Below are positions 1 to 64,000 of a stretch of DNA of 64,000 bases, one piece after another. The position numbers were made by a program, and so were the translations under genes. The DNA comes from Desulfatibacillum sp. (GTDB lineage: Bacteria > Desulfobacterota > Desulfobacteria > Desulfobacterales > Desulfatibacillaceae): positions 1-64,000 of the forward strand of contig JAEINP010000028.1 of assembly GCA_016342355.1 (NCBI GenBank), written 5' to 3'. The first letter of the stretch is position 1, and each line of letters opens with the position of its first letter. The notes beneath the pieces are model-generated. The model did no database searches. It had not been told where the DNA came from and was given only the letters and a program-made list of their open reading frames with translations.

Positions 1-25
1 TCAGGATCGGAGAAGGAGTAACGGT

Positions 26-75
26 GGCCCAATTCTCACGACCGAAAATGGCCTACTTTTAAACGACCGTTGACA
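26..75. repeat. Possible IS21-type element end (two direct repeats)
   Basis: Two related 19-20 bp units, at 26-44 and 50-69, share GGCC at the start and ACGACCG at the end with a 24-bp pitch, followed by TTGACA at 70-75. Short repeats of this form are typical of IS21-family ends. No transposase gene is visible in the window, so this is at best a remnant or the edge of an element continuing to the left. The rest of 76-281 shows no gene that I can support. Confidence 0.3.
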
Positions 76-281
76 AGCCTTCCCCGGGCATCGCTCAGGA
101 TTCCCGCATTGATGGGCTTGTCTCCCTCTGGCCACAGAACCTTTTTATGCATTGGGACCTTGAGGCGTGGTCAACTTTTTAAGATGGGTTGATAACTGTT
201 TCAAAAAATAGCACGAGATTGGCAGACCCGGAAGATTAGAAGCAGATTAGAATGTAACTGTAAAAATGAATGGGCAAACGC

Positions 282-1418
282 TTAATAATTCCACCAGTCA
301 ACAGCCGGGTTTTCCTGCTGCGGGAAATCAATGGTAATAAGGCCTTTGAGATGGTCAAGTTGCAAGGGTCCCAGGTTTAGATATCCGTTTGCGTCCAATT
401 TATCTCCCCCTCCTCCACCCACCTCCCGGGTATAGCTGGTGTCGCGGAAGGCCAGGTTGTCCCATGATAGGGAGCCTTCAAAGGGAAACCATATGCGCAT
501 GTTAAACATCCGGTTGCCTTCTTTGTCGCGAAAGTTGGAAGTCTGGTCCCAGACAAGAGGGTGACCGCCTGCTGCGTCTCCAAGAATCATAAAGTTATCA
601 GCATCAGGAGCCCCGATATCGCGGCAGAATGTGAGATTGCTGATTACCGCTGCCCCGTCCAGATAGGCCTGCCCCCACTGGATAGTGACGCGTTCCACCG
701 TACCCCTGAGTTGGCCGTACCCTTGTATCTGCGATGCGGAAGTTTGTCCGTCATTGAAAAAATCCAGGTAGGTTTGCCACAGGTGGATAGTTGTGAGGTA
801 CAGGCCGCCTATGTCAATCCAGCCGGCTTCGCTGTGATTGGCTGTGGAATAATTTTCATAGCCCCCGCCATAGACGCCTTCTTCCAGATCTGTCAGGGGA
901 TTGGTGCTGGACCAGTCATAGTTCCAATATGCACCTGGGCTATCCTCCTTATCCCTTTTTGCGGGCCATGGATCTTCATAGCTGCTCCAGTCTTCGTCCA
1001 TCCACATTTGGATGTTTTTGAAGATCCAAGTAGGGGCGTCGTTGTTCACCCGGGTGTCCAGGCCGATGCGCCCCACGGCCCGCTGCTTGCCTGGGCCTAA
1101 GTTTTGGTAGCCTACATTAAAGGAAAAAGGCCCCCACTGGCTGAATCCGCTTTGGCTGCTATTAGCAGGGTCAGATGTGCTGACCGTTGCATTGTTCAGC
1201 CGCCATCCCCCCAGTTTGAGTCCGCCTGCTGTACCGCTGATGATCAGATTGCCCGCCGTGGCTTTGAGGGAACCGTACAAGTTGATTCCAGTTTGGGCTG
1301 TGATACCAGCTAGTTCTTCATCGTCTACGGCCACAATTCCTGCCACGCCCAATTCCGGACAAACCAATGCAAGAACCATAATTACACCAGCGATGATTGT
1401 AACCAGCCGTTTCATCAT
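282..1418 (-). CDS. Exported protein with N-terminal DDEELA motif (DUF6160-like)
   Basis: A 378-aa protein with a clear Sec signal peptide (about residues 1-27: MMKR, a hydrophobic core, then an A-G-I cleavage region), followed at once by VDDEELAGITAQTG. That short motif resembles the D-D-x-x-L-x-x-V-T-G-Q motif that starts DUF6160/FilA-like exported proteins, known mainly from Gammaproteobacteria, many of them hydrocarbon users. The rest is rich in Gly, Asn and aromatic residues with alternating hydrophobicity, as expected of a beta-rich surface or outer-membrane protein. AGAGGT precedes the tandem ATG start. It lies 41 bp downstream of a second protein with the same motif (1460-2437), so the two are probably co-transcribed. 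Function unknown; a surface role in substrate contact is only inferred from position. Confidence 0.6.
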   Translation of the reverse strand: MMKRLVTIIAGVIMVLALVCPELGVAGIVAVDDEELAGITAQTGINLYGSLKATAGNLIISGTAGGLKLGGWRLNNATVSTSDPANSSQSGFSQWGPFSFNVGYQNLGPGKQRAVGRIGLDTRVNNDAPTWIFKNIQMWMDEDWSSYEDPWPAKRDKEDSPGAYWNYDWSSTNPLTDLEEGVYGGGYENYSTANHSEAGWIDIGGLYLTTIHLWQTYLDFFNDGQTSASQIQGYGQLRGTVERVTIQWGQAYLDGAAVISNLTFCRDIGAPDADNFMILGDAAGGHPLVWDQTSNFRDKEGNRMFNMRIWFPFEGSLSWDNLAFRDTSYTREVGGGGGDKLDANGYLNLGPLQLDHLKGLITIDFPQQENPAVDWWNY

Positions 1419-1459
1419 CAGTAGTTACCTCTTTTTAGATCATGCATGTGGGACAAAGA

Positions 1460-2437
1460 TTACCACAGGCTGGCATCAGCGCCAATAGAACCGCGTTGAA
1501 AATGCATCCAAAGCCCTCTTCCGGGAATGGTGTTACGGGCCATGTTCCACGGCCCTAAAGCCCGGCCGTCGTTGGTGATAACCTCCCCGGTGTCCTTGAC
1601 GTTGTTACCATTGATATCTCTCCAAGCGGTAATTGTATCTGCCAAGGAAACATAAAAGTCCGTGGGACCGGCGCTGCTACCTTCAACTCCGAAATCCATG
1701 AAGTTAACGACGGTAAGGGGTTGATACCCCAGTTCTGTGCTAAAAGGCAGTCTGACAGCAAGAGTTTGACGATGGTAATTCATGCGCATATGTGGTTCGG
1801 TTTGGGTATTAGGCCAAGAGAGGGTTGCTTCCAGGTTGCTATCCAGAATGCCGTCAAAACTCAGGTACTGCATACCGCCATTTACACTGAACCGGCCTCG
1901 CTGGTCATCCGTGCCCATACGGAAGAACAAAAGGCGCCGGTCAACGCTATCAATATCGTCATAGGCCAGTTCCACTCTCAGGCCATTCATAATCATCTGA
2001 CCATCATCTCCAAGATCGGAAGTATCCCCAAAGACGTGAGCGTCTGCGTAAATGTCCCATCCGTCGTTAACGCCCCAAAAACCATTGTAGTTCAGCCCCC
2101 TTATGGAGTCGCCCGCGACATCCCTCAAGGCAACGCGGGCATTGATCTTCAGGACCGCACAGTCATAGTTCAGACTGTATGCTAACCGCTCGTCGGGGCC
2201 CATTGTTTCATGCCATCCAAAGGAAGTCTGGTAGGTTACCGCTATATTCCGATGGTCGATTTCCATTTCCGCCACAGCCTGGGCGCGTATGTCCGCCAGT
2301 TCATCGTCCGTGGCCACCATGATCCTCCCTACGGCAATCAGGGGGAAGACAATGAGGAAAACGGCCAGCAGGGACCAAGCGACTCTTCCGGCGCTCCCTT
2401 TGCTTTCCTGGTCTGTTGGTTGCCTTTCCGGCTGCAC
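1460..2437 (-). CDS. Membrane-anchored or exported protein with DDELADI motif
   Basis: A 325-aa protein starting at GTG with GGAGGAATTGCC upstream. A polar N-terminus of about 18 residues precedes one hydrophobic segment (about 19-38), then ATDDELADIRAQA. This is the same D-D-E-L-A-x-I-x-A-Q pattern as the downstream neighbour at 282-1418, so the two are probably distant paralogues exported together. The body is rich in Asp, Gly, Asn and aromatic residues, suggesting a beta-structured cell-surface protein. No catalytic motif was recognised. The segment 2438-2709 upstream holds no convincing gene and probably contains the promoter. Confidence 0.55.
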   Translation of the reverse strand: MQPERQPTDQESKGSAGRVAWSLLAVFLIVFPLIAVGRIMVATDDELADIRAQAVAEMEIDHRNIAVTYQTSFGWHETMGPDERLAYSLNYDCAVLKINARVALRDVAGDSIRGLNYNGFWGVNDGWDIYADAHVFGDTSDLGDDGQMIMNGLRVELAYDDIDSVDRRLLFFRMGTDDQRGRFSVNGGMQYLSFDGILDSNLEATLSWPNTQTEPHMRMNYHRQTLAVRLPFSTELGYQPLTVVNFMDFGVEGSSAGPTDFYVSLADTITAWRDINGNNVKDTGEVITNDGRALGPWNMARNTIPGRGLWMHFQRGSIGADASLW

Positions 2438-2709
2438 GGCAATTCCTCCACTGGCGGTAAATTTTTTTGTCTATGAGGTTATACGGCGAATCGTGGACTC
2501 ACGCCTCTACAAAGAGACGTTGCGCACTGACCTAACCGTTGTGTAGCAATTATCGTACCTGAATTCTGCAACTTGGAAAAGCCAATTGTGACGGGCTGTT
2601 GTACTCCCCCTCCCCCTTACGCAAGAACACGCATGGGTAATTATCTCCCTTATATCAGCCTAAATGGACAATGTCAAACCCTATCCTTGGAACAATTTTT
2701 AAATTGGGG

Positions 2710-3822
2710 TTATTTGTCCCATAAGCCCGGGGTTTGTGGTTCGGGAAAAATCGCCTCCAGTCTTTTTGCTTTGTTCTGCAATTCTCCATGGGTGATCAGG
2801 CCTTCTTCCGCCCTGACCAGGACAGGCCCCATCACCGCTACCTGAATAAAAAACAACCCTGTAATAATACCAAGAGCAAGGACGGAAACTCCACATTTAC
2901 GTCCTTTGAGCAGGGCCGTCAGAATAACAACGTCCGTGAACACCGGCAGGCCTGAAACGGCAATGTCAAAGGGAAGCACGAACCATTGGGTTCTCCACAT
3001 GAGCCAGGAAAAGGCAGCCCAGGCCGTAACTCCAGCAGCCAGAGCCTTAATCCAGGCTGATCGGGCACGGGATAACAATCCGGCGCGCCATATGGCTACA
3101 GCCATCAGGATAGTGAAAGCAAAAAGCAGCACGATAGCTATCAGGCAATTGGAGACCATCCATGTGCTGATAGAAAAAACCGCGTATTTGTGGGGCGTCT
3201 TACCTACCCAGTGGACCGCCCAAAGCATGAGCACCGCATAGGAGCATACTCCGGCCAAAATCGCCCGTCCAAGGCTTTTGGTAACCAGATATCCCAAACA
3301 GGTAATACCCAAAAAAATCAGTATCAGTTCGCCTGTCAGGGCCCGGTCTGCTTCGTAGGTCCACACAAAGGTTAGAGCATGGGTAAAAATCTCCCAAAAG
3401 CCTCCCCGGAGGTAGGTCAACCGGAGTTCCAATCCCGTGACCAGGGCATACACCAAGGGAAGGCCCGTCAGGGTTACTCCGTAGCATAGGATCACAAGGT
3501 CCTTTATGGGTATTTTCAATACAAAATGGATGACCAGCACGATGCTAAGAAAAGTGCCTGCAAACCAAAGCATGTGATGGCAGGCAGTGTAGTAGGAGAA
3601 AAAGGGTGTGGGGGCAAAGACGGCCGTTTCCAAATAAACCCTGCCCAGTACAAAAATAAAAAAATAGGCCGGAGCCAAAGCATTGATGGCAAAAAGATAT
3701 TTCTCTCGCCAGTCATTCAGGGCATTAAACCATTGGGTGCAAGAACCAGTAAGGGAGACCTGGCGTTCGAATTTCCTTCCACTGCCGATGCTCCGGATTG
3801 GGCCCTGCCCTTCGGATTTCAT
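2710..3822 (-). CDS. Multi-pass membrane protein, paralogue of 4718-5722
   Basis: About 370 aa with roughly ten hydrophobic segments and no recognised catalytic motif. I chose the internal ATG at 3822, which overlaps the stop of the upstream UbiA gene as TGATG (translational coupling). An ATG at 3879 would extend it by 19 residues into that gene. Aligned by eye it is a paralogue of the protein at 4718-5722. Both have an F-S-Y-Y-x(4)-H-H-x-L-W block in the third segment, a G-V-T-x(3)-P block, and an L-x-L-T-Y-x-x-G loop followed by an x-x-H-W-x-G block. The two paralogues flank a UbiA prenyltransferase, so a joint role in membrane lipid or isoprenoid chemistry is possible but unproven. Confidence 0.6.
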   Translation of the reverse strand: MKSEGQGPIRSIGSGRKFERQVSLTGSCTQWFNALNDWREKYLFAINALAPAYFFIFVLGRVYLETAVFAPTPFFSYYTACHHMLWFAGTFLSIVLVIHFVLKIPIKDLVILCYGVTLTGLPLVYALVTGLELRLTYLRGGFWEIFTHALTFVWTYEADRALTGELILIFLGITCLGYLVTKSLGRAILAGVCSYAVLMLWAVHWVGKTPHKYAVFSISTWMVSNCLIAIVLLFAFTILMAVAIWRAGLLSRARSAWIKALAAGVTAWAAFSWLMWRTQWFVLPFDIAVSGLPVFTDVVILTALLKGRKCGVSVLALGIITGLFFIQVAVMGPVLVRAEEGLITHGELQNKAKRLEAIFPEPQTPGLWDK

Positions 3823-4688
3823 CAGCCCCCCCCCAGCAGACTCAACGAAATAATGCCCTTGTTGTATAGGACCTGCCAACCCAAAAACAAGGCCCCCCCC
3901 ATTTCCACGATGTGGATGATGCGCCTATACAGGCGACTCATTTGATCGGGATGGGCCAAGTGCCACAGGATAAGCACACTGCTGAAAATGAAGAGCAGCA
4001 ATAGTCCGCCCCTCAGGAGGAATGGCGTTGGGAATAGCAGGATAATTAAAGCATTGGCAACCAAACCTGCAAGGGCATAGTAAGGCAACTTTCCCCCATA
4101 TTTTGTGTACAAATTCCAATCTCCATCACCCCGCATGTCCTCAATGTCCTTCAGAGGAATAATGGACAGGCAGTATATGAACAGGCTGACAAAAAATATT
4201 CTCAAATCCGGCCCATGGGTGCTTATGTTTGAATAATAACCCACCATGATGGGAATAATCAATCCTCCACTCACCGCAAATATTGATGCGGGGGGCCTGA
4301 GTTTGAGGGAAAACGGCTTACTGGAATAGGAGAAACCCAACACCGGGAGAAGCAGGTAGGCAAAAAGCACCGGCCCTGAATTGGCTATAAAAAAGGGATA
4401 GACAAGGGATAAGACCAACAGAACCAGGCTATAGACCAAGGCTTGGCGCGGAGAGAGCTTTCCGGAAGGAATGGGTCTGTGGGGTTTGTTAATGGAGTCT
4501 GCTTCCCAATCCGCCCAGGAATTGAAGCTGTAACAAAAATTGGTGGAAAAACCGGTAATGCAGCAAGCGGCCAGCAAATCCGAAAGATCAATCCCCCCTG
4601 CCAATTCCGCCCCCACAAGAAAGGTGGCAAAGGATATGAGGGCAGCGTCCGGCCGGAAAAGTTGGAGATAAGCAAATATTCGTCGCAT
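3822..4688 (-). CDS. UbiA-family prenyltransferase
   Basis: An integral-membrane enzyme of about 288 aa with eight or nine hydrophobic segments. It has both Asp-rich signatures of UbiA-type aromatic/isoprenoid prenyltransferases: N-S-W-A-D-W-E-A-D followed by N-K-P-H-R-P-I-P-S-G, and later D-I-E-D-M-x-G-D. These motifs bind the Mg-diphosphate of the prenyl donor in the family. I favour the start at 4688 (MRRIFAYLQLFRP, the usual start of the family); an ATG at 4745 would overlap the upstream gene. The stop overlaps the next gene's ATG. It sits between two paralogous polytopic proteins, which is unusual. The acceptor (quinone, heme, lipid headgroup) cannot be told from the sequence. Confidence 0.8.
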   Translation of the reverse strand: MRRIFAYLQLFRPDAALISFATFLVGAELAGGIDLSDLLAACCITGFSTNFCYSFNSWADWEADSINKPHRPIPSGKLSPRQALVYSLVLLVLSLVYPFFIANSGPVLFAYLLLPVLGFSYSSKPFSLKLRPPASIFAVSGGLIIPIMVGYYSNISTHGPDLRIFFVSLFIYCLSIIPLKDIEDMRGDGDWNLYTKYGGKLPYYALAGLVANALIILLFPTPFLLRGGLLLLFIFSSVLILWHLAHPDQMSRLYRRIIHIVEMGGALFLGWQVLYNKGIISLSLLGGG

Positions 4689-4717
4689 AGTTGGTCCGTC
4701 TAACAAAAAGCAGGGTT

Positions 4718-5722
4718 TTATCCGGGCATGGGTGAGAGAGTCCACCGGACAGTTCCAGGGCCTGTTAGTTGCTCATGAATTCCCAAATAAATGGGCCCCA
4801 TCACCAGAAGTTGAAAAAGCAGCAAAACAGACAACAGGCCCAAGGCCGCCACCGTGCCCCTTTTTCTCCAGGGTTCCTGATGCACGCGGACCGCCATGGT
4901 AATGGCTGTGAACAGGGGCAGACCGGTGGCCAGGCAATCAAAGGTGGTGGAAAACCAGCCTGCCGCAGAGGCTGCCAGAGCATAGAACAGCCACGCAACG
5001 GCGCCCCATCCGAAGGAGCGGATCCAGGCCCGCCAATCCTTTTCAAAAAGTCCTTGTTTGATGGCTGCAAACAGTACTATGCCCATGGCCCAATGGGAAT
5101 ACACCACTGCCTGGAACGGGTGTATGCTGAACTCTGTTTGCATGTTGAAGACAGCCCCGGGCATGGAAGGCAGCCCCATCCAGTGGATGGCCACCAGAAT
5201 GCCCACAAGATAAGAGGTGGCAAAGGCGCCCAATCCGCGAAGTTTGCTTCCGGTAATCAGATAAGCCAGCAGACCGATGCCCCCCACGAGCATCATCATT
5301 TCCAGGCTCAGGGGGCGATTTTGGGGGTTCAGCAGGCAAAAGGTGGCAATATCCCGGACAATGGTTTTAAAATTCCCATGGATGTAGGTGAGTTCCAGGG
5401 GCACTCCGGTGATTAGGGAGTGGAGCACAGGGACAGCCATGAAAGTCACGCCAAATAGCATGAACATCAGCTTACGTGGTTCCGTGCCTGTGTACGCCTG
5501 GAGCGCCATGATAAGGGCCAGGGCCGCCGTAGTGATCCACAGGACATGGTGTATCCCCCGGTAATAGGAAAACATTGGGTAATGACCCATGAGGCCTGTT
5601 TCCCAATAACTCCGGGTCAGGGCGAAAAGGAGAAAATACAAGGGCGCCGTCAGGGAGATTAGGGAGAAGGCCTTATGATCCCCGGCGCCCATGGTAAGCC
5701 TGAATTTTTCCAAAATCCCCAT
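4718..5722 (-). CDS. Multi-pass membrane protein, paralogue of 2710-3822
   Basis: About 334 aa, with nine or ten hydrophobic segments. The start at 5722 (MGILEKF) has AGGATC upstream and clears the carboxyltransferase stop at 5787; an ATG at 5806 would overlap that gene. It shares with its paralogue the F-S-Y-Y-x(4)-H-H-x-L-W block, a G-V-T-F-x-A-V-P-V-L block, an L-E-L-T-Y-I-H-G loop and an I-H-W-M-G block. No family name recognised. It is the first gene of a membrane-protein/UbiA/membrane-protein trio directly downstream of the acyl-CoA carboxyltransferase, suggesting co-expression with hydrocarbon catabolism. Confidence 0.6.
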   Translation of the reverse strand: MGILEKFRLTMGAGDHKAFSLISLTAPLYFLLFALTRSYWETGLMGHYPMFSYYRGIHHVLWITTAALALIMALQAYTGTEPRKLMFMLFGVTFMAVPVLHSLITGVPLELTYIHGNFKTIVRDIATFCLLNPQNRPLSLEMMMLVGGIGLLAYLITGSKLRGLGAFATSYLVGILVAIHWMGLPSMPGAVFNMQTEFSIHPFQAVVYSHWAMGIVLFAAIKQGLFEKDWRAWIRSFGWGAVAWLFYALAASAAGWFSTTFDCLATGLPLFTAITMAVRVHQEPWRKRGTVAALGLLSVLLLFQLLVMGPIYLGIHEQLTGPGTVRWTLSPMPG

Positions 5723-5786
5723 ATCTGATCCTGAGTAAAGGCGGGAAAGGCCGTAAGTCGTCGTTTTTCCCGCCAAAAAAAGCGCC

Positions 5787-7367
5787 CTACAAAGGAATAT
5801 TCCCATGCCGCTTGGTGGATTTGGCGGCGGTTTTGGTTTTCAGCATCTTCAAGGCCCTGATGAGAAAGCGCCGGGTTTCAGCAGGCGCCACAATCTCCTC
5901 CACATTGGTGTTGGAGGACACATCATAAATGGGGTTGGCGTAAGTTTCGCGATATTCCTTCAATTTTTTCTGGAGGAATTCAGGATCTGTCATGGCGTCG
6001 GGATGCCTGCCATACAATAGCATGACCGATTGATCGGCGCCAAGAATACCTGTTTCCATGATAGGCCAATATACCACAAGGTCAGTGCCTAAGCCAGGCA
6101 GAACGCCCATGCCCAGGTTACCGCCGCCGTAAGATTTGCGAGTGACAATGGAAATCCTGGGGACAGTGGCTTCACACAAGGCGTAGAGGACCTTGGCCCC
6201 GTGCCGGATGATGCCGGCGTGTTCCTGGGCGGACCCGGGAAGATAAGCCGGGGTGTCCACCAAAAGCACCAGGGGAATGTTGAAGGCATCGCAAAAGCGG
6301 ATGAACCGGGCTTGTTTGTCGCTGCTGTTCACAGTCATGGCGCCGGCCATGACACGGGGCTGGTTTGCGATGATCCCCACGGATTTACCATCCAGCCTGG
6401 CAAAACCCACCACCACTTCCTTGGCGAATTCTTTTTTCACCTCAAAGAACTCCCCATTGTCCACAATGACCTTGATGGCGTCACGCACCTCATAGGACTT
6501 GTTGGGCGCTGTGGGCACGATAGCCGCCAATTCCTCACACAGGCGGTCAGGGTCATCTCCGGTTTCCACCACAGGGGGGGCCTCGTCACAATTCAGGGGC
6601 AAATAACTTAAAAGGGTTCTGATATCGGTCAGGACCGCCTTTTCGTCCGGGCATCTGAAATCGCAACTGCCGGAAACCTGGGCGTGAACTTTGGCTCCGC
6701 CCAGATCTTCCATGCTGATTTCCTCTCCAGTTACCATTTGGACCACCATGGGGCCGGTGATAAACATATGGCTGGTCTTGTCCACCATGAAAATAAAGTC
6801 ATTCAAGGCCGGAGAATAGACCGATATGCCCCCGCAGGTGCCCATGATTCCCGAAATCTGCGGAATGCTCCCCGATGCTTGGGTGTTGGGATAGAAAACC
6901 GATCCCCCGTGTTTTTGGGAAATGCTTCCGAAAATGGACCGTTTTCCCGCAGCCAAAAAATCCAGTTCCTTCTGGTTGGGCAGCCTGGCCCCTGGAGAAT
7001 CATGCAGCCCTATGAGGGGCACGCGCATCTCCAGAGCCCGTTCAATGGTGCGGTACATTTTATATCCGTGCTCAATGCCCACAGATCCGCCCCGTACTGT
7101 GCGATCCTGGGAATAAACGAAAACCTGGCGTCCGTTTATCCTGCCGCTTCCGGCCACCAGTCCGTCTGCGGGAGCATCGGACTCGTGTCCGGCCAGCATA
7201 TTGAGTTCAAGAAAACTATCAGGGTCCAGCAAAAAGTCCAGCCTTTCCCGGGCTGTCAGTTTGCCTTCCTTGTGATGCCTGGCAATCCTGTCTTCTCCCC
7301 CGCCCAGGCGCACTTTTGCCCGCGCTTCTTCCAGTTGAGCAATTCGTTTCGTATATAATTCGTCCAT
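5787..7367 (-). CDS. Acyl-CoA carboxyltransferase (propionyl/methylmalonyl-CoA type), candidate decarboxylase
   Basis: 526 aa, the normal length for the biotin-dependent carboxyltransferase beta subunit (PccB/MmdA type). It carries the characteristic N-terminal K-L-T-A-R-E-R-L-D block, the acyl-CoA domain with G-A-R-L-P and G-x-C-G-G-I-S-V-Y-S-P, and the second carboxyltransferase domain with Y-G-G-G-N-L-G-M. AGGGAGA precedes ATG. In alkylsuccinate loci such a protein is proposed to remove CO2 from the rearranged alkylmalonyl-CoA or to feed propionyl-CoA back to fumarate. No biotin carboxylase or biotin carrier gene lies in the window, so it must work with partners elsewhere. The role is inferred from context; the family is secure. 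Confidence 0.85.
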   Translation of the reverse strand: MDELYTKRIAQLEEARAKVRLGGGEDRIARHHKEGKLTARERLDFLLDPDSFLELNMLAGHESDAPADGLVAGSGRINGRQVFVYSQDRTVRGGSVGIEHGYKMYRTIERALEMRVPLIGLHDSPGARLPNQKELDFLAAGKRSIFGSISQKHGGSVFYPNTQASGSIPQISGIMGTCGGISVYSPALNDFIFMVDKTSHMFITGPMVVQMVTGEEISMEDLGGAKVHAQVSGSCDFRCPDEKAVLTDIRTLLSYLPLNCDEAPPVVETGDDPDRLCEELAAIVPTAPNKSYEVRDAIKVIVDNGEFFEVKKEFAKEVVVGFARLDGKSVGIIANQPRVMAGAMTVNSSDKQARFIRFCDAFNIPLVLLVDTPAYLPGSAQEHAGIIRHGAKVLYALCEATVPRISIVTRKSYGGGNLGMGVLPGLGTDLVVYWPIMETGILGADQSVMLLYGRHPDAMTDPEFLQKKLKEYRETYANPIYDVSSNTNVEEIVAPAETRRFLIRALKMLKTKTAAKSTKRHGNIPL

Positions 7368-7527
7368 TGCGTTCTCCCTTTGTCAGATCTTTGATCAACC
7401 CTTTTGATTTGAGTTCAGCCCCCCCACCATATGACACATATTGGAGCGAAACACTTCTTTTACTAGTTTATCCAAGATTCAACTTACATACCAATAACTA
7501 GCTTGTAAAGCAAATAGCCAATGCGCA

Positions 7528-8112
7528 TTAAGGAGGAGTCAGTGTTTCAGCCTCTTCCAAAGAAATATACCCCAAATCAGTCACCATATACTCATAGATG
7601 ACCTGGGTCATATTCTCATTATTTTCAAGATATTGACGAACATCCGTTTCCAGAAGCTCCAGGGTCCGATGGGAGTAGGTTTCCAGTTCCCCCATGAGGT
7701 AGACTTTGAAGGAAGCCCCTCCCGCATCCTGTCCATTGCCTTCGAGCGTCCGGCCTCGGCTCATGACCTTGGGATAGCGACTAGCCATTTCCCTTTGCCA
7801 CTGCAACTGGACCTCTGCGATACGGTGGATGGCCGGATGGGTATTTATGGGAGGGATGAGGTTGTCCATGCGGGCGTATTTCAGGGTCATAAGATTTTTT
7901 CCAAGACGGATGGCCTCCTGAATATCCTGGAGGTAGGATTCCAGAGTCTCCCGGGACCAAGCCAGGAACTGGGCTTTTCGCATGTTCCGAAAGCGCTGGG
8001 GATTCTGCTGACATGAAGCCGGCTCCAAGGATTTTACGGCCAGGAACATTTCCAGTTCCAGGTCCAGGATGGACTTGATTATGTTTTCTTTGGATTGCAT
8101 GGAATCACTCAT
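7528..8112 (-). CDS. DUF4125 family protein
   Basis: 194 aa, soluble, matching my recollection of the DUF4125 family: an N-terminal L-E-L-E-M-F block, A-S-C-Q, then M-R-K-A-Q-F-x-x-W-S, L-x-S-Y-L-x-D-I and K-Y-A-R-M-D. Function unknown. It overlaps the upstream epimerase by 8 bp, so they are co-transcribed. A DUF4037 protein (nucleotidyltransferase-like) lies about 6 kb upstream on the same strand; whether the two work together is open. The intergenic stretch 7368-7527 downstream holds the carboxyltransferase ribosome-binding site and probably its promoter. Confidence 0.6.
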   Translation of the reverse strand: MSDSMQSKENIIKSILDLELEMFLAVKSLEPASCQQNPQRFRNMRKAQFLAWSRETLESYLQDIQEAIRLGKNLMTLKYARMDNLIPPINTHPAIHRIAEVQLQWQREMASRYPKVMSRGRTLEGNGQDAGGASFKVYLMGELETYSHRTLELLETDVRQYLENNENMTQVIYEYMVTDLGYISLEEAETLTPP

Positions 8113-9091
8113 CGGGTGCTATTTGGGTTTGTCGGAACCATTCCCAGGTTTCAGCCAAGCCAATTTTCAAGGGTGTATAGGCAAGACCAAGGCTTTGGCA
8201 TATTTTTTCCCCGGAATACAAAAGGTGGGAGTCCAGGGGAAAAGGCAGGGGAATCCTGCTGGCGTTAATCTCCTCTGCGCTTTGTTTCCGGACGCACACC
8301 TCTTTCCCCATGACCTGCCCTATAGTCTCCACAAATCCGGAATATCCAATCAGTTCGGGAGCAGCCAGGTTATAGACGGCATCCAGGCTTTGGTTATTCT
8401 CAAGGCACAGGATAACTGCCCGGGCCACGTCCCGGACATGCACAAAGGAAAACAGGGGCAGATCGTTTTTCGGCAGCACCACGGGGAGATCCTTACGAAT
8501 AAGGTCAAAAAAATAGGATTCCCTGGGGGCGTAATTGAATTTTCCATAAATAATGCATGGCCGCAGGTGGGTGTAATGAATGCCCTGGCGTTTGCACCGG
8601 GCCATGGAAGCATATTCGGTGCGCCATTTGTCAAACCCGTAATGGGCTGCTGGTCCCAGTTCCGGCTGGGGGCTTGTCAGTTTGGGAGCATCTTCGGCAA
8701 CAGGCAGTTGCGAAGTGGCCTCATAAATCGCAGAGCTGGATATCAGGATATAGTGTTGCACCCCTTTGTTCCCAAGGGTTTGCAGCAGGGAGGTTACCTG
8801 CTCCGGGGTATAGGCGCAAAAATCTATGACAGTATGGAATCGATGGGGTTCAAGGGTTTGCTTGAGTTGGAGATGGTTGTTTCTGTCGCAAATCAACTGG
8901 GTGACGCCGGGGTGTTTGACAGGCGCATTGCCCCGGTTCAGGACGTGAAGACTATATTTCGGGTTGCCGGCAAGTTCCAGGACAAGGGTTCTGCCTACAA
9001 AATAGCTGCCGCCCATGACCAGAACATTTTTCACTCCTGTTTTCCCCACTAAGGGGCCGGGACAATCAATGTCCCGGCCCTGCATTTTCAA
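8105..9091 (-). CDS. NAD-dependent epimerase/dehydratase (extended SDR)
   Basis: About 310-328 aa with a Rossmann N-terminus (V-L-V-M-G-G-S-Y-F-V-G-R), an S-S-S-A-I-Y active-site strand, and a Y-G-F-D-K-W element giving the SDR Tyr-x3-Lys pair, followed by L-R-P-C-I-I-Y-G. The fold is certain and the substrate unknown (nucleotide sugar or another small molecule). The start is uncertain: the longest frame begins at 9091, but a strong palindrome at 9054-9080 falls inside its first codons, so a GTG at 9034 just after AACAGGA may be the real start. It follows the TRAP-transporter genes and overlaps the DUF4125 gene. Confidence 0.7.
   Translation of the reverse strand: MKMQGRDIDCPGPLVGKTGVKNVLVMGGSYFVGRTLVLELAGNPKYSLHVLNRGNAPVKHPGVTQLICDRNNHLQLKQTLEPHRFHTVIDFCAYTPEQVTSLLQTLGNKGVQHYILISSSAIYEATSQLPVAEDAPKLTSPQPELGPAAHYGFDKWRTEYASMARCKRQGIHYTHLRPCIIYGKFNYAPRESYFFDLIRKDLPVVLPKNDLPLFSFVHVRDVARAVILCLENNQSLDAVYNLAAPELIGYSGFVETIGQVMGKEVCVRKQSAEEINASRIPLPFPLDSHLLYSGEKICQSLGLAYTPLKIGLAETWEWFRQTQIAPDE
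9054..9080. terminator. Perfect 11-bp hairpin downstream of the TRAP genes
   Basis: Arms GGGCCGGGACA (9054-9064) and TGTCCCGGCCC (9070-9080) enclose the loop ATCAA. It lies about 60 bp after the TatT stop and has no clear T-tract, so it is either a weak terminator or an mRNA-stabilising hairpin. It overlaps the longest reading frame of the epimerase, which argues for a shorter start of that gene. Confidence 0.45.
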
Positions 9092-9142
9092 ACCAGACTG
9101 CTTGGCCCTCCTCAGGCAAGAAGGGTAAAAGAAAGCCTTTTA

Positions 9143-10042
9143 TTAGAACAAGGTATCCTTGATGGACAAAAAGTATTCAGCCTTAACCTTGGCCAGGTCG
9201 TTCAGGCCTTCCCCGCCGCTCAGGGCGCTGGAATCCGCCTCTATGACCCTGTTTAGCAGCAAGTCAAAGCGGTCCTGGTCGTCCACGTAGGTGGAAAGGA
9301 ATCTGGCTTCAAACACGTCCACCATAAGGAACTTGCCGTCCGAAACTTTTCTGGCTTCTTCGAACATGGCCTTGGAGGCATCGGGGCCTCCGCCCAGGCC
9401 CAGGAATTCAGGGAGCATGGCATAGTAACCGCCCATGAAGGCTTTGCCCACGCCGAACATGTAGGTGTCGTCCAGATCCATGGATCTTTGGACCATGGCG
9501 ACGCAATCCGGCATATCCATGAGGGCCATGGGATCGTCCATATTCTGCATGAGGTATAGGCCATAGGCCAAGCCGGTCCAGCACAGGGTTTCCATATATT
9601 TTTCCCCGAGTGCGCCGGTGAGTTCCGGAATTTTCCTGCCTTCGGCCATTCCTTTGGCAAAGGCTTTATCGCATTGAAGAGAGCGCATGCCATAGCCCTT
9701 GGCAATGGTGTAAAGTTCCACGGCGTATGCGGGGTCTTGATCCTCCACCATCATGCCATAGGCAGTATACAGGAAGCATGTTTTGGACAGGAGACCTTGA
9801 TTAGCGGGATCCATTTCTGCCAGGGCAGTAACCAAAAGCACGTTACTGGCCATGCCGTCCTTAAGAAGGGCGGAACTGGGGGAGTCCAGGAGGGAGGCCA
9901 TCATCATATCCATGACGGGAACGGCAGACAAATGCACTCCGGTTCTAACAGCCGTTTTAATACATCCGGAACCGGTCATCATTGCCAGGACCAGAGAAGC
10001 TACCACCAAGAGTTTCAATCCCTTTTGCCTTGTAAGTTTCAT
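9143..10042 (-). CDS. TRAP-transporter-associated TatT-type lipoprotein
   Basis: 299 aa with a lipoprotein signal (K-L-L-V-V-A-S-L-V-L core, then T-G-S-G-C lipobox; lipidated Cys at about residue 27). The helical remainder fits the TatT (TPR-like) component of tripartite TRAP systems: repeated A-L/L-Y-T-A-Y-G-type helices, A-Y-A-V-E-L-Y-x-x-A-K-G-Y and W-T-G-L-A-Y-G. In the family, TatT trimers are thought to chaperone or present hydrophobic ligands to the periplasmic receptor. It starts 47 bp after the DctM stop, with GAGGAGAA upstream of ATG. A hydrophobic substrate such as a fatty or alkyl-dicarboxylic acid would fit the locus, but that is inference. Confidence 0.75.
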   Translation of the reverse strand: MKLTRQKGLKLLVVASLVLAMMTGSGCIKTAVRTGVHLSAVPVMDMMMASLLDSPSSALLKDGMASNVLLVTALAEMDPANQGLLSKTCFLYTAYGMMVEDQDPAYAVELYTIAKGYGMRSLQCDKAFAKGMAEGRKIPELTGALGEKYMETLCWTGLAYGLYLMQNMDDPMALMDMPDCVAMVQRSMDLDDTYMFGVGKAFMGGYYAMLPEFLGLGGGPDASKAMFEEARKVSDGKFLMVDVFEARFLSTYVDDQDRFDLLLNRVIEADSSALSGGEGLNDLAKVKAEYFLSIKDTLF

Positions 10043-10088
10043 GCCTATGTTCTCCTCTTTAAATGTTTTCTTTCGTTGAAATCCGAAA

Positions 10089-11396
10089 TTAAATTGTCAG
10101 CATTTCCGTCTTATGCCCCAGCAAGTCCCCCAAAAAGAGGCTCATTTGCGGGAAGTAGCTGATTGCCAGAAGGGCAATGAGCAGGACCAGCAGGAAGGGC
10201 AGAACCACCCTGTACAGGCGCATGACCGATACGTCAAATCGCAGGGAAGCGATGAAGAGGTTGATACCCACGGGCGGGGTGAGGTAACCCAACTCCAGGT
10301 TGGCCAAAAAGATAACGCCCAGATGGATGGGATCGACCCCAAATTTTTCGGCCACGGGGGCGATGAGGGGCACCACCACCACGATAGCTGAAAAGATGTC
10401 CATAACGCAGCCCACAACCAAAAGGAACATATTGAGCACTATAAGAAAGGCGATCTTGCTGTGGATGATCAACTGGACCCATTCCAGGATGCGTTGCGGC
10501 ACCTCCTGGTCCACCAGGAAGTTGGTGAATCCCAGGGCAGTTCCCAGCACGGCAAGGAGCGCTCCCACGGTGATCATGGAGTCTACGGCTATCTTGAGCA
10601 AGTGCTTCCACGAAATTTCCCGGTAAATTATAACCTCGGAAAACAAAGCGCAAACAACCGCGGCTGCCGCAGCCTCGCCCGGGGTGATGAATCCACCGTA
10701 GATACCGCCGATAACCACAAAAGGCAGGGGAATCTCCCACTTGGTTTCCCACAGACTTTCCAAGACTTTCCGAAAGGAAAACTTGGTGGTGGGAATGTGG
10801 TGCTTGGCGCCGTAAAAGATGCCGTATCCGCCAAGGCAGAGCACAATCAATATGCCGGGAATGGCGGTGGCGATGAATAGCTCGGTGATATCCACCTGGG
10901 CGATCATGCCGTAAATGATAATGGGAAGACTGGGGGCGAACAACACCCCGGAACTGCCCGATGCCGTCACAATACCCAGGGAAAAATCCTTGTCAAAACC
11001 ATCCTTGACCAAGGCCGGGAGAAGGATGCCTCCGCAGGCGATGATGGTGATGCCGGACGCTCCCGTAAGAGCCGTAAACACCGATGACACAACGACCGTG
11101 ACTGCGGCCAGGCCTCCGGGCACCCACCCCATGAGGGCGTTGGACATGCGGATCAGCCGGTTGGATGCCTTACTTTCGGCAAACATGTATCCGGCGAAAA
11201 TAAACAGGGGGATGGCGATAATCCCTGGAGCGTTGGCCAGCCTGCCCATTTCAATAATGATGGCTGCCGTGCTTTCATGGGCCACCAGCAAGAAAAGGGC
11301 GACCGCAGCCCCACCGATAATGGTGAACAGCGGCGCCCCCACAAGGATGGCGACAACAAATAGCAGTACTAAGAATAAGGTAATTAATTGTTCCAT
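10089..11396 (-). CDS. dctM: TRAP transporter large membrane subunit DctM
   Basis: 435 aa with about 12 transmembrane segments and the family's recognisable blocks: G-A-P-L-F-T-I-I-G at the N-terminus, F-A-G-Y-M-F-A-E-S, G-A-S-G-I-T-I-I-A-x-G-G-I-L-L-P, F-A-P-S-L-P-I-I-I-Y-G and E-L-G-Y-L-T-P-P-V-G-I-N-L. It is the ion-coupled translocation subunit for organic acids. It lies between the DctQ fusion (97 bp upstream) and TatT (downstream), so they form one operon. No DctP solute receptor is encoded next to it, which is atypical. Confidence 0.92.
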   Translation of the reverse strand: MEQLITLFLVLLFVVAILVGAPLFTIIGGAAVALFLLVAHESTAAIIIEMGRLANAPGIIAIPLFIFAGYMFAESKASNRLIRMSNALMGWVPGGLAAVTVVVSSVFTALTGASGITIIACGGILLPALVKDGFDKDFSLGIVTASGSSGVLFAPSLPIIIYGMIAQVDITELFIATAIPGILIVLCLGGYGIFYGAKHHIPTTKFSFRKVLESLWETKWEIPLPFVVIGGIYGGFITPGEAAAAAVVCALFSEVIIYREISWKHLLKIAVDSMITVGALLAVLGTALGFTNFLVDQEVPQRILEWVQLIIHSKIAFLIVLNMFLLVVGCVMDIFSAIVVVVPLIAPVAEKFGVDPIHLGVIFLANLELGYLTPPVGINLFIASLRFDVSVMRLYRVVLPFLLVLLIALLAISYFPQMSLFLGDLLGHKTEMLTI

Positions 11397-11493
11397 AGTT
11401 CCCCGCTTATCCGATTCACTGAATCTTTTTGAATCATCCGAATATCTCTGCCGAATCCGTCAGATACGGTCATAGTTTCTTTATGCCTTTGCC

Positions 11494-12978
11494 TCATGGC
11501 TCAATGGATCGCGTATGGGTGCCCAGAATAATCCGTCGTATATTGATGATGCACCGTGTACTCATGGCCAGGAAAAAATAGGGAATGACCAGACGAAAAA
11601 CATGATCGGGAATCTTGAGAAAGTCCGTATCCACTACCGTAAAGGCCGGATACCTGGCTTCTGAGACAATGTACTGTACGGCGGCGCTGAACAGGAAGAC
11701 GCAGGCAGTTAAAGCAAAAAGCTGGGCGCAGGTATCCAAAATCTTGCTGGCCCGGCCAGCCCCCAAAAGGTGGGACAGGACGTCAATTTTTATATGGCGG
11801 TTGTATTCCGCAGCCAGCCCGGCGCCCAAAAAGGCTACCCAAAGCACTTCGATGCGCAGGACTTCATCCACCCACATAATGCCGGTCTGGAAAATATTTC
11901 GGGCTACCACCTGGCCGAACTGCATAAATATCATTGTGAACAGGAGAATAATCAGGGCCAGTTTTTCCACATAGATAATGCTTTTGTGGATGTTGCTCAG
12001 GCATTCCACGGCGGCGTCCTTATTGATAATGTACCAAACCGCAAAAAAGAGAAAGACCGCCAGAATAACCCCGGCGAGTAAGAGTATTTGCCTTATGGTT
12101 GTTACCTTGGCGTAAAGGACGTCGCTTTCCTGCTCCATGATCAAGTGCCATCCCCAGTTTCCCACAGGGCGAACTGCGGCGGTCATTTTCACATCCCCCA
12201 CCACATAAGGCATTATACCGTCGTTCTCCTTCAGCAAGGCGGTCCCTTGCACCCGATCATTGAGATTGATTTCCAGAATCATGTCCTTTTGAGTGGAAGC
12301 AATGATCAAGCCTGAGGAGTCGGCCAGGATGATCTCCCCAGATTCACCCATGCGAAGTGGTTTGATAAAGCGCTTGATGAGCTGATTCATGTCTACGGTC
12401 ACGGCAAGCACCCCTGCCACATTATCCGGGGTTTGGCTGACCTTGCCCCGCTTGTCACGTTCTTTGTAGACCGGTTGCAAAAGGTAAAAAGCCGGGTAGC
12501 GACCGCTTTGGAAAACATTGGAAACAACCGGTTTGCCTTCCAGGGCTTTGATAAAATGGGGATTGCCGGCAAAGCTGATGCTTTCTTCTGATTTGTCGTT
12601 GCCGTCCGCCACAACTTCCCCCCGCCCGTTTAGAAGCATGGCGGATTTGTATTCTGAAATGTCCCTGATGATGGCCTTGAGAGACCTGGAGACTTCCATG
12701 GCGGCCTGTTCGTTTTCAGAGGCTCCCATGGAAAGCATAATAAAGGTGTTATTCGCCGCCACAAGACCCATTTCGTCCAAATGGCCGTTGACCCAGTCGG
12801 AAATCCTTTCCGCAGCGGTTTGGGCGGTGGCGCCGAATTCCCTGTCTGTCTGCTGGGTTTGCATGCTGCAAATGGAATACACCAGCACAGCTGTCGCCAC
12901 AGTAACTCCCAGTACAATCAGGAGTCCTGCTGGCAGGATTTCATTGAATCGTGGAGCCCATTTGTTCGACCACTCCAT
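11494..12978 (-). CDS. Cache sensor-DctQ fusion: TRAP small subunit with extracytoplasmic ligand-binding domain
   Basis: 494 aa in two parts. Residues 1-320 are a sensor module: TM1 at about 15-37, a periplasmic Cache-type domain (about 40-290, with Y-P-A-F-Y-L-L-Q-P-V-Y, A-G-V-L-A-V-T-V-D and G-E-S-G-E-I-I-L-A-D-S-S-G blocks as in chemoreceptor or kinase sensors) and TM2 at about 297-317. Residues 330-480 are a DctQ domain with four hydrophobic segments and the family's M-W-V-D-E-V-L-R and I-K-I-D-V-L blocks. A normal DctQ is about 160-200 aa without an extra domain. AAGGAGAAGG precedes ATG. The reading frame runs through both parts with no stop, so this is a genuine fusion unless the sequence is misassembled. 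It is the first gene of the TRAP operon. Confidence 0.85.
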   Translation of the reverse strand: MEWSNKWAPRFNEILPAGLLIVLGVTVATAVLVYSICSMQTQQTDREFGATAQTAAERISDWVNGHLDEMGLVAANNTFIMLSMGASENEQAAMEVSRSLKAIIRDISEYKSAMLLNGRGEVVADGNDKSEESISFAGNPHFIKALEGKPVVSNVFQSGRYPAFYLLQPVYKERDKRGKVSQTPDNVAGVLAVTVDMNQLIKRFIKPLRMGESGEIILADSSGLIIASTQKDMILEINLNDRVQGTALLKENDGIMPYVVGDVKMTAAVRPVGNWGWHLIMEQESDVLYAKVTTIRQILLLAGVILAVFLFFAVWYIINKDAAVECLSNIHKSIIYVEKLALIILLFTMIFMQFGQVVARNIFQTGIMWVDEVLRIEVLWVAFLGAGLAAEYNRHIKIDVLSHLLGAGRASKILDTCAQLFALTACVFLFSAAVQYIVSEARYPAFTVVDTDFLKIPDHVFRLVIPYFFLAMSTRCIINIRRIILGTHTRSIEP

Positions 12979-13827
12979 GTTGTCCTTCTCCTTTGAAATG
13001 TCTGCTCAAAGCACGACGGGCGGCATGCCGCCATCCCGACTGCCATGCTTCTTGATAAACGCCCGGAACCGGGCCGTTCCTTCCTGGCTGTTCAATATTG
13101 CTGGGGGAACAACGTATCAACCCCACGCAGCAATTCACACCACGCCACTCCTTAACAAGAAAAAATTACCCGGGGAACCAGGTTCCACAAGCAACGCGGC
13201 ATGCTGATTGTCTTTTCTAAATATAAATGATTTACAGAACGGCAATGACCAGTTCAATCTTGATCCACCCGTTACAGCCAATGAAGTTCGCTATCCCCTG
13301 CACACAAGCCAAGGCCGGGCCGCGCACAATGAACACATAGTCAAGTTTACCGGGATTTAAAAAAAGGAAGGGCGGTTCAACAACTGCTTAAATTCCACTG
13401 GCGATTTTTATAATTTGGCCGGATGAAACCAAGCCATGCAGTTGCTTGATCATATCTGATCAGCTTCTATTGATGAAGTCCTTAACATCCCCCATGATGC
13501 CCCCCCGGTACTACTTCATCTTAAGGCTCTCATCCCTGGCCCGGCGTACGGCTAAAAACGTTTTGCTTCCGAATATATAGCCACCCGAGGACATTTTCCA
13601 TCAAACTGATCCCCCCTCGAGTTTGGTATGAGACGCACAGGATATAACACAACTTAAACCCGAGGACAAGCCTCAACAAGTGTTCAATTTTGACTTTTTT
13701 AGGATGGCGCCACATTTTCAAATAATTCAATCCTGTTCGGAAATCTGATCGAACCAAAATCTGACTGCACGGAGGCCACTTTCCACAAAAAACAACTTTC
13801 TGCTTTCACACAAACAAAAGCATCCCT
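12979..13827. other. 849-bp stretch without a supported gene
   Basis: Separates the DUF4037 gene from the TRAP operon and should hold the TRAP promoter. A 75-codon minus-strand frame at 13530-13757 has no recognisable features and I do not call it. GGATGGCGCCA at about 13703-13713 resembles part of the -24/-12 elements found elsewhere in the window but lacks the GC half. No tRNA or clear terminator seen. Confidence 0.5.
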
Positions 13828-14754
13828 TCACCCGACCCAGACATTCCTGGCCGCCAAGTCAGGATCCTGGATACGCAGTTGCACCCGGGGACCATGATCC
13901 GTTAAAAAGTCGCTCCCCAAATCAGTGAGTTTCTGGTTGCGCAGTTCCCCGACGAGAAGCCAGGATATCTCTTCCACAAGCCGTTCCTGTTTATTGATGT
14001 CCTGGCATAGCAGGAGTTCCCTAACCGCCTCATAAATGGCGGAACCCAAGATGGGAAGTGTTTTTGAGGCATTATGCCCCCACTTATAATAGGGAGCATA
14101 GCGGCGATTGAGTAGAAATACCAGAGACAGAACATCGGCGCAAAATTTGACCAGGGAATAAAGTGTGCTGAAGACATGGCCCCTTTTGGCGCAACGGAGA
14201 AAATTATACTGGCCGGACTGCCCAATGGTCATGCATCGGGAAGCGATTTTTTTCAACCGCACGTCTTCCGGATAAAACTCAAGCAGGGCCTGCCGCCATG
14301 TGGAAAAGTCCCCTTGCCGGTCCAGGAACACTTGGCCATTGGTACAGGCGGCCAGGGTATTTTCGGGCAGAGAGAGCCATTGATCCAAGGTTTGGGGCGG
14401 ATGCTCCAGGCCGGTATACTGCTGGTAAAAGGCTTCCGTGCACAACACCCCTACCCTGCCCTCGCCCCACTGGCTTTGGGTTCTGGGACCATACCCCTTG
14501 TAAGATTGAGGCAGCCTGTCCAGGGCATTGTGCAGGGCCTGCCCGAATTTTTGAAAATCATCCTTGCCAAGCCACAGACAAAAGCCGGGACCCCAGTCGT
14601 GGTCCCGGCTTAGGGCGTCGTCAAAACCAAAGCACTCGGAGCCGTCCCCCACCAATCCAGCGGCGAGCCGTTCCAGCAGATGGGGAAAGTCCTTCTCCAA
14701 CATGGGCAGGCCATGCTCGAAAAAATAAAGGCGATTAAGTTCCAGGCCCTGCAT
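13828..14754 (-). CDS. DUF4037 domain protein (nucleotidyltransferase-like)
   Basis: 308 aa. The N-terminal third has F-G-F-D-D-A-L-S-R-D-H-D-W-G-P-G-F, the hallmark of DUF4037, a family placed with the polymerase-beta nucleotidyltransferase fold by its paired acidic residues. The remainder is helical. Substrate unknown; such folds transfer nucleotides to small molecules, proteins or RNA. GGGAGATATA precedes ATG. It starts 17 bp after the isomerase-like crotonase stop, so it is the last gene of the ligase/flavoprotein/crotonase run. Confidence 0.7.
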   Translation of the reverse strand: MQGLELNRLYFFEHGLPMLEKDFPHLLERLAAGLVGDGSECFGFDDALSRDHDWGPGFCLWLGKDDFQKFGQALHNALDRLPQSYKGYGPRTQSQWGEGRVGVLCTEAFYQQYTGLEHPPQTLDQWLSLPENTLAACTNGQVFLDRQGDFSTWRQALLEFYPEDVRLKKIASRCMTIGQSGQYNFLRCAKRGHVFSTLYSLVKFCADVLSLVFLLNRRYAPYYKWGHNASKTLPILGSAIYEAVRELLLCQDINKQERLVEEISWLLVGELRNQKLTDLGSDFLTDHGPRVQLRIQDPDLAARNVWVG

Positions 14755-14771
14755 TATATCTCCCTGTGGCG

Positions 14772-15557
14772 CTATTTTCCTTTGAACACAGGCTCCCGTT
14801 TTTCCAAAAAGGCTCCGAATCCTTCAATCATATCCTCGGTCTGCATGCATACGGAAAGGACATAGGATTCATAGTCCAGAACCTGAGGCAGGTCCCATTT
14901 TCCGTAATTTTGAAGCCCGCGTTTGGCAAAAGCTATGGGTATGGGAGCATTGTGCGCAAAGCGGTAAGCCATGTCCCAGGTTGCCTGGGCAAGCTCTTCC
15001 TGGGGAACCAGTTTGTTAAGGAGGCCAATGCGGAAAGCCTCTTCGGCCTCCACCACTTCACCGCCGAATATAAGCTCGCATGCCTTGGCATAACCCACAA
15101 GGCGCGGGAGAAAGTAACTGCCTCCCCAGTCAGGATGCACACCACGCCGGACAAAGACCTGGCCGAATTTCGCCCGATCCCCTCCGATGCGGACATCGCA
15201 TGCCAGGGCCAGATTGCAACCTCCTCCGGCAGCCGGGCCATTGACGGAGGCAACCACCGGTTTTTCCATGCCGTTGATAAGGAGAACAGCCTTGTTCATA
15301 GCATGGCGTTCTGCGGAAACCGAGGGCGCCAGGGCCTTGGTAGTCCCGGAAGCAAACTCCCCCACATCTCCGCCAGTGCAGAAGTATTTTCCGGCTCCGG
15401 TAATGACCACGCACCGGGTTTCCTTGTCTGCAGCCACGTCCTCCAAGGCCTCAACGATTTCCTGGCGCATAAGTCCGCCGAACGAGTTGTAACGGTCTGG
15501 CCGATTTAACGTAATGGTGGCCACATGTTCTTTTTTATCCAATAGAACGTGTTCCAT
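14772..15557 (-). CDS. Crotonase-fold enzyme, probable enoyl-CoA isomerase rather than hydratase
   Basis: 261 aa, the normal length of the crotonase family, with N-G-P-A-A-G-G-G-C-N and the C-terminal F-L-E-K-R-E-P-V-F-K. The two catalytic glutamates of true enoyl-CoA hydratases (Glu144 and Glu164 in the rat enzyme) are replaced by Asn115 and Phe135. An Asp143 in H-P-D-W-G-G-S-Y-F-L-P-R-L-V-G sits where PaaG-type isomerases and some hydrolases have their catalytic Asp. I therefore read it as a delta3-delta2-enoyl-CoA isomerase or a related CoA enzyme in beta-oxidation of branched acyl-CoA. GAAGGAGAATT precedes ATG. It is 31 bp downstream of the flavoprotein gene. Confidence 0.75.
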   Translation of the reverse strand: MEHVLLDKKEHVATITLNRPDRYNSFGGLMRQEIVEALEDVAADKETRCVVITGAGKYFCTGGDVGEFASGTTKALAPSVSAERHAMNKAVLLINGMEKPVVASVNGPAAGGGCNLALACDVRIGGDRAKFGQVFVRRGVHPDWGGSYFLPRLVGYAKACELIFGGEVVEAEEAFRIGLLNKLVPQEELAQATWDMAYRFAHNAPIPIAFAKRGLQNYGKWDLPQVLDYESYVLSVCMQTEDMIEGFGAFLEKREPVFKGK

Positions 15558-15588
15558 AATTCTCCTTCAGGCAGGCAGCGTGTGGAGT

Positions 15589-16542
15589 TCAGCAGAAAAA
15601 AGATTTTTCCACGTCCCTCGCTATCTGCCGAATTCCCTCCGTGATTTCCGAAATAATTTCATCAATGCTCTTAACCGTGTCTATGAGTCCTGCAGCCTGG
15701 CCGCACGGCATGACCGCAGTATGTTCGTCCCCCCCGCTCATGACATAAGAGGCATCGCCGGACTGGACCATGGCTTGGTCCGCTTCCCCGCTTTCCATGC
15801 CAGAAACCATGGCGGTGACCGCGTTTTTCAAGACGCGGATGGGCATGGCCTCTTTTCCCAGGAGCAGGGTGGCCTCGCAATCGGCCTTGTTCAGGCATTC
15901 CTGAAAAAATGCGGGTGCAGGGCACTCGTTACTGGCAACGAACCGGGTGCCCATTTCCACGCCCCGGGCGCCCAGGGCGAAGGCCGCGGCCACGCCCCTT
16001 GCATCGACAATGCCCCCCGCCGCCAGCACAGGGATGTCCAGATTGTCCACGAGTTGGGGAACCAGACAAAATGTGGTGACGTGTTCCCTTCCCACATGGC
16101 CTCCTGCTTCAAAACCCATGGCGATTACAGCGTCCACCCCGGCGTCCTGCGCCTTTTGGGCCATTTTTAGGGAGGAAACCTTGTGGATAACCTTCACCCC
16201 GCCCTGGCGAGCCAGGTCCATGACCTTGGCGGGATTTCCAGCCGAGGTAGTGATGGTTTTAACTCCCATTTCAATGGCCACTTCAATGAGTTCCAGAGTA
16301 TTGGGCCGGTACACGGGAATATTGATGCCCACGGGTTTCTTTGTCAGCGCCTTGGTTTTTTCCAGTTCTTTGCGCAATTCCCGGGCTTCCATGCCGGAAG
16401 CTGCAATGAGCCCGAATCCTCCGGCATTGGAAACGGCCGCAGCCATTTCCGCCAGGGTAATCAGGCGCATGGCCCCCAGGACGATTGGATATTGGGTTCC
16501 CAGAATGCCACATACCGGATTATTGTTGCTGCAATCTGACAT
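15589..16542 (-). CDS. Nitronate monooxygenase/FabK-type FMN protein
   Basis: 317 aa, a TIM-barrel flavoprotein of the 2-nitropropane dioxygenase/FabK superfamily. It has P-I-V-L-G-A-M in the first strand, F-E-A-G-G-H-V-G (the family His) and A-A-G-G-I-V-D-A-R-G-V-A-A-A-F-A-L-G-A as phosphate-binding strands. In an anaerobe an oxygen-dependent reaction is unlikely; enoyl-CoA/ACP reduction or another FMN redox step is more plausible. The start, with GGAGGAG just upstream, overlaps the end of the acyl-CoA ligase gene by 23 bp, so translation is coupled and a role in the same acyl-CoA pathway is likely. Confidence 0.8.
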   Translation of the reverse strand: MSDCSNNNPVCGILGTQYPIVLGAMRLITLAEMAAAVSNAGGFGLIAASGMEARELRKELEKTKALTKKPVGINIPVYRPNTLELIEVAIEMGVKTITTSAGNPAKVMDLARQGGVKVIHKVSSLKMAQKAQDAGVDAVIAMGFEAGGHVGREHVTTFCLVPQLVDNLDIPVLAAGGIVDARGVAAAFALGARGVEMGTRFVASNECPAPAFFQECLNKADCEATLLLGKEAMPIRVLKNAVTAMVSGMESGEADQAMVQSGDASYVMSGGDEHTAVMPCGQAAGLIDTVKSIDEIISEITEGIRQIARDVEKSFFC

Positions 16543-18094
16543 ACTCCTCCTTCAGTTCAATCTTTTTAACTTTCATGGTGGCTGTGAGAGGTAACTCGTT
16601 CACAATATATACTTTGGAAGGGTGCTTAAAGCGGGCCACCTTGCCCTGGAGAAAGGCAAGCACTTCCTCCTCGGAAATTTCCTGACCCATGACAGGCACA
16701 ACAAAGGCAGCGCCGGTTTCCCCCCACTTTTCGTCCGGGACACCCACAATGGACACATTGGAAACTTTGGGATGACCGGCCAGGATTTTTTCCACCTCGG
16801 CAGGATACACGTTTTCTCCGCCGCTCCGGTACATATCCTTGGCCCGGTCCACAATATACAGATAGCCCTCCTCATCCATATAGCCCAGGTCGCCCGTGTT
16901 CAAAATGCCGTTCACAATAGCCTTTTCGGTCATTTCCGGCAGGTTCCAATAGCGGCTCATGACCGTAGGGCCTTTGGCCAGGATCTCCCCAATTTCTCCG
17001 GGAGGCAGTTCCTTGCCGTTTTTATCCCCGATCCAGACATGGGCGAAAAAGCCCGGCTTACCAATGGAGCCCATTTTCCGTTCAATGTCTTCCTTGGGAA
17101 CCAGGGTCATGGCGCTGCATTCAGTCTGACCGAAACCCTGCTGCATGTAAAGGCCCCTTTTCGCCAATTCCTCAAACAGGCTGGGAGGTGTTCTTTCCCC
17201 TCCGCCCATGACGCTGCGAACGCTGGATGAGTCTATCTGGTCCAGCTTGCCGGTTTCCAGGATAAAACGCCACATGGTGGTTAGGGCAAAGACTCCAGTG
17301 GCCTTGTATCGTTCTATGTCCTGGGCGAACTCGTCGGGATCGAAACCGCGGCGCATAACCAGGGTGATGCCGCCGAATATTACCGGAGTGGCCACGATGA
17401 ACAAGCCGCCTGAATGAAAGAGAGGCATTTGAGCCACCATGACCTCGTTGGCGGAGGTTTCCTGATTGTCCTGAACATACATGGCGGTCTGCAGGCATTT
17501 AAAATAGGTCTGCCCATGGGATAGAACCGCGCCCTTGGGATTGCCGGTGGTTCCACTGGTATAAACAATAGCCAGGTCATCGTCCATTTCAATGGGTTTG
17601 TCCGGGACCGGCTCCGCCACTGGCTTGTCGTCGGTTCCGGCATGGTAGTCGGCAGCCCAATTTGGGCAGGCGGGCATATTGGGGTTGCCGCTCTGGCAGT
17701 AGATAAACTTGTCGTTTTCCACTTTCAGGCTGGTGCGAATGGGGTCGATAGAGCCCAGGAACGCGTCGTGAAAAAGCAACAGACGGCAGTGGGCGTCATT
17801 CAATTGGTATTCCAGTTCAGGCCCTACCAAACGCCAGTTCAAGGGCACAAAGATAGCCCCCAGCTTGGCTGCGGCAAAATAACACTCCAGGAACTCGATG
17901 CAATTGAGCATTAGCACGCCCACCCGGTCGCCCTTTTTAATGCCCAGTTGCTGCAGGTAATGGGCGCATCTGTTGGTTCCCTGGTTAAGCTGTCTGTAAG
18001 AAACAGGCTCGTCTTCAAAAATAATGGCTGTTTTGTCCGGGGTGTTTTGTTCCCTCTTTTTTATTATGTATCCCACGTCCCATTGTACTGGCAT
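16520..18094 (-). CDS. Acyl-CoA synthetase (AMP-forming), candidate alkylsuccinate-CoA ligase
   Basis: About 524 aa, class I adenylate-forming ligase. Visible motifs: Y-T-S-G-T-T-G-N-P-K-G (P-loop), G-F-G-Q-T-E, G-D-L-G-Y, and D-R-A-K-D-M-Y-R-S-G-G-E-N-V-Y-P-A-E-V-E, with a lysine-rich C-terminal L-P-L-T-A-T-M-K-V-K-K replacing the usual T-G-K. I place the start at 18094 (MPVQWDVG), with AAGGAGAT 8 nt upstream; the longer frame to 18172 has no such site. A sigma-54-like element lies 42 bp upstream. In alkylsuccinate loci an enzyme of this class activates the diacid with CoA (AssK); substrate inferred from context. Confidence 0.85.
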   Translation of the reverse strand: MPVQWDVGYIIKKREQNTPDKTAIIFEDEPVSYRQLNQGTNRCAHYLQQLGIKKGDRVGVLMLNCIEFLECYFAAAKLGAIFVPLNWRLVGPELEYQLNDAHCRLLLFHDAFLGSIDPIRTSLKVENDKFIYCQSGNPNMPACPNWAADYHAGTDDKPVAEPVPDKPIEMDDDLAIVYTSGTTGNPKGAVLSHGQTYFKCLQTAMYVQDNQETSANEVMVAQMPLFHSGGLFIVATPVIFGGITLVMRRGFDPDEFAQDIERYKATGVFALTTMWRFILETGKLDQIDSSSVRSVMGGGERTPPSLFEELAKRGLYMQQGFGQTECSAMTLVPKEDIERKMGSIGKPGFFAHVWIGDKNGKELPPGEIGEILAKGPTVMSRYWNLPEMTEKAIVNGILNTGDLGYMDEEGYLYIVDRAKDMYRSGGENVYPAEVEKILAGHPKVSNVSIVGVPDEKWGETGAAFVVPVMGQEISEEEVLAFLQGKVARFKHPSKVYIVNELPLTATMKVKKIELKEEYVRLQQQ

Positions 18095-18432
18095 AATTAA
18101 AATCTCCTTTCTTTCCGGCATGTTTGGAGTCAGGGCGCAAAGATGGCGCCCGACCGGCGGCATTGGATGCAAAGCATCTTGCCGGATTGGTTTTTCCGGT
18201 TTACCTGTCTGAGAATCCCTTCAAACAGATGTTTCTATCTATCCTGAGGTTGTACTTTACTTAAGGCCTTTTACTGCACAGCCCGTTTTCCGTGAAAGCG
18301 GGCCGGAATATATTGGACAGTGGCGTTGCCGGAGCCGCGGATTATTTCCGGGTTTAACGGCCACTGGGTTTATGGTTTTGGGGCCAACCAGGGTTGATTC
18401 ATCATTCCTGGCGCTTTACGCCGGGTTTCGCT
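18095..18432. other. Intergenic region with promoter element
   Basis: 338 bp between the decarboxylase-like crotonase and the ligase. It holds the sigma-54-like element at 18136-18151 and an imperfect hairpin around GATGCAAAGCATC (about 18155-18186). No gene seen. Confidence 0.5.
18136..18151 (-). promoter_or_regulatory. Sigma-54-like -24/-12 element before acyl-CoA ligase
   Basis: On the minus strand GGGCGC-CATCT-TTGCG matches the sigma-54 consensus TGGCAC-N5-TTGC at the GG and GC dinucleotides with exact spacing. The first base and one -24 position differ. It is 42 bp upstream of the chosen ligase start. It overlaps a 6-bp inverted repeat (GGGCGC/GCGCCC), so another function is possible. 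Confidence 0.5.
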
Positions 18433-19230
18433 TTACTTGCCCTTGAATACGGGTTTTCGTTTTTCCAAAAAGGCCATTTGGCCTTCCTTGAGATCTTCAC
18501 TGGCAAAGCCTTCCGCCTGCAGCCTTTCCGCCTCGGCCATTTGTTTGGGCGTTAGCCTGGCTTGATTCACCAGCATATTGAGTATGATTTTTGTGTTTTT
18601 CAGGGATATTGGAGAATTCCCGGCAATGGTTTGGCCCAGGGCGCTTACTTCGTCGGCAAAACGGTCCCGGGGATACAGGTGATGGACTATGCCCATTTCC
18701 TTGGCCTGAAGCGCGGTGTAAGTTCCCGCGGTCATAAAAATCTCCCGGGTGACGGCGATGCCAATGGCGTCCACAAACTGCTGCAAGCCCTCTGCATGGT
18801 AGACCAGCCCCAGCTTGGCCGGAGGCATGCCGAATTTGGTATCGTCCACTGACACGCGCATATCGCAACAAACGGAAAGGTTGAGTGCGGCCCCGAAGCA
18901 GTATCCGTTCCAGGCGGCCACGGTGGGATACGGAAACTCTTTCAGGGTTCTCAAGGCCAGTTCGATGGGGTTATTTTCCTTAATCAGAACTTCCATTTCC
19001 GGGCTGACCTGGGTGGGAATAGAGGAGATGTCATAGCCAGATGAGAAGGCCTTGCCCTGCCCTCCTGTGATCACCACGCATCTTACATCCGTACCTTTGG
19101 CCCATTCATCCAGGATCATGTGGACACGGATAAGCATGTCCATGGTGAGGGAATTTCCCTTTTCGGGTCGATTGAAGGTGAGAATTCCCACGTGATCCTT
19201 TACTTCCACCAACAAATTATCCTGGGCCAT
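18433..19230 (-). CDS. Crotonase-fold enzyme resembling methylmalonyl-CoA decarboxylase (YgfG type)
   Basis: 265 aa. The hydratase glutamates are missing (Asn117 and Pro137 at the rat Glu144/Glu164 positions). The block F-G-M-P-P-A-K-L-G-L-V-Y matches, position for position, the E. coli methylmalonyl-CoA decarboxylase block F-S-M-T-P-V-N-L-G-V-P-Y, including the Pro and Tyr144 (Tyr140 in YgfG). S-S-G-Y-D-I replaces YgfG's S-A-G-H-D-I, so its His66 is Tyr here. A biotin-independent decarboxylase acting on the alkylmalonyl-CoA made by the mutase would fit the locus. This is a family-based inference; a plain hydratase or isomerase is not excluded. It is 32 bp downstream of the SlyD-like gene. 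Confidence 0.65.
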   Translation of the reverse strand: MAQDNLLVEVKDHVGILTFNRPEKGNSLTMDMLIRVHMILDEWAKGTDVRCVVITGGQGKAFSSGYDISSIPTQVSPEMEVLIKENNPIELALRTLKEFPYPTVAAWNGYCFGAALNLSVCCDMRVSVDDTKFGMPPAKLGLVYHAEGLQQFVDAIGIAVTREIFMTAGTYTALQAKEMGIVHHLYPRDRFADEVSALGQTIAGNSPISLKNTKIILNMLVNQARLTPKQMAEAERLQAEGFASEDLKEGQMAFLEKRKPVFKGK

Positions 19231-19262
19231 GAGCCATTTCCTTTCCTGTTACCGCATGAAAC

Positions 19263-19736
19263 TTATTTACGCAGGGGTTTTACCTTGCCTGTTTTATCCT
19301 GGTTTTGCTCCACGGAGATCACCCTGACTGTGTAGTGCAAATCCTTGCCTGCCCAGGGGTGATTCTGGTCCAGATACACCCAGTCCCCCAAAAGTCCGAT
19401 CACTGTGTAGGGTTCGCTGGAGGTTCCGTTATCCGAAAGTTTCCTGACCAGGTTTCCCACGGTTCCCCCGTCTTTGGGCAGTTCGCTGGACCGGACCTTT
19501 TGTATCAGTGTCTTGTCCCTTTTCCCAAAGGCTTGGGAGGCTGGAACTGTGAATTGTTTGCTGTCTCCAGGTTCCAGCCCTGCCACCCCCTTTTCCAAAC
19601 CCGGATAATTGCGCCCGGGCGCTTCACCATAGATAAAGCGATAGGGTGTGTGTTCGTAAATATCGTTTAGAATTTCCCCGTCCTGGTCCTCAATCGTGAA
19701 CTGGATGGTGATTTCGGTATTCTTCCCGATGGGCAT
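19263..19736 (-). CDS. SlyD-like FKBP peptidyl-prolyl isomerase
   Basis: 157 aa. The FKBP core is recognisable (D-G-E-I-L, P-G-L-E-K-G-V-A-G-L-E-P-G-D) with an inserted flap and the SlyD-type ending L-D-Q-N-H-P-W-A-G-K-D-L-H-Y-T-V-R-V. SlyD proteins are cytoplasmic folding helpers, some with metal-binding tails; the tail here lacks the His/Cys-rich region. It starts 4 bp after the upstream stop, in one operon with the MoxR/VWA pair, suggesting a role in enzyme assembly. Confidence 0.82.
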   Translation of the reverse strand: MPIGKNTEITIQFTIEDQDGEILNDIYEHTPYRFIYGEAPGRNYPGLEKGVAGLEPGDSKQFTVPASQAFGKRDKTLIQKVRSSELPKDGGTVGNLVRKLSDNGTSSEPYTVIGLLGDWVYLDQNHPWAGKDLHYTVRVISVEQNQDKTGKVKPLRK

Positions 19737-19739
19737 GGA

Positions 19740-20150
19740 TCAAACACCTTGTCCAAAGTCCAGGATGGGCCGGGTTTCCACCACTTCCATCTTAATGAGA
19801 TGCTTTAGCATGGACGCGGCATCGCCAATGCGTTTTTTGATTTCCCCATGGACCGCATCAAATTCCGGGCCGTCATCCGCCATTTCCATCACATTGAGAT
19901 AAAGGCGGCACCCTTCCATGCCCATGCCGGTTTTGCCATGCAAGGTAATAAAAAGAGCGGCCGAGGGATTTTGACTAAGGTTGTCGTAGGTCCGGTTGTC
20001 GCCAAGCATCATGCGAATTTTATCCCCTTCCACCAGCATGGGAGAGCCGAAGGCTGCAACATTGACCTTACCTTTGGCATCGGCGGTGGCCAGGACGTTG
20101 GTTCTATTTGGGGACTCCAAAAATTTTGCAACTGCTTCGCTGACCTGCAT
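19740..20150 (-). CDS. Pyridoxamine 5'-phosphate oxidase-like FMN-binding split-barrel protein
   Basis: 136 aa, the size of small flavin-binding split-barrel proteins. It has the expected strands N-V-L-A-T-A-D-A-K-G-K-V-N-V-A, M-L-G-D-N-R-T-Y-D-N-L and S-A-A-L-F-I-T-L. Probable cofactor FMN or F420; reaction unknown. AAGGAGAATTGCC precedes ATG. It lies between the VWA gene (28 bp upstream) and the SlyD-like gene. Confidence 0.75.
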   Translation of the reverse strand: MQVSEAVAKFLESPNRTNVLATADAKGKVNVAAFGSPMLVEGDKIRMMLGDNRTYDNLSQNPSAALFITLHGKTGMGMEGCRLYLNVMEMADDGPEFDAVHGEIKKRIGDAASMLKHLIKMEVVETRPILDFGQGV

Positions 20151-20177
20151 GGCAATTCTCCTTTTTTTTTGGGGGCG

Positions 20178-21941
20178 TCAGACGCTGGAAAAAATCCTGC
20201 GCAATTGTCCTTCCGCCGCCAGGTTCTTTTTATCTCCGTAAAGGAACGACCATTTTAGCAGTTTTTCCATAGCCATGGGAAGCTGCCCGAAATGACTTAC
20301 GAACTGAATGGTCCGCCCGTACTGTTCCTCCATTCTGACCCGGTCCTTGACCCCGCAGCCAATGGTGACCAAGTTGATATTTTGCCGACAACAATAATCT
20401 ATGGCGCAGGATACATCCACCCCAAAATTGGATTCCCCGTCCGTTACATGGATGAGGAGCTTGCGCCTTTTATCCTTGGGCATAAAATAGGCGGCAGCCA
20501 TAATGGCCTGGCCCGAGGCTGTCTGTCCGCTGGGGGGCACGGAAAGAAGATTTCTGCCGGAAATAAGACGGGACATCATGCAAATGCCGTCCATTTCAAA
20601 ATAGGCCCAGGCCCCCAGGCGGTTTTGAAAACCGGAAAGAGCTTTGTGCATGTTGCCTACGGTATTTTCCACCATACGCCATTTGCCGCCCCGCATGCTG
20701 CCCGTGGCGTCCAGAAGCAGGGTGACGTTCCAGTCCACAGAAGGAATGGAGGCCGTTTGGCTGAAACATTTGCCGTTCACCGGAGCCCGGTAAAGACGCC
20801 TGCCGTCCACGCGCCCTCCTGTCAGGCCCCTGCTTACAATTTTTTGCCTTTCAGCGTAATTGGAAAAAATAGCACGGAGCCTGCCCACGGTTTTCCGGTC
20901 GATAACCGGGTGGGCCGCCATGTTAAAATCCCAGCGGGAGATGGGCGCCACGTCCGGGTTGTCCGGGCCGACGATGGATCGGATGATGGGGGTGATATCG
21001 GCGGAACTATGGGCCAGGTTGGTTTCAATGTCCTGCACCAAGCTGGAGTCCAGGCCCATTTTTTTCTTTGGCTCAGGGGGCTGGGTTTCGGGCTCTTTTG
21101 ACGCCACGGCGGAATCCGGCAGCCACAGGAGGCGCTTATCCTGGATGGCAAGGCCTTTTACAACCCCTTCCAGTTCTCCCCAGGCATCCTTGTACAGCGC
21201 AACCCGTTCCTGGCAACGATTCACAATGCCGGATTCCCGGTCAGGAACCTTTCCCAGGGACGCCGTGAGGCTTTCCAGGATCTCCAGAGCGGGCTCGTAG
21301 TCTGTTTCCATCAAGTCCTGAGCCAGAGCAGACCATGTGGAAGCCCACCATAAATACACCAAAGCGTCCAGGGTAGGGTTTTCTGTGCGCAGTTTTTCCC
21401 GCGCCTGGATGAGGGCATGGCTCCTGGTCCGAGCAACATAGGCGCCCAGGATCGAACGGTCGGCCAGACGGTCTACATAAATATCCTCGCCGATATGGAC
21501 GATTTTTTGAAAAGCGACCCGGGCCAAGCCTGGCAGGGAATTAAAATCCCGGGCAAGCAATTTCCAGATTCGTTCCGACCATTCCATCTTATGAAAGGCC
21601 TCGTGGACCACCAAGCCCACCACATAGTCCACAGTATGGGGAGGAACCGGGTATTTTCCCATGACCATGGCCGGGTCGATCACAATGGAAGCGGAATCCC
21701 CGTGGGACATACCGGTGTACTCGATCCTGCCCACGTTGGGGCCCATGTGGCCAGCCACCTTGCGCAGGGCGCGGAGAAGATTGGCCAGTTCCGCGGCTTC
21801 GGCGCCGGAGGTGTTTTTGCGCCAGAAGGGGGAAAAGGCCTGCTCTTCCGGATCCGGGCCGATTGCCGGGTCGGTTTCCCGAGTTTGGAGGGCCGGACAG
21901 AGTTGTCCCTGAGGATTAATAGATCTTATATCGGCTTCCAT
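20178..21941 (-). CDS. VWA-domain protein with N-terminal metallopeptidase-like HExxH (BssF-position partner of MoxR)
   Basis: 587 aa. The N-terminal half has V-V-H-E-A-F-H-K (HExxH, His113 and His117), as in DUF2201-type putative metallopeptidases. The C-terminal part is a von Willebrand A domain with a D-A-T-G-S-M MIDAS motif (about residue 425) and H-V-T-D-G-E-S. MoxR ATPase plus VWA protein pairs insert metals or remodel enzymes (NorQ/NorD, CbbQ/CbbO, CobS/CobT). A MoxR-like gene (bssE) and further accessory genes follow bssDCAB in toluene degraders, and here the pair follows the ass genes. It overlaps the MoxR stop by 26 bp. A chaperone role for the glycyl-radical enzyme or mutase is inference. 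Confidence 0.8.
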   Translation of the reverse strand: MEADIRSINPQGQLCPALQTRETDPAIGPDPEEQAFSPFWRKNTSGAEAAELANLLRALRKVAGHMGPNVGRIEYTGMSHGDSASIVIDPAMVMGKYPVPPHTVDYVVGLVVHEAFHKMEWSERIWKLLARDFNSLPGLARVAFQKIVHIGEDIYVDRLADRSILGAYVARTRSHALIQAREKLRTENPTLDALVYLWWASTWSALAQDLMETDYEPALEILESLTASLGKVPDRESGIVNRCQERVALYKDAWGELEGVVKGLAIQDKRLLWLPDSAVASKEPETQPPEPKKKMGLDSSLVQDIETNLAHSSADITPIIRSIVGPDNPDVAPISRWDFNMAAHPVIDRKTVGRLRAIFSNYAERQKIVSRGLTGGRVDGRRLYRAPVNGKCFSQTASIPSVDWNVTLLLDATGSMRGGKWRMVENTVGNMHKALSGFQNRLGAWAYFEMDGICMMSRLISGRNLLSVPPSGQTASGQAIMAAAYFMPKDKRRKLLIHVTDGESNFGVDVSCAIDYCCRQNINLVTIGCGVKDRVRMEEQYGRTIQFVSHFGQLPMAMEKLLKWSFLYGDKKNLAAEGQLRRIFSSV

Positions 21942-22764
21942 TGGACCTTTCTATTGTTTCCATTTCCAGATGCAGGGAAAGGAGCACGGATTCCAGGATA
22001 TCGCGGCTGACCTGAAGACTGTTTGTGAAGGCCTCCCGCACCGTAGCGCCCACAGACACCATTTCGGCGATCATCAGGGAATGGCGGGTGGACACGGTAA
22101 TGGGTTCCTGGGTGTTTTTCCGCAACTGTCTGGCTATGTTGACGATGGTTTGGGCGTCGGCCTGGCTGATGCCTGTTTTCAGGTGCAGAACGCTGGTTTC
22201 CACCTCAGGAACCAGATAATCCATGAGCGTCACATAAAACCGGTCCCGCAAAGCCGCGTCCAGCATTTCCGTCCCCACAAATTCCTCGCCCTCGTTGAGT
22301 GTGGCGAAAAAAACCACTCCCGGAGCCACCTTGATGAGCCCCAGTTCATCGGTCCAGACCTGACGATCCTGGGACAGGACAGAAAACAGCATGTTCAAGG
22401 CTTTGGGATGCTCGGGCCGGTTGATTTCCTCCAGATGGATGACGCATCCGGGAGTCTGGATGGCCTGGGGAAAAAGGAATTGCTGGTAATAGGTTTCGCC
22501 GTCCTTGAGCCTGTGTTCCCCGAATAGCTGCCCTGGCTCGGACAGGATTCCTATTTGAAAGGTCGCCAGGGGGCGGTTGTTTTTCGCGGCAAATTGGCGG
22601 ACCATGGTGGACTTTCCGCAGCCCTGTTTGCCAGCCACCAGCACATTGACCGGGTGGCGTTGGGACAGGGCGTCGATCCTCCCGAGGTTGTTGATTATAT
22701 CTTCAGGCAGGTAAAAATGGTCTTCCTGTCCCGGTATTTCCAGTCCGTGCTCCAAATCCCCCAT
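21916..22764 (-). CDS. MoxR-type AAA+ ATPase (BssE-like)
   Basis: About 282 aa from the ATG at 22764, which has AAGGGAGAAAGA upstream; longer frames to 23025 run into promoter sequence. Walker A is G-K-Q-G-C-G-K-S-T, Walker B H-L-E-E-I-N-R-P, sensor 1 F-A-T-L-N, and the arginine-finger region A-L-R-D-R-F. These are the MoxR/CbbQ/NorQ signatures. Its position downstream of the alkylsuccinate synthase genes, next to a VWA protein, mirrors bssE in benzylsuccinate operons. It probably remodels or assembles the synthase using ATP. Confidence 0.85.
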   Translation of the reverse strand: MGDLEHGLEIPGQEDHFYLPEDIINNLGRIDALSQRHPVNVLVAGKQGCGKSTMVRQFAAKNNRPLATFQIGILSEPGQLFGEHRLKDGETYYQQFLFPQAIQTPGCVIHLEEINRPEHPKALNMLFSVLSQDRQVWTDELGLIKVAPGVVFFATLNEGEEFVGTEMLDAALRDRFYVTLMDYLVPEVETSVLHLKTGISQADAQTIVNIARQLRKNTQEPITVSTRHSLMIAEMVSVGATVREAFTNSLQVSRDILESVLLSLHLEMETIERSNGSRYKIY

Positions 22765-22855
22765 TCTTTCTCCCTTGCAAAGTATTTCCGGCCCGGTAAA
22801 GGCGCCCTGATTTGCTTTTAGCGGCCCCTGACATTGTGGGCCTGGCAGTTGTTTA

Positions 22856-22871
22856 GGCAAGGATGGCGCCA
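22856..22871 (-). promoter_or_regulatory. Sigma-54-like -24/-12 element before the MoxR-VWA operon
   Basis: Minus strand TGGCGC-CATCC-TTGCC: the invariant GG and GC are at the exact spacing and only the A of TGGCAC differs. It is about 92 bp upstream of the MoxR start and about 190-230 bp downstream of the TGACCC/GGGTCA cluster. Confidence 0.6.
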
Positions 22872-23053
22872 GGATGCCGCATCGCGTCAAAATTATTCTA
22901 AGATATTGATTTATATAAGGAGAGTAGCATGGCGCCCGATTTGCGGACATCCCAGTTCCCACCCGGTTTGGGGCATGTATGCCCAGAACCCGGATCGACC
23001 TGACAAACCACACCGTTATAACCATCTGTATTTAAGACGAATGCCATCATTTC

Positions 23054-23100
23054 GGGTCACAAAGGATGCTACTTGGGCCATTTTGACCCAGCCATGACCC
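23054..23100. promoter_or_regulatory. Cluster of TGACCC/GGGTCA half-sites (candidate activator-binding site)
   Basis: GGGTCA at 23054-23059, GGGCCA at 23075-23080, TGACCC at 23084-23089 and TGACCC at 23095-23100. The same half-site forms a perfect palindrome at 37675-37692, in a comparable position relative to the other sigma-54-like element. Likely the enhancer of the activator encoded at 37689-39635. Confidence 0.5.
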
Positions 23101-23119
23101 GACATGCCATCCGACGCCT

Positions 23120-23458
23120 TTAAAAAAAAAGTTCCCGGGAACGCTCCTTGATAAAATCCCCCAGTTTTGAAATGTTCCAGCGTTCGTTCATGCGCCTCAA
23201 TGTGCCGATGAGTTCCATGGCCTTTTTCTGCGCCGCCGGGTCATCGGATTTTTCCATCTCCGATAATTCCTGGCACAACTCGCGCATCCTGACGTCTTCC
23301 TTTTCCAGGGCGGTGGCCCGGGAAAACATGACATGGGCGCCGCATTCAGGGCACAGGCGCATGTCCGACTCTCCGCAGGCAGGGCATCCGTTTTTGCAAA
23401 GAAACCTGAATTCCTGGTGATCGTTGGTAAACCCGCATTGGTGGCACACAAGTTCCAC
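23120..23458 (-). CDS. Small Cys-rich zinc-ribbon protein of the ass locus
   Basis: 112 aa starting at GTG 23458, directly after AAGGAGGAAATC; the ATG at 23497 lacks a ribosome-binding site. Three CxxC pairs (C-H-Q-C, C-P-A-C, C-P-E-C) in the first 45 residues are followed by a charged helical tail. The opening (C-x2-C, then an F-R-F-L block) resembles the AssB proteins, but the WGxS ending is absent. It may be an assembly factor or metal-binding accessory. It lies between assB2 and the MoxR promoter. Confidence 0.6.
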   Translation of the reverse strand: MELVCHQCGFTNDHQEFRFLCKNGCPACGESDMRLCPECGAHVMFSRATALEKEDVRMRELCQELSEMEKSDDPAAQKKAMELIGTLRRMNERWNISKLGDFIKERSRELFF

Positions 23459-23584
23459 GATTTCCTCCTTGGGTCGTATAAGGATGGGCAAGAGCAATGG
23501 GTCACGGGGCTTGGCGCGGCAGGCAAGGGGGAAGGGATTTTCCGGCTGCCTGTTTGGCCTCCCTATGGGACCCGGGTTATTTTG

Positions 23585-23629
23585 GCGGGGCAGGCAGGGG
23601 CTTTGTTGGAAAGCACCCTGCCTGCCCGC
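23585..23629. terminator. Hairpin after second assB
   Basis: Left arm 23585-23599 and right arm 23616-23629 pair over 14 bp with one bulged G. It begins 12 bp after the assB2 stop on the minus strand. No T-tract, so partial termination or protection of the upstream mRNA 3' end is more likely than full termination. Confidence 0.5.
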
Positions 23630-23640
23630 AAAATGGGCTA

Positions 23641-23862
23641 TTATATGGCGTCTTCAGCCAGTCCTTCAATACCTGCGGACTTGCCCCAGGGGGCGTCGCC
23701 GTCATCCAACCTTTGGGTGGCCTCTCCGGCCAGTTCGTCCACGACAAGCCGCACCTGGCACTGGGGACACTGCCTCAAGGTGAGGGAGGCGTCGATGCGG
23801 ACATTATAAAGATATCTGAAGCTGGGAACAGGAGCCTCGTATGAGCATTCCGTGCATTTCAT
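23641..23862 (-). CDS. assB: Alkylsuccinate synthase small (beta) subunit, copy 2
   Basis: 73 aa with two CxxC pairs (C3-T-E-C6 and C-P-Q-C at about 32-35) and a conserved D-A-P-W-G-K-S ending, nearly identical in plan to the protein at 27004-27228. Size, Cys pairs and position after the catalytic-subunit genes match BssB of benzylsuccinate synthase, which binds a [4Fe-4S] cluster and covers the active site. Here it follows assC rather than assA. AAAGGACC lies 6 nt before ATG. Confidence 0.7.
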   Translation of the reverse strand: MKCTECSYEAPVPSFRYLYNVRIDASLTLRQCPQCQVRLVVDELAGEATQRLDDGDAPWGKSAGIEGLAEDAI

Positions 23863-23875
23863 TGATCGGTCCTTT

Positions 23876-24040
23876 CTATTTTTTCTGGAAGGATTCGCAC
23901 CCGGAAGCGTCGCCGTCGGGGTTCACGGGCCTTGTTTTGTAATAGGCCTGCCTGGGGTCCACAACCCTTAGGACGCAATCCCCTTTGCCCTGTTCGTCTT
24001 CACGGGAAAAAAAACTCTTGCATTCACTGCATGTACTCAT
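23876..24040 (-). CDS. assC: Alkylsuccinate synthase gamma subunit, copy 2 (54 aa)
   Basis: A 54-aa gene too short for common length cut-offs: MSTCSECKSFF, then G-K-G-D-C-V and a final G-C-E-S-F-Q-K-K. The four Cys (4, 7, 22, 48) in the order CxxC, C, C match the HiPIP-like BssC/AssC gamma subunit, which ligates a [4Fe-4S] cluster. AAGGAGACTGACCC precedes ATG. It lies 25 bp after assA2 and 13 bp before assB2. In the other set the gamma gene precedes the alpha gene, so the order differs. Confidence 0.8.
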   Translation of the reverse strand: MSTCSECKSFFSREDEQGKGDCVLRVVDPRQAYYKTRPVNPDGDASGCESFQKK

Positions 24041-24065
24041 GGGTCAGTCTCCTTTCATACTGGCT

Positions 24066-26567
24066 TTACAGACCATGGACCGTACGTTGGATGATGTTGT
24101 CCTGGGTCTTACGGGAAATGTCCACAAAGTGGGCGCTGTAACCCGCCACCCTAACGATCACTTCCTGGTATTTTTCCGGGTCCCGCTGGGCGGCCCGGAG
24201 GGTTTTATCCGAAACCATGTTGAACTGGATGTGGTCCAGACCCAAGTCGGCCCAAGTGCGCATATAGGCGCGCCATAGTTGGTAGCCTTTTTCCCCGGCC
24301 ATTTGGGTGGGGGAAAGGCGTTGATTGAGCAGAAAAGCCCGACCGTCAGATACGTGATCGATTTTTCCGCAGGATTTCAGCACGGCGGTGGGACCTTTTT
24401 TATCCAGGCCGGGGCCGGGGGAAATGCCGCCGTCGTACAGGGCGTCGCCCAGCCTTCTGCCGTTGGGCAGTGCGCCCACGACGGAGGAATAGTGGATATT
24501 GCCGGACACGTTTTGGGGCGCTGCGGGCCAGGTGTTGTTGGAGGTGCAGCGCATGACCCGGCTGTGTATGGCCATGGTGCGGAGGCACCGGAGCATGATG
24601 TCGTCCACATAGTCGTCGTCGTTGCCCCATTTGGGCGCCTTGTTGACGAAGTCCAGGCGCATTTGCTCACAGCCGTCCCAGTTGGATTCCAGGGCATTGA
24701 TCAACTGTTCCATGGTGTATTTTTTGTCGTCAAAGACCAGTTTTTTGACCGCGGCCAGGGAGTCCACGTTTTCCACCCAGGTGAATGCGGTGATCCAGCA
24801 GTTTCCGCGTTCGCCCACCGGGCTGACCGCGTCCAGGCCGGACTCTACGGCCCGTTCGGTAATGCCGGACAGGAAGGGCCTGCCGTAAAATTCTGGGTCC
24901 TTGTACCGGCCCAGGTTGACGGTGCGGACCAGGAGGCTCAGGAGCCATTGCATCTGTCTGGTCCAGGCCTCGAAAAGCTGTTCAAAGTCCGTAAACGTGC
25001 GGGCGTCGCCGGTCAGCGGCCCCATCTGCATGCCCACCACGTGGTCGTAGCCGTTATGGAGGGCGTACTCCACCATCTTGGAACAATTGGCCGTGGCCGA
25101 AGCCATGCGGAAAGGCTGGACCCCGTGTTTGGTGGTGGGGCACGGGCTCATACAGGCCTGGTGCACCCATGTACGAGCCTCCTCGATGGGGTGTCCGTGC
25201 CAGTTCATGCAATTTGCCACCAGAATGGGGTCGTTACGGAAAGAGGGATAACCCAGACCATGGCGGATGCATTCAAAGCATTCCCGCATGACCTCGTCCT
25301 TAACCTTGGGATGCCACCGGAAGGCAAAGGTGGGATTGGACACCCTTATCAGGCGGGACGTCCGTAAAAAGGCCGTGGTGAGGGCGTTGCAAGCGTCGGA
25401 GCCATCGGGCTTTACGCCGCCAATGGTCCACACCCAGGTGCCGGTGATCCCCTGCATGCCTTCCCGTGCCCAGCGGGGACCAAAGCCGCCCACTTCGTAA
25501 ACCCGGATCATGAACTCGCCCACCAGGTCTGTGGCTTCTTCTTCGGTAAGGGTTTTGTCCACGAGGACGTCTTTTTCATAAAAGGGTCCGTGGTAGTAGT
25601 CGGGCCGTGCAGGCCAGGCGCCTTCGCTGGCTTCAAATCGTGACAGGATCTGGACAAAATGGTCCAACTGGAACGATTCCTGGAGGTTCCTGGGAGCCTT
25701 GGCCGGAACCCGTTCGCAGGTCTCGGCCACCCGGAGCAATTCCTCCCGGCGTTTTTCGTCCGTCTCAAAATTCTCGGCCAGGGTCCGCGCCAGCCGGGCA
25801 TAGCGTTTGGCGAAACGGATGGCGGCTTCCAGGACGGTAATCATGGCGTCCCAGTTCTGGATGCGGTCGTAAATTGGCAGGATGTCGGGTCCCGGGGTGC
25901 CGACGCATTTTTCTTCGGCCTCTTCGATATTCTTTTCAATATCGGCAATGATGTCCTCAAAGCCCCGTTCGCCTTTAAGGAAATATTCGTAGTTCTTGCC
26001 CGAGTAACCGTAAGCAGAGGTGGGAGCGCCCCAACCGATTGCCCCGGACAGAAACTTAACCGCATCTTCCGGGTCCAGGATGCGGGCCAACTTGTCCACG
26101 GCGGTTTGGCCTGCCCAGTAATCGTTGATTTCTGCCACTTTGCGGAGGGATTCCTCCTCGGGTTCGGGCATAACGCCCGGCTCGTTATAGAGTTCCTCGT
26201 TCACCATGGACGCGCCGTCCACACGCCAGCTGATTGTGTGGGGCGCACTTCCCCAATAGCCCATGATCTGGGAGTGGTCCGTGATGAAAATAGGAATATT
26301 GTCGAGGACATGGGCCAGGGACTTTGCCCTGCGCATCATGACAGGGTCAAATTTCCAAAATCTCCACATGTCCGTAAACAGTTTGGGACCATCCAGGTCC
26401 ACTTTGATTCCCGGGGCATAATTACCGCCCAAAGCCCCTTTTTTCCACACGGCCTTCCGTAAATAGTCCAGCCTTTTGGAGCGCCTTTTTTCTGCGATCC
26501 ACCACCATTCCTGTTTCTCTTCATGTTCCTGGAAACTCACATCATTCTTTGCGGGTTCTGCACTCAT
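24066..26567 (-). CDS. assA: Alkylsuccinate synthase catalytic (alpha) subunit, copy 2
   Basis: A glycyl-radical enzyme of about 833 aa. The motif R-V-A-G-Y-S-A-H-F-V-D-I-S near the C-terminus supplies the radical glycine, 25 residues from the end. A-C-M-S-P-C-P in the middle (about residue 472 from this start) supplies the catalytic Cys. Length and the W-x-W/Y-A-P-G-I-K N-terminal region match AssA/MasD/BssA, which add a hydrocarbon radical to fumarate. The start at 26567 has GGAAAGACC 5 nt upstream; an ATG 15 nt earlier is itself part of that site. A 436-bp AT-rich gap upstream probably carries its own promoter. It is closely similar to copy 1 (27241-29739) along its whole length. Confidence 0.92.
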   Translation of the reverse strand: MSAEPAKNDVSFQEHEEKQEWWWIAEKRRSKRLDYLRKAVWKKGALGGNYAPGIKVDLDGPKLFTDMWRFWKFDPVMMRRAKSLAHVLDNIPIFITDHSQIMGYWGSAPHTISWRVDGASMVNEELYNEPGVMPEPEEESLRKVAEINDYWAGQTAVDKLARILDPEDAVKFLSGAIGWGAPTSAYGYSGKNYEYFLKGERGFEDIIADIEKNIEEAEEKCVGTPGPDILPIYDRIQNWDAMITVLEAAIRFAKRYARLARTLAENFETDEKRREELLRVAETCERVPAKAPRNLQESFQLDHFVQILSRFEASEGAWPARPDYYHGPFYEKDVLVDKTLTEEEATDLVGEFMIRVYEVGGFGPRWAREGMQGITGTWVWTIGGVKPDGSDACNALTTAFLRTSRLIRVSNPTFAFRWHPKVKDEVMRECFECIRHGLGYPSFRNDPILVANCMNWHGHPIEEARTWVHQACMSPCPTTKHGVQPFRMASATANCSKMVEYALHNGYDHVVGMQMGPLTGDARTFTDFEQLFEAWTRQMQWLLSLLVRTVNLGRYKDPEFYGRPFLSGITERAVESGLDAVSPVGERGNCWITAFTWVENVDSLAAVKKLVFDDKKYTMEQLINALESNWDGCEQMRLDFVNKAPKWGNDDDYVDDIMLRCLRTMAIHSRVMRCTSNNTWPAAPQNVSGNIHYSSVVGALPNGRRLGDALYDGGISPGPGLDKKGPTAVLKSCGKIDHVSDGRAFLLNQRLSPTQMAGEKGYQLWRAYMRTWADLGLDHIQFNMVSDKTLRAAQRDPEKYQEVIVRVAGYSAHFVDISRKTQDNIIQRTVHGL

Positions 26568-27003
26568 GGTCTTTCCTTTCAATCCTCGCGTTTGCTGACA
26601 TTACTTCCGGAAAAACTGACCCCTAACCGCTGATGTCAACATTTTAACACGATCGAACGGCAAATTACCACCCGCAAATGATAAACTTTCAAATGTGTTT
26701 CGTTATTCATTAATTTATATCAAAATTTTAACAAAGACCAACGAAATAGTTAGTCATCAACTGCTCAAAATTACAGGAAAAAATTTTTACGAAAAAATTG
26801 GATCCAAAGTGGCTAAAAACCATAGAGAATAAATCTGTTTATCAAAATGAATTAGACATATGGGTTAGTAAACGCATCTTATGAAGTGAAAAGGCCGCTA
26901 TTATCCTATGGGGACCATCTGAATTTTACCATCGGTAAATATGAGTTAAAGATCTGATAGTTTGGGGAGGCGCCCTATAGGGCGCCTCCCCAAAACTGCT
27001 TTA
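26568..27003. other. AT-rich 436-bp region between the two synthase sets
   Basis: No gene seen. It holds the hairpin after assB1 (26961-26994) and should hold the promoter of the second set. A weak sigma-54-like match (minus strand, 26659-26674, CGGGTGGTAATTTGCC) and one TGACCC half-site (26617-26622) are present but not convincing. Confidence 0.5.
26961..26994. terminator. Perfect 15-bp palindrome after first assB
   Basis: Arms 26961-26975 and 26980-26994 are exact complements around a TATA loop, 9 bp after the assB1 stop. There is no T-tract on either strand. Probably protects or attenuates the long upstream transcript so that downstream genes need their own promoter. Confidence 0.55.
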
Positions 27004-27228
27004 TTACCGGGCTACATCCCGAGCCAGGCCTTCGATGCCTGCAGACTTGCCCCAAGGAGCGTCTCCGTCAGTAACCCGTTGCCGGGCCTCGCCAGCCAGC
27101 TCATCCACGGCCAGCCATGCCTGACACTGGGGGCATTGGCGGAGGGTCATGGAGGCGTCGATGCGCGCGTTATAGAGGTACCGGAAAGAGGAAACACCGG
27201 CTTCGTAGCTGCATTCCGTACATTTCAT
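27004..27228 (-). CDS. assB: Alkylsuccinate synthase small (beta) subunit, copy 1
   Basis: 74 aa; CxxC at residues 3-6 and CPQC at about 32-35, then V-D-E-L-A-G-E-A and G-D-A-P-W-G-K-S-A-G. It has the same plan as copy 2 with a handful of substitutions. AGGAGAAACAGGAT precedes ATG and overlaps the end of assA1, so the two are translationally linked, as in bssA-bssB. Predicted [4Fe-4S]-binding beta subunit. Confidence 0.72.
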   Translation of the reverse strand: MKCTECSYEAGVSSFRYLYNARIDASMTLRQCPQCQAWLAVDELAGEARQRVTDGDAPWGKSAGIEGLARDVAR

Positions 27229-27240
27229 ATCCTGTTTCTC

Positions 27241-29739
27241 CTATATTCCCTGGACCGTTCTTTGGATAATATTGTCCTGGGTTTTGCGGGAAATGTCCAC
27301 AAAGTGGGCGCTGTAACCTGCCACCCGCACAATAACCTCGGAATATTTTTCCGGGTCCTTTTGGGCGGCGCGGAGGGTTTCGTCGGAAACCATATTGAAC
27401 TGGACGTGATCCAGGCCCAGGTCAGCCCAGGTGCGGATATAGGCCTTCCATAACTGATACCCTTTTTCCCCGGCAAGCTGGGTGGGGGAAAGGCGCTGGT
27501 TGAGCAAAAAGGCCCTGCCATCGGCTATATGATCGATTTTTCCGCAGGAGGCCAGGACCGCGGTGGGACCTTTTTTGTCCAGGCCCGGCCCCGGGGAAAT
27601 CCCGCCGTCATAGAGGGCGTCCCCGCATCTGCGTCCGTTGGGAAGAGCGCCCACGATGGAGGCATAATGGATGTTGCCGGAAACATTTTCAGGCAGGATG
27701 GGCCAATTGTTGCCCGAGGGGCATTTCATGACGTGACTGTGCCTGGCGGTGGCCTGGAGGCAGCGGATCATGATGTCGTCCACGTAGTCGTCGTCATTAC
27801 CCCATTTGGGAGCATTGTTCACAAAATCCAGGCGCATTTGCTCATAGCCGTCCCAGTTGGCTTTTAAGGCTGTGATCAACTGTTCCATGGTGTATTTTTT
27901 TTCGTCAAAGACCAGTTTTTTCACTGCGGCCAAAGAGTCGATGTTCTCCACCCAGGTGAATGCGGTAATCCAGCAGTTCCCCCGGTCCCCAACGGGGCTG
28001 ACAACATCCAGGCCGGATTCCACGCTCCGTTGGCTGATGCCGGACAAGAACGGCCTGCCAAAAAACTCGGGATCCTTGTACCGGCCCAGGTTGACGGTCC
28101 TGACCAGGAGGTTGGTAAGCCATTGCATCTGTGTGGTCCAGGCCTGGAAAAGCTGTTCAAAGTCCGTGAACGAGGAGGCTTCGCCGGTCTGGGGTCCCAT
28201 TTGCATGCCCACCACGTGGTCGTAACCGTTATGCAGGGCGTACTCCACCATTTTGGCGCAATTTGCGGTGGCGGAGGCCATACGCATGGGCTGGACCCCA
28301 TTTTTGGTTGTGGGGCAAGGGCTCATACATGCCTGATGGACCCAGGTGCGGGCTTCCTCCAGGGGGTGGCCATGCCAATGCATGGCATTCTGGACAAGCA
28401 GGGGATCGTTCCGCATGGACGGATACCCCAGGCCGTGGCGGATGCACTCAAAGCATTCGCGCATGACCTCGTCCTTGACTTTGGGATGCCACCGGAAGCC
28501 AAAGGTGGGGTTGGACACCCGCACCAGCCTGGCTGCCTGGAGAAAGGCGATGGTGAGGTCGTTGCAGGCGTCGGTGCCGTCCTTGTTCACGCCCCCCAGA
28601 GTCCAGACCCAGGTGCCGGTAATGCCTTGCAAGCCTTCCCTGGCCCAGCGGGGAGCAAAACCGCCCACTTCGTAGGCCCGGATCATAAACTCGCCCACCA
28701 GGTCCAAGGCTTCTTCCTTGGTGAGGGTTTTGTCGATGTTCACGTCTTTGTCATAATAGGGGCCGTGGTAATAGTCAGGCCGTGCTGGCCAAGCCCCTTC
28801 ATGGGCTTCCACCCTGGCGAACATCTGGACAAAATGGTCATATTGAAAGGATTCCTGAAGATTCCTGGGCGATTTGGCAGGGACCTGTTCACAGGTGCGG
28901 GCTAGGCGCAGGAGTTCTTCCTTGCGTTTGTCGTCCGTCTCGAAATTTTCAGCCATTGTCCTGGCCAGCCTGGCATAACGTTTGGCGTGACGCATGGCTG
29001 CTTCCAGGACCAGGATCATGGCGTCCCAATTCTGGAGCCTGTCGTAAATATCGAGGATTTCAGGGCCGGGAACGCCCACGGTTTTTTCCTCGGCCTTTTC
29101 AATGGCCGCCTCGATATCCTCAATGATATCCTCAAAGCCCCGCTTTCCAGCGAACAGGTATTCGTAGTCCTTGCCCGAATATCCGTATGCGGAAGATGGA
29201 GCGCCCCAGCCGATTGCCCCGGAAAGGAACTTTACGGCGTCCTCGGGGTCCAGGATACGGGCCACCTTGTCCACGGCGGTCTGACCAGCCCAGTAGTCAT
29301 TGAGTTTGGCGACTTTTTCAAGGGATTCCTGTTCCGGTTCGGGCATGATGCCCGGTTCGTTGTAGGCTTCCTCGTTGACCATGGAGGCCCCGTCCACACG
29401 CCACATAATGGTGTGGGGCAGGCTTCCGAAATAACCCACGAGTTGGGCGTGGTCGGTAATGAAGATTGTTTTGTTATCCAGGACATGGGCAATGGCTTTG
29501 GCCCTGCGCATCATGATGGGGTCGTATTTCCAAAAGTTCCACATGTCCGTAAAAAGGGTCGCACATTCCAGGTCCAGCTTGATTCCCGGGGCGTAATTGC
29601 CGCCCAAGGCGCCTTTTTTCCAAACAGCCTTTCTCAAGTAATCCAGACGCTTGGAACGCTTCTTTTCAGCGACCCACCACCATTCCTGCTTATTTTCCAG
29701 TTCTTGGACGGACCCGTCCCGTGCTGGTTCTGCTACCAT
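27241..29739 (-). CDS. assA: Alkylsuccinate synthase catalytic (alpha) subunit, copy 1
   Basis: 832 aa. Radical-bearing Gly808 lies in R-V-A-G-Y-S-A-H-F and catalytic Cys471 in A-C-M-S-P-C-P. GGAGGAACGGAA precedes ATG. Gene order activase-gamma-alpha-beta around it reproduces bssDCAB of toluene degraders. The reaction of the family is radical addition of an alkane (usually at C2) across fumarate, in the cytoplasm and under strict anoxia. Differences from copy 2 are scattered, for example I-M-W-R-V-D against I-S-W-R-V-D near residue 115, and may tune the chain-length range. Confidence 0.93.
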   Translation of the reverse strand: MVAEPARDGSVQELENKQEWWWVAEKKRSKRLDYLRKAVWKKGALGGNYAPGIKLDLECATLFTDMWNFWKYDPIMMRRAKAIAHVLDNKTIFITDHAQLVGYFGSLPHTIMWRVDGASMVNEEAYNEPGIMPEPEQESLEKVAKLNDYWAGQTAVDKVARILDPEDAVKFLSGAIGWGAPSSAYGYSGKDYEYLFAGKRGFEDIIEDIEAAIEKAEEKTVGVPGPEILDIYDRLQNWDAMILVLEAAMRHAKRYARLARTMAENFETDDKRKEELLRLARTCEQVPAKSPRNLQESFQYDHFVQMFARVEAHEGAWPARPDYYHGPYYDKDVNIDKTLTKEEALDLVGEFMIRAYEVGGFAPRWAREGLQGITGTWVWTLGGVNKDGTDACNDLTIAFLQAARLVRVSNPTFGFRWHPKVKDEVMRECFECIRHGLGYPSMRNDPLLVQNAMHWHGHPLEEARTWVHQACMSPCPTTKNGVQPMRMASATANCAKMVEYALHNGYDHVVGMQMGPQTGEASSFTDFEQLFQAWTTQMQWLTNLLVRTVNLGRYKDPEFFGRPFLSGISQRSVESGLDVVSPVGDRGNCWITAFTWVENIDSLAAVKKLVFDEKKYTMEQLITALKANWDGYEQMRLDFVNNAPKWGNDDDYVDDIMIRCLQATARHSHVMKCPSGNNWPILPENVSGNIHYASIVGALPNGRRCGDALYDGGISPGPGLDKKGPTAVLASCGKIDHIADGRAFLLNQRLSPTQLAGEKGYQLWKAYIRTWADLGLDHVQFNMVSDETLRAAQKDPEKYSEVIVRVAGYSAHFVDISRKTQDNIIQRTVQGI

Positions 29740-29837
29740 TTCCGTTCCTCCACATTGTAGGACAAACTCCCCCCGGACCTGTCCTGTTTTAATTTATGGG
29801 CCTGGTAAAAACCCTAGCTGTAGCAGTTTGTCAGGCT

Positions 29838-30002
29838 CTACTTTTTTTGAAAGGATTCGCATCCCGACGAGCTGGAATCTTCCCTCACCGGCTTGCTTTG
29901 ATAATAAGCCTGTCTGGGGTCCACCACCCTGCGGACGCAGTCGCCCTGTCCGGGCTCCTCTTCCCGCACAAAAAAACTTTTGCACTCGGCACACGTTGAC
30001 AT
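29838..30002 (-). CDS. assC: Alkylsuccinate synthase gamma subunit, copy 1 (54 aa)
   Basis: A 54-aa gene: MSTCAECKSFF, G-Q-G-D-C-V and a final G-C-E-S-F-Q-K-K. Cys at 4, 7, 22 and 48 match copy 2 exactly. AAGGAGGTGATGTGCAA precedes ATG. Homologous in plan to BssC, a [4Fe-4S] gamma subunit needed for a stable synthase complex. It is directly upstream of assA1 (98 bp). Confidence 0.82.
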   Translation of the reverse strand: MSTCAECKSFFVREEEPGQGDCVRRVVDPRQAYYQSKPVREDSSSSGCESFQKK

Positions 30003-30049
30003 TTGCACATCACCTCCTTTTCAATGTATTGTAACTAGATAGCAGGAAA

Positions 30050-30418
30050 TTACTTGACAGCTTTTTCCATCTGGCGTTGCGCCCTTCTATAGGACGGATC
30101 GTTCACTTCGTTGCCATTGGTGTCAATCAACTCCATGCGCACGAAATACTGACACTTGGAGCCGTCGGCGTTGAACAGGACTGTCAGGCTGGCCTCGCCT
30201 TCCATGACGTACACGGCGGGGTCGACCTTGATGTCAGATCCCACCTTGAGCTTTTTGCAATAGCCGCGGCCGTCTGAGGCATAGGCGTTTTCGGAAAAGT
30301 TTTTGCAGAATCCGCATGCTTTTTCCGGGACATTCTCCCTTTCTTCCATTGTGCGGACTTTACCCGCGCCGCCCAACATTCCATCAGCCACTTGTTTCCA
30401 CTGGCTTCTCCTGGACAT
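30050..30418 (-). CDS. Four-Cys small protein, possible fourth synthase subunit (MasB-like)
   Basis: 122 aa. The pattern A-C-G-F-C-K-N-F, G-Y-C-K-K-L-K and K-C-Q-Y-F gives four Cys spaced like a HiPIP-type [4Fe-4S] site, related in pattern to AssC but longer. I use the second of two tandem ATGs because GGAGGTA lies 5 nt before it. A fourth small protein (MasB) is described for the methylalkylsuccinate synthase of strain HxN1; this gene, between the activases and assC, is my candidate for that role. The homology is not verified. Confidence 0.5.
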   Translation of the reverse strand: MSRRSQWKQVADGMLGGAGKVRTMEERENVPEKACGFCKNFSENAYASDGRGYCKKLKVGSDIKVDPAVYVMEGEASLTVLFNADGSKCQYFVRMELIDTNGNEVNDPSYRRAQRQMEKAVK

Positions 30419-30466
30419 CATTACCTCCTTGTCATGACGATGAGGATTTCACCTCGTAGTAAACGG

Positions 30467-31408
30467 TTAACCGCCTATGGTTACTTCGTACACGTGTTTG
30501 AGAAACAACTCGATTACCGGTTCCAGGCGGCTATCGTCATAGCCTTCGCCTGCCGGAAAATCGTAGTCCATTCCAAAGGCCTTGTATTTGCCCCCCGCAT
30601 AGGGATGGTACGGGAGAAGGTCCACGCCTTGGACCGAATCCCCCAGGCTAGCCGCGAATTCGGCGGTGGCGGACCAGTTTTCCTGTGTATCGTTGATGCC
30701 CGGGATAATGGGCACCCGCAGGCGCATGGTGGTTCCCATTTCCGCCATGCGTCTGGCATTATTTAAAATCAAGGCGTTGGTTGCCCCGGTATAGGTTTTG
30801 TGGGGTTCGGGGTTCATATGCTTGATATCCAAAAGCACCAGATCTGTGAAGGGCAGCACCTTGGCGTAATCCTCCCAGGGAGCGTGGCCGCAGGTATCCA
30901 GAGCCGTGTGTATGGGCGAAGCCTGGTCTGTGCCTTGTTTCGCCATGGAAAAAAGGGCGTGGACAAAACCGGGCTGGGCCATGGGTTCGCCTCCGGAGAC
31001 GGTCATGCCTCCCCCGGAATTGCGGAAAAAGGCTTCGTCTGCAAAGACTTCCTTCATGACTTCGGAAGCGGTCATGATGGTTCCCCAGGGCACTAGGCCA
31101 GCATGGGTGCAAACGCGGGCGCACTGTAAACAGTCGGTGCACAGGCCCCGGTCAATAACCGGGTGGTTGTCCCCGTTAAGGGACAGGGCGCCGGTGGCGC
31201 AGACTTCCAGGCACTCACCGCATCCTATGCAATTGGTGACAAAAGGGATGATCTCGGGAAAGCGGCGCCGTCCTTCCGGGTTGTGGCACCATTTGCAATC
31301 CAGGAGGCATCCCTTAAGAAACACGATAGTCCGGAAGCCCGGTCCATCGTTGGTGGACATGCGTTGGATATCGTTGATTACTCCAAATGTTTTTTCAGGG
31401 TCTGTCAA
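30467..31408 (-). CDS. assD: Glycyl-radical activating enzyme, copy 2 of two
   Basis: 313 aa, radical-SAM. G-P-G-F-R-T is followed by K-G-C-L-L-D-C-K-W-C (CxxxCxxC for the SAM cluster). Two inserted ferredoxin-like motifs, C-I-G-C-G-E-C-L-E-V-C and C-T-D-C-L-Q-C-A-R-V-C, are as in BssD-type activases, and then comes S-G-G-E-P. It starts at TTG with GGAG 8 nt upstream, because the preceding activase stop lies 5 bp away and no ATG fits. It abstracts the Gly hydrogen of AssA using SAM. Confidence 0.85.
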   Translation of the reverse strand: MTDPEKTFGVINDIQRMSTNDGPGFRTIVFLKGCLLDCKWCHNPEGRRRFPEIIPFVTNCIGCGECLEVCATGALSLNGDNHPVIDRGLCTDCLQCARVCTHAGLVPWGTIMTASEVMKEVFADEAFFRNSGGGMTVSGGEPMAQPGFVHALFSMAKQGTDQASPIHTALDTCGHAPWEDYAKVLPFTDLVLLDIKHMNPEPHKTYTGATNALILNNARRMAEMGTTMRLRVPIIPGINDTQENWSATAEFAASLGDSVQGVDLLPYHPYAGGKYKAFGMDYDFPAGEGYDDSRLEPVIELFLKHVYEVTIGG

Positions 31409-31413
31409 TCTGA

Positions 31414-32376
31414 TTACTCCGCTTTTTCAAAACCCGAACCGCCAATGGTGGTTTCCAGGCCTTGCATCTGGTAAAATTCCTGGGGAATCTCCAACAGGGA
31501 GGGTTCCATGGCTTCCACCCGGCCAAGGGGCCAGTCCTGGCCCAACCAGCCGTATTTGTCCTGGCACCAGTTGTGATAGGCCAGCAAATCCACCCGGGCG
31601 ACCTTGCCTGGCAGGCTTGCCAGGAATTCCGCGGCTGCCTTGTGTTCCTGGATGGCGTCGTTAAAGCCCGGGACCACGGGGATGCGCACCCAGGTTTCCA
31701 CATTTTTTTGGGTGAGCCGGACAAGGTTTTCCTTGATGAGGGTGTTGTCCACCCCGGTCCATTGCTTGTGCTTTTCAGGGTCCGTATGCTTGAGATCGAA
31801 AAGCACGATGTCTGTGTATTCCAGGAGTTCTTCCAAAACCTCCCAAGCGCAGTACCCGTTGGTATCGAGACAGGTATGGAGCCCCCGCGCCTTGGCCCCG
31901 GCCAGGAGTTTTTTTGCAAAAACCGGATGGGCTGTGGGTTCTCCACCGGAAAGGGTCATACCGCCCCCGGAGTTATCGTAAAAAGGCCGGTCCGATTCCA
32001 CCTCGTCCAGGATTTCTTCCACGGTGAGGGGTTTGCCCACTATTTCCAGGGCGTTGTAGACGCAAGCGCCCACGCATTGCATGGAATCATTGCAACGGGA
32101 AAGGTCGATCTTGTAGTAATCCGACCCCTCGGCCTGAGCCAGTACAGGGTCGATGGGCGGTTGAATTGCCCCTGTGGGGCAGGCTTCCATGCAGGCTCCG
32201 CATTGGACGCAAAGTCTTTTCTTCCAATATACTTGAGGTTTGGCGCCTATGGTTTCAGGATTATGACACCAGGCGCATTTAAGGGGACAGCCCTTTAAAA
32301 AAACGTTGGTGCGGAATCCCGGTCCGTCATTCACTGCAAAACGCTGAATTTCCGTAATCAAACAGGTATCGGCCAT
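31414..32376 (-). CDS. assD: Glycyl-radical activating enzyme, copy 1 of two
   Basis: 320 aa. SAM-cluster motif K-G-C-P-L-K-C-A-W-C, first ferredoxin motif C-V-Q-C-G-A-C-M-E-A-C-P, and a second site with the irregular spacing C-N-D-S-M-Q-C-V-G-A-C, differing from the regular second site of the neighbouring activase. S-G-G-E-P follows. AGGAGAGATAG precedes ATG and contains the stop of the upstream small gene, so translation is coupled. With two alpha subunits present, each activase may serve one, or both may be interchangeable. Confidence 0.85.
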   Translation of the reverse strand: MADTCLITEIQRFAVNDGPGFRTNVFLKGCPLKCAWCHNPETIGAKPQVYWKKRLCVQCGACMEACPTGAIQPPIDPVLAQAEGSDYYKIDLSRCNDSMQCVGACVYNALEIVGKPLTVEEILDEVESDRPFYDNSGGGMTLSGGEPTAHPVFAKKLLAGAKARGLHTCLDTNGYCAWEVLEELLEYTDIVLFDLKHTDPEKHKQWTGVDNTLIKENLVRLTQKNVETWVRIPVVPGFNDAIQEHKAAAEFLASLPGKVARVDLLAYHNWCQDKYGWLGQDWPLGRVEAMEPSLLEIPQEFYQMQGLETTIGGSGFEKAE

Positions 32377-32622
32377 CTATCTCTCCTGTTCCGTGTTTTT
32401 TGGGGGCCGTTGGCGGGTAAATACTTTGCCCCGCAACTTGGATGTACCCCAAACCGTGTCGCCGCAATAGGCCTCGGGCTCTTCCATTTCTTCGCAATAA
32501 ACCGCCGCATGGCATTTGGGGCATTGCCTGAAGCATTCCACGCCAGCCGAATCCGCATGGTTGAGGAAACGGAAATCCACCTTATCGCCTTGGTGCCCGC
32601 AATTATTGCATAGTAGATCCAT
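32377..32622 (-). CDS. Third BssB/AssB-like small protein
   Basis: 81 aa. Two CxxC pairs (C-N-N-C, C-P-K-C) with V-D-F-R-F-L between them, R-Q-C-P-K-C like the R-Q-C-P-Q-C of AssB, and D-T-V-W-G-T-S matching D-A-P-W-G-K-S of AssB. It is therefore a diverged AssB paralogue rather than a generic zinc ribbon. It is placed before the activases, away from the other two. It may be an alternative beta subunit or an assembly form. Confidence 0.6.
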   Translation of the reverse strand: MDLLCNNCGHQGDKVDFRFLNHADSAGVECFRQCPKCHAAVYCEEMEEPEAYCGDTVWGTSKLRGKVFTRQRPPKNTEQER

Positions 32623-32641
32623 CTGAAATCACCTGCTGTTT

Positions 32642-33976
32642 CTAAAGAGTTGCTGCAAAGTCCTGCATGGCCGCCGATTCCAACCCATCAATACCCTCTG
32701 CAAGACGTTGGGCCTTTTCCAGGCCAATGATAGCGCCGGCCAGGTCCAGGAATTTGGCCCTGACGCGTTCGTGTTTTGCCTCCAAAGAAGGAATTTGCTG
32801 GAGGATGTCGGAAAAGCCCTCGTAGTCCCGGCCCTTGGCCCTGATGAAAACACGGGACTCCAATCCGGCCATGGACTCGTCCTTAACCAGTTCAATTTTT
32901 TCCATCAGATTTCTTACCTGGGGATCATTCACCATTGCATCGGTAAAAGCGGCCATGCCCGTAACCTCCCTGAGCAGGGCGTTGGCCACGCAATAGACCA
33001 CGGAAAACTTGCCCTCCGTCCCTGTTTTGGGGTTGGAATTGGCTGCGGCCTGCATAGTGACCTCGGAGGAATGGACCCGAATTTTTTCGATGTCCGCAAG
33101 GTCCAGACTGTTATCCTCCTTCACCTGTCTGGCTGCTTCCAGAGGCGAATGGGTGGCATGGCATGAGGCATGGTATTTCTGGCTGAGGTTCACCACATCC
33201 CATCCCAGGCCCAGCATGGAAAGAATGTCCTCGTTCACCTTGCCTTTGAGGGCTTCGAAAAAGCCCTGGGGGCCTTCCAACGCGTCTTCCGCGCCCGTGA
33301 ATCCCTCCCGGGCCAGCATGGCGGCCATGAGTCCGGACTGACTGGCCCGGCCTGCGTGAAAGGGTTTGCACATGGTGCCGAAGCTCCGCTTTAGGCCTGA
33401 AGCCTGGGTGGCGCCAATGCCAAGAGCCCAGACGGTTTGTTCCGGGTTCAAACCCAGCAGACGGGCGCACCCGGCTGCAGAGGCAATATGCCCCAAAGTG
33501 GATGTGCCGTGCCAACCGGCCAGATAGTGATCCAGTCCGGCGCAGGCGCCGATGGTGCCTCCGATCTGGACGGCCATGATATAGGCGTCCAGGAATTCCC
33601 TGCCGCTTTTGTTTTCCTTTTCCGCCAGGGCCAACAGGGCGGGAAAAAGGGTGACGGAAGGGTGTCCCAAAAAAGAAACCAGAGTGTCGTCATAGTCCAA
33701 TGCGTGGGAAGCGGCGCCGTTGATAAGAGCTGCCTGACCCAGGGATTTTTTGCTGCCAAAACCGATGATGGTTGCCTGGGGATTGCCACCTTCCTGATCG
33801 GCATAGGCCATGAGCTTCGCCACAAGGGGGTCGTCCTTGCCGCCGTAGGTTACGGCGAGCCAGTCCATAAAAGCTACTTTGGCATGCTCAAGCATATCTT
33901 CCGGGATGGAGGAAGCAGGGGTTTGGGAGCAAAAATCGGCCAGTAGTCGTGTCATTCCTTTTGTCGTGCCTGTCAT
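32642..33976 (-). CDS. MmgE/PrpD family protein
   Basis: 444 aa from ATG 33976, whose ATGA overlaps the MeaB stop, with AAGGAGACGAC upstream. Family blocks visible: N-G-A-A-S-H-A-L-D-Y-D-D, G-W-H-G-T-S-T-L-G-H, K-P-F-H-A-G-R-A-S-Q and Y-H-A-S-C-H-A-T-H. The family includes 2-methylcitrate dehydratase and cis-aconitate decarboxylase. In this operon a (de)hydratase or decarboxylase step on a substituted succinate or alkylmalonate is possible. Propionyl-CoA disposal is an alternative, though no methylcitrate synthase or lyase is nearby. Confidence 0.8.
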   Translation of the reverse strand: MTGTTKGMTRLLADFCSQTPASSIPEDMLEHAKVAFMDWLAVTYGGKDDPLVAKLMAYADQEGGNPQATIIGFGSKKSLGQAALINGAASHALDYDDTLVSFLGHPSVTLFPALLALAEKENKSGREFLDAYIMAVQIGGTIGACAGLDHYLAGWHGTSTLGHIASAAGCARLLGLNPEQTVWALGIGATQASGLKRSFGTMCKPFHAGRASQSGLMAAMLAREGFTGAEDALEGPQGFFEALKGKVNEDILSMLGLGWDVVNLSQKYHASCHATHSPLEAARQVKEDNSLDLADIEKIRVHSSEVTMQAAANSNPKTGTEGKFSVVYCVANALLREVTGMAAFTDAMVNDPQVRNLMEKIELVKDESMAGLESRVFIRAKGRDYEGFSDILQQIPSLEAKHERVRAKFLDLAGAIIGLEKAQRLAEGIDGLESAAMQDFAATL

Positions 33977-34989
33977 GTCGTCTCCTTGGACCTGGAAGCC
34001 TCCCGGATCAGGGGAAGCAGGGAGTCCACCACGGAATAGGGGTCGGTTTGTTTTTCCAGAATTCCTTCCACCGCCTTGTCCAGGTCTCCGGTGCGTTCCC
34101 AATTTTCGCGCAGGTAATCCAGGATTTCGGTTTCCACGAGGGTGAGGATTTCTTCTTTCACTCGCTGGGCCTGCCAGGAATCAGCGTTCCTGCCGGATTC
34201 AAAGCCCTGGACCAGGGCGTCCACCAGTTCCGTGATGCCCTGGTTGGCAAGAGCCGAGGTTTTGATGACCGGGGGTTGAGGTCTGCCGCCATTATCAGAG
34301 ATATCCAGCATGCCTCCGATGTCCGCCACCACCTCGTCCGCGCCTTCCCGGTCCGCCTTGTTGACCACGTAGAGGTCGGCGATTTCCATAATTCCGGCTT
34401 TCAGAGCCTGGATGCCGTCGCCCTGGCCCGGAACGCAAACCACCATGACCAGATCGGCGGCCTTGACCACTTCCACTTCGTCCTGGCCCACCCCCACGGT
34501 TTCGATGATGACCACGTCCTTGCCAAAGGCGTCCAGAATCCTGGCGATGTCACGGGCGCCCTGGCACAGGCCGCCTAAGGCGCCCCGGGTGGCCATGGAG
34601 CGGATGAAGATTTCCGGCAGGGTAACCACATCCCGCATGCGCAGCCTGTCACCCAGAAGCGCTCCCCCGGAAAAAGGAGAGGAGGGATCCACAGCAATGA
34701 TCCCCACGGTGTAGCCGCGGGCGACAAAATCCCTGGCAACCGCATTGGTCAGGGTGCTTTTGCCTGCCCCGGGACTGCCGGTGATGCCCACGATTTTGGC
34801 CTTCCCCCCCAGGGGGTATAGGCTTTTCATGGCATCTTTCCAGCCGGGCTCCCGGTTTTCCACCAGGGTGATGATGCGGGCAAGGGAGCGCACGTTTCCC
34901 TTTTTCACACCATCCAGCAATGTTTCCCACGATATTGACACTATAGTTTCTACCCTTGCGCCCTTATACATCAGGCGCCTAAAAAACAC
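33973..34989 (-). CDS. meaB: MeaB/ArgK-type G3E GTPase (mutase chaperone)
   Basis: About 338 aa. Walker A G-S-P-G-A-G-K-S-T, D-P-S-S-P-F-S-G-G-A, E-T-V-G-V-G-Q and N-K-A-D identify the MeaB family, which loads and protects B12-dependent acyl-CoA mutases. It starts 8 bp after the mutase large-subunit stop; an ATG at 34971 with AGGCG upstream is an equally good start. It overlaps the PrpD start as ATGA. Together with the two mutase genes it forms a complete module. Confidence 0.9.
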   Translation of the reverse strand: MFFRRLMYKGARVETIVSISWETLLDGVKKGNVRSLARIITLVENREPGWKDAMKSLYPLGGKAKIVGITGSPGAGKSTLTNAVARDFVARGYTVGIIAVDPSSPFSGGALLGDRLRMRDVVTLPEIFIRSMATRGALGGLCQGARDIARILDAFGKDVVIIETVGVGQDEVEVVKAADLVMVVCVPGQGDGIQALKAGIMEIADLYVVNKADREGADEVVADIGGMLDISDNGGRPQPPVIKTSALANQGITELVDALVQGFESGRNADSWQAQRVKEEILTLVETEILDYLRENWERTGDLDKAVEGILEKQTDPYSVVDSLLPLIREASRSKETT

Positions 34990-34996
34990 CAGTTTA

Positions 34997-36772
34997 TTAC
35001 AATTTCACAGGCTGGGCTTCCCCGAAAACTTCGCGAAACACATCGCAGACTTCCTGGAGTGTGCAGTCGTTTTTTACGCATTCGCATATGTCGGGCATTA
35101 GATTTTTGCTTTCATCCCTGGCATGGGTCCGGAGCGTGGACAAAAGGCTTAACGCGGTTTTACCGTCCCGGGAGCGCTTTAGTTCCTGGAGAGTGGCTTT
35201 TTGCCTTTCCTCGCACGAGGCCATGAGGGCGGGGTCATAGGTGGCTTCCACTTCCCGGTTTATGGTGACATCGATTTCGTGTTCGCCGGTATAGCAATTG
35301 ACGCCCACCACCAGGTCCTCCTGACTTTCAATTCGTTTTTGTTTTTCATAGGCGCTTTTGGCTACGGCCTTGGGCATGTATCCGTTTTCAATGGCCGCCA
35401 CGGCTCCGCCCATGCCCTGAATTTTTTCCATTTCCGCCAGAGCGTCCGCTTCCAGTTCGTCGGTGAGGGATTCCATGAAATAGGACCCTGCCCAGGGATC
35501 GCACACATCGGTAAGGCCGGTTTCGTGCATGAGAATGCGGGTGGCGTCCAGTTGCATCTGGACAGCCTCCTGGCTGTGGCCCAGGCCCAGGGGTTCGTCC
35601 CAGGGAGGGAAGACTCCGGGCAGGCTGCCTGTCATGCCTGCGGCCACGCCTCCCACCATAGCCCGAGCCCAGTTGTTCAGGGTCCTTTGGAGGGTGGTGG
35701 AGGAGCAACCGATGTGGGCCGTGATGGGCTGACGGATGGTCATGGCCTTGGGGTTGGTCACCCCGAATTCCTCCTTGAGCATCCGGGCGTACATTCGCCG
35801 GGAGGCCCTATGGAAGGCGATTTCCTTATAAATTTCCATGGACCCGCCAAAGGCGTTGAAGGTGAACTTGGTGAGGAAATCGTTGGGGTCCAGGCCCGCG
35901 TTCACCCCTTCCCGGATATAAGCGGCGGCATTGGCCAGGGAAAAGGCCAAGTCCTGGGAGCGTGTAGCCCCGGCTTCCCGGATGTGGTAGCCGCCAATGC
36001 TGTTTACATTGAGCAGGGGCATATGTTTGCGCATGAATTCCAGGGTATCGCGAAACAGGCGCAGGGAAGGCCCTGCCGGATAGATATAGGTGCCCCTGGC
36101 AATAAATTCCTTGAGGATATCGTTTTGGGGGGTTCCCCGGAGAACAGCAGGAGCAATGCCCCGGGACCGGGCCAGTTCCGCATACATGGCGATAATAATG
36201 GCGCAAGGCGCATTGATGGTGAAATTGGAGGGGACCTTGTCGATTTCCAGGTCTCCGGTATAGGGCTCGTAGATGACGCAAAAATCGCGAAAACTGTCAA
36301 CGGCCACCCCTACCCTGCCCACTTCGCCTTCCCCCATGGGGGAATCGGAATCGTAGCCGCACTGGGTTACCAGGTCAAAGGCCATGTTGGGGCCGCCAAA
36401 ACGTCCCATGGAGTGCATGCGCTTGAGATAATCCCGGTAATCCGCGGCTGTGCCGAATCCGCCGTACTTGCCTACGCCCCGGGTGCCGCCCCAGTCCGGC
36501 CTGAAATTCATCTGGGCCGCCAGTTTCTCATTGGCTTTGGCAAAGTCAAAGGGAGTGTTTCCGGCGGTAAAGGGATATTGGCCGGGAAACCCCACCTTTT
36601 CCAGAAAATCAAAATTTTGGGTGGCATTGGGAGTGTAAAAGCTGGTGGGCGATTTTTCCAGGTTAAAGCGTTGCACCCTTTTGTCCACCAGGTTTTCCTG
36701 CCAGGTTTTTTCCTCTCTGGCTATGCGGTCCAGATTTTCTCTGCAATCACAGTTGTTTTGTTTGTCCTTCAT
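34997..36772 (-). CDS. B12-dependent acyl-CoA mutase, large subunit (methylmalonyl-CoA mutase family)
   Basis: 591 aa: the TIM-barrel substrate-binding part without the cobalamin domain, which is a separate gene. Family blocks: F-D-L-V-T-Q-C-G-Y-D-S-D, G-T-P-Q-N-D-I-L-K-E-F, G-G-Y-H-I-R-E-A-G-A and D-P-W-A-G-S-Y. The THRGYDSD of true methylmalonyl-CoA mutase is T-Q-C-G-Y-D-S-D here, so the carboxylate-binding Arg207 is Gln137, as in isobutyryl- and hydroxyisobutyryl-CoA mutases. The R-Q-Y-A-G-F and THSQTSGWSLT regions are also remodelled; the Tyr-His pair (262-263) is kept. This fits rearrangement of a bulky alkylsuccinyl-CoA. Confidence 0.88.
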   Translation of the reverse strand: MKDKQNNCDCRENLDRIAREEKTWQENLVDKRVQRFNLEKSPTSFYTPNATQNFDFLEKVGFPGQYPFTAGNTPFDFAKANEKLAAQMNFRPDWGGTRGVGKYGGFGTAADYRDYLKRMHSMGRFGGPNMAFDLVTQCGYDSDSPMGEGEVGRVGVAVDSFRDFCVIYEPYTGDLEIDKVPSNFTINAPCAIIIAMYAELARSRGIAPAVLRGTPQNDILKEFIARGTYIYPAGPSLRLFRDTLEFMRKHMPLLNVNSIGGYHIREAGATRSQDLAFSLANAAAYIREGVNAGLDPNDFLTKFTFNAFGGSMEIYKEIAFHRASRRMYARMLKEEFGVTNPKAMTIRQPITAHIGCSSTTLQRTLNNWARAMVGGVAAGMTGSLPGVFPPWDEPLGLGHSQEAVQMQLDATRILMHETGLTDVCDPWAGSYFMESLTDELEADALAEMEKIQGMGGAVAAIENGYMPKAVAKSAYEKQKRIESQEDLVVGVNCYTGEHEIDVTINREVEATYDPALMASCEERQKATLQELKRSRDGKTALSLLSTLRTHARDESKNLMPDICECVKNDCTLQEVCDVFREVFGEAQPVKL

Positions 36773-36887
36773 GGCAGTCCTCTTTATATGGCTTGACCGG
36801 CAATTATTGGCAACATTGCCTGGCGCAAATAATTTCTAAAAAACGGCAACGGGTTGTTTGGCGCTTGAAATGATCCGGTTGTGTGTT

Positions 36888-36915
36888 GATTGGGGGCGGC
36901 TTACCGCCCCCAATC
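36888..36915. terminator. 12-bp hairpin between the mutase subunit genes
   Basis: Arms GATTGGGGGCGG (36888-36899) and CCGCCCCCAATC (36904-36915) around CTTA. No T-tract. It lies about 100 bp after the small-subunit stop, like the hairpins after the two assB genes, and may set the small/large subunit ratio. Confidence 0.5.
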
Positions 36916-37011
36916 CCCCCCTACCTGGAAAACACCTGTGTCAAAGAGTGTCCGGGCCAGGGGCGCAAGGCCGGCGTCCCTGGGCGGATGGAAAAATCCC
37001 CAATGGAATTT

Positions 37012-37410
37012 TCAGGCATTTACCTGTTCGGAAATAAACTGGGCCACCTGGGAAACGGATGTGCCTGCCGTAAAGACCCCGGCCACGCCCATTTCCTTCA
37101 GGGAAGCCACATCCTGCTCCGGGACGACTCCGCCCACCACCAGCAGGATATCCTCCGCATCGTTGCTTTTTAGTTGATCCACCACTTTTTTGGTGAGGCT
37201 CAGGTGAGCGCCTGAAAGGATGGAAAGGCCAATCACATCCACATCTTCCTGCAAAGCGGCGCTCACAATCTGCTCCGGGCTTTGACGCAGGCCCGTATAG
37301 ATGACCTCAAAACCCGCATCCCGCAGGCCATAGGCAATGATTCTTGCGCCTCGCTCATGCCCGTCCAGGCCTGGTTTGGCAATGAGTACGCGTATTTTTT
37401 TATTATTCAT
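37012..37410 (-). CDS. B12-dependent mutase, small cobalamin-binding subunit
   Basis: 132 aa from ATG 37410, with GGAGGGAATCC upstream. K-P-G-L-D-G-H-E-R-G carries the D-x-H-x-x-G motif whose His coordinates cobalt. S-I-L-S-G-A-H and V-G-G-V-V-P complete the B12-binding Rossmann fold. It pairs with the large subunit 240 bp downstream. It is the first gene after the sigma-54-like promoter and probably the start of the long ass operon. Confidence 0.9.
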   Translation of the reverse strand: MNNKKIRVLIAKPGLDGHERGARIIAYGLRDAGFEVIYTGLRQSPEQIVSAALQEDVDVIGLSILSGAHLSLTKKVVDQLKSNDAEDILLVVGGVVPEQDVASLKEMGVAGVFTAGTSVSQVAQFISEQVNA

Positions 37411-37456
37411 GGATTCCCTCCGGTTGGTATTGCCGATGCTGGCACACTGTGTCATG

Positions 37457-37472
37457 AGCAAGAAGGGCGCCA
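37457..37472 (-). promoter_or_regulatory. Sigma-54-like -24/-12 promoter of the mutase/ass operon
   Basis: Minus strand TGGCGC-CCTTC-TTGCT: full -12 match, and the -24 element differs from TGGCAC only by G for A. Spacing is exact. It lies 47 bp upstream of the mutase small-subunit ATG and directly downstream of a gene for a sigma-54-dependent activator. Confidence 0.68.
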
Positions 37473-37674
37473 GGGGTGGAAAAATAAATATAACCATCTG
37501 AAATAAAGCAATATTACATATTAATCCTTATAATGGAAAACCGGCCCGGGATGCGTCAAGTGGGGCAGAGCCGCCCAGGCCCGGGGATGACGCGGCGTGT
37601 CAGCGCCAATATCATACAGACAAGTCCTTGTAATAACTTGGAAATCACTATACGGTCCACCAAAAGAGACAGAA

Positions 37675-37692
37675 ATGACCCACTTGGGTCAT
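37675..37692. promoter_or_regulatory. Perfect palindrome, candidate enhancer-binding site
   Basis: ATGACCC (37675-37681), spacer ACTT, GGGTCAT (37686-37692). It lies about 200 bp upstream of the sigma-54-like promoter and overlaps the stop codon of the activator gene. The same half-sites recur upstream of the MoxR operon. Confidence 0.55.
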
Positions 37693-39635
37693 GATAGCCC
37701 AAAGCGCTTCATCTTGCGAAACAGGGTTTTGCGGGATATGCCCAAAGCCTCGGCAGTCCTGGATTTATTCCAGCGATGCTGGTCCAGGGCCTCCCGGATC
37801 AGGGTCTTTTCCACATTTTCCGTGGCTCCCCTGAGGCTGGCCGCCCCATCTTGGGAAGTTCCCAGGCTTGCCCGGGGAGGGGACGGTTCCGGAGTCAGGA
37901 AATCCAGGCGATTCACGGTGAGGTAGCGTTGAATGACGTTCTGGAGTTCCCGGACATTTCCGGGCCAGTCATAGGCCACCAAGGCGTCCAGGACCTTGCC
38001 CGGCAGCACGGCGTCGGACTGATCCCCGGAATAGACTTTCATGAAGTGTTCGACCAGCAAGGGGATGTCGTCCCGGCGTTGGCGCAGGGGCGGAAGGTTG
38101 ATGGGAATGATATGAATGCGGAAAAAGAAATCCTCGCGCATTTTGCCTGTGCGGGATTGCTCCAGGAGATTACGATGCGTGGCGGCAATGATTCGGAAGT
38201 CGGAGGATTTGGTTACATTGCTGCCCACGGGCATGTAGCCCCCACCCTCAATGGCCCGAAGGAGCTTGACCTGGAGGAGGATGTCCAGTTCCCCCACCTC
38301 GTCCAGAAAAAGGGTCCCTCCGTTCGCCAGATCCAGGAAGCCTTCCTTATCGCTGTGTGCGCCGGTAAAGGCGCCCCGGCGGTGCCCGAAAAACTCGCTT
38401 TCCAGAAGGTTGGCCGGGATGGCCGCGCAGTTCACGGGCACAAAACTTTGTTCCGCCCGCTTGCTCATTTTGTGGATAGCCCGGGCAACCAGTTCCTTGC
38501 CTGTGCCTGACTCACCGTAGATGATGACATTGGCGCTGCCAGCGGCGGCATTGAGGATGAGTTCGTAAACCTCCTGCATGGCCGGACTTTTGCCGATGAT
38601 ATTCCCAAAGCGGTATCTGTCCCGGATGGAGGAGCGAAGGTTGACGTTTTCCCGGCGCAGGCTTTCGGCTTCTTCCTGCATGGAAAGCTCCCGGAGTTTG
38701 GCCTCGGTAATGTCCCTGGCCGTGAGAAGCACACTGGGCTTTCCCTTCCAGGAAATTATATTGGCCCGGCCCTCCACCCAGAACTCGTTGTTTTGTTTAT
38801 TGAGGCACCGGGCCTGGAAGGTGCGCTCCCGGACAGTTCCGCTTTCCAGGGCTTCGTACAATTCCAAAAAATAGGGCCGGAAAGGCTCTGCCACCAAAAA
38901 TTCCAGGGCCTTGCCCAGGATTTCCTCCTGGGAGTACCCGAACATGGAGGCCACCGCCTCGTTGGCGAACAAGAGCCTGTTCTGGTGGGCCAGGAGCACC
39001 CCTTCGGTAATGCGGTTGCCAAGAAGGCGATACAAGGCCTCTGACTCCCTGAGTTGGCTTTCAGCGGCCTTGCGGGCGGATATGTCCAACCCCATGCCCA
39101 TGAGATAAGGCATCCCGTTAATCTGGGTGCTTATGCCGGTGAACATATGGGGAATTTCCCGACCATCCTTGGTGACGATGGTGGCTTCAGCCAAGCCCTC
39201 TCCGTGGATGAACACATCCTTGATGCTTTTTCGGATCAGGTTCCGGTCTCCGCCCTTGAACAGGGTAAGGAGGTTGATTGTGGAAACTTCCTCCTCGGTG
39301 TATCCGGTGACAATTTCCACGTTTCTGTTCCACCGGATCACCTCCAGTTGATCGTTGAAGCAATAGAAGATGCCTGGCAGACCCCGGATAAGGGTTTCAA
39401 AAAACTGGTTTTGATTGGCCAGGGCGCGCAGGGCCTCATCCAGTTCCTGGATTTGTCCGCCCCGGGAATTTTCCTGCACGGGTTTTTCCTTGGGGGATTG
39501 GGGTTTGTTTTTTTGGAGCTCAGGCTTTTTTTTTGGGGTATCGGGCATGGAATTTAAATCCTGATGGAAGGTAAGGCCAAGGTCACGGCAAGGCAGGCGC
39601 CGAAAACCCGGCTCATTCATGGCATGGTGCGTCAT
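37689..39635 (-). CDS. Sigma-54-dependent transcriptional activator (PAS-PAS-AAA-Fis)
   Basis: 648 aa (an ATG at 39548 is also possible). A charged N-terminus is followed by two PAS domains (about 70-190 and 195-310), a short coiled coil (about 320-345) and an AAA+ domain with G-E-S-G-T-G-K-E-L-V, the intact G-A-F-T-G-A sigma-54 contact loop and L-F-L-D-E-V-G-E-L. A C-terminal Fis-type helix-turn-helix follows (R-T-A-E-A-L-G-I-S-R-K-T-L-F-R-K). No receiver domain, so it should sense ligand or redox state through PAS, perhaps an alkane or alkylsuccinate. It is the immediate upstream neighbour of the operon and the most probable regulator. Confidence 0.9.
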   Translation of the reverse strand: MTHHAMNEPGFRRLPCRDLGLTFHQDLNSMPDTPKKKPELQKNKPQSPKEKPVQENSRGGQIQELDEALRALANQNQFFETLIRGLPGIFYCFNDQLEVIRWNRNVEIVTGYTEEEVSTINLLTLFKGGDRNLIRKSIKDVFIHGEGLAEATIVTKDGREIPHMFTGISTQINGMPYLMGMGLDISARKAAESQLRESEALYRLLGNRITEGVLLAHQNRLLFANEAVASMFGYSQEEILGKALEFLVAEPFRPYFLELYEALESGTVRERTFQARCLNKQNNEFWVEGRANIISWKGKPSVLLTARDITEAKLRELSMQEEAESLRRENVNLRSSIRDRYRFGNIIGKSPAMQEVYELILNAAAGSANVIIYGESGTGKELVARAIHKMSKRAEQSFVPVNCAAIPANLLESEFFGHRRGAFTGAHSDKEGFLDLANGGTLFLDEVGELDILLQVKLLRAIEGGGYMPVGSNVTKSSDFRIIAATHRNLLEQSRTGKMREDFFFRIHIIPINLPPLRQRRDDIPLLVEHFMKVYSGDQSDAVLPGKVLDALVAYDWPGNVRELQNVIQRYLTVNRLDFLTPEPSPPRASLGTSQDGAASLRGATENVEKTLIREALDQHRWNKSRTAEALGISRKTLFRKMKRFGLS

Positions 39636-39832
39636 TCACGAATGCCCTCTTTTTATATTGCATTCCGATTCTTTGTAAAGATGTTTTTGACATTTGGTAA
39701 ATAGACAGACCAGGGAATTGCTGGTTTTGTTCCACGGATTGCCGGATAAACAGACAGCCGATACGGCAGTTCCGCCCTGCCTATGGACGAGGAGAAATGT
39801 AATGAAGTTTTCCTTTTCCCGGGAAAGGTGTT

Positions 39833-40792
39833 ATGAAGCCATCCTCTTGTGAGGCTTGGAGGCGGGATAGGGAGATTGCAGTGAAACAGTACGAAGCAGT
39901 TGTGAACCAAGAGGTTCAGAGCCGGGTGTTGCCCTATCTGGCTATTTTTGCGGCCGTGGTATTTTGGGGGTTGTCCTTTGTGGCTTCCAAAATCGCCCTG
40001 GAAACCATTCCCATATTAACCCTTATTTTTATCCGGTTTGGGCTGGCCGCCTTATTATTCACAGCCATATGGACCAGGACAGGCTTTCCCCGCCTTTGCA
40101 AAAAGGACTGGATCAAGATATCCCTGCTGTCCTTTTTCGAGCCTGGCCTGTATTTCCTGTTCGAGACCACAGGCCTGAGCATGACCTCGGCGCCCAAGGT
40201 TTCCCTGATCATCGCCACCATTCCGGTGTTTGTTTTGATTCTGGCCGTGATTTTCCTTAAGGAAAAGGCCAGCATGCTAAATTTTGCAGGGGTGGCCGTC
40301 TCCCTGGTGGGTATAGGAATCCTGGTGGGTGGCGAGCGGCAAATCCATTGGGCTTTTTCCGGGGAGATGATGGGGGACATTCTGATTTTTGGCGCCGTGA
40401 TAGCGGCCACCATCTACATCATCATGGCCAGGGACCTGGGCCTGACTCATTCGGCCCTGACCATCACGGGTTTGCAGTCGGTATTTGCCACAATCCTTTA
40501 TCTGCCCGCTTTTATTTGGGAATACCCCAAGGTGCAATGGCAAGCCCTGACAACCGGTTCGTTGTGGGCTTTGGTGTACCTGGTTATTTTCGCCACCTGC
40601 GCAGCCTTTTTTTGCTGGAATTACTCCCTGACAAAAATCCGGGCCTCATCCGCTTCTGTTTTTTTGAACGGAATTCCTGTGGTGACGGCAATCGCAGCCT
40701 GGGTTTTGCTGAAGGAAAGCCTGACTCCCGTGCAAATGGGCGGCGGGGGGCTTGTGCTTATGGGGGTGTATCTGGCTAATCTGCGAAGATAG
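39833..40792 (+). CDS. DMT-superfamily (EamA) transporter
   Basis: 319 aa with ten transmembrane segments in two EamA repeats (opening W-G-L-S-F-V-A-S-K; second half with A-A-F-F-C-W-N-Y-S-L). A GTG at 39881, preceded by AGGGAGATTGCA, is an alternative start that removes 16 polar residues. Probably exports a small metabolite; substrate unknown. It is divergent from the sigma-54 activator and marks the end of the minus-strand run. Confidence 0.82.
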   Translation: MKPSSCEAWRRDREIAVKQYEAVVNQEVQSRVLPYLAIFAAVVFWGLSFVASKIALETIPILTLIFIRFGLAALLFTAIWTRTGFPRLCKKDWIKISLLSFFEPGLYFLFETTGLSMTSAPKVSLIIATIPVFVLILAVIFLKEKASMLNFAGVAVSLVGIGILVGGERQIHWAFSGEMMGDILIFGAVIAATIYIIMARDLGLTHSALTITGLQSVFATILYLPAFIWEYPKVQWQALTTGSLWALVYLVIFATCAAFFCWNYSLTKIRASSASVFLNGIPVVTAIAAWVLLKESLTPVQMGGGGLVLMGVYLANLRR

Positions 40793-40821
40793 CGCATGGA
40801 GCCCGGCGTCACTCTTTTTCC

Positions 40822-42786
40822 CTAAAAGAGCAAATCCAGGTACCAAGCGATTTCCATCCTGTTTTTATAACGGACCTTTCGATCTTCCAGGCCATCCCGA
40901 TTGATTTCCGTGGCATGGAGGCTGATCTCCTTCAAGAAAGCCTGTTCCCTGTCCTTGCATAGTCCCGCATCGCTGATAAAAATCAGATTTTCGGATTCAA
41001 TATAACATGAACGCAAGGAAAGATTAAAGGAACCTATGGCCGCCAATTGGGAATCGTAAAGATATTCCTTGGCATGGCAGTAGGGATTGTCATCCTTGCT
41101 CGGCTCCCCGTTTGTCTCAAATATCCTGATTCCGGCATCCAGCAGTTTATCCATATTATTGAGGCTTATGAAATACCCGGCGCTGAAATAAAGCTGGCTG
41201 GAGGTTTCATAGGAGTTAGTGAGGATACGCACGTCCACGCCCCGTTTGGCCGCGTTAATCAGGGCATCATGCAGATGGCTTGCGGGCAGGGACAGGAACT
41301 GGGATGTGATGTACAGGCTTTGGGTGCTTGCCTGGATGCTTTGAATCAGGGCGTATAGGCTGGCATAGTCCTTTTCCCAGGGTTTGCTTTGAACAAACAT
41401 TGCCTCATATGATCCTGCCTGTTCGTTACGGGGGTGGAGGGCCAGGGGTTGCCGCGCTTCAGGGTTGGTCCGGCTCAAGTCTGCATAGTTATTTAAAAAG
41501 CCCTCCTGAATTTGGTCCACCAGCGGGCCTTCCAGATAGAGATCCAGATCGGTCCAGGTATCAAAATAGCGGTCCTCCAGGTTGCGGCCGCCCACAATGG
41601 CTTTTGTTCCATCCACCACCAGAACTTTTTCATGCACAGCATGGTCTAACAAGGGAAAGGCGGGCAGACCTCCCGGCCCCTGGAAAATTTCCCCGATATC
41701 CTCAGGGTGAGGCTGATCCGGCGATAGCACGCCTCTATCCTCCAACACCCGTGTCAGCCAATGGGCGGGAGGGCCTTTTCTTGCGTTGTGTCTTTCCGCC
41801 AGATCACGGGAAGAAACCAGAATCACGTTCACACCCCGCCCAGGGCTTTTTGACAGAAAATTCTTCACCATAAACTGGCCAGGCTTGTTGCCGGAGAGTT
41901 TTTTCTCGGCGGTTTCCATCCATTTGCCCACAAGCTGGTCCAGTTCCAGGCGCAGGGCGCCTGCCGGAGAAGTGGGCAACTGGCTGCCTGCATTGAGGAT
42001 GATGTTAACCTCCACGCCCTGCTTGGCTTTTTCCAGGAGGAGTTTCATCACCCTTCCCTGAGCCACATCCTTGTCAAAGGTATACGATTGGAGGTTTATC
42101 TGGCTTGTGGCCTGTTCCATGATTTCCAGGCGTTTTTCCAGGGCAGCGGGACCGTCATCCAGTACCTGGACAAGGTTGCCCCTGGTAAAGACGCTTTTCC
42201 CTGTCTGTTCTAAAAGCTGCTTCAAGGCCGGTGATCCCACGGCAGGAAAATTTTCAGGCCTGCAGAACTCCACGGTAAACCTGGCTATGCCCTGACCGTC
42301 AGCCCCCAGGGTATCCACAGCCCGGATGGGAATCTGGTATGTACCGGGATCGGCCAAGTCTCCTACCAGCAGGATTCCGTTGTACCGTCCCTCTCCGGAA
42401 AGCAGGGTTCGCCGGGGGTCTGGCCTGAAATCCACATCCTGGAAGGTCAGGGTGTGTCCCATGGAAGCCCGCACATAGTCTATGGAGCAATTGTCGTTGG
42501 GGGAAAAAACCGTGCAGGAAAGGCGGACCCTGTTATTGCCGGAATTGGGAATCACCTGGGGATAGGCGCTGATATCCTTCACCACCACCGGGGTTTCGGA
42601 AATGGTTTCAACTGGCATGACCTGAGGCAAAGGCTCAGCCAATGCTGGCAGGGCAACCGCACAACCCACCCACAGGATCAGGAGCAGGCTTTTTATAGAA
42701 AACAAACCGGATTTGTTGATTTTTCCACCCATGAAAAAGAGAACCGCCATGTTCGGTGAGGAGCAGAACAGATTTTGTTCAAGCAA
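40822..42786 (-). CDS. Exported phospholipase D-family protein (two HKD motifs)
   Basis: Up to 654 aa. The signal peptide core S-L-L-L-I-L-W-V-G-C-A-V-A-L-P-A-L-A follows an internal ATG at 42732, so the true start may be there. Both catalytic HxKx4D motifs are present: V-H-E-K-V-L-V-V-D-G followed by G-G-R-N, and C-H-A-K-E-Y-L-Y-D-S followed by G-S-F-N-L-S. An N-terminal beta-rich domain of about 150 residues precedes them. Likely a periplasmic phosphatidyltransferase or phospholipase related to cardiolipin synthases; substrate undetermined. Confidence 0.82.
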   Translation of the reverse strand: MLEQNLFCSSPNMAVLFFMGGKINKSGLFSIKSLLLILWVGCAVALPALAEPLPQVMPVETISETPVVVKDISAYPQVIPNSGNNRVRLSCTVFSPNDNCSIDYVRASMGHTLTFQDVDFRPDPRRTLLSGEGRYNGILLVGDLADPGTYQIPIRAVDTLGADGQGIARFTVEFCRPENFPAVGSPALKQLLEQTGKSVFTRGNLVQVLDDGPAALEKRLEIMEQATSQINLQSYTFDKDVAQGRVMKLLLEKAKQGVEVNIILNAGSQLPTSPAGALRLELDQLVGKWMETAEKKLSGNKPGQFMVKNFLSKSPGRGVNVILVSSRDLAERHNARKGPPAHWLTRVLEDRGVLSPDQPHPEDIGEIFQGPGGLPAFPLLDHAVHEKVLVVDGTKAIVGGRNLEDRYFDTWTDLDLYLEGPLVDQIQEGFLNNYADLSRTNPEARQPLALHPRNEQAGSYEAMFVQSKPWEKDYASLYALIQSIQASTQSLYITSQFLSLPASHLHDALINAAKRGVDVRILTNSYETSSQLYFSAGYFISLNNMDKLLDAGIRIFETNGEPSKDDNPYCHAKEYLYDSQLAAIGSFNLSLRSCYIESENLIFISDAGLCKDREQAFLKEISLHATEINRDGLEDRKVRYKNRMEIAWYLDLLF

Positions 42787-42945
42787 ATTATTTGCACGGT
42801 TTAGTATTTTCGGGCCAAAAGGTCCAGCCGTTTTTATGCAAGCGAACTATCGTTCGGTTTTTTCAGAAAGAACTTGCGGAATTTTGCAGTTTTAATACAA
42901 TTGGCTTTCAAACCACCCCCCGTTACTTTCAACAAGGAGCGTTGC

Positions 42946-44946
42946 ATGTATAAACATCTTTTTTCTCCTATAAAAATCAATAGCGTGGAAATCAAAAACC
43001 GGATAGCCTACCCTGCCTTGGGATTATTATACAGCTATGACGGTGGCCTAAATGACCGGTATTACAATTTTTTCAAGGAAAGGGCTGAGGGCGGCGCAGG
43101 CATTGTGACCGTTGGGCCTGTGGGCGTGGATTTCATCGGGTCCGGCATCGTGGTTCTCTCCCTGGCCTCCGATGAAGCGATTCCATCCTTCACCAAGCTG
43201 GCGGACACTATTCATGGGGGCGGCGCCAAAGCCTGGGTCCAGTTGTTCCATGCGGGGCGCTACGCCCACCCCATAGTCATTAACAACCAGCAGCCCCTGG
43301 GAGTATCACCGGTTTTCAGTCCTTACTCCAAGGCCACGCCTAAAGAGATGGACCTGGAGGAAATCAAGGGTGTGCAAAAAGCCTTTGTGGATGCGGGCAA
43401 ACGGGCCAAGGCCGCAGGTTTTGACGGGGTGGAGATCATAGGCTCCGCCGGGTATTTGATCACCCAGTTCCTATCCCCCACCACCAACCTCCGCAAGGAC
43501 CAATACGGCGGTTCCTTTGAAAACAGAGTACGTTTTCCCCGGGAAATCATAGAAATGGTGCGGGAAGCTGTGGGACCGGACTTTCCCGTGACCATCCGTA
43601 TGGCAGGAAACGACTTTATTCCCGGAGCCAATACGGACGTGGACATGCCCGCCATTGCCCGGGTTTATGAAAAGGCCGGCATTGATGCCATCAACGTCAC
43701 TGGCGGCTGGCACGAAACCAAGGTGCCCCAGTTGCCCATGGACCTTCCCCGGGGGGCTTTCGCATTTTTGGCGGCCAATGTAAAAAGGGCGGTGAATGTG
43801 CCTGTCATGGCTTCCAACCGCATATCCGACCCGGCCAGCGCGGAAAAAATCATCCGGGACAATTGCGCGGACATGGTCAACCTGGGCAGGGTGTTGATCG
43901 CCGATCCTGAATGGCCCAAAAAGGCCAAACAGGGTCTGGCCCATGAAATCCGGCCTTGTGTGGCTTGCAACCAGGGATGTACGGACCAGGTTTTTACAGG
44001 GCAACCGGTTTTTTGCATGGTCAACGCACGGGCCAGTTACGAGGGTGACCGGGTTATCACCAAGACGGATTCGCCCAAGAAAGTCATGATTGTGGGCGCA
44101 GGCCCCGGTGGCCTGGAAGCGGCGGTTACTGCCACCTTGGCAGGCCATAAGGTTTCCCTGTACGAAAAGGGCGACGATATTGGCGGCCAGTTGTGGCTGG
44201 CGGGGGCGCCTCCCCACAAGCACGAGATTTTCGAGATTATCCGCTACTATCGAGCCATGATGAAAAAGTACGGGATCGACCTGCATTTGAACACAGAGGT
44301 GGACAAGGATCTTATTCAAAAGGCCGCGCCGGACTATATTATTGTTGCTGAGGGGGCCGAGCCCCTGATTCCGCCCATTGAGGGCAAGGATGACGCCTGT
44401 GTGCTGAACGCCTGGAATGTGCTCCTGGAAGATCCTCCTCTGGGGCCGGAAGTGGCTGTGGTGGGCGGCGGAGCCGTTGGCCTGGAGACCGCTATGTTTG
44501 CCGCTGCCAAGGGCACCCTTAATCCTGAAGCTGTGCATTTTCTCATGGCTTACGATGCCGTGCCGCCGGAGCGCATCAAAAAATTCATGTTCGAGGGTTC
44601 CTCCAAAGTGACGGTCTTTGAAATGCTGGACAAGTCCGGCAAGGACGTGGGCCGTTCCACCAAGTGGGTGCTCATGGACAATACCCGGCGTTACGGCATT
44701 GACATCCTGACGAGCGCAAAAGTCCTTTCGGTCAGCGGGGGGCTGGTGAAATATGAGTTGGGAGGAACGGTTACGGAAAAGCAGTTTGACCATGTGATCA
44801 TGGCAGTGGGCTCCAAATCCACGACCAAAGTATCGCAAATGGTGGAAGGCTTAGGCATTCCGTTCGCCACCATCGGGGATTGCGCGGCCCCCCGAAAGAT
44901 TGACAGCGCCATTCACGGAGGCTTTTTGGCGGCCACTGCCATTTAG
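42946..44946 (+). CDS. 2,4-dienoyl-CoA reductase-type NADH:flavin oxidoreductase
   Basis: 666 aa from ATG 42946 (CAAGGAGCGTTGC upstream), the length of FadH-type enzymes. The old-yellow-enzyme barrel (1 to about 340) has L-F-H-A-G-R-Y and F-D-G-V-E-I. A C-V-A-C-N-Q-G-C plus downstream Cys set ligates the [4Fe-4S] cluster, followed by FAD and NAD(P) Rossmann domains (I-V-G-A-G-P-G-G-L-E-A; V-V-G-G-G-A-V-G-L-E). It reduces enoyl/dienoyl-CoA or related compounds and would fit growth on unsaturated substrates. Transcribed alone; a terminator follows. Confidence 0.85.
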   Translation: MYKHLFSPIKINSVEIKNRIAYPALGLLYSYDGGLNDRYYNFFKERAEGGAGIVTVGPVGVDFIGSGIVVLSLASDEAIPSFTKLADTIHGGGAKAWVQLFHAGRYAHPIVINNQQPLGVSPVFSPYSKATPKEMDLEEIKGVQKAFVDAGKRAKAAGFDGVEIIGSAGYLITQFLSPTTNLRKDQYGGSFENRVRFPREIIEMVREAVGPDFPVTIRMAGNDFIPGANTDVDMPAIARVYEKAGIDAINVTGGWHETKVPQLPMDLPRGAFAFLAANVKRAVNVPVMASNRISDPASAEKIIRDNCADMVNLGRVLIADPEWPKKAKQGLAHEIRPCVACNQGCTDQVFTGQPVFCMVNARASYEGDRVITKTDSPKKVMIVGAGPGGLEAAVTATLAGHKVSLYEKGDDIGGQLWLAGAPPHKHEIFEIIRYYRAMMKKYGIDLHLNTEVDKDLIQKAAPDYIIVAEGAEPLIPPIEGKDDACVLNAWNVLLEDPPLGPEVAVVGGGAVGLETAMFAAAKGTLNPEAVHFLMAYDAVPPERIKKFMFEGSSKVTVFEMLDKSGKDVGRSTKWVLMDNTRRYGIDILTSAKVLSVSGGLVKYELGGTVTEKQFDHVIMAVGSKSTTKVSQMVEGLGIPFATIGDCAAPRKIDSAIHGGFLAATAI

Positions 44947-45091
44947 TCATCCCATTGCGTGACTACCGGTGGACGATCGGCTGAAAAGCTGTTGACAAAA
45001 CGGGTCGAATTATGTTTCCTGTCTCCCAGCAACAGGCAGTATCGCACCGGAATCGATAGCTTTTTACATTTCATGCATTTGTAAAGTATCA

Positions 45092-45130
45092 GGGGGTACG
45101 CCGTATTTTTTTGCGGAGTGCCCCTTTTTT
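45092..45130 (+). terminator. Rho-independent terminator after the flavoenzyme gene
   Basis: GGGGGTACGCCG pairs with CGGAGTGCCCC across a T-rich loop and is followed by TTTTTT (45125-45130). Confidence 0.75.
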
Positions 45131-45232
45131 ATATAGGATTCCAGTCATTTGTCTATCTTTATAGGTCTTAAAACCTATGTATCACTTTGCACAAGGCATG
45201 AAAGATTGCCCGCTCCAATGAAAGGCGCCACC

Positions 45233-47173
45233 ATGAAGATCGGCCTTCGCACCAAATTCCTGGCTTCCGCTTTGTCCATCCTTTTTGTTTTGTTATCTAT
45301 TTTCGGATCAGTCATTTATTTCAAGGTCCGGGGCACCCTGGAAGATAACGCAAAAACCCAAATGCTGCTCCACGCGGCTTCTTCATCCCGCCATCTTTCG
45401 TCCTGGATTCAAAGGGCCAATCTGGAGTTGGAGCACTGGGCCGGTGAAAAGACGTACCGGCAAGCCTTGCCCGATTCGTTCATGGGAAAGGCCTTCAGGA
45501 AGCAGAATCAAACCATCCTGGAAGAACTGCACTCCAAATATGTTTTTTACGATGTGATCACCCTAAGCGACTCCAACGGGGAGCCCATTGCCTCTTCGGA
45601 CATGGATGCAGCCCGTCTGACCAAGGCCCAACTTGTAAGCCGCATGGCGGCCTCCTCCGAGGAAGCAGGCCAAACTCTCAGGGTGTTTCAAAGCCCTCTT
45701 ACTGGCAAGCCTGCTCTTTTGTTGTTTGCGCAGGTAAACGGTGATAATATTTCCGGTTTTTTGTCCGCCCATATCAATATGGACTTTTTCAGGGCCAATT
45801 TCATGGATGATATCAAGGTAGGCGAAACCGGCAAGGCTTACCTGTTGAATGATGAGGGTTTGATAGTCAGCCATCCTTCCCATAGCGATGCCAATCCTTT
45901 GGAATTTTCCTTAAACACCATTGATTCGGGCCTGGACAAAGATTTCGCCCGCGATAAAAAGGGGGTTTATGAACACACCCTGGCCCTTGCCAAGGTGTCC
46001 GGCGTGACGAATATGACTGCCATCAGCAAAGTGGAAGGAACAAACCTTTACGTGGCCCTAAGCGCCCCTTCCAGGGAAATCCTGGCAGGCGCCAGACAAG
46101 TCAGTTTTTCGGTGATTGCGGTCAGCGTTTTTTTATTGATAGCGACGGGCCTGTTTGCTTGGCTGTTAGTGGACTTTTTTGTCATCAGGCCCCTGACAAT
46201 AGTGAGCCTGGGCTTGAAGGACGTGGCCATGGGCGAAGGGGACCTGACCCGGAGGCTGGAAGTCACAAGCACCGATGAGGTTGGAGAACTGGCCCAATGG
46301 TTTAACAAATTCATGGGCAAACAGCAGACCATGGTCACTGATATCATGGAATCGGCCAATTCTTTGGCCACTCTCACTTCCCAGATTTCATCCACGGCCA
46401 CCCAGTTCGCCAGCAGCGCCACAGAGATGGTCAGTTCTGTCTCCGAAATCAGCACCACCGGAGAAGAAGTTAAGGAAACCGTGCGCGTGTCCAGCGAAAA
46501 GGCTGAAGGGGTCGCCCAATCCGCCGAGGATACGGAAAAGGTTTCTCAGGGCGGCCTTTCCGCCACTGCCAGGAATCTGGACGGCATGCACCGGATCAAG
46601 GAAGAAATGGAATACATTGCGGAAAGCATCGTCAAATTGAGCGAGCAAACTCAAAACATTGCCGAAATCATAGATGCTGTGAACGAACTGGCCAATCAGT
46701 CCAATCTTTTGTCCGTTAATGCCTCCATTGAAGCGGCAAAGGCCGGGGAATTCGGCAAGGGCTTTGCCGTGGTGGCCCAGGAGGTAAAATCCCTGGCCGA
46801 CCAGTCCAAGCAGTCCACCCAACAGGTGCGAAACATTCTCCAGGAAATCCAGAACGCCACCAGCGCAGCGGTCATGGCCACGGAAAGAGGTTCCAAGGCC
46901 GTGGACATGGGGAGCGAGCTTTCTTCCGAGGCCGAGGAGGCCATCCGCAGGCTTTCCCACAGCACCACGGAATCGGCGAAATCCTCCCGCCTGATCGCCG
47001 CCTCCAGCCAGCAACAACTGGCAGGCATGGAGCAACTGGCCCAGGCGTTGGAGAGCATCAAGTTCGCCTGCCAGCAAAATGTGGACAGCGCCAAGCAACT
47101 GGAAGATTCCACCATCAGCCTCATGGACTTGGGGCAGGCGCTCAAGAGCATGGCCGGGCGTTTTAAGGTTTAG
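45233..47173 (+). CDS. Methyl-accepting chemotaxis protein with periplasmic Cache-type sensor
   Basis: About 646 aa from ATG 45233 (AAAGGCG upstream). TM1 at about 10-32, a periplasmic sensor with G-E-T-G-K-A-Y-L-L-N-D-E-G (Cache strand), TM2 near 290-315, a HAMP domain (G-E-G-D-L-T-R-R-L) and a long coiled-coil signalling domain whose hairpin tip contains L-A-N-Q-S-N-L-L-S-V-N-A-S-I-E-A-A-K-A-G-E. It signals through CheA/CheW; ligand unknown. It ends just before a DNA-methylase fragment. Confidence 0.88.
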   Translation: MKIGLRTKFLASALSILFVLLSIFGSVIYFKVRGTLEDNAKTQMLLHAASSSRHLSSWIQRANLELEHWAGEKTYRQALPDSFMGKAFRKQNQTILEELHSKYVFYDVITLSDSNGEPIASSDMDAARLTKAQLVSRMAASSEEAGQTLRVFQSPLTGKPALLLFAQVNGDNISGFLSAHINMDFFRANFMDDIKVGETGKAYLLNDEGLIVSHPSHSDANPLEFSLNTIDSGLDKDFARDKKGVYEHTLALAKVSGVTNMTAISKVEGTNLYVALSAPSREILAGARQVSFSVIAVSVFLLIATGLFAWLLVDFFVIRPLTIVSLGLKDVAMGEGDLTRRLEVTSTDEVGELAQWFNKFMGKQQTMVTDIMESANSLATLTSQISSTATQFASSATEMVSSVSEISTTGEEVKETVRVSSEKAEGVAQSAEDTEKVSQGGLSATARNLDGMHRIKEEMEYIAESIVKLSEQTQNIAEIIDAVNELANQSNLLSVNASIEAAKAGEFGKGFAVVAQEVKSLADQSKQSTQQVRNILQEIQNATSAAVMATERGSKAVDMGSELSSEAEEAIRRLSHSTTESAKSSRLIAASSQQQLAGMEQLAQALESIKFACQQNVDSAKQLEDSTISLMDLGQALKSMAGRFKV

Positions 47174-47174
47174 A

Positions 47175-47417
47175 ATACCGGATCCGCCTTACTACCTGGC
47201 GCCCTATTACAAACATAATATGGATCTCCCGGATTATGAGGAAATGGCGTCCGTCCTGGCCGGGATCCAGGGAAAGTTTCTCCTGAGCATCAATGACGCG
47301 CCCGAAATGCAGGAGGCCTTCAAGGCCTTTACCATAGAACACGTGACCCTGAAATATACCCTAGCCAGGGAGGCTTTCACCACTGGAAAGGAGTTGCTGG
47401 TAAGGAATTTCGGGTAG
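47175..47417 (+). pseudogene. C-terminal fragment of a D12-class (Dam-type) DNA adenine methylase
   Basis: An 80-codon open frame that begins with R-I-P-D-P-P-Y-Y, the catalytic D-P-P-Y motif of adenine methylases, and continues with L-S-I-N-D-A-P-E and the usual end K-E-L-L-V-R-N-F. The whole N-terminal two-thirds (SAM-binding F-x-G-x-G, target recognition) is missing, replaced by the end of the chemoreceptor gene. The fragment has no start or ribosome-binding site of its own, so it is a remnant. Part of its sequence recurs at about 48404-48424. Confidence 0.72.
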
Positions 47418-47461
47418 CCGCCTGTTTAACCTTGCAACACGGGTTTCTCCTATGTGAGAAG

Positions 47462-47497
47462 AGGGGGATATTGGAATGGAATACCCCTATTTTTTAT
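47462..47497 (+). terminator. Terminator-like hairpin after the methylase fragment
   Basis: AGGGGGATATT pairs imperfectly with AATACCCCT, followed by ATTTTTTATG on the plus strand. Confidence 0.5.
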
Positions 47498-47553
47498 GGC
47501 TGGACAGCACCATCTTTATTACCTTTGCCAATCTGCAGTTTTAGGAGAATAGC

Positions 47554-47784
47554 GTGGATGGCACCATTTGCCTGATTCTTAACGAGGATGAGGCCTTGGT
47601 TCTGTTTGATTGGGTAACAAGATTCAATGAAAAGGGCCTTAGCGAATTTGAAGGTCAAACAGAAGAAAGAGTTCTGTGGGATATAGAGGCTGCCTTAGAA
47701 AAAAGTTTAGCCGCTCCTTTTAAGGAGAACTATTTGAAATTACCCGTCGATGCAAGGCGGCGTGTGCGCGATCAGGTGGAATAG
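47554..47784 (+). CDS. Small acidic protein, unknown function
   Basis: 76 aa, starting at GTG with AGGAGAATAGC upstream. Composition is acidic, with I-L-N-E-D-E-A-L-V-L-F-D-W and E-E-R-V-L-W-D-I-E-A-A-L-E-K. I recognise the pattern as a recurrent small bacterial family, often near toxin/immunity or DMP19-like genes, but know no function. It is part of an AT-richer patch together with the next gene, consistent with import on a mobile island. Confidence 0.5.
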   Translation: MDGTICLILNEDEALVLFDWVTRFNEKGLSEFEGQTEERVLWDIEAALEKSLAAPFKENYLKLPVDARRRVRDQVE

Positions 47785-47851
47785 TAGTCAAATCCCTACC
47801 AATACGCAAGGTTTGGGTTATGATACCTACCGCTGCAAAAGGAGACATAAC

Positions 47852-48355
47852 ATGACTGAAATACAGTGGTTTGAAGATTACACCGGTCAGACAACGGACG
47901 AATTAATAGCCCTTGAAGGACGATATAGAAAAGACTCCATCGTTCTCGCGTTCGAATCGGTGCTTGATCAAAGGGCCGACAAATTTGGGCCGCAAAGCCT
48001 AAGCCAAGAAGAGCTCGTCATCCTTGCCATTGAGGCACTGGAGCGCGAAGTTAACAATGGTGGTTATGAGCAGTTTTTTATCAATTCATCCTATGAATAT
48101 TCACCTACTATTGTTGACGCCCTAAATCGGATTGGATGCTCTGATGCTGCCGCTATTACGCAAGATGCAATTGACTCTCTTGGAATTCGAGGGGCTATCA
48201 CGATCGAAAAAGTTGAGCAAATAATGAAAGAAGAGGACGAAGGTCGTGAGGAAAAGTTAGGGGCGTGTGATGATAGATATTTTGATACGATAGGTGATCT
48301 GTCTGAGCCTCTTTTTGAATTCATAAAGGCCAATAAAGGTAACATCAAGTGCTAA
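47852..48355 (+). CDS. DMP19-like (DUF4375) protein
   Basis: 167 aa from ATG 47852, with AAAGGAGACATAAC upstream. The central E-V-N-N-G-G-Y-E-Q-F-F-I-N-S block, followed by A-L-N-R-I-G-C, is the signature of DMP19/DUF4375. The Neisseria founder of the family is a DNA-mimicking acidic protein that relieves a repressor. The protein is strongly acidic, especially at the C-terminus. A DNA-mimic or immunity role on a mobile island is plausible but unproven. Confidence 0.7.
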   Translation: MTEIQWFEDYTGQTTDELIALEGRYRKDSIVLAFESVLDQRADKFGPQSLSQEELVILAIEALEREVNNGGYEQFFINSSYEYSPTIVDALNRIGCSDAAAITQDAIDSLGIRGAITIEKVEQIMKEEDEGREEKLGACDDRYFDTIGDLSEPLFEFIKANKGNIKC

Positions 48356-48550
48356 TCCCCTGACCATCAAATATTCCAATCCCAGGAACACAGGGCTTAT
48401 CTTGCATATGAGGAAATGGCATCCGTCAATCGTTCTTCATGGATGGTGATGACCTTGCCTGATGTTCCCTCTTTTGATCCGTCTGAAACTCTGGTATCAT
48501 TCATTCGCCCCAAGAACCAAGCCAAGCACGCATTGTGGAGGCCATAGGCC

Positions 48551-48973
48551 AGTTGGATCCTGAAAACGGGGGAACGCAAGGTGAAGATGGGCAGGAAGTT
48601 GTTTGCCATGATGCAACGGCTATACAAATCCGGAGATAAGAGGAAGCCATGGGTCTTCCTGAGCCCTTCAACCGGGAAAAAACGTAGATACAGCGGTGAT
48701 ATGCTCCGCAAGATAAAAGGCTACTGCATGGCCGCGGGGGTTTCTCCTTTCGGCTATCATGCGATCAGGCACCTTTCCGCCAAGACAGCCAAAGAGGCTT
48801 GCATTGAAACCCGGGACGTGGGTAAGTTCCTGGGTCATCTTAGGGAGTCTACCACGGAAAGATATCTGGAGTCTCTGGAGCCAGGCCTTAACGCTGTTTC
48901 GGATGCACTGGAAGATGGTAACGAAAATAAAATGGTTGACCAAGTGGTTGACGGCGATACCGAAAAGGAGTGA
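48551..48973 (+). pseudogene. C-terminal fragment of a tyrosine recombinase (integrase)
   Basis: The frame carries only the catalytic domain's second half: F-G-Y-H-A-I-R-H-L (the HxxR box), F-L-G-H-L-R-E-S-T-T (box with the third His) and E-R-Y-L, whose Tyr would be the nucleophile. The N-terminal DNA-binding and first catalytic-Arg parts are absent, and an in-frame stop lies just upstream. It ends 42 bp from the 3' end of tRNA-Ser, the usual place of an integrase beside its attachment site. Probably inactive. Confidence 0.72.
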
Positions 48974-49015
48974 ATTCGGTGTGCGGTAGGTTTTGCTAAG
49001 TGCCTGAAATAATGG

Positions 49016-49105
49016 CGGAGAGAATGGGATTCGAACCCATGATGGAGTGTAACCCCCATACTCGCTTAGCAGGCGAGCGCCTTCAGCCGACTCGGCCATC
49101 TCTCC
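49016..49105 (-). tRNA. tRNA-Ser (anticodon GCU)
   Basis: 90 nt. The acceptor GGAGAGA (5') pairs with TCTCTCC (3'), with a G discriminator. A-loop CTGCTAA gives anticodon GCU. The long variable arm expected of serine tRNAs is present (around TATGGGGGTTACACTCC), with T-loop GTTCGAATCC. CCA is not encoded. Its 3' end faces the integrase fragment. Confidence 0.95.
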
Positions 49106-49371
49106 GTAATATATGTCCCGGGGCCGAAAGCCCCATGCAAAGCGGTTGTCAAAGCCAATACCCCTTTATGGGATGGGGTGTCCGCCCGCAAAGTTGAACC
49201 CCCTTATGCATCATCCCGCCCATTTTTGCAAGGGGTTTCTTAATCTTTTCTAACATACGGTGTACGGGGGACAGCATGTAAACACCCGGCCAATCCATGC
49301 AGAAGTGCTGGGGGTGACGGGCGGACTATCCGGCATGAAGTGCTTCCCCGGCTCATGGAAGGTTTGAGACA

Positions 49372-49403
49372 GGCCCCGGCTGAATTTTTGGTCAGCCGGG
49401 GCC
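49372..49403. terminator. 12-bp perfect hairpin downstream of the NYN gene
   Basis: Arms GGCCCCGGCTGA (49372-49383) and TCAGCCGGGGCC (49392-49403), 6 bp after the stop at 49410 in the direction of transcription. No long T-tract on the minus strand. Confidence 0.55.
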
Positions 49404-49409
49404 GGGAAA

Positions 49410-50561
49410 TCAATCTTCCCACAGAGGATAGCTTTCCTCTTTGGGATAATGCTGTTCTTCTTCCGGTTCCGGTTCCGATTCCAGTTCCAGTTCCGGCATC
49501 TGATCCTGGTCCTGATCCGTATCTTGATCCTGGTCTTGAACCAATTCAGGTTCGTCATCTTCCACATCATAAATGGGGAATGCTTTGGGCGCCACGTTTC
49601 CCACGGAAGCCACCCGGGTGACATCCAGGGCGCACTCGCCCCGGTCATTGAGGCCGGGGATGTATTCCACCTCGTCGAATTCGCAGAGGTCGTCGAATTC
49701 CACGTCCAACAGGTTGCTACGGTGAAAGAACATGTTCTTGCCGGGAATGTCCGTGCGGATGAAGCCATATCCATCCTTGAGGCTTTGAACGGTACCCCTG
49801 CGTCTTTTTTCTGTCGGTTGTTGGAACTGTTGGACAGGCCTGACCCACGAGTCTGCCGGGGGCAATTCGGGGGGCAATTCGTTCCGGTAGGAGGACCCGC
49901 CGTTGGAGCCGAAATCGGGACGGACAAAGAGGTTGTGCACCACCGGGTCGTTTCTCCGGGTTTTATCGTCAATGAGGGTATGCATGAGGATGGGGTACGT
50001 GACTTGGTCCAGAAGATTGACGGAGGTGACGGTACGGCGTTTGTTGTTTTGGTTGTCCGTGAATTCAAAGTCCCAGCCCAGGACCATGATGCGGGTGCCC
50101 AGGGTGTTTATCTTGCGGATGAGGGGCACATAGTCTCCGTCTCCGGCAATGAGGACCACCACATTGAAGTGCTTGAGCAGGGTGAGTTCAAAGGCCTCCA
50201 GGGCCAGCCACACATCGATGCCTTTTTCGCCTCTGGGGCCTAGGGGCAGGTAATGGGTCACAATGCCTTCGCGCATGAGGATTTCGTCAAAGACCCGTTC
50301 GGACATGAGGACCTGGCGCTGTTCCGCTTCCTGGGCGCCCAGGCGTCCCCGGAAATAGTGGGCGTCCACCACCTGGCAATATCGGGGTTCCACGCCCTCG
50401 GATTCCGCCACTTGGCTTTTGATGAATTCATGGATACCCGCGACGCTCAGGCGGGCTCTACGCTGATGAACGTATTTGTAATAGTTGCTTACATGATAAA
50501 AAAAGTTTCCGTCATAGAAGACGCCAATACGGGTGAGCTTGGTTTCAGGGGCCTGCAACAT
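49410..50561 (-). CDS. NYN (PIN-like) nuclease fused to a cold-shock domain
   Basis: 383 aa. Residues 8-170 are a NYN/LabA domain with the acidic pattern G-V-F-Y-D-G-N, E-K-G-I-D-V-W-L-A and I-A-G-D-G-D-Y-V-P-L, as in PIN-like RNases. After a linker, residues about 258-325 form a cold-shock-like OB fold (R-G-T-V-Q-S-L-K-D-G-Y-G-F-I-R, then M-F-F-H-R-S-N-L). The tail is low-complexity, alternating D-Q and E-L/E-P repeats. The combination suggests an RNA nuclease guided by the OB domain; target unknown. Confidence 0.82.
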   Translation of the reverse strand: MLQAPETKLTRIGVFYDGNFFYHVSNYYKYVHQRRARLSVAGIHEFIKSQVAESEGVEPRYCQVVDAHYFRGRLGAQEAEQRQVLMSERVFDEILMREGIVTHYLPLGPRGEKGIDVWLALEAFELTLLKHFNVVVLIAGDGDYVPLIRKINTLGTRIMVLGWDFEFTDNQNNKRRTVTSVNLLDQVTYPILMHTLIDDKTRRNDPVVHNLFVRPDFGSNGGSSYRNELPPELPPADSWVRPVQQFQQPTEKRRRGTVQSLKDGYGFIRTDIPGKNMFFHRSNLLDVEFDDLCEFDEVEYIPGLNDRGECALDVTRVASVGNVAPKAFPIYDVEDDEPELVQDQDQDTDQDQDQMPELELESEPEPEEEQHYPKEESYPLWED

Positions 50562-50613
50562 GGTAGACTCTCCAAATCTTGTGATGGGCTAATAGGTTGA
50601 TCGATAATATTGA

Positions 50614-51060
50614 CTAATCCATATACTTCATGGTCACTGCCGCCATTTCGGGTATGGCCATGGACACATGCTTTTGGGCGATTTTACGCACCCCCTTGTA
50701 TATTTTAATAACCACCTTTTTGTCTGCATGGTGGATCACTTTATCCGTAATGCAAAGAAGCTGATCGGCAACGGTTTGGGAGCAGCCTGAAATCCATGCG
50801 TCAAAGGGCGTCTGGCTATTGCAACCGGAATATTCCATATGGTGTGCGTCCAGAACCTCCATGAAGGAAGGCAGCAGGACTTCCACCATTTCATTTATGT
50901 ATCCGGGTTTCACGCCCTTGATGCCCTTGTAGCCTGCTTTAAGCATCATGCCGGTGGGTCCTGACTTGGATGCCACCTGATTGCTGATAAGCCTGGCGTA
51001 ATCGGAAACCACTTGGTCGCGAATGGTAATATCCAACATGGTATCGTAAAGAGCGCCCAT
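50614..51060 (-). CDS. DUF6918-like conserved protein
   Basis: 148 aa, helical, soluble. Pattern of conserved blocks (V-V-S-D-Y-A-R-L-I, K-A-G-Y-K-G-I-K-G-V-K-P-G, L-L-P-S-F-M, F-D-A-W-I, A-D-Q-L-L-x-x-T-D, A-I-P-E-M) fits what I remember of DUF6918. No catalytic residues evident. It lies 52 bp upstream of the NYN gene on the same strand, so they may be co-transcribed. Confidence 0.5.
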   Translation of the reverse strand: MGALYDTMLDITIRDQVVSDYARLISNQVASKSGPTGMMLKAGYKGIKGVKPGYINEMVEVLLPSFMEVLDAHHMEYSGCNSQTPFDAWISGCSQTVADQLLCITDKVIHHADKKVVIKIYKGVRKIAQKHVSMAIPEMAAVTMKYMD

Positions 51061-51422
51061 TCAAATCCTCCGGGTCAGGCGGGTCAAGCTGACAAAAAAA
51101 GCAATCACTTCTATATGGGACATGATTTTCAATCAATGGGAATAAGACAAATCAACCGGGTATTCACTGGACCAATTCGAAAACAGCTTCCCCTATGGCC
51201 GACAATGTAGTTTTATACTCGTCCATAATACCAGGGCAACCCCGACAAGGCAAGTGGTTATTCGAACTGGGATTATTCATAGATAATCTGGCCTCTCCTT
51301 TCCGGGGGGCAGGAGTTCAGCTCACTGGCCGCAACAAGGATTTGACCTTTTTGGAGAAGGCATTATCTTTGTTTAATGCGAGAATGTTTGAACCCGAAAC
51401 ACTATTTACAAGGAGACAATCA
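51061..51422. other. 362-bp divergent intergenic region
   Basis: Separates the DUF6918-like gene (minus) and the membrane protein (plus). The plus-strand frame stays open from 51195 but has no family features before the ATG at 51423, which has a good ribosome-binding site. Promoters for both sides are expected here; no clear motif seen. Confidence 0.4.
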
Positions 51423-51818
51423 ATGCAGGGATTGGCAATACGCTGGCTTGTTCTGACCGGTTCCATCTTGGTGGTTGCCTATTTGCTGGAAGGCATTCAT
51501 GTGAGCGGCTTTTTTTCAGCCTTTTTCGCGGCTGCGGCTCTTTCCACGCTCAACGCCCTTTTCCGTCCTATTCTGCTGGTTCTGACCCTGCCCATAAACG
51601 TTCTGAGTTTGGGGTTGTTTACTCTGGTTATCAATGCAGCCATGCTTAAAATGGCCCAGGCAGTCATACCCGGATTTGAAGTGGTGGGATTCTGGACTTC
51701 GGTATTTGGCGCCCTGCTCATCAGTTTGGTAAGTTGGGCCCTGAATTCGTTTATCAGCGGCAAGGGGGGAGTCAAGGTCATTGACATGCGCAACCGCAGA
51801 GGAAATTTTTGGGACTAA
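51423..51818 (+). CDS. Phage-holin-family (PF04020-type) membrane protein
   Basis: 131 aa from ATG 51423 (AAGGAGACAATCA upstream). Four hydrophobic segments with A-L-S-T-L-N-A-L-F-R-P-I-L-L-V-L-T-L-P-I-N and L-G-L-F-T-L-V-I-N-A, typical of the so-called phage holin family 4 / YvlD-like membrane proteins found in many chromosomes. Such proteins are not necessarily phage-derived; some take part in envelope stress. A TetR-type gene follows 52 bp downstream. Confidence 0.75.
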   Translation: MQGLAIRWLVLTGSILVVAYLLEGIHVSGFFSAFFAAAALSTLNALFRPILLVLTLPINVLSLGLFTLVINAAMLKMAQAVIPGFEVVGFWTSVFGALLISLVSWALNSFISGKGGVKVIDMRNRRGNFWD

Positions 51819-51870
51819 TTTCCCTGGCCTTTCATTGACAAATTTATCTACCGGGGATAGAAAACAGGCC

Positions 51871-52575
51871 ATGAAACTTTCTATCCCAGGCAAAACCAGG
51901 CAAGGTGTAAAAGGCGACGATCAAGGCCGCTGTTCCAGGCAAGGCGCAAAAAGCGCAGCCACCCGCAAAATGATTTTGGCGGCGGCCCGCCGGATCTTCC
52001 GATGCCAGCCTTACCAGTCCGCCAGTTTTCGTATGATCGGCCAGGAAGGGGGATTCAGTTTCACCCTCATCAATCATTATTTCAGCAAAGCCCAATTATT
52101 CGAAGAGGTAGCCCAGGAAGTCCTGGACGAACTTTTAGCGGCATCCCTTGGCTGGGTGGAAGGCCTGGACACTGTGTCTGCGGAAAAGGGCCTCTCCCTG
52201 TTCCTGGACAGGGCTTTGGACTACCTGTTCGACAAACCTGATGCGGTGCTTTTGCTCATGCAGAATGTGGCTCAGGCTGATTTGGACGGGGAACTTCCCG
52301 GTTTTGCAAGGTTTTCAGGGTATGTGACGGAAGCCAAAAAAATGATCACCCGGGTGGTGCCCGGCTCCTACGACCAGGAGCAGGTTGTCTGGTGGGTCTA
52401 CAATGTCATCAATTTGATGATCACTTACGTGGGGGCTTCAGCCTATCACGGAAGGGTATTGGGCCTGGATGCTGACAGCCCGGAATACAGGCAATGGATC
52501 AAAGAAAGTCTGCTTTACCTGTTCCTGCCCCCCTTGAAGCGCATGGCGAAATCCACAATTGAAACAGACAAATAA
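51871..52575 (+). CDS. TetR/AcrR-family transcriptional regulator
   Basis: 234 aa from ATG 51871. A basic leader of about 30 residues is followed by the helix-turn-helix: T-R-K-M-I-L-A-A-A-R-R-I-F, then S-F-R-M-I-G-Q-E-G-G-F-S-F-T-L-I-N-H-Y-F. A C-terminal ligand-binding helical domain with D-K-P-D-A-V-L-L-L follows. It probably represses itself or neighbouring genes; ligand unknown. Confidence 0.82.
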   Translation: MKLSIPGKTRQGVKGDDQGRCSRQGAKSAATRKMILAAARRIFRCQPYQSASFRMIGQEGGFSFTLINHYFSKAQLFEEVAQEVLDELLAASLGWVEGLDTVSAEKGLSLFLDRALDYLFDKPDAVLLLMQNVAQADLDGELPGFARFSGYVTEAKKMITRVVPGSYDQEQVVWWVYNVINLMITYVGASAYHGRVLGLDADSPEYRQWIKESLLYLFLPPLKRMAKSTIETDK

Positions 52576-52578
52576 AAC

Positions 52579-52615
52579 GGAACGCCCGGGCTTGTAAATC
52601 CAGGGCGCCCCGTCC
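52579..52615. terminator. Hairpin between converging genes
   Basis: GG..CGCCC (52579-52587) pairs with GGGCG..CC (52603-52615) with mismatches. It lies between the stops of the TetR gene and the ParM-like gene. Moderate support only. Confidence 0.35.
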
Positions 52616-52625
52616 TTAAAAGAAC

Positions 52626-53675
52626 CTATTCAGCGGCCTCTTCTGTTTCTTCCGCCGAGTCTCCGTCCTTTGACCACAAGTGGCGGGCAAATTTCAGATA
52701 GCCCTGGACATTATTGAGGCGGGCGTCTGTTTCCTGGGGTGTGGCAACCACGTTTCCGGCAATCAGGGGCTGGAGGTGTTTGGCCAGTTCCATGCCTCCG
52801 CCGCCTGTGAGGACAACGGTGTCCATGTCCCAGTCATCCGCCCAGAGTTGGTTGATTTCGTTGGCTATTTCACCGGCGGCCTGGGCGTATACATGATCCC
52901 TGATTTCCGCCAGTTCCATTTCCTGACCCCGGATGCGGATAGTTCCCTTGGACACGGGATCATAGAGTCGGTAAAGCTCCAGGCTTACATCCACCTGCTT
53001 ACGGATTTTATTGGCGATGGTGCGAAAGGCATCGGAAATGCCGGTGTCTATGGTCCGGCTTCCCCGGGAGATGAACTGGAGCTTGTCGAAAATGATGAAG
53101 TCCGTGGTTTTGAATCCCACGTCCACTACTCCGACTTTTTTCTTGGCCAGGTCTTTGTCGGTAATCTGCCCTCGTTCGTTCATCAGGAGATTGAGTATGC
53201 TTCCCATGGGCTGGGGGATCATACGGATTCGGTTAATGTTGATCCGCCGCGTGACCACAGTGCCGTCGGCCTTGTGGTAATTGACCGTATGGTGACCCAG
53301 CACAGCCTTGACAAAGGATTCCTTGTATTGGGAGAAGTACCCCACAGGAAGGCCGGAGACCACGTTCATGGGAACGTATTTTTCGGAAAAGATACCGGCG
53401 GCTGTCAGGGCAAGGATTTTGGCGAATTCCTGGATGAGCATATCCTGGTCCAGGGTGGATTGGCGAACGCCGGACTGGCGTTCGGCAAAGTCGCCCACAA
53501 AAAAGGTTTGGTCATCCACGGTCACATGCAGGTTTTCCGTAAAGGACGTGTTGGCAAGATTAGCCCGAAAGGGAATATCCGACGCTTCCCCCAACAGGGA
53601 CTTGAACATGAGAAATTCCTTGCCGTTAGTGGCTTTTGTAAACCCAAACCCTATGTCAATGCCGAGAACTTCCAT
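52626..53675 (-). CDS. ParM/StbA-type actin-like ATPase
   Basis: 349 aa. Actin-fold nucleotide motifs: phosphate-1 G-I-D-I-G-F-G-F-T-K-A, phosphate-2 V-V-D-V-G-F-K-T-T-D-F, adenosine loop V-L-T-G-G-G-G. G-L-P-V-G-Y-F is typical of the ParM/Alp group. ParM filaments segregate plasmids with a ParR adaptor, but no ParR-like gene or centromere repeat is seen here. It may be a plasmid- or phage-derived orphan or a chromosomal cytoskeletal protein. Confidence 0.8.
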   Translation of the reverse strand: MEVLGIDIGFGFTKATNGKEFLMFKSLLGEASDIPFRANLANTSFTENLHVTVDDQTFFVGDFAERQSGVRQSTLDQDMLIQEFAKILALTAAGIFSEKYVPMNVVSGLPVGYFSQYKESFVKAVLGHHTVNYHKADGTVVTRRININRIRMIPQPMGSILNLLMNERGQITDKDLAKKKVGVVDVGFKTTDFIIFDKLQFISRGSRTIDTGISDAFRTIANKIRKQVDVSLELYRLYDPVSKGTIRIRGQEMELAEIRDHVYAQAAGEIANEINQLWADDWDMDTVVLTGGGGMELAKHLQPLIAGNVVATPQETDARLNNVQGYLKFARHLWSKDGDSAEETEEAAE

Positions 53676-53841
53676 CTTTCCCTCCCTGGAGAATTATGAA
53701 ACTCTTTGTTAAATCAAATGAACCCTTCCCGGACTGCTAACGGTTTAGAGCACAATCGGGAAAACAGGCCTGGCAGGTATATCCATGCCATGGCATGATC
53801 AATATTTTCCTGCTCTTACTATGGCCGGGACGAAAAAGCCA

Positions 53842-54927
53842 CTACTTATAGGCCGAAAAGTCCACTCCGCGGGCCTGTCCCCTGGCCTCAAACCAGGCGT
53901 TCTCGTTCCGGGGTGGAATTTCGCATTCTTCCTCGGGCTTGCGCAACAGGGAGATCGCCTCGGAGGGGCATGTGGAAATGCACAGGCCACAGCCGATACA
54001 GGCCTCGGGTTTGACGTGGTAGGCATCCTCGCATTCTTCTATGGCGCGAACCTGACAGCGTTCGTCTGCGCACACACCGCATGCCACGCATTCCTCTGCA
54101 TCAATGACCGCCACAAAGTGGGAGTTCACCACCTTGGAGGCCGGAGCGCCGTAGTCGTTAATGCTTCTCAGGACTCCGCAGCAGCATCCGCAGCAGTTAC
54201 AAATAAAAAACTGTCCGTCCTGCATATTCCACGAAAGATGCACAAGGCCGCTTTCCTCTGTTTTCACCAAAAGTCCCCTTGCCTCGTCCTTGGTAATGGA
54301 ACGGCCCCAGTGGTAGTTATCAAACACCCCGGGCACCGGCGCTATGGCCATGCATACCTCGGTGAGTTTGGTGCAGGGGTTGTCCATGATTTCCATTTCC
54401 TTTTTGCAGATGCATTCGGCCACGGCAAAGGACTGGCCCTTGTCGATGAGGTTGGAAATCTGCTGGTAGTGCATGGAAATATGATCGGCGTGGATATTTT
54501 TTTCAACAGGCACCACGTGCATGAGGGCCGGGCCGGTTTCGAAAAACTGCTTGCCGAAATGGGGTTCGTAGGCGTGGCAAAGTTCCACGAATTCCTTGTC
54601 CATGCGGTCTAACTGGAACTCAAAGATGCCAAAGACCCAGGGCAGCATCTTAAAGACCCGCACTGCCCCGAAATCCACACCAAAAAGCTGCCCCCGCCTC
54701 CACATGGAGGTGAGCTTTTCATCCAGGCCTTCCAGGGAACGGCCGGTGCGTTCGGCGATCTGCGCGGGATTTTCGAATTGAAGGCGCAGGTCGCAGAAAA
54801 GTTCCGCTTCATCCGGCTCGAATATTTTTTTCAGAATTTTGATTTCAATGCCTTCTTCTGTGGCGGGAAATCCGTTGGGAAGGGTGTCCAATACATTGGC
54901 CAGCTTTTTATAGACTGCGTCGCTCAT
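53842..54927 (-). CDS. 4Fe-4S ferredoxin-domain protein with N-terminal winged helix
   Basis: 361 aa. The N-terminal part (about 1-90) looks like a winged helix (A-Q-I-A-E-R-T-G-R-S-L-E-G-L). Next come a Cys-rich centre (A-E-C-I-C-K-K-E-M and C-N-C-C-G-C-C-C-G) and two 4Fe-4S motifs at the C-terminus (C-V-A-C-G-V-C and C-I-G-C-G-L-C-I-S-T-C-P). Proteins of this plan are common in sulfate reducers and are assumed to be soluble electron carriers or regulators; partner unknown. Confidence 0.75.
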   Translation of the reverse strand: MSDAVYKKLANVLDTLPNGFPATEEGIEIKILKKIFEPDEAELFCDLRLQFENPAQIAERTGRSLEGLDEKLTSMWRRGQLFGVDFGAVRVFKMLPWVFGIFEFQLDRMDKEFVELCHAYEPHFGKQFFETGPALMHVVPVEKNIHADHISMHYQQISNLIDKGQSFAVAECICKKEMEIMDNPCTKLTEVCMAIAPVPGVFDNYHWGRSITKDEARGLLVKTEESGLVHLSWNMQDGQFFICNCCGCCCGVLRSINDYGAPASKVVNSHFVAVIDAEECVACGVCADERCQVRAIEECEDAYHVKPEACIGCGLCISTCPSEAISLLRKPEEECEIPPRNENAWFEARGQARGVDFSAYK

Positions 54928-55078
54928 GTGGGGTCTCCCATTTCATATGTGAGGGTTGGATAAAAAAAGTGATTGGTGCAGGGGCAGGTATGCTCCAGGG
55001 CCTGAACTCGGGCCGGTTATCCGCAGGGCAAAGCATAAGTGACCATGATTTATCGGTCAAGAAAAAAGCGGGCGTTTG

Positions 55079-55528
55079 CTATTTTTCGCCATTGAACATG
55101 GCGTCCAGGATATCAGCCGCCGTTCCCACGTAACGGGGACAGGTTTTTTCGAAAAGATGCATTTCCCTGGCGTGTTCCAGGACTCCAGGCTGGCTCAGGT
55201 CCACTCCCAGCAGGTCACGGCACAAGACCGACCCGCAGGCTTGGGTAAAGTGGTGCATAAACAGGACCGACTTTAGAACGGTTTTTTCCTTGGCGGCTTT
55301 CTCGTCCGGGGCTTTGTTTCCGTATTTTACGCCCAAGGCCATGAGGGCGCCTGTCACGGCGCCGCAAGTGTTTCCGGTCAGGCAGATGCCTCCCCCAAAA
55401 GCTGCGGCCATGCGTGCTGCGATTTCCTTGTCCAGGCCCAATGCCTGGGCGTGGGTGAGCAAGACACCCTGGGCGCAGTTGAAGCCCTGTTCAAAAAACT
55501 CTGTTGCCATTTTTTCGCGGTCAGTCAT
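55079..55528 (-). CDS. C_GCAxxG_C_C family protein
   Basis: 149 aa with the spaced Cys signature of this family: F-N-C-A-Q-G-V-L, G-G-G-I-C, G-N-T-C-G-A-V-T-G-A, then paired Cys near 96-102 and one near the C-terminus. Members are found in anaerobes and are thought to be redox or metal-binding proteins; no reaction is established. GGAGGAAAGAGGAAACC precedes ATG. Monocistronic, downstream of the tRNA-Thr pair. Confidence 0.75.
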   Translation of the reverse strand: MTDREKMATEFFEQGFNCAQGVLLTHAQALGLDKEIAARMAAAFGGGICLTGNTCGAVTGALMALGVKYGNKAPDEKAAKEKTVLKSVLFMHHFTQACGSVLCRDLLGVDLSQPGVLEHAREMHLFEKTCPRYVGTAADILDAMFNGEK

Positions 55529-55563
55529 GGTTTCCTCTTTCCTCCTGTCTGGCGAAGATCAAC

Positions 55564-55598
55564 CAAAAAAACAGGGGAACGGCCATGGCCTGTTCCCC
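55564..55598 (-). terminator. Terminator of the tRNA-Thr transcript
   Basis: Minus strand GGGGAAC-(A)-GGCCATGGCC-GTTCCCC followed by TGTTTTTTT; about 80 nt beyond the last tRNA-Thr. Confidence 0.7.
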
Positions 55599-55678
55599 CG
55601 CAATCAATGCGTTCCACATCACAATATTGTGGGCGCTATAGACAAAAATCAATTGAAAAACCACCTTGTCCAAAGAGG

Positions 55679-55755
55679 TGGAGCCCACGATCGGATTCGA
55701 ACCGATGAACCTCTTCCTTACCAAGGAAGCGCTCTACCGACTGAGCTACGTGGGC
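55679..55755 (-). tRNA. tRNA-Thr (anticodon GGU), copy 2
   Basis: 77 nt including an encoded CCA. Acceptor GCCCACG/CGTGGGC, anticodon loop TTGGTAA, T-loop TTCGAAT. Sequence identical to copy 1, 29 nt upstream. Confidence 0.95.
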
Positions 55756-55784
55756 GGATGCTGCTATGTCTTTCAAGGCCTCAG

Positions 55785-55861
55785 TGGAGCCCACGATCGG
55801 ATTCGAACCGATGAACCTCTTCCTTACCAAGGAAGCGCTCTACCGACTGAGCTACGTGGGC
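55785..55861 (-). tRNA. tRNA-Thr (anticodon GGU), copy 1
   Basis: Identical to the next copy. The 5' flanks of the two copies share about 13 further bases (CGGATGCTGCTAT on the plus strand), so the 106-bp unit is a recent tandem duplication. Confidence 0.95.
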
Positions 55862-55957
55862 GGATGCTGCTATTTATTTACGGCCCGGGCCGTTTGCTCT
55901 CCCGATGAGCCTGTGTTGAAGCGGGAGATCGCTTTTCAACTCGTGACAGCCGGGAGT

Positions 55958-57259
55958 CTATAGCATGGTTCTTGTGCGTTGTTCAATAGGCGTGTAGTCC
56001 CTCAAGTTATTTCCCATATATATTTGGCGCGGCCTGGAAAGTTTCCAACGGGGGCTGTCATAGCACTCCTTCCACTGGGAAATCCAGCCGGGAAGCCTGC
56101 CAATGGCGAACATCACCGTGAACATTTCCGTGGGAATGCCCATGGCCCGCATAACGATTCCCGAGTAAAAATCCACATTGGGGTAAAGGTTATGGTCAAT
56201 GAAATAGGAATCCTTCAAAGCCACCTCCTCCAGATCCCGGGCGATTTCCAGCAAGGGGTCCTTTTTTTCCAGCTTTCCCTGGACCCGATCGGCCATTTTC
56301 TGGATGATTTTCGCCCGGGGATCGTAGGTTTTATAAACGCTATGTCCGAAGCCCATGAGGCGGAAGTTGTCGTTTTTATCCCTGGCCCGCGCCACAAAGG
56401 GCTTTACATCGCCTCCGGCGGCGTAAATTTCTTCCAGCATACGGATCACGGCCTGGTTGGCGCCGCCATGGAGACGGCCCCACAGGGCGGAAATCCCGGC
56501 GGAAATGGAAGCATAAATATTGACTCGGGCGCTGCCCACCAGGCGCACGGCGGAGGTGCTGCAATTTTGCTCATGGTCTCCGTGGAGAATCCAAAGCACG
56601 TTCAAGGCCCTGATAAAGTCAGGGTCCTGACGGTACGGACGCACCGGGGAGTCGAACATCATGTTCAGAAAGTTGGCGCAATAGCACAGGTCAGGCTTGG
56701 GGTAGACCACCTTATGACCCTGGGAAATCTTGTAGGACATGGCCGCCATGGTCCGGACCTTGGAAATGAGCCGGGTTACAGTGATGTCCAATTCTTCGGT
56801 AACAGAAAGGCCATCCAGTTGGGGATAGAAAAAACGCAGGGCGTTGACCATGGCGGAAAGAATCCCCATGGGATGGGCGCGCCTGGGAAAATTTTCGAAA
56901 AAGGTGCGCATGTCTTCGTGGACCATGGAATGGTCGTTGAGCAAGACCGAAAAGCGCGTCAACTCCTTTTGTTCCGGCAGGCGGCCATTGATAAGCAGAT
57001 AAGCGGTTTCCACAAAGGTGGATTTTTCCGCCAGTTGTTCCACGGGAATCCCTCTGTAGCGGAGGACGCCGTTTTCCCCGTCCATGTAGGTGATGGCGCT
57101 GGTGCAGCTTCCGGTGTTGCTGAATCCGGGGTCATAGGTGATGAGGCCCGTACTTTTGCGCAAGGCCTGAATGTCAATGGCCCTTTCGCCTTCTGTTCCC
57201 ACAATGACCGGCAACTCGAAGGTTTCATCTCCTATGGTAATTTTAGCGAATTCTTCCAT
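55958..57259 (-). CDS. gltA: Citrate synthase
   Basis: 433 aa from ATG 57259 with AAGGAGACTATT upstream; an upstream ATG (57364) lacks a site. Type II-like synthase. Active-site His motifs are H-G-D-H-E-Q-N and G-F-G-H-S-V-Y-K-T-Y-D-P-R-A, the catalytic Asp lies in N-V-D-F-Y-S-G-I, and the C-terminal R-P-R-Q-I-Y region is present. It condenses oxaloacetate and acetyl-CoA, consistent with complete oxidation or biosynthesis in a sulfate reducer. Single gene, divergent from the macrodomain gene. Confidence 0.95.
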   Translation of the reverse strand: MEEFAKITIGDETFELPVIVGTEGERAIDIQALRKSTGLITYDPGFSNTGSCTSAITYMDGENGVLRYRGIPVEQLAEKSTFVETAYLLINGRLPEQKELTRFSVLLNDHSMVHEDMRTFFENFPRRAHPMGILSAMVNALRFFYPQLDGLSVTEELDITVTRLISKVRTMAAMSYKISQGHKVVYPKPDLCYCANFLNMMFDSPVRPYRQDPDFIRALNVLWILHGDHEQNCSTSAVRLVGSARVNIYASISAGISALWGRLHGGANQAVIRMLEEIYAAGGDVKPFVARARDKNDNFRLMGFGHSVYKTYDPRAKIIQKMADRVQGKLEKKDPLLEIARDLEEVALKDSYFIDHNLYPNVDFYSGIVMRAMGIPTEMFTVMFAIGRLPGWISQWKECYDSPRWKLSRPRQIYMGNNLRDYTPIEQRTRTML

Positions 57260-57532
57260 AATAGTCTCCTTTTCTGACACAAAACCCCGGACAACAGAAC
57301 CGTGCACGGGCTCCCCGCCGAGGTATATACAATCTCCCTCCAAAAAAATGGTACAATCGCACAAACCCCTCTTATACAGGAAGGCAGGGGAATAGTCAAA
57401 TAGACAAATTCAATGCACAGGATGCTTTTCCCTTTGAAGAAGCAATATTGACAAGACAGACCCCGCCCCGTATTATTCCTTGATCTGTTCTACAGTAATT
57501 CCTGCAACATGCCGAATATACAGGAGGTGATT

Positions 57533-58060
57533 ATGGAAGCCGGAATACTTGGCAGAATCCGAGTCTTAACCGGGGACATAACCAAATTGGACGTGGACGC
57601 CATTGTAAACGCCGCTAACTCAAGCCTTTTGGGTGGAGGCGGGGTGGACGGGGCCATCCACCGGGCCGCAGGCCCCCAATTGCTGGAGGAATGCAAAACC
57701 CTCAGGGGATGCCCGACCGGAGAGGCCAAGATCACCAAAGGCTACCAGCTTCCTGCAAAACATGTGATCCATACGGTGGGACCCGTGTATTCCAGGGTGG
57801 ACAATGCTCCGGAATTATTGGGCGCCTGTTACCGGAACTCCCTGACCCTGGCCCGGGACCACCAAGTGGAGTCCGTTGCTTTTCCCGCCATCAGTTGCGG
57901 GGTGTATGGCTATCCTCTCCAGGAGGCCTGCAAAGTGGCCGTGGACACGGTTTGTTGCTTTTTATTGGAATCTTCCCTGCCCAAAGAGGTGGTGTTTGTG
58001 CTATTTGGGGAAAATGACCTGAAGGTCTATGAAGAGTATCTTGCCAGTCTGGCTGCCTGA
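57533..58060 (+). CDS. Macrodomain protein (O-acetyl-ADP-ribose deacetylase type)
   Basis: 175 aa from ATG 57533 (AGGAGGTGATT upstream). Macro-domain signature: [31 protein letters not shown] and I-S-C-G-V-Y-G-Y-P. Binds ADP-ribose and probably removes O-acetyl or mono-ADP-ribose groups. Confidence 0.9.
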
Positions 58061-58210
58061 TTCCTATTAGGAATTATTACCACATGCTTGACAAGCACTG
58101 ATTAAGGCACAATCTTTGTATAAACGCCCGGTTTCTTCTGCATTGTTTCCGCAGGCTGGTATCCCGGGTTCATTCCAACCACGGGCGTATGCCCAAAAGG
58201 AGACTTTGTA

Positions 58211-58525
58211 ATGTTTGAATGCACACAGGCGGCACAAGAGAAAATCAAGGAATACTTTGAGACGCAGCCCAAAGTAGTTCCGGTTCGGATATTCCTCAAT
58301 CAAGGCGGGTGAGCTGGTCCGTCCCTGGCATTGGCTCTGGATGAGTCAAAAGACAACGATGAGATTTTTGAAGTGGATAGCCTGAGTTTTGTAGTGGACA
58401 AGGCTTTTCTGGCGCAAGCCGCACCCATCAAGGTGGATTACTCCGCCATGGGTTTTGATATCAGTTCTTCCTATGAACTTCCCAAGGGAGACTGTGGGGG
58501 ATGCGGCGGCGGAACCTGCGGCTGA
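58211..58525 (+). CDS. HesB/IscA-like selenoprotein (in-frame UGA as Sec34)
   Basis: 104 codons from ATG 58211 (AAGGAGAC upstream), with an in-frame TGA at 58310-58312. Reading through gives M-F-E-C-T-Q-A-A..., R-I-F-L-N-Q-G-G-U-A-G-P-S-L-A-L-A-L-D-E and a C-terminal G-D-C-G-G-C-G-G-G-T-C-G. The UGA falls exactly where IscA/HesB proteins have their first conserved Cys (G-G-C-x-G), and both sides of it are family-like, so read-through rather than decay is likely. HesB-like selenoproteins are known in Deltaproteobacteria. The bases after the UGA can form a GAGC/GCTC-closed stem, but I could not settle a SECIS fold by eye. Confidence 0.82.
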
Positions 58526-58573
58526 TAAGCAGGAAAAAAGCCAGTAGCAAACGTTTTTCCCATGCAAAAGCAC

Positions 58574-58618
58574 AAAAGGCAAAGGGAGACGGATTCCGTC
58601 TCCTTTTGCCTTTTTTTT
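58574..58618 (+). terminator. Strong rho-independent terminator after the HesB gene
   Basis: AAAAGGCAAAGGGAGACGGA pairs with TCCGTCTCCTTTTGCC (one unpaired base) and runs into eight T (58611-58618). Confidence 0.88.
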
Positions 58619-58700
58619 CGCATCAGTCCGTGGCAAAAATTAAAACCGGCCTTGAGTCATTTGGCTATGGTCCGGCGCAGGGTTCAAATCCTGCCAAGCT

Positions 58701-59102
58701 TCAGCCTATGCCGATCTTGGTTTTAAGGTCCGCCAGGGTCTTGTATAAGGCGCCCACGGCCAGTTCGGCGCAGTGGTAATGGTCTTCGGGAAGACCGCCC
58801 AGGTTTTCGGCCACCAAATCGTCGGTGATGTCCCATGCTTCTTCCACGGGTTTTTCGGCGATCATTTCCACAATGGCGTTGGCGCATGCCAGGGTATGCA
58901 TGCACCCTTCCAGGGCGAACCTCACCTCCACAATGCGTTTATGCATGACGGAAATGTAGAAATGGATGGTATCTCCGCATTGTCCTGTAGAACCGCCTGT
59001 GGCGTCGTAACGGTCGGGAATACCTGCGTGGGTATACTGGGAGGCCAGTTCCAGGAACCGGTCGGAATATTTATCGAAAATGGATTGTGCTTCTTGCGCC
59101 AT
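58701..59102 (-). CDS. IscU/NifU-N-type Fe-S cluster scaffold
   Basis: 133 aa from ATG 59102 (AGGAGAAAAAGCACC upstream); the longer frame to 59189 is not needed. The three scaffold Cys are visible in G-Q-C-G-D-T, E-G-C-M-H-T-L-A-C and H-Y-H-C-A-E-L-A. No C-terminal NifU or ferredoxin domain. It builds and transfers Fe-S clusters, presumably with IscS elsewhere. It converges on the HesB/IscA-like selenoprotein gene, so two Fe-S assembly proteins lie side by side. Confidence 0.85.
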   Translation of the reverse strand: MAQEAQSIFDKYSDRFLELASQYTHAGIPDRYDATGGSTGQCGDTIHFYISVMHKRIVEVRFALEGCMHTLACANAIVEMIAEKPVEEAWDITDDLVAENLGGLPEDHYHCAELAVGALYKTLADLKTKIGIG

Positions 59103-59245
59103 GGTGCTTTTTCTCCTGCCAAGTATTTCAAATGCTGTCAGATTTTGGTGAGCATCAAACAAGCGGTTGACCCTTACACTATTTTCCATTAAACCGCAAG
59201 ATCATCAAGGACATCTATCCTGCGGCAACGCAGATCCAAGGGAAT

Positions 59246-61342
59246 ATGGCATATAAAAAAAAGTATCCGGCCAGGCACGGCAGGCCCGCACGGGGCGCAG
59301 GCAGGGCCATCACCAAGCCCGTAATGAAGACGGAAGCCGACACCCGCCTGGGCAAGGTTTTTTCCAGGATAGGCATTCCCGAAAAGACGGAATTCGTGCC
59401 TGACCCTTTTCAGGTCCAGGCTGTGGAGACTATCAAGGAGTGCGATTGCCTGGTTGCGGCGCCCACCGGGGCAGGGAAAACCTGGATTGCCGTGGAGGCA
59501 ATTTCCCACGTCCTGAAGCAGGGAGGCCGTTCGTGGTACGCCTCTCCCCTAAAGGCCCTTTCCAATTCCAAATTCATTGAATTCAGCGAGATTTTCGGCC
59601 CGGAGAATGTGGGCATCCTTACCGGAGACCGTAAGGAGAACACCGACGCGCCAGTCATTGTGGGCACCACGGAAATCCTGCGCAACCAGCTTTATGACTG
59701 CATGCACATGGGCCATGACCTGTCCTCGGATTTTGTGATCCTGGATGAGGCCCATTATTTGGGGGACGACCAGCGGGGCGTAGTGTGGGAGGAAACCATC
59801 ATCTACCTGCCAGCGCGGGTGCCTTTGCTTTTGCTTTCCGCAACCATCGGCAATGCGGATCAGGTGGCGGCGTGGCTTACCAGCATCCGGGACCGGGAAT
59901 GCCGGGTGGTGGCGGAGTTTCAACGGCCTGTGCCCTTGTTTTCCCTGTTTTTGCATCCTTCGGGCAGGCTCATGCCTTTTTTGGCGGGCAAAAAGGGCAA
60001 ATCCATGGATAAAAAGGTGCAGGAATCCATGGCTGGCAGGCGTCCTCCCACGCTGTCCATGGAAAGGGGTCTGCCGCCCATGGGTCAGATATTGAGCGTC
60101 CTGGCCAAAAACAATCTTTTACCGGCCATTTTTTTTCTTAAATCCCGCAAGGATTGCGACATCGCCCTGACCCTGTGCGAAAAGGTCTTGCGGAACAACC
60201 CGGCCCGGCGTGACAAGGTTTGCGCCAGGGTGGCCGAATTGGCTCACGAGCTTCCATTCCTTGCCAATCACCGGCAGCGCCGTTTTTTGGAACAGGCGGC
60301 CGTGGGGTCCCATCACAGCGGGCACCTTCCCGCTTGGAAGCAGCTCATAGAATCCCTTATGACCGAAGGGCTTTTGGACGCGGTGTTCGCCACCAGCACA
60401 GTGGCTGCAGGGGTCAATTTTCCGGCCCGCTCCGTGGTGTTTTTCAATTCGGACCGGTTCAACGGCCGGGAGTTCGCCCCCCTGACTCCCACCCAGTATC
60501 ATCAGATGACCGGACGGGCCGGACGCCGGGGCATGGATGCCATTGGATTTTCCATTGCGGCCCCGGGCCGGTTCATGGATCTGGAACAGGTGGCGAAACT
60601 CAACACCGCGCCCACGGACCCCGTGGACAGCCGCATTCGCATGGATTTTTCCATGGTCCTGAATCTTCTCCTGTCTCATACGCCCGAGGACGTGCGGCGG
60701 CTTTTGCACCGGTCCTTTGCCAGCTTTCAGGCCGCGGACGAACACGGGGACCCGGAAATGGCCTTTGAAGTGAGCGAGGAGTTATGGGAGAATTTTATGG
60801 CCCACATGTATTTTCTCGTCAAGGAAGGCTATGTGGACCAGGACCACACCCTCACCCGGGACGGACTGTGGGCCTCGGGCCTGCGGGTGGATCAGCCTTT
60901 GGTCATCGCCCATTGTTTTCGTTCGGGCCTGTTTGACCGCATGGACCCGCCTCTCCTGGCATCCATGATTGCTGTTTTTGTCCAGGACAAGGAACTGGAC
61001 GTTTTCATGGACGACAAAACCTTGCCCAAAAAGCTCCTGAACAACTTCACCCGGCTGGTCAAGACCATAGGCCCTTTGTTTACGGGCATGACTGAAGCGG
61101 GTTTTCAAACCAGGCCTGTCCAATTGTGGCCGGCGGCCACCATCCATGCATGGGCCTCGGGCAATTCCTGGGAATACACCCGTTCCGTGGCGGGGATGAG
61201 CGACGGGGACCTTGCCATGCTGATCCTGCGGACGGCGGAAAACCTCCGCCAGGTGAAGAATCTCCGGGAGGTTTTCCCCCAAACGGCCGAAGCCGCGTCC
61301 CAGGCCATTGAAATCATCATGCGTCCGCCTGTGGTGGAGTGA
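59246..61342 (+). CDS. Ski2-like DEAD/DEAH-box helicase
   Basis: 698 aa. Helicase motifs in order: A-P-T-G-A-G-K-T-W (I), L-D-E-A-H (II), L-S-A-T (III), then A-G-V-N-F-P-A-R and Q-M-T-G-R-A-G-R-R-G (VI), with the Ski2/Mtr4 style of motif VI. The start has AAGGGAAT upstream and a basic N-terminus (K-K-K, R-H-G-R-P-A-R). Likely RNA helicase, possibly in RNA turnover; no partner in the vicinity. Confidence 0.9.
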   Translation: MAYKKKYPARHGRPARGAGRAITKPVMKTEADTRLGKVFSRIGIPEKTEFVPDPFQVQAVETIKECDCLVAAPTGAGKTWIAVEAISHVLKQGGRSWYASPLKALSNSKFIEFSEIFGPENVGILTGDRKENTDAPVIVGTTEILRNQLYDCMHMGHDLSSDFVILDEAHYLGDDQRGVVWEETIIYLPARVPLLLLSATIGNADQVAAWLTSIRDRECRVVAEFQRPVPLFSLFLHPSGRLMPFLAGKKGKSMDKKVQESMAGRRPPTLSMERGLPPMGQILSVLAKNNLLPAIFFLKSRKDCDIALTLCEKVLRNNPARRDKVCARVAELAHELPFLANHRQRRFLEQAAVGSHHSGHLPAWKQLIESLMTEGLLDAVFATSTVAAGVNFPARSVVFFNSDRFNGREFAPLTPTQYHQMTGRAGRRGMDAIGFSIAAPGRFMDLEQVAKLNTAPTDPVDSRIRMDFSMVLNLLLSHTPEDVRRLLHRSFASFQAADEHGDPEMAFEVSEELWENFMAHMYFLVKEGYVDQDHTLTRDGLWASGLRVDQPLVIAHCFRSGLFDRMDPPLLASMIAVFVQDKELDVFMDDKTLPKKLLNNFTRLVKTIGPLFTGMTEAGFQTRPVQLWPAATIHAWASGNSWEYTRSVAGMSDGDLAMLILRTAENLRQVKNLREVFPQTAEAASQAIEIIMRPPVVE

Positions 61343-61358
61343 CGGATTGGCCTTCCCC

Positions 61359-61416
61359 AAAAAAAAGGGTGAAAGCCCGACCAGCCGATGGGCTGGTGGC
61401 GGGACATTCACCCTTT
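61359..61416. terminator. Bidirectional terminator between helicase and chemoreceptor
   Basis: AAAGGGTGAA (61364-61373) pairs with TTCACCCTTT (61407-61416), with an inner CCAGCC/GGGCTGG hairpin. Minus-strand transcripts end in T8 (61359-61366). Converging genes end on both sides. Confidence 0.8.
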
Positions 61417-61460
61417 GGTCTATGCTTGGATCCAATGCAGGAAATACCTAAGACTCTCGG

Positions 61461-63347
61461 TTAAAACTTTCCAAACTCATCATCGTCCAGCGCAATTATC
61501 TGTTGAGGGGCCACTTCCCTGGCAGAGCCGCCTGAATTTCCCCATCCTGAGTCCACGGGTTGTGATTTTGTTTTCGAGGGCGGGGCTGCATGCGCTTTTG
61601 TTTCGATCCTGGCGTATTGGGGCTCTGGCCGGGCGTCAGGCAAAGCCCGGCCAGATTTCTGGCCTTTGACCTTAAAGAACGTGAGGGCTTGGCGCAGGGC
61701 CGCAGCCTGGGCCGACAATTCCTGGGAAGAGGCGGAGGTTTCTTCGGCGTTGGCGGCGTTTTGCTGGGTGACGCTATCGATCTGGCCCAGCCCTTGGTTG
61801 ACCTGGGCAATGCCTTTGGCTTGTTCGTTACTGGCTGCGGCGATTTCGACCACGAGATCCGAGGCCTTGGTGATCCGGGTGTTAATTTCGTCCAGGGCTT
61901 CGGAGGTGTTGTCAGCGATATCCGTGCCCTGTTTTATGTTGTTGACAGCGGTCTCAATAAGTTCCGCAACTCCCTGGGCTGCCTTGGCGCTTCGGGAGGC
62001 CAGGGTGCGCACTTCCTGGGCCACCACGGCGAAGCCCTTTCCGTGGGCGCCGGCCCTGGCGGATTCCACCGCAGCGTTTAGGGCCAGAAGGTTGGTCTGG
62101 AAGGCGATGTCGTCGATGACCTTGATAATTTTGGCGATTTCCTGGCTGGATTCGCTGATGGTCGCCATGGATTGGGTCATTTCTTTAACCCGTTCGACGC
62201 CGGTTTCCGCGGACTTTTTGGCGTCATTGGCCAATTCGCTGGCCTTGCCTGCATTTTCTGCGTTGGTTCTGGTTTGGGAATTGATTTCCGTCATGGACGA
62301 GGTGATTTCCTCCAGGGAAGATGCCTGCTCCGTAGCGCCCTGGGACAGGGTCTGGCTGGATTCGGAGACTTGTTGCGATCCTCCGTCCACCTGGTTGGCG
62401 GCGTTGTGGAGTTTGTTCACCACCTCATTCAAACGCCACACCATATTCTGGAGGGCCTTGCCAAATACGTCCTTCTCCGAATTGATGACAACCTCGTGAC
62501 GCAGGTCCCCGGTGGAAATGGCTGTAGCGATTTCGGTTTTCTTTTTGAGTTCGTCCACCACCCGGTTGAGGGCTTGGCTCATAACACCGATTTCGTTTTT
62601 GCCTTCCTGTAAATGGACAGAGAGGTCCCCTTTTCTCAAATCTTCGGCGAAATTCACAACTTTGCTGAGGGGAACAGATACCCCGCGCACGGAGATTATG
62701 GAAAAAAGCAGGCCTGCCAAAAAGCCCAAACCGACGATGACAAGCAAAATGGTAACGGTTTTCGTGAATGACTCTCTGGCGCTCTTATCTGCGTTGCCGG
62801 CCAAAGCAAGGTTGATTTCCGTAAGCTCATTGATATAGTCGCGCATACTTTCAAAGGCTGCGGCGGCCTCGCCCAGGGTGAGGGCGATGGCTTTTTCGCG
62901 GCCTTCGGGGGCGCCGCTATTGCGATGCTCCCACACTTTCCTGGTGATGGTCTCCCACTTGGCCCGGGCTGCTTCAAATTTGGGAATCAGTTGTAGTTCT
63001 TCCGGGGTACTGGCAAGGGCTTTGTATTTTCCCCATCGTGTGGCGGATTGCTGAAAGTTTTCTTCATAGTCGCCCAGGAATCCTTTGAAGGTTTCTGAAC
63101 CCTCTTCGGCAAAGATCATGGAGCGTTCGGCCACCAGAAGCTGCTGAAGATCCCTGTCCGCCTCAATGAGAAAGTCAATCCCCGGCATGCGCACACTAAA
63201 TATGTCGTTTAGTTGGGCCTGTATGACTTTCATGCTTGAAAAACCCACCAAACCGATAATGACCATGAAGCCTATCATGACAATGAAACTAACGATCAGC
63301 TTGGTCCGGATGGTCATGTCTGCCGTCACATTTCTTAACCGCTGCAT
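61461..63347 (-). CDS. Methyl-accepting chemotaxis protein (4-helix-bundle sensor)
   Basis: 628 aa from ATG 63347, with AAAGGAGGAATTCC upstream; the longer frame to 63485 is not needed. TM1 at about 15-40, a helical periplasmic sensor of the 4HB type, TM2 near 218-240 and a HAMP domain. The signalling domain has the tip I-A-F-Q-T-N-L-L-A-L-N-A-A-V-E-A/S-A-R-A-G and the C-terminal D-D-D-E-F-G-K-F. Ligand unknown. It differs from the Cache-type receptor at 45233. Confidence 0.9.
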   Translation of the reverse strand: MQRLRNVTADMTIRTKLIVSFIVMIGFMVIIGLVGFSSMKVIQAQLNDIFSVRMPGIDFLIEADRDLQQLLVAERSMIFAEEGSETFKGFLGDYEENFQQSATRWGKYKALASTPEELQLIPKFEAARAKWETITRKVWEHRNSGAPEGREKAIALTLGEAAAAFESMRDYINELTEINLALAGNADKSARESFTKTVTILLVIVGLGFLAGLLFSIISVRGVSVPLSKVVNFAEDLRKGDLSVHLQEGKNEIGVMSQALNRVVDELKKKTEIATAISTGDLRHEVVINSEKDVFGKALQNMVWRLNEVVNKLHNAANQVDGGSQQVSESSQTLSQGATEQASSLEEITSSMTEINSQTRTNAENAGKASELANDAKKSAETGVERVKEMTQSMATISESSQEIAKIIKVIDDIAFQTNLLALNAAVESARAGAHGKGFAVVAQEVRTLASRSAKAAQGVAELIETAVNNIKQGTDIADNTSEALDEINTRITKASDLVVEIAAASNEQAKGIAQVNQGLGQIDSVTQQNAANAEETSASSQELSAQAAALRQALTFFKVKGQKSGRALPDARPEPQYARIETKAHAAPPSKTKSQPVDSGWGNSGGSAREVAPQQIIALDDDEFGKF

Positions 63348-63913
63348 GGAATTCCTCCTTTGACTTTGTTGCCCAGGCCTTATTCGGTTGGCCCAAACAT
63401 GACAGACAACAGCACCTGCAATGTAAGGGTAGTTGATGACACCGTCAAAATAATGGCAAGTCGATAATGCATTCAAGGAGAACAAAAATGAGATTTACTG
63501 CCGCCACACCCGAGACTCCTTGAATGAACGCGCTTCCCCGTTGAATCGACTAAATCGGCTTTGATGCGTATGTCCCTTCCAATGAGCATGCAAAAAGCTA
63601 AAACTGGAATTGTCGGACTTTTTTGCAAAAACAATGCCACCATGGCCCGGACCCGGCACAAGGCGTAAGAGACGGAAAGACTTTGATATTATTGCTTGCC
63701 AGGCAATAAAGCAGCTTCGCCTTTACAATTTTTTTGTGTATTGAAGGGATAGTTAAGGAGGGGCCGGATATTGCCCTTCCCGGCTTCCAAGCAAGACCCT
63801 GCCATAAAAAACTGTGCTGATGAGATGGTCTCCCCCCGCTTCACAAAACGGCGTCGATGCGCCATGATGGAGATTCACCTTAAACCATCAACAGAAAGCG
63901 AAAGGAGACCGAC
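63348..63913. other. 566-bp stretch before the IS110-type element
   Basis: No supported gene; a 62-codon minus-strand frame (63473-63661) has no features. The part after about 63700 probably belongs to the upstream untranslated end of the insertion sequence, whose exact left end I cannot define. Confidence 0.4.
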
Positions 63914-64000
63914 ATGAATATTAACATTGCAGGCCTGGATCTGGCAAAGAATGTTTTTCACGTGGTTTTTTTCGATCGTCACCACAAAGAGGTGCGCAAA
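63914..64000 (+). mobile_element. IS110-family transposase, 5' end only (cut by window edge)
   Basis: The first 29 codons read M-N-I-N-I-A-G-L-D-L-A-K-N-V-F-H-V-V-F-F-D, matching the N-terminal DEDD-type RuvC-like strand (G-x-D-L-A-K-x-x-F) of IS110/IS1111 transposases. AAAGGAGACCGAC precedes ATG. The remainder lies beyond the window. Confidence 0.8.

Follow-up and report, generated by a model that had tools for sequence, protein, structure and literature searches.

The window analysed here is a stretch of 64,000 nucleotides from Desulfatibacillum sp., and its source bacterium is closely related to sulfate reducers that are known to degrade alkanes. On the minus strand, it carries two synthase gene sets, which are arranged in the direction of transcription as γ-α-δ (30002-27004) and then α-γ-δ (26567-23641), with a gap of 436 bp between the end of the first δ gene (27004) and the start of AssA1 (26567). 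The set transcribed first, set 2, consists of the γ subunit AssC2 (29838..30002; matching 9o8u_C), the α subunit AssA2 (27241..29739; 832 aa, placed by identity, tree and alignment) and a MasE-type δ subunit (27004..27228). The other, set 1, consists of the α subunit AssA1 (24066..26567; 833 aa from its ATG, placed by its MasD match, tree and alignment), the γ subunit AssC1 (23876..24040) and a MasE-type δ subunit of 73 aa (23641..23862; 9o8u_D, E 2e-27). The γ genes of both sets match PF08201 (E 4e-21 and 2e-21), and the two δ subunits belong to the same HMM group and are 83.6% identical. The α subunits carry PF02901 and PF01228 with the catalytic C477, and ACMSPCP and RVAGYS are found in both, with no stops in either. 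The original prediction of two full-length α subunits with these motifs was correct, and the C-A-B and then A-C-B order that it described can be read off the gene positions on this strand.

The neighbouring genes are also on the minus strand. Upstream of the sets are a sigma-54-dependent regulator with PAS domains (37689..39635; PF00158, PAS, HTH_8), a mutase B12-binding subunit that would take part in methylalkylsuccinyl-CoA rearrangement (37012..37497; PF02310), the mutase large subunit (34997..36772; PF01642, TIGR00641), a MeaB-type mutase chaperone GTPase (33973..34989; PF03308) and an MmgE/PrpD family protein (32642..34102; PF03972, PF19305). Homologues of the regulator are found close to AssA in many loci. 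These genes are followed by DeltaL, a δ-like (MasE-like) protein of 81 aa (32377..32622), by two radical SAM glycyl radical activases, Act2 of the common type (31414..32376) and the anciently diverged Act1 (30467..31408), and by the only MasB-type β gene of the locus (30050..30421; 9o8u_B, E 3e-31). Downstream of the sets are the zinc-ribbon protein ZnR in its Cys form (23120..23497), a MoxR-type AAA ATPase (21916..23025; PF07728) and a VWA-domain protein (20178..21941; PF00092).

The subunit names follow the solved alkane synthase 9o8u, in which δ is MasE according to the available text of PMC12358834; its β (MasB type) has 120 aa. AssA1 scored 1483.9 bits against MasD (MASSα) and 510 bits against BSSα. 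The γ, δ and β accessory subunits are all encoded at the locus, and both activases near the sets match TIGR02494. Judged by the α subunits, radical motifs, subunits and activase, the sets are of the alkane type of X-succinate synthase (ASS/MASS). The small subunits, MasB, DeltaL and ZnR had no match in NCBIfam. It had been proposed that two complete sets lie in tandem, with two gamma and two beta genes in the span. The tandem and the two α, γ and δ genes were found as proposed, but the supposed beta genes are of the δ (MasE) type, the set-1 copy by its match to 9o8u_D and the set-2 copy by its identity to set 1, and the MasB homologue (30050-30421) lies outside 23641-30002 and is single for both sets. 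Because there is one MasB-type β for both, the sets are not two complete synthases, and the single gene suggests that this β is common to both α subunits. Counted over whole genomes, there are two MasB genes for three AssA here, two for two in D. alkenivorans and three for three in the sister-genus genome G002. The third AssA set of the source genome, on contig C34, has the order γ-α-β-δ.

Directly 3' of the set-2 δ gene, there is a 34-bp inverted repeat with a 15-bp stem (26961..26994), whose core is single-copy in the genome when up to 3 mismatches are allowed; it may act as a terminator or a processing stem. About 220 bp upstream of assA1 (26568..26787, minus strand) are conserved between the two Desulfatibacillum species, and this conservation suggests that assA1 is probably transcribed from a promoter of its own. 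A pattern scan for σ54-type promoters stayed under the chance level (3 matches against 6.7 expected), and a σ70-type scan was near chance (10 against 7.9 expected). Rfam gave no hit at the gathering score in 20000-41000. Co-transcription of the cluster is plausible.

The two α subunits differ at a residue of the fumarate site. In the available text of PMC12358834, Glu690 of MASS touches fumarate and has Gln707 of benzylsuccinate synthase (BSS) as its counterpart. AssA2 has Glu at this position, while AssA1 of both Desulfatibacillum species has Gln. Of 85 rows, 79 have Glu, and the other six, both AssA1 and four distant rows, have Gln; Glu at this contact, as in the solved MASS, is characteristic of alkane-type synthases and does not define them. 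A scan of 389 genomes from the class, many of which lack AssA, turned up the exact Gln motif in 2, both from Desulfatibacillum, and the Glu motif in 27. At sites invariant in 7 outgroup rows, 13 changes were placed on the AssA1 stem and 3 on the AssA2 stem (chi-square 6.25). Four of the 13 fall in residues 678-692, which hold 11 of the 564 eligible sites (P 5e-5, an optimistic value because this range was picked after the changes were seen). Four changes affect positions whose conservation across the clade, six distant rows omitted, is 95% or more, two of them at 77/77. Judged from the alignment, the AssA1 stem is marked by the change of Glu690 to Gln, as in BSS, and by a changed loop, and AssA2 has nothing like it.

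The changed fumarate-binding pocket of AssA1 suggests that this enzyme has a role of its own and is not simply a backup, and the specialisation that the original prediction suggested gains support at the sequence level from the 13 versus 3 stem changes, the four in the loop and the E690Q exchange. AssA1 may differ from AssA2 in its substrate range or in the condition under which it works, and both are presumed to be active enzymes. However, the two do not differ in the catalytic Cys, Gly and Arg or in the MASS residues W185, Y194, T598 and F600, so the substrate range may not differ. Relative to D. alkenivorans, dN/dS is about 0.06 for AssA1 and 0.05 for AssA2, and both copies are under purifying selection. 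These observations agree with simple dosage or redundancy, in which both enzymes perform the same reaction and AssA1 drifted with no change of function; Gln690 is natural in BSS and in the four distant rows, and so may be neutral. We consider this unlikely, as the changes are asymmetric, clustered in the residue-690 loop and partly at highly conserved sites.

AssA1 and AssA2 share 83% amino acid and 80% nucleotide identity, whereas the identity of each to its D. alkenivorans ortholog is 92%. In the 88-row tree, the two window α and the two D. alkenivorans α form one clade (SH-aLRT 96), within which each window copy pairs with its own ortholog (support 100 and 99). The duplication therefore predates the species split. 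The sample consisted of the 80 best of 93 relatives, which amount to 79 distinct loci and often lie on short contigs; some rows were dropped before the tree, and the genus is represented by two species. When the α genes were compared in 40-codon segments, the paralogs of at least one species were at least as alike as some ortholog comparison in the segments that start at codons 151, 481, 511, 601 and 721, and in the one starting at 721 this level was reached in both species. Partial gene conversion between the α copies is therefore possible and, if present, could give the duplication too young an apparent age. The dS is near saturation.

In strain AK-01, the two synthase loci are separate. The same was found in D. 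alkenivorans DSM 16219, in which they are on two different contigs and both well inside them, as the original prediction had stated for a characterised degrader. We think that the tandem is probably ancestral and the D. alkenivorans arrangement derived. The opposite history, in which two separate loci like those of D. alkenivorans were fused in the source lineage, draws on the window Act2, which shares a lost ferredoxin-type Cys with D. alkenivorans locus L014 and not with L013, and on NPD, which is nearer to L014; by these two features, two loci may predate the species split. But the window order up to the set-2 δ is the order of the sister genera (L019, L020, L127), and the D. alkenivorans loci each lack a different part of the window order. 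Moreover, the three copies of the common flanking genes differ from one another by about the same amount, and AssA1 and AssA2 are much further apart. In our judgement, a fusion is rather unlikely.

The original prediction took the tandem for a recent local duplication with gene shuffling. The duplication itself and the odd α-γ-δ order were both found, but this order, seen only in the window and in D. alkenivorans L013 among the 84 stretches examined, was already in D. alkenivorans, so the shuffling is not local to the source genome. The copies are adjacent and their δ pair is still 83.6% identical, as a recent event would leave them; even so, each α is closer to its D. alkenivorans ortholog (92%) than to its neighbour (83%), and the tree contradicts recency. 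Of the checks that had been suggested, the phylogeny and the pairwise α identities speak for copies older than the species split, and a recent origin is very unlikely. An assembly artefact that put two loci side by side is hardly credible even in a 142-contig draft, as the longest exact run common to both α is 32 bp at 80% nucleotide identity, each has a separate ortholog in another species, the intergenic stem is single-copy and a second α occupies the same slot in four sister-family genomes.

The tree places Act1 in a clade of its own, with 13 rows reaching Actinomycetota, and by this measure Act1 and Act2 are anciently distinct. The idea that there is one activase per synthase, both from the same duplication, was rejected, because Act1 belongs to this old clade and is also found where only one AssA lies on the strand in question (L030, L041, L042). 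A δ-like protein was found alongside the Act1-type activase in 13 of 13 loci. When 32 of the 37 loci were placed on the tree (all but L070, L071, L074, L082 and L085), this link was represented by three independent pairs on supported branches, all agreeing (sign test 0.25). DeltaL matches 9o8u_D (E 2.4e-6), forms its own HMM group and aligns with δ, from which its C-terminal tail differs (WG-S-LRG--F). Its predicted model has 9o8u_D as the first Foldseek match (E 0.039), which is weak support given a mean pLDDT of 71 and a pTM of 0.44. In Pfam, the first DeltaL member gave nothing over the cut-off and other members gave only weak zinc-ribbon matches.

In the ZnR family, aligned in 29 rows, an in-frame UGA is present in 19 rows and Cys in 10, in one column only; the window copy has Cys, and Desulfosarcina alkanivorans is among the UGA strains. 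A stem of at least 7 Watson-Crick pairs followed the UGA in 9 of 19 UGA rows and in 0 of 10 Cys rows (P 0.011, kinship ignored), and with at least 6 pairs the counts were 12 of 19 and 2 of 10 (P 0.050, kinship ignored). Folding energies of this stretch were unremarkable. A tRNA-Sec of at least 70 bits was found in 12 of the 16 UGA-row genomes tested and in 5 of 7 Cys-row genomes. The in-frame UGA in the Cys column suggests that ZnR is likely an undescribed selenoprotein in the UGA rows; titles and abstract openings of the open-licence PMC literature mentioned no Sec protein of ass clusters. If so, ordinary gene calling truncates ZnR at the UGA in many ass clusters.

Taken together, we favour, with a probability of roughly 60%, the reading that this is one alkane-activation cluster with two paralogous fumarate-adding glycyl radical enzymes and a common β, in which AssA1 was retained with a rebuilt fumarate side. 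An α with its γ and δ would have been duplicated on the Desulfatibacillum stem, before D. alkenivorans split off. AssA2 would keep the ancestral active site, and AssA1 would be the retained paralog, with Glu690 and the loop before it changed and probably its own promoter. Each α would work with its own γ and δ, and both would draw on the one MasB-type β and the two upstream-encoded activases. By analogy with the mechanism put forward in publications on MASS and BSS, including its roles for β and δ, the activase would install the glycyl radical, δ would close the radical domain and β would seal the alkane channel; the Cys thiyl radical would abstract H from the alkane, and the alkyl radical so formed would add to fumarate. 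The product would then be processed by the mutase and ligase encoded next to the synthases.

A bolder version, which we hold only tentatively and find somewhat doubtful, is that AssA1 is an alkane-type synthase that has been neofunctionalised, with a BSS-like fumarate clamp. It would share its cluster and its β with a canonical synthase, so that an α swap would switch the activation chemistry in one cell. The cluster would also encode an activation and redox module of δ-family proteins, with two δ, DeltaL tied to the second activase, and ZnR (probably a selenoprotein in the 19 UGA rows, with a U-P-A-C motif). In the available text of PMC12358834, the function of δ and a possible cooperation with the activase are left as questions. 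Act1 with its δ-like protein offers a new way to approach them, as does the likely selenoprotein found in the same clusters. The locus offers a natural α pair in one cluster with one β, differing at a fumarate-touching residue of 9o8u. Anaerobic alkane degradation is usually tracked by assA as a marker gene. The pair also bears on why alkane degraders keep several AssA.

Compared with known systems, all four subunit types of MASS of strain HxN1 (MasBCDE, PDB 9o8u) have clear homologues here, and its catalytic Cys and Gly, Arg492, Trp185, Tyr194, Thr598 and Phe600 are kept in both window α. The window differs from it in having two α-γ-δ sets, one β gene, two activases and a δ-like extra protein, and in the Gln of AssA1 where MASS has Glu690. 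BSS shares this Gln (Gln707, in the available text of PMC12358834) and the γ family PF08201, but AssA1 is nearer to MasD (1484 vs 510 bits) and the β-type gene matches MasB. Desulfoglaeba alkanexedens ALDC likewise has two synthases in one alkane degrader, but there the two ass clusters are separate and lie on opposite strands, and their α differ by no more than 3.1% (PMC7180275), whereas the window pair is tandem and 17% diverged. 'Ca. Alkanivorans nitratireducens' resembles the source genome in having several AssA; the accessible part of PMC10811727 describes three, unequally expressed and about 91 and 97% alike, and thus closer to each other than the window pair; it mentions no tandem arrangement with a common β. 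Titles and abstract openings of the open-licence PMC literature gave no ass cluster in which two synthases lie in tandem and share a β. In the sister genera (G002, G003, G005, G007), an AssA2-type α is followed by a second α, with the same upstream order where complete. Nearly full-length copies of this second α are 67-71% identical to AssA2, and the partial G007 copy is 59% identical to it. The second α is of a third type, like the C34 copy here and not like AssA1. D. alkenivorans (DSM 16219 here, AK-01 in the literature) is the closest comparison, with orthologs of both α and an assA1 set that is likewise ordered A-C-B, but its loci are on separate contigs with their own MasB each, whereas those of the window are in tandem with one MasB.

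All genes of the cluster lie on the minus strand of the window. The order begins with a σ54 regulator, the small and large mutase subunits, MeaB, MmgE/PrpD, the δ-like protein DeltaL (32377-32622, 81 aa) and two activases, Act2 (31414-32376) and Act1 (30467-31408). It continues with MasB (30050-30421), γ2-AssA2-δ2 (set 2, 30002-27004), a 436-bp gap and AssA1-γ1-δ1 (set 1, 26567-23641), followed by the zinc-ribbon protein ZnR (23120-23497), MoxR, VWA, and CoA-ligase and hydratase-type genes. The original prediction described this layout of the two sets correctly, and neither α gene is broken, but the sets are not complete as had been claimed. According to the cryo-EM report on the alkane synthase MASS, MasB is the β and MasE the δ subunit (PMC12358834). 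The set-1 gene called beta matched MasE, its set-2 counterpart is 83.6% identical to that δ, and only one gene at the locus matched MasB. In the three genomes searched, the MasB to AssA ratio was 2/3 for the window's genome, 2/2 for D. alkenivorans and 3/3 for G002, a sister-family genome; thus, the tandem α pair has one β gene between them, and we infer that its protein is common to both. The α of the genome's third AssA set, on contig C34, shares 67% identity with AssA1 and 70% with AssA2. This set (L010, L129) reads γ-α-β-δ with its own MasB and resembles the partner sets in the tandems of sister genera. On contig C33 (L002, L003), each strand encodes a glycyl radical enzyme; the two show about 34-35% identity to AssA2 and fell under the cut-off of every NCBIfam family listed.

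The tandem had been taken to suggest recent local duplication and shuffling, which our data do not support. AssA1 and AssA2 are 83% identical to each other, whereas each shows 92% identity to an ortholog in D. alkenivorans DSM 16219, where the two lie on different contigs (loci L013 and L014, respectively); the α-γ-δ order also already exists in L013. Another genome of the genus, G001, has the identical pair of α proteins as DSM 16219. The α tree covered 88 rows: six of the 90 nearly full-length, distinct sequences had been removed by thinning beforehand, and four partial ones were added. In it, the four Desulfatibacillum α formed a single clade (SH-aLRT 96) in which the window copies grouped with their respective orthologs (support 100 and 99), and the stem of AssA1 (0.12) was longer than that of AssA2 (0.052). 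The AssA1-AssA2 distance is about twice that between the species, and gene conversion between the copies is possible from the sequences.

We read the tandem as ancestral, and the D. alkenivorans locus as duplicated and then reciprocally reduced. Within the 22.5 kb covered at each locus, the regulator-to-MmgE part and the γ-A2-δ set are missing from L013, and DeltaL, Act1 and the A1 set from L014; the flanking genes common to the window and these two loci are about equidistant among the three places. In the sister-family genomes G002, G003, G005 and G007, a second α of a third type follows δ2, and in the complete stretches L127, L020 and L019 the gene order ahead of the second α is that of the window. 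Of the 84 stretches examined, 11 had at least two α on the same strand, and two, those of the window and of L013, had the α-γ-δ order; a good part of the 84 are short or have α without small subunits. Further α tandems were seen in L090 (two on one strand, plus weaker relatives), L032 (three), and L035 and L046 (two each). Against an ancestral tandem counts the loss of one Cys from the second ferredoxin-like cluster of Act2 (C-N-x-S-M-Q-C), common to the window and L014 only, while L013 and the other relatives shown retain it; the order of events is therefore uncertain.

The two activases are only 44% identical and belong to distinct clades. Among 37 loci with an activase, 13 had Act1 with DeltaL, none Act1 alone, one DeltaL alone (L074) and 23 neither, so that all 13 Act1 loci, four of them from Actinomycetota, carry DeltaL as the window does. 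DeltaL was called at a cut of 50 bits (the L085 match has 46), and it is also present in L090, whose stretch has no activase. The link is suggestive only, because the changes are few. DeltaL retains the four metal-binding Cys of δ and has a different tail. The MASS paper reports that the δ tail touches the radical domain and that δ occupies the site where the activase must bind (PMC12358834). We propose a role for DeltaL in activation, jointly with Act1.

A 34-bp inverted repeat lies 3' of δ2; it is single-copy in the genome, and its coding strand has no T run. Pattern scans identified no actual promoter for assA1. About 220 bp ahead of assA1 are kept in L013, where MasB lies directly 5' of the gene, and assA1 probably has a promoter of its own.

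In the window, the ZnR gene separates the synthase genes from MoxR and is of the Cys form. When TGA was read through, one column of its usual motif C-K-x-G-[U/C]-P-A-C-G-E held UGA in 19 of 29 distinct rows (relatives include L064, 13259-13606, L030, L041 and L023) and Cys in 10, and no further column held UGA in the 29 rows. The remaining cluster genes, read alike for control, showed in-frame TGA in at most three homologues per gene (MoxR, 3/29). A hairpin of at least 7 pairs 3' of the site occurred in 9/19 UGA rows versus 0/10 Cys rows, and one of at least 6 pairs in 12/19 versus 2/10; folding energies of this stretch were unremarkable. The Cys-type ZnR of L013 (13652 onward) has a 6-pair hairpin at the position used by its UGA relatives, which may be a remnant of an earlier UGA. 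A tRNA-Sec of at least 70 bits was found in 22 of 28 genomes tested, including that of the window. It does not discriminate the two forms, because it occurs in 12/16 UGA-row and 5/7 Cys-row genomes, and it was missing at this cut from four UGA-row genomes (those of L083, L044, L042 and L022). All 14 control genomes matched at the loose cut, five of them above the family's own cut, so weaker matches presumably reflect other tRNAs. The N-terminal part of ZnR scored 20-46 bits against the DeltaL profile at the loci where it was listed. Judged from sequence, ZnR is probably a selenoprotein family. We found no earlier account of a selenoprotein in alkylsuccinate synthase clusters in the open-licence PMC literature, and ZnR is likely an undescribed one.

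The catalytic Cys, Arg492, Trp185, Tyr194, Thr598 and Phe600 (MASS numbers) are identical in AssA1 and AssA2. Where seven outgroup rows are invariant, the AssA1 stem carries 13 changes versus 3 for AssA2 (chi-square 6.25). Four of the 13 fall at 680-690, and another, M491F, adjoins Arg492; the clustering has a post hoc P of 5e-5. Four AssA1 changes, V412I, G682N, L688A and E690Q, alter positions with 95% or higher conservation across the clade once six distant rows are excluded; AssA2 has zero changes at such positions. Both copies are maintained, as dN/dS between the species is about 0.06 (AssA1) and 0.05 (AssA2). The proposed specialisation of the two enzymes is now a concrete claim, open to test. 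In AssA1 of both species, Gln replaces MASS Glu690 (residue 690 of P0001; 685 from ATG). A residue is present at this position in 85 rows, Glu in 79 and Gln in six; the four Gln rows besides the AssA1 pair are distant (about 49% identity). A search of 389 genomes of the class turned up the Gln motif in two, both Desulfatibacillum, and the Glu motif in 27 (39 sites); most of the genomes had neither. In MASS, as described in its structure paper, Glu690 touches fumarate, and its counterpart in benzylsuccinate synthase is, as in AssA1, a glutamine, Gln707 (PMC12358834).
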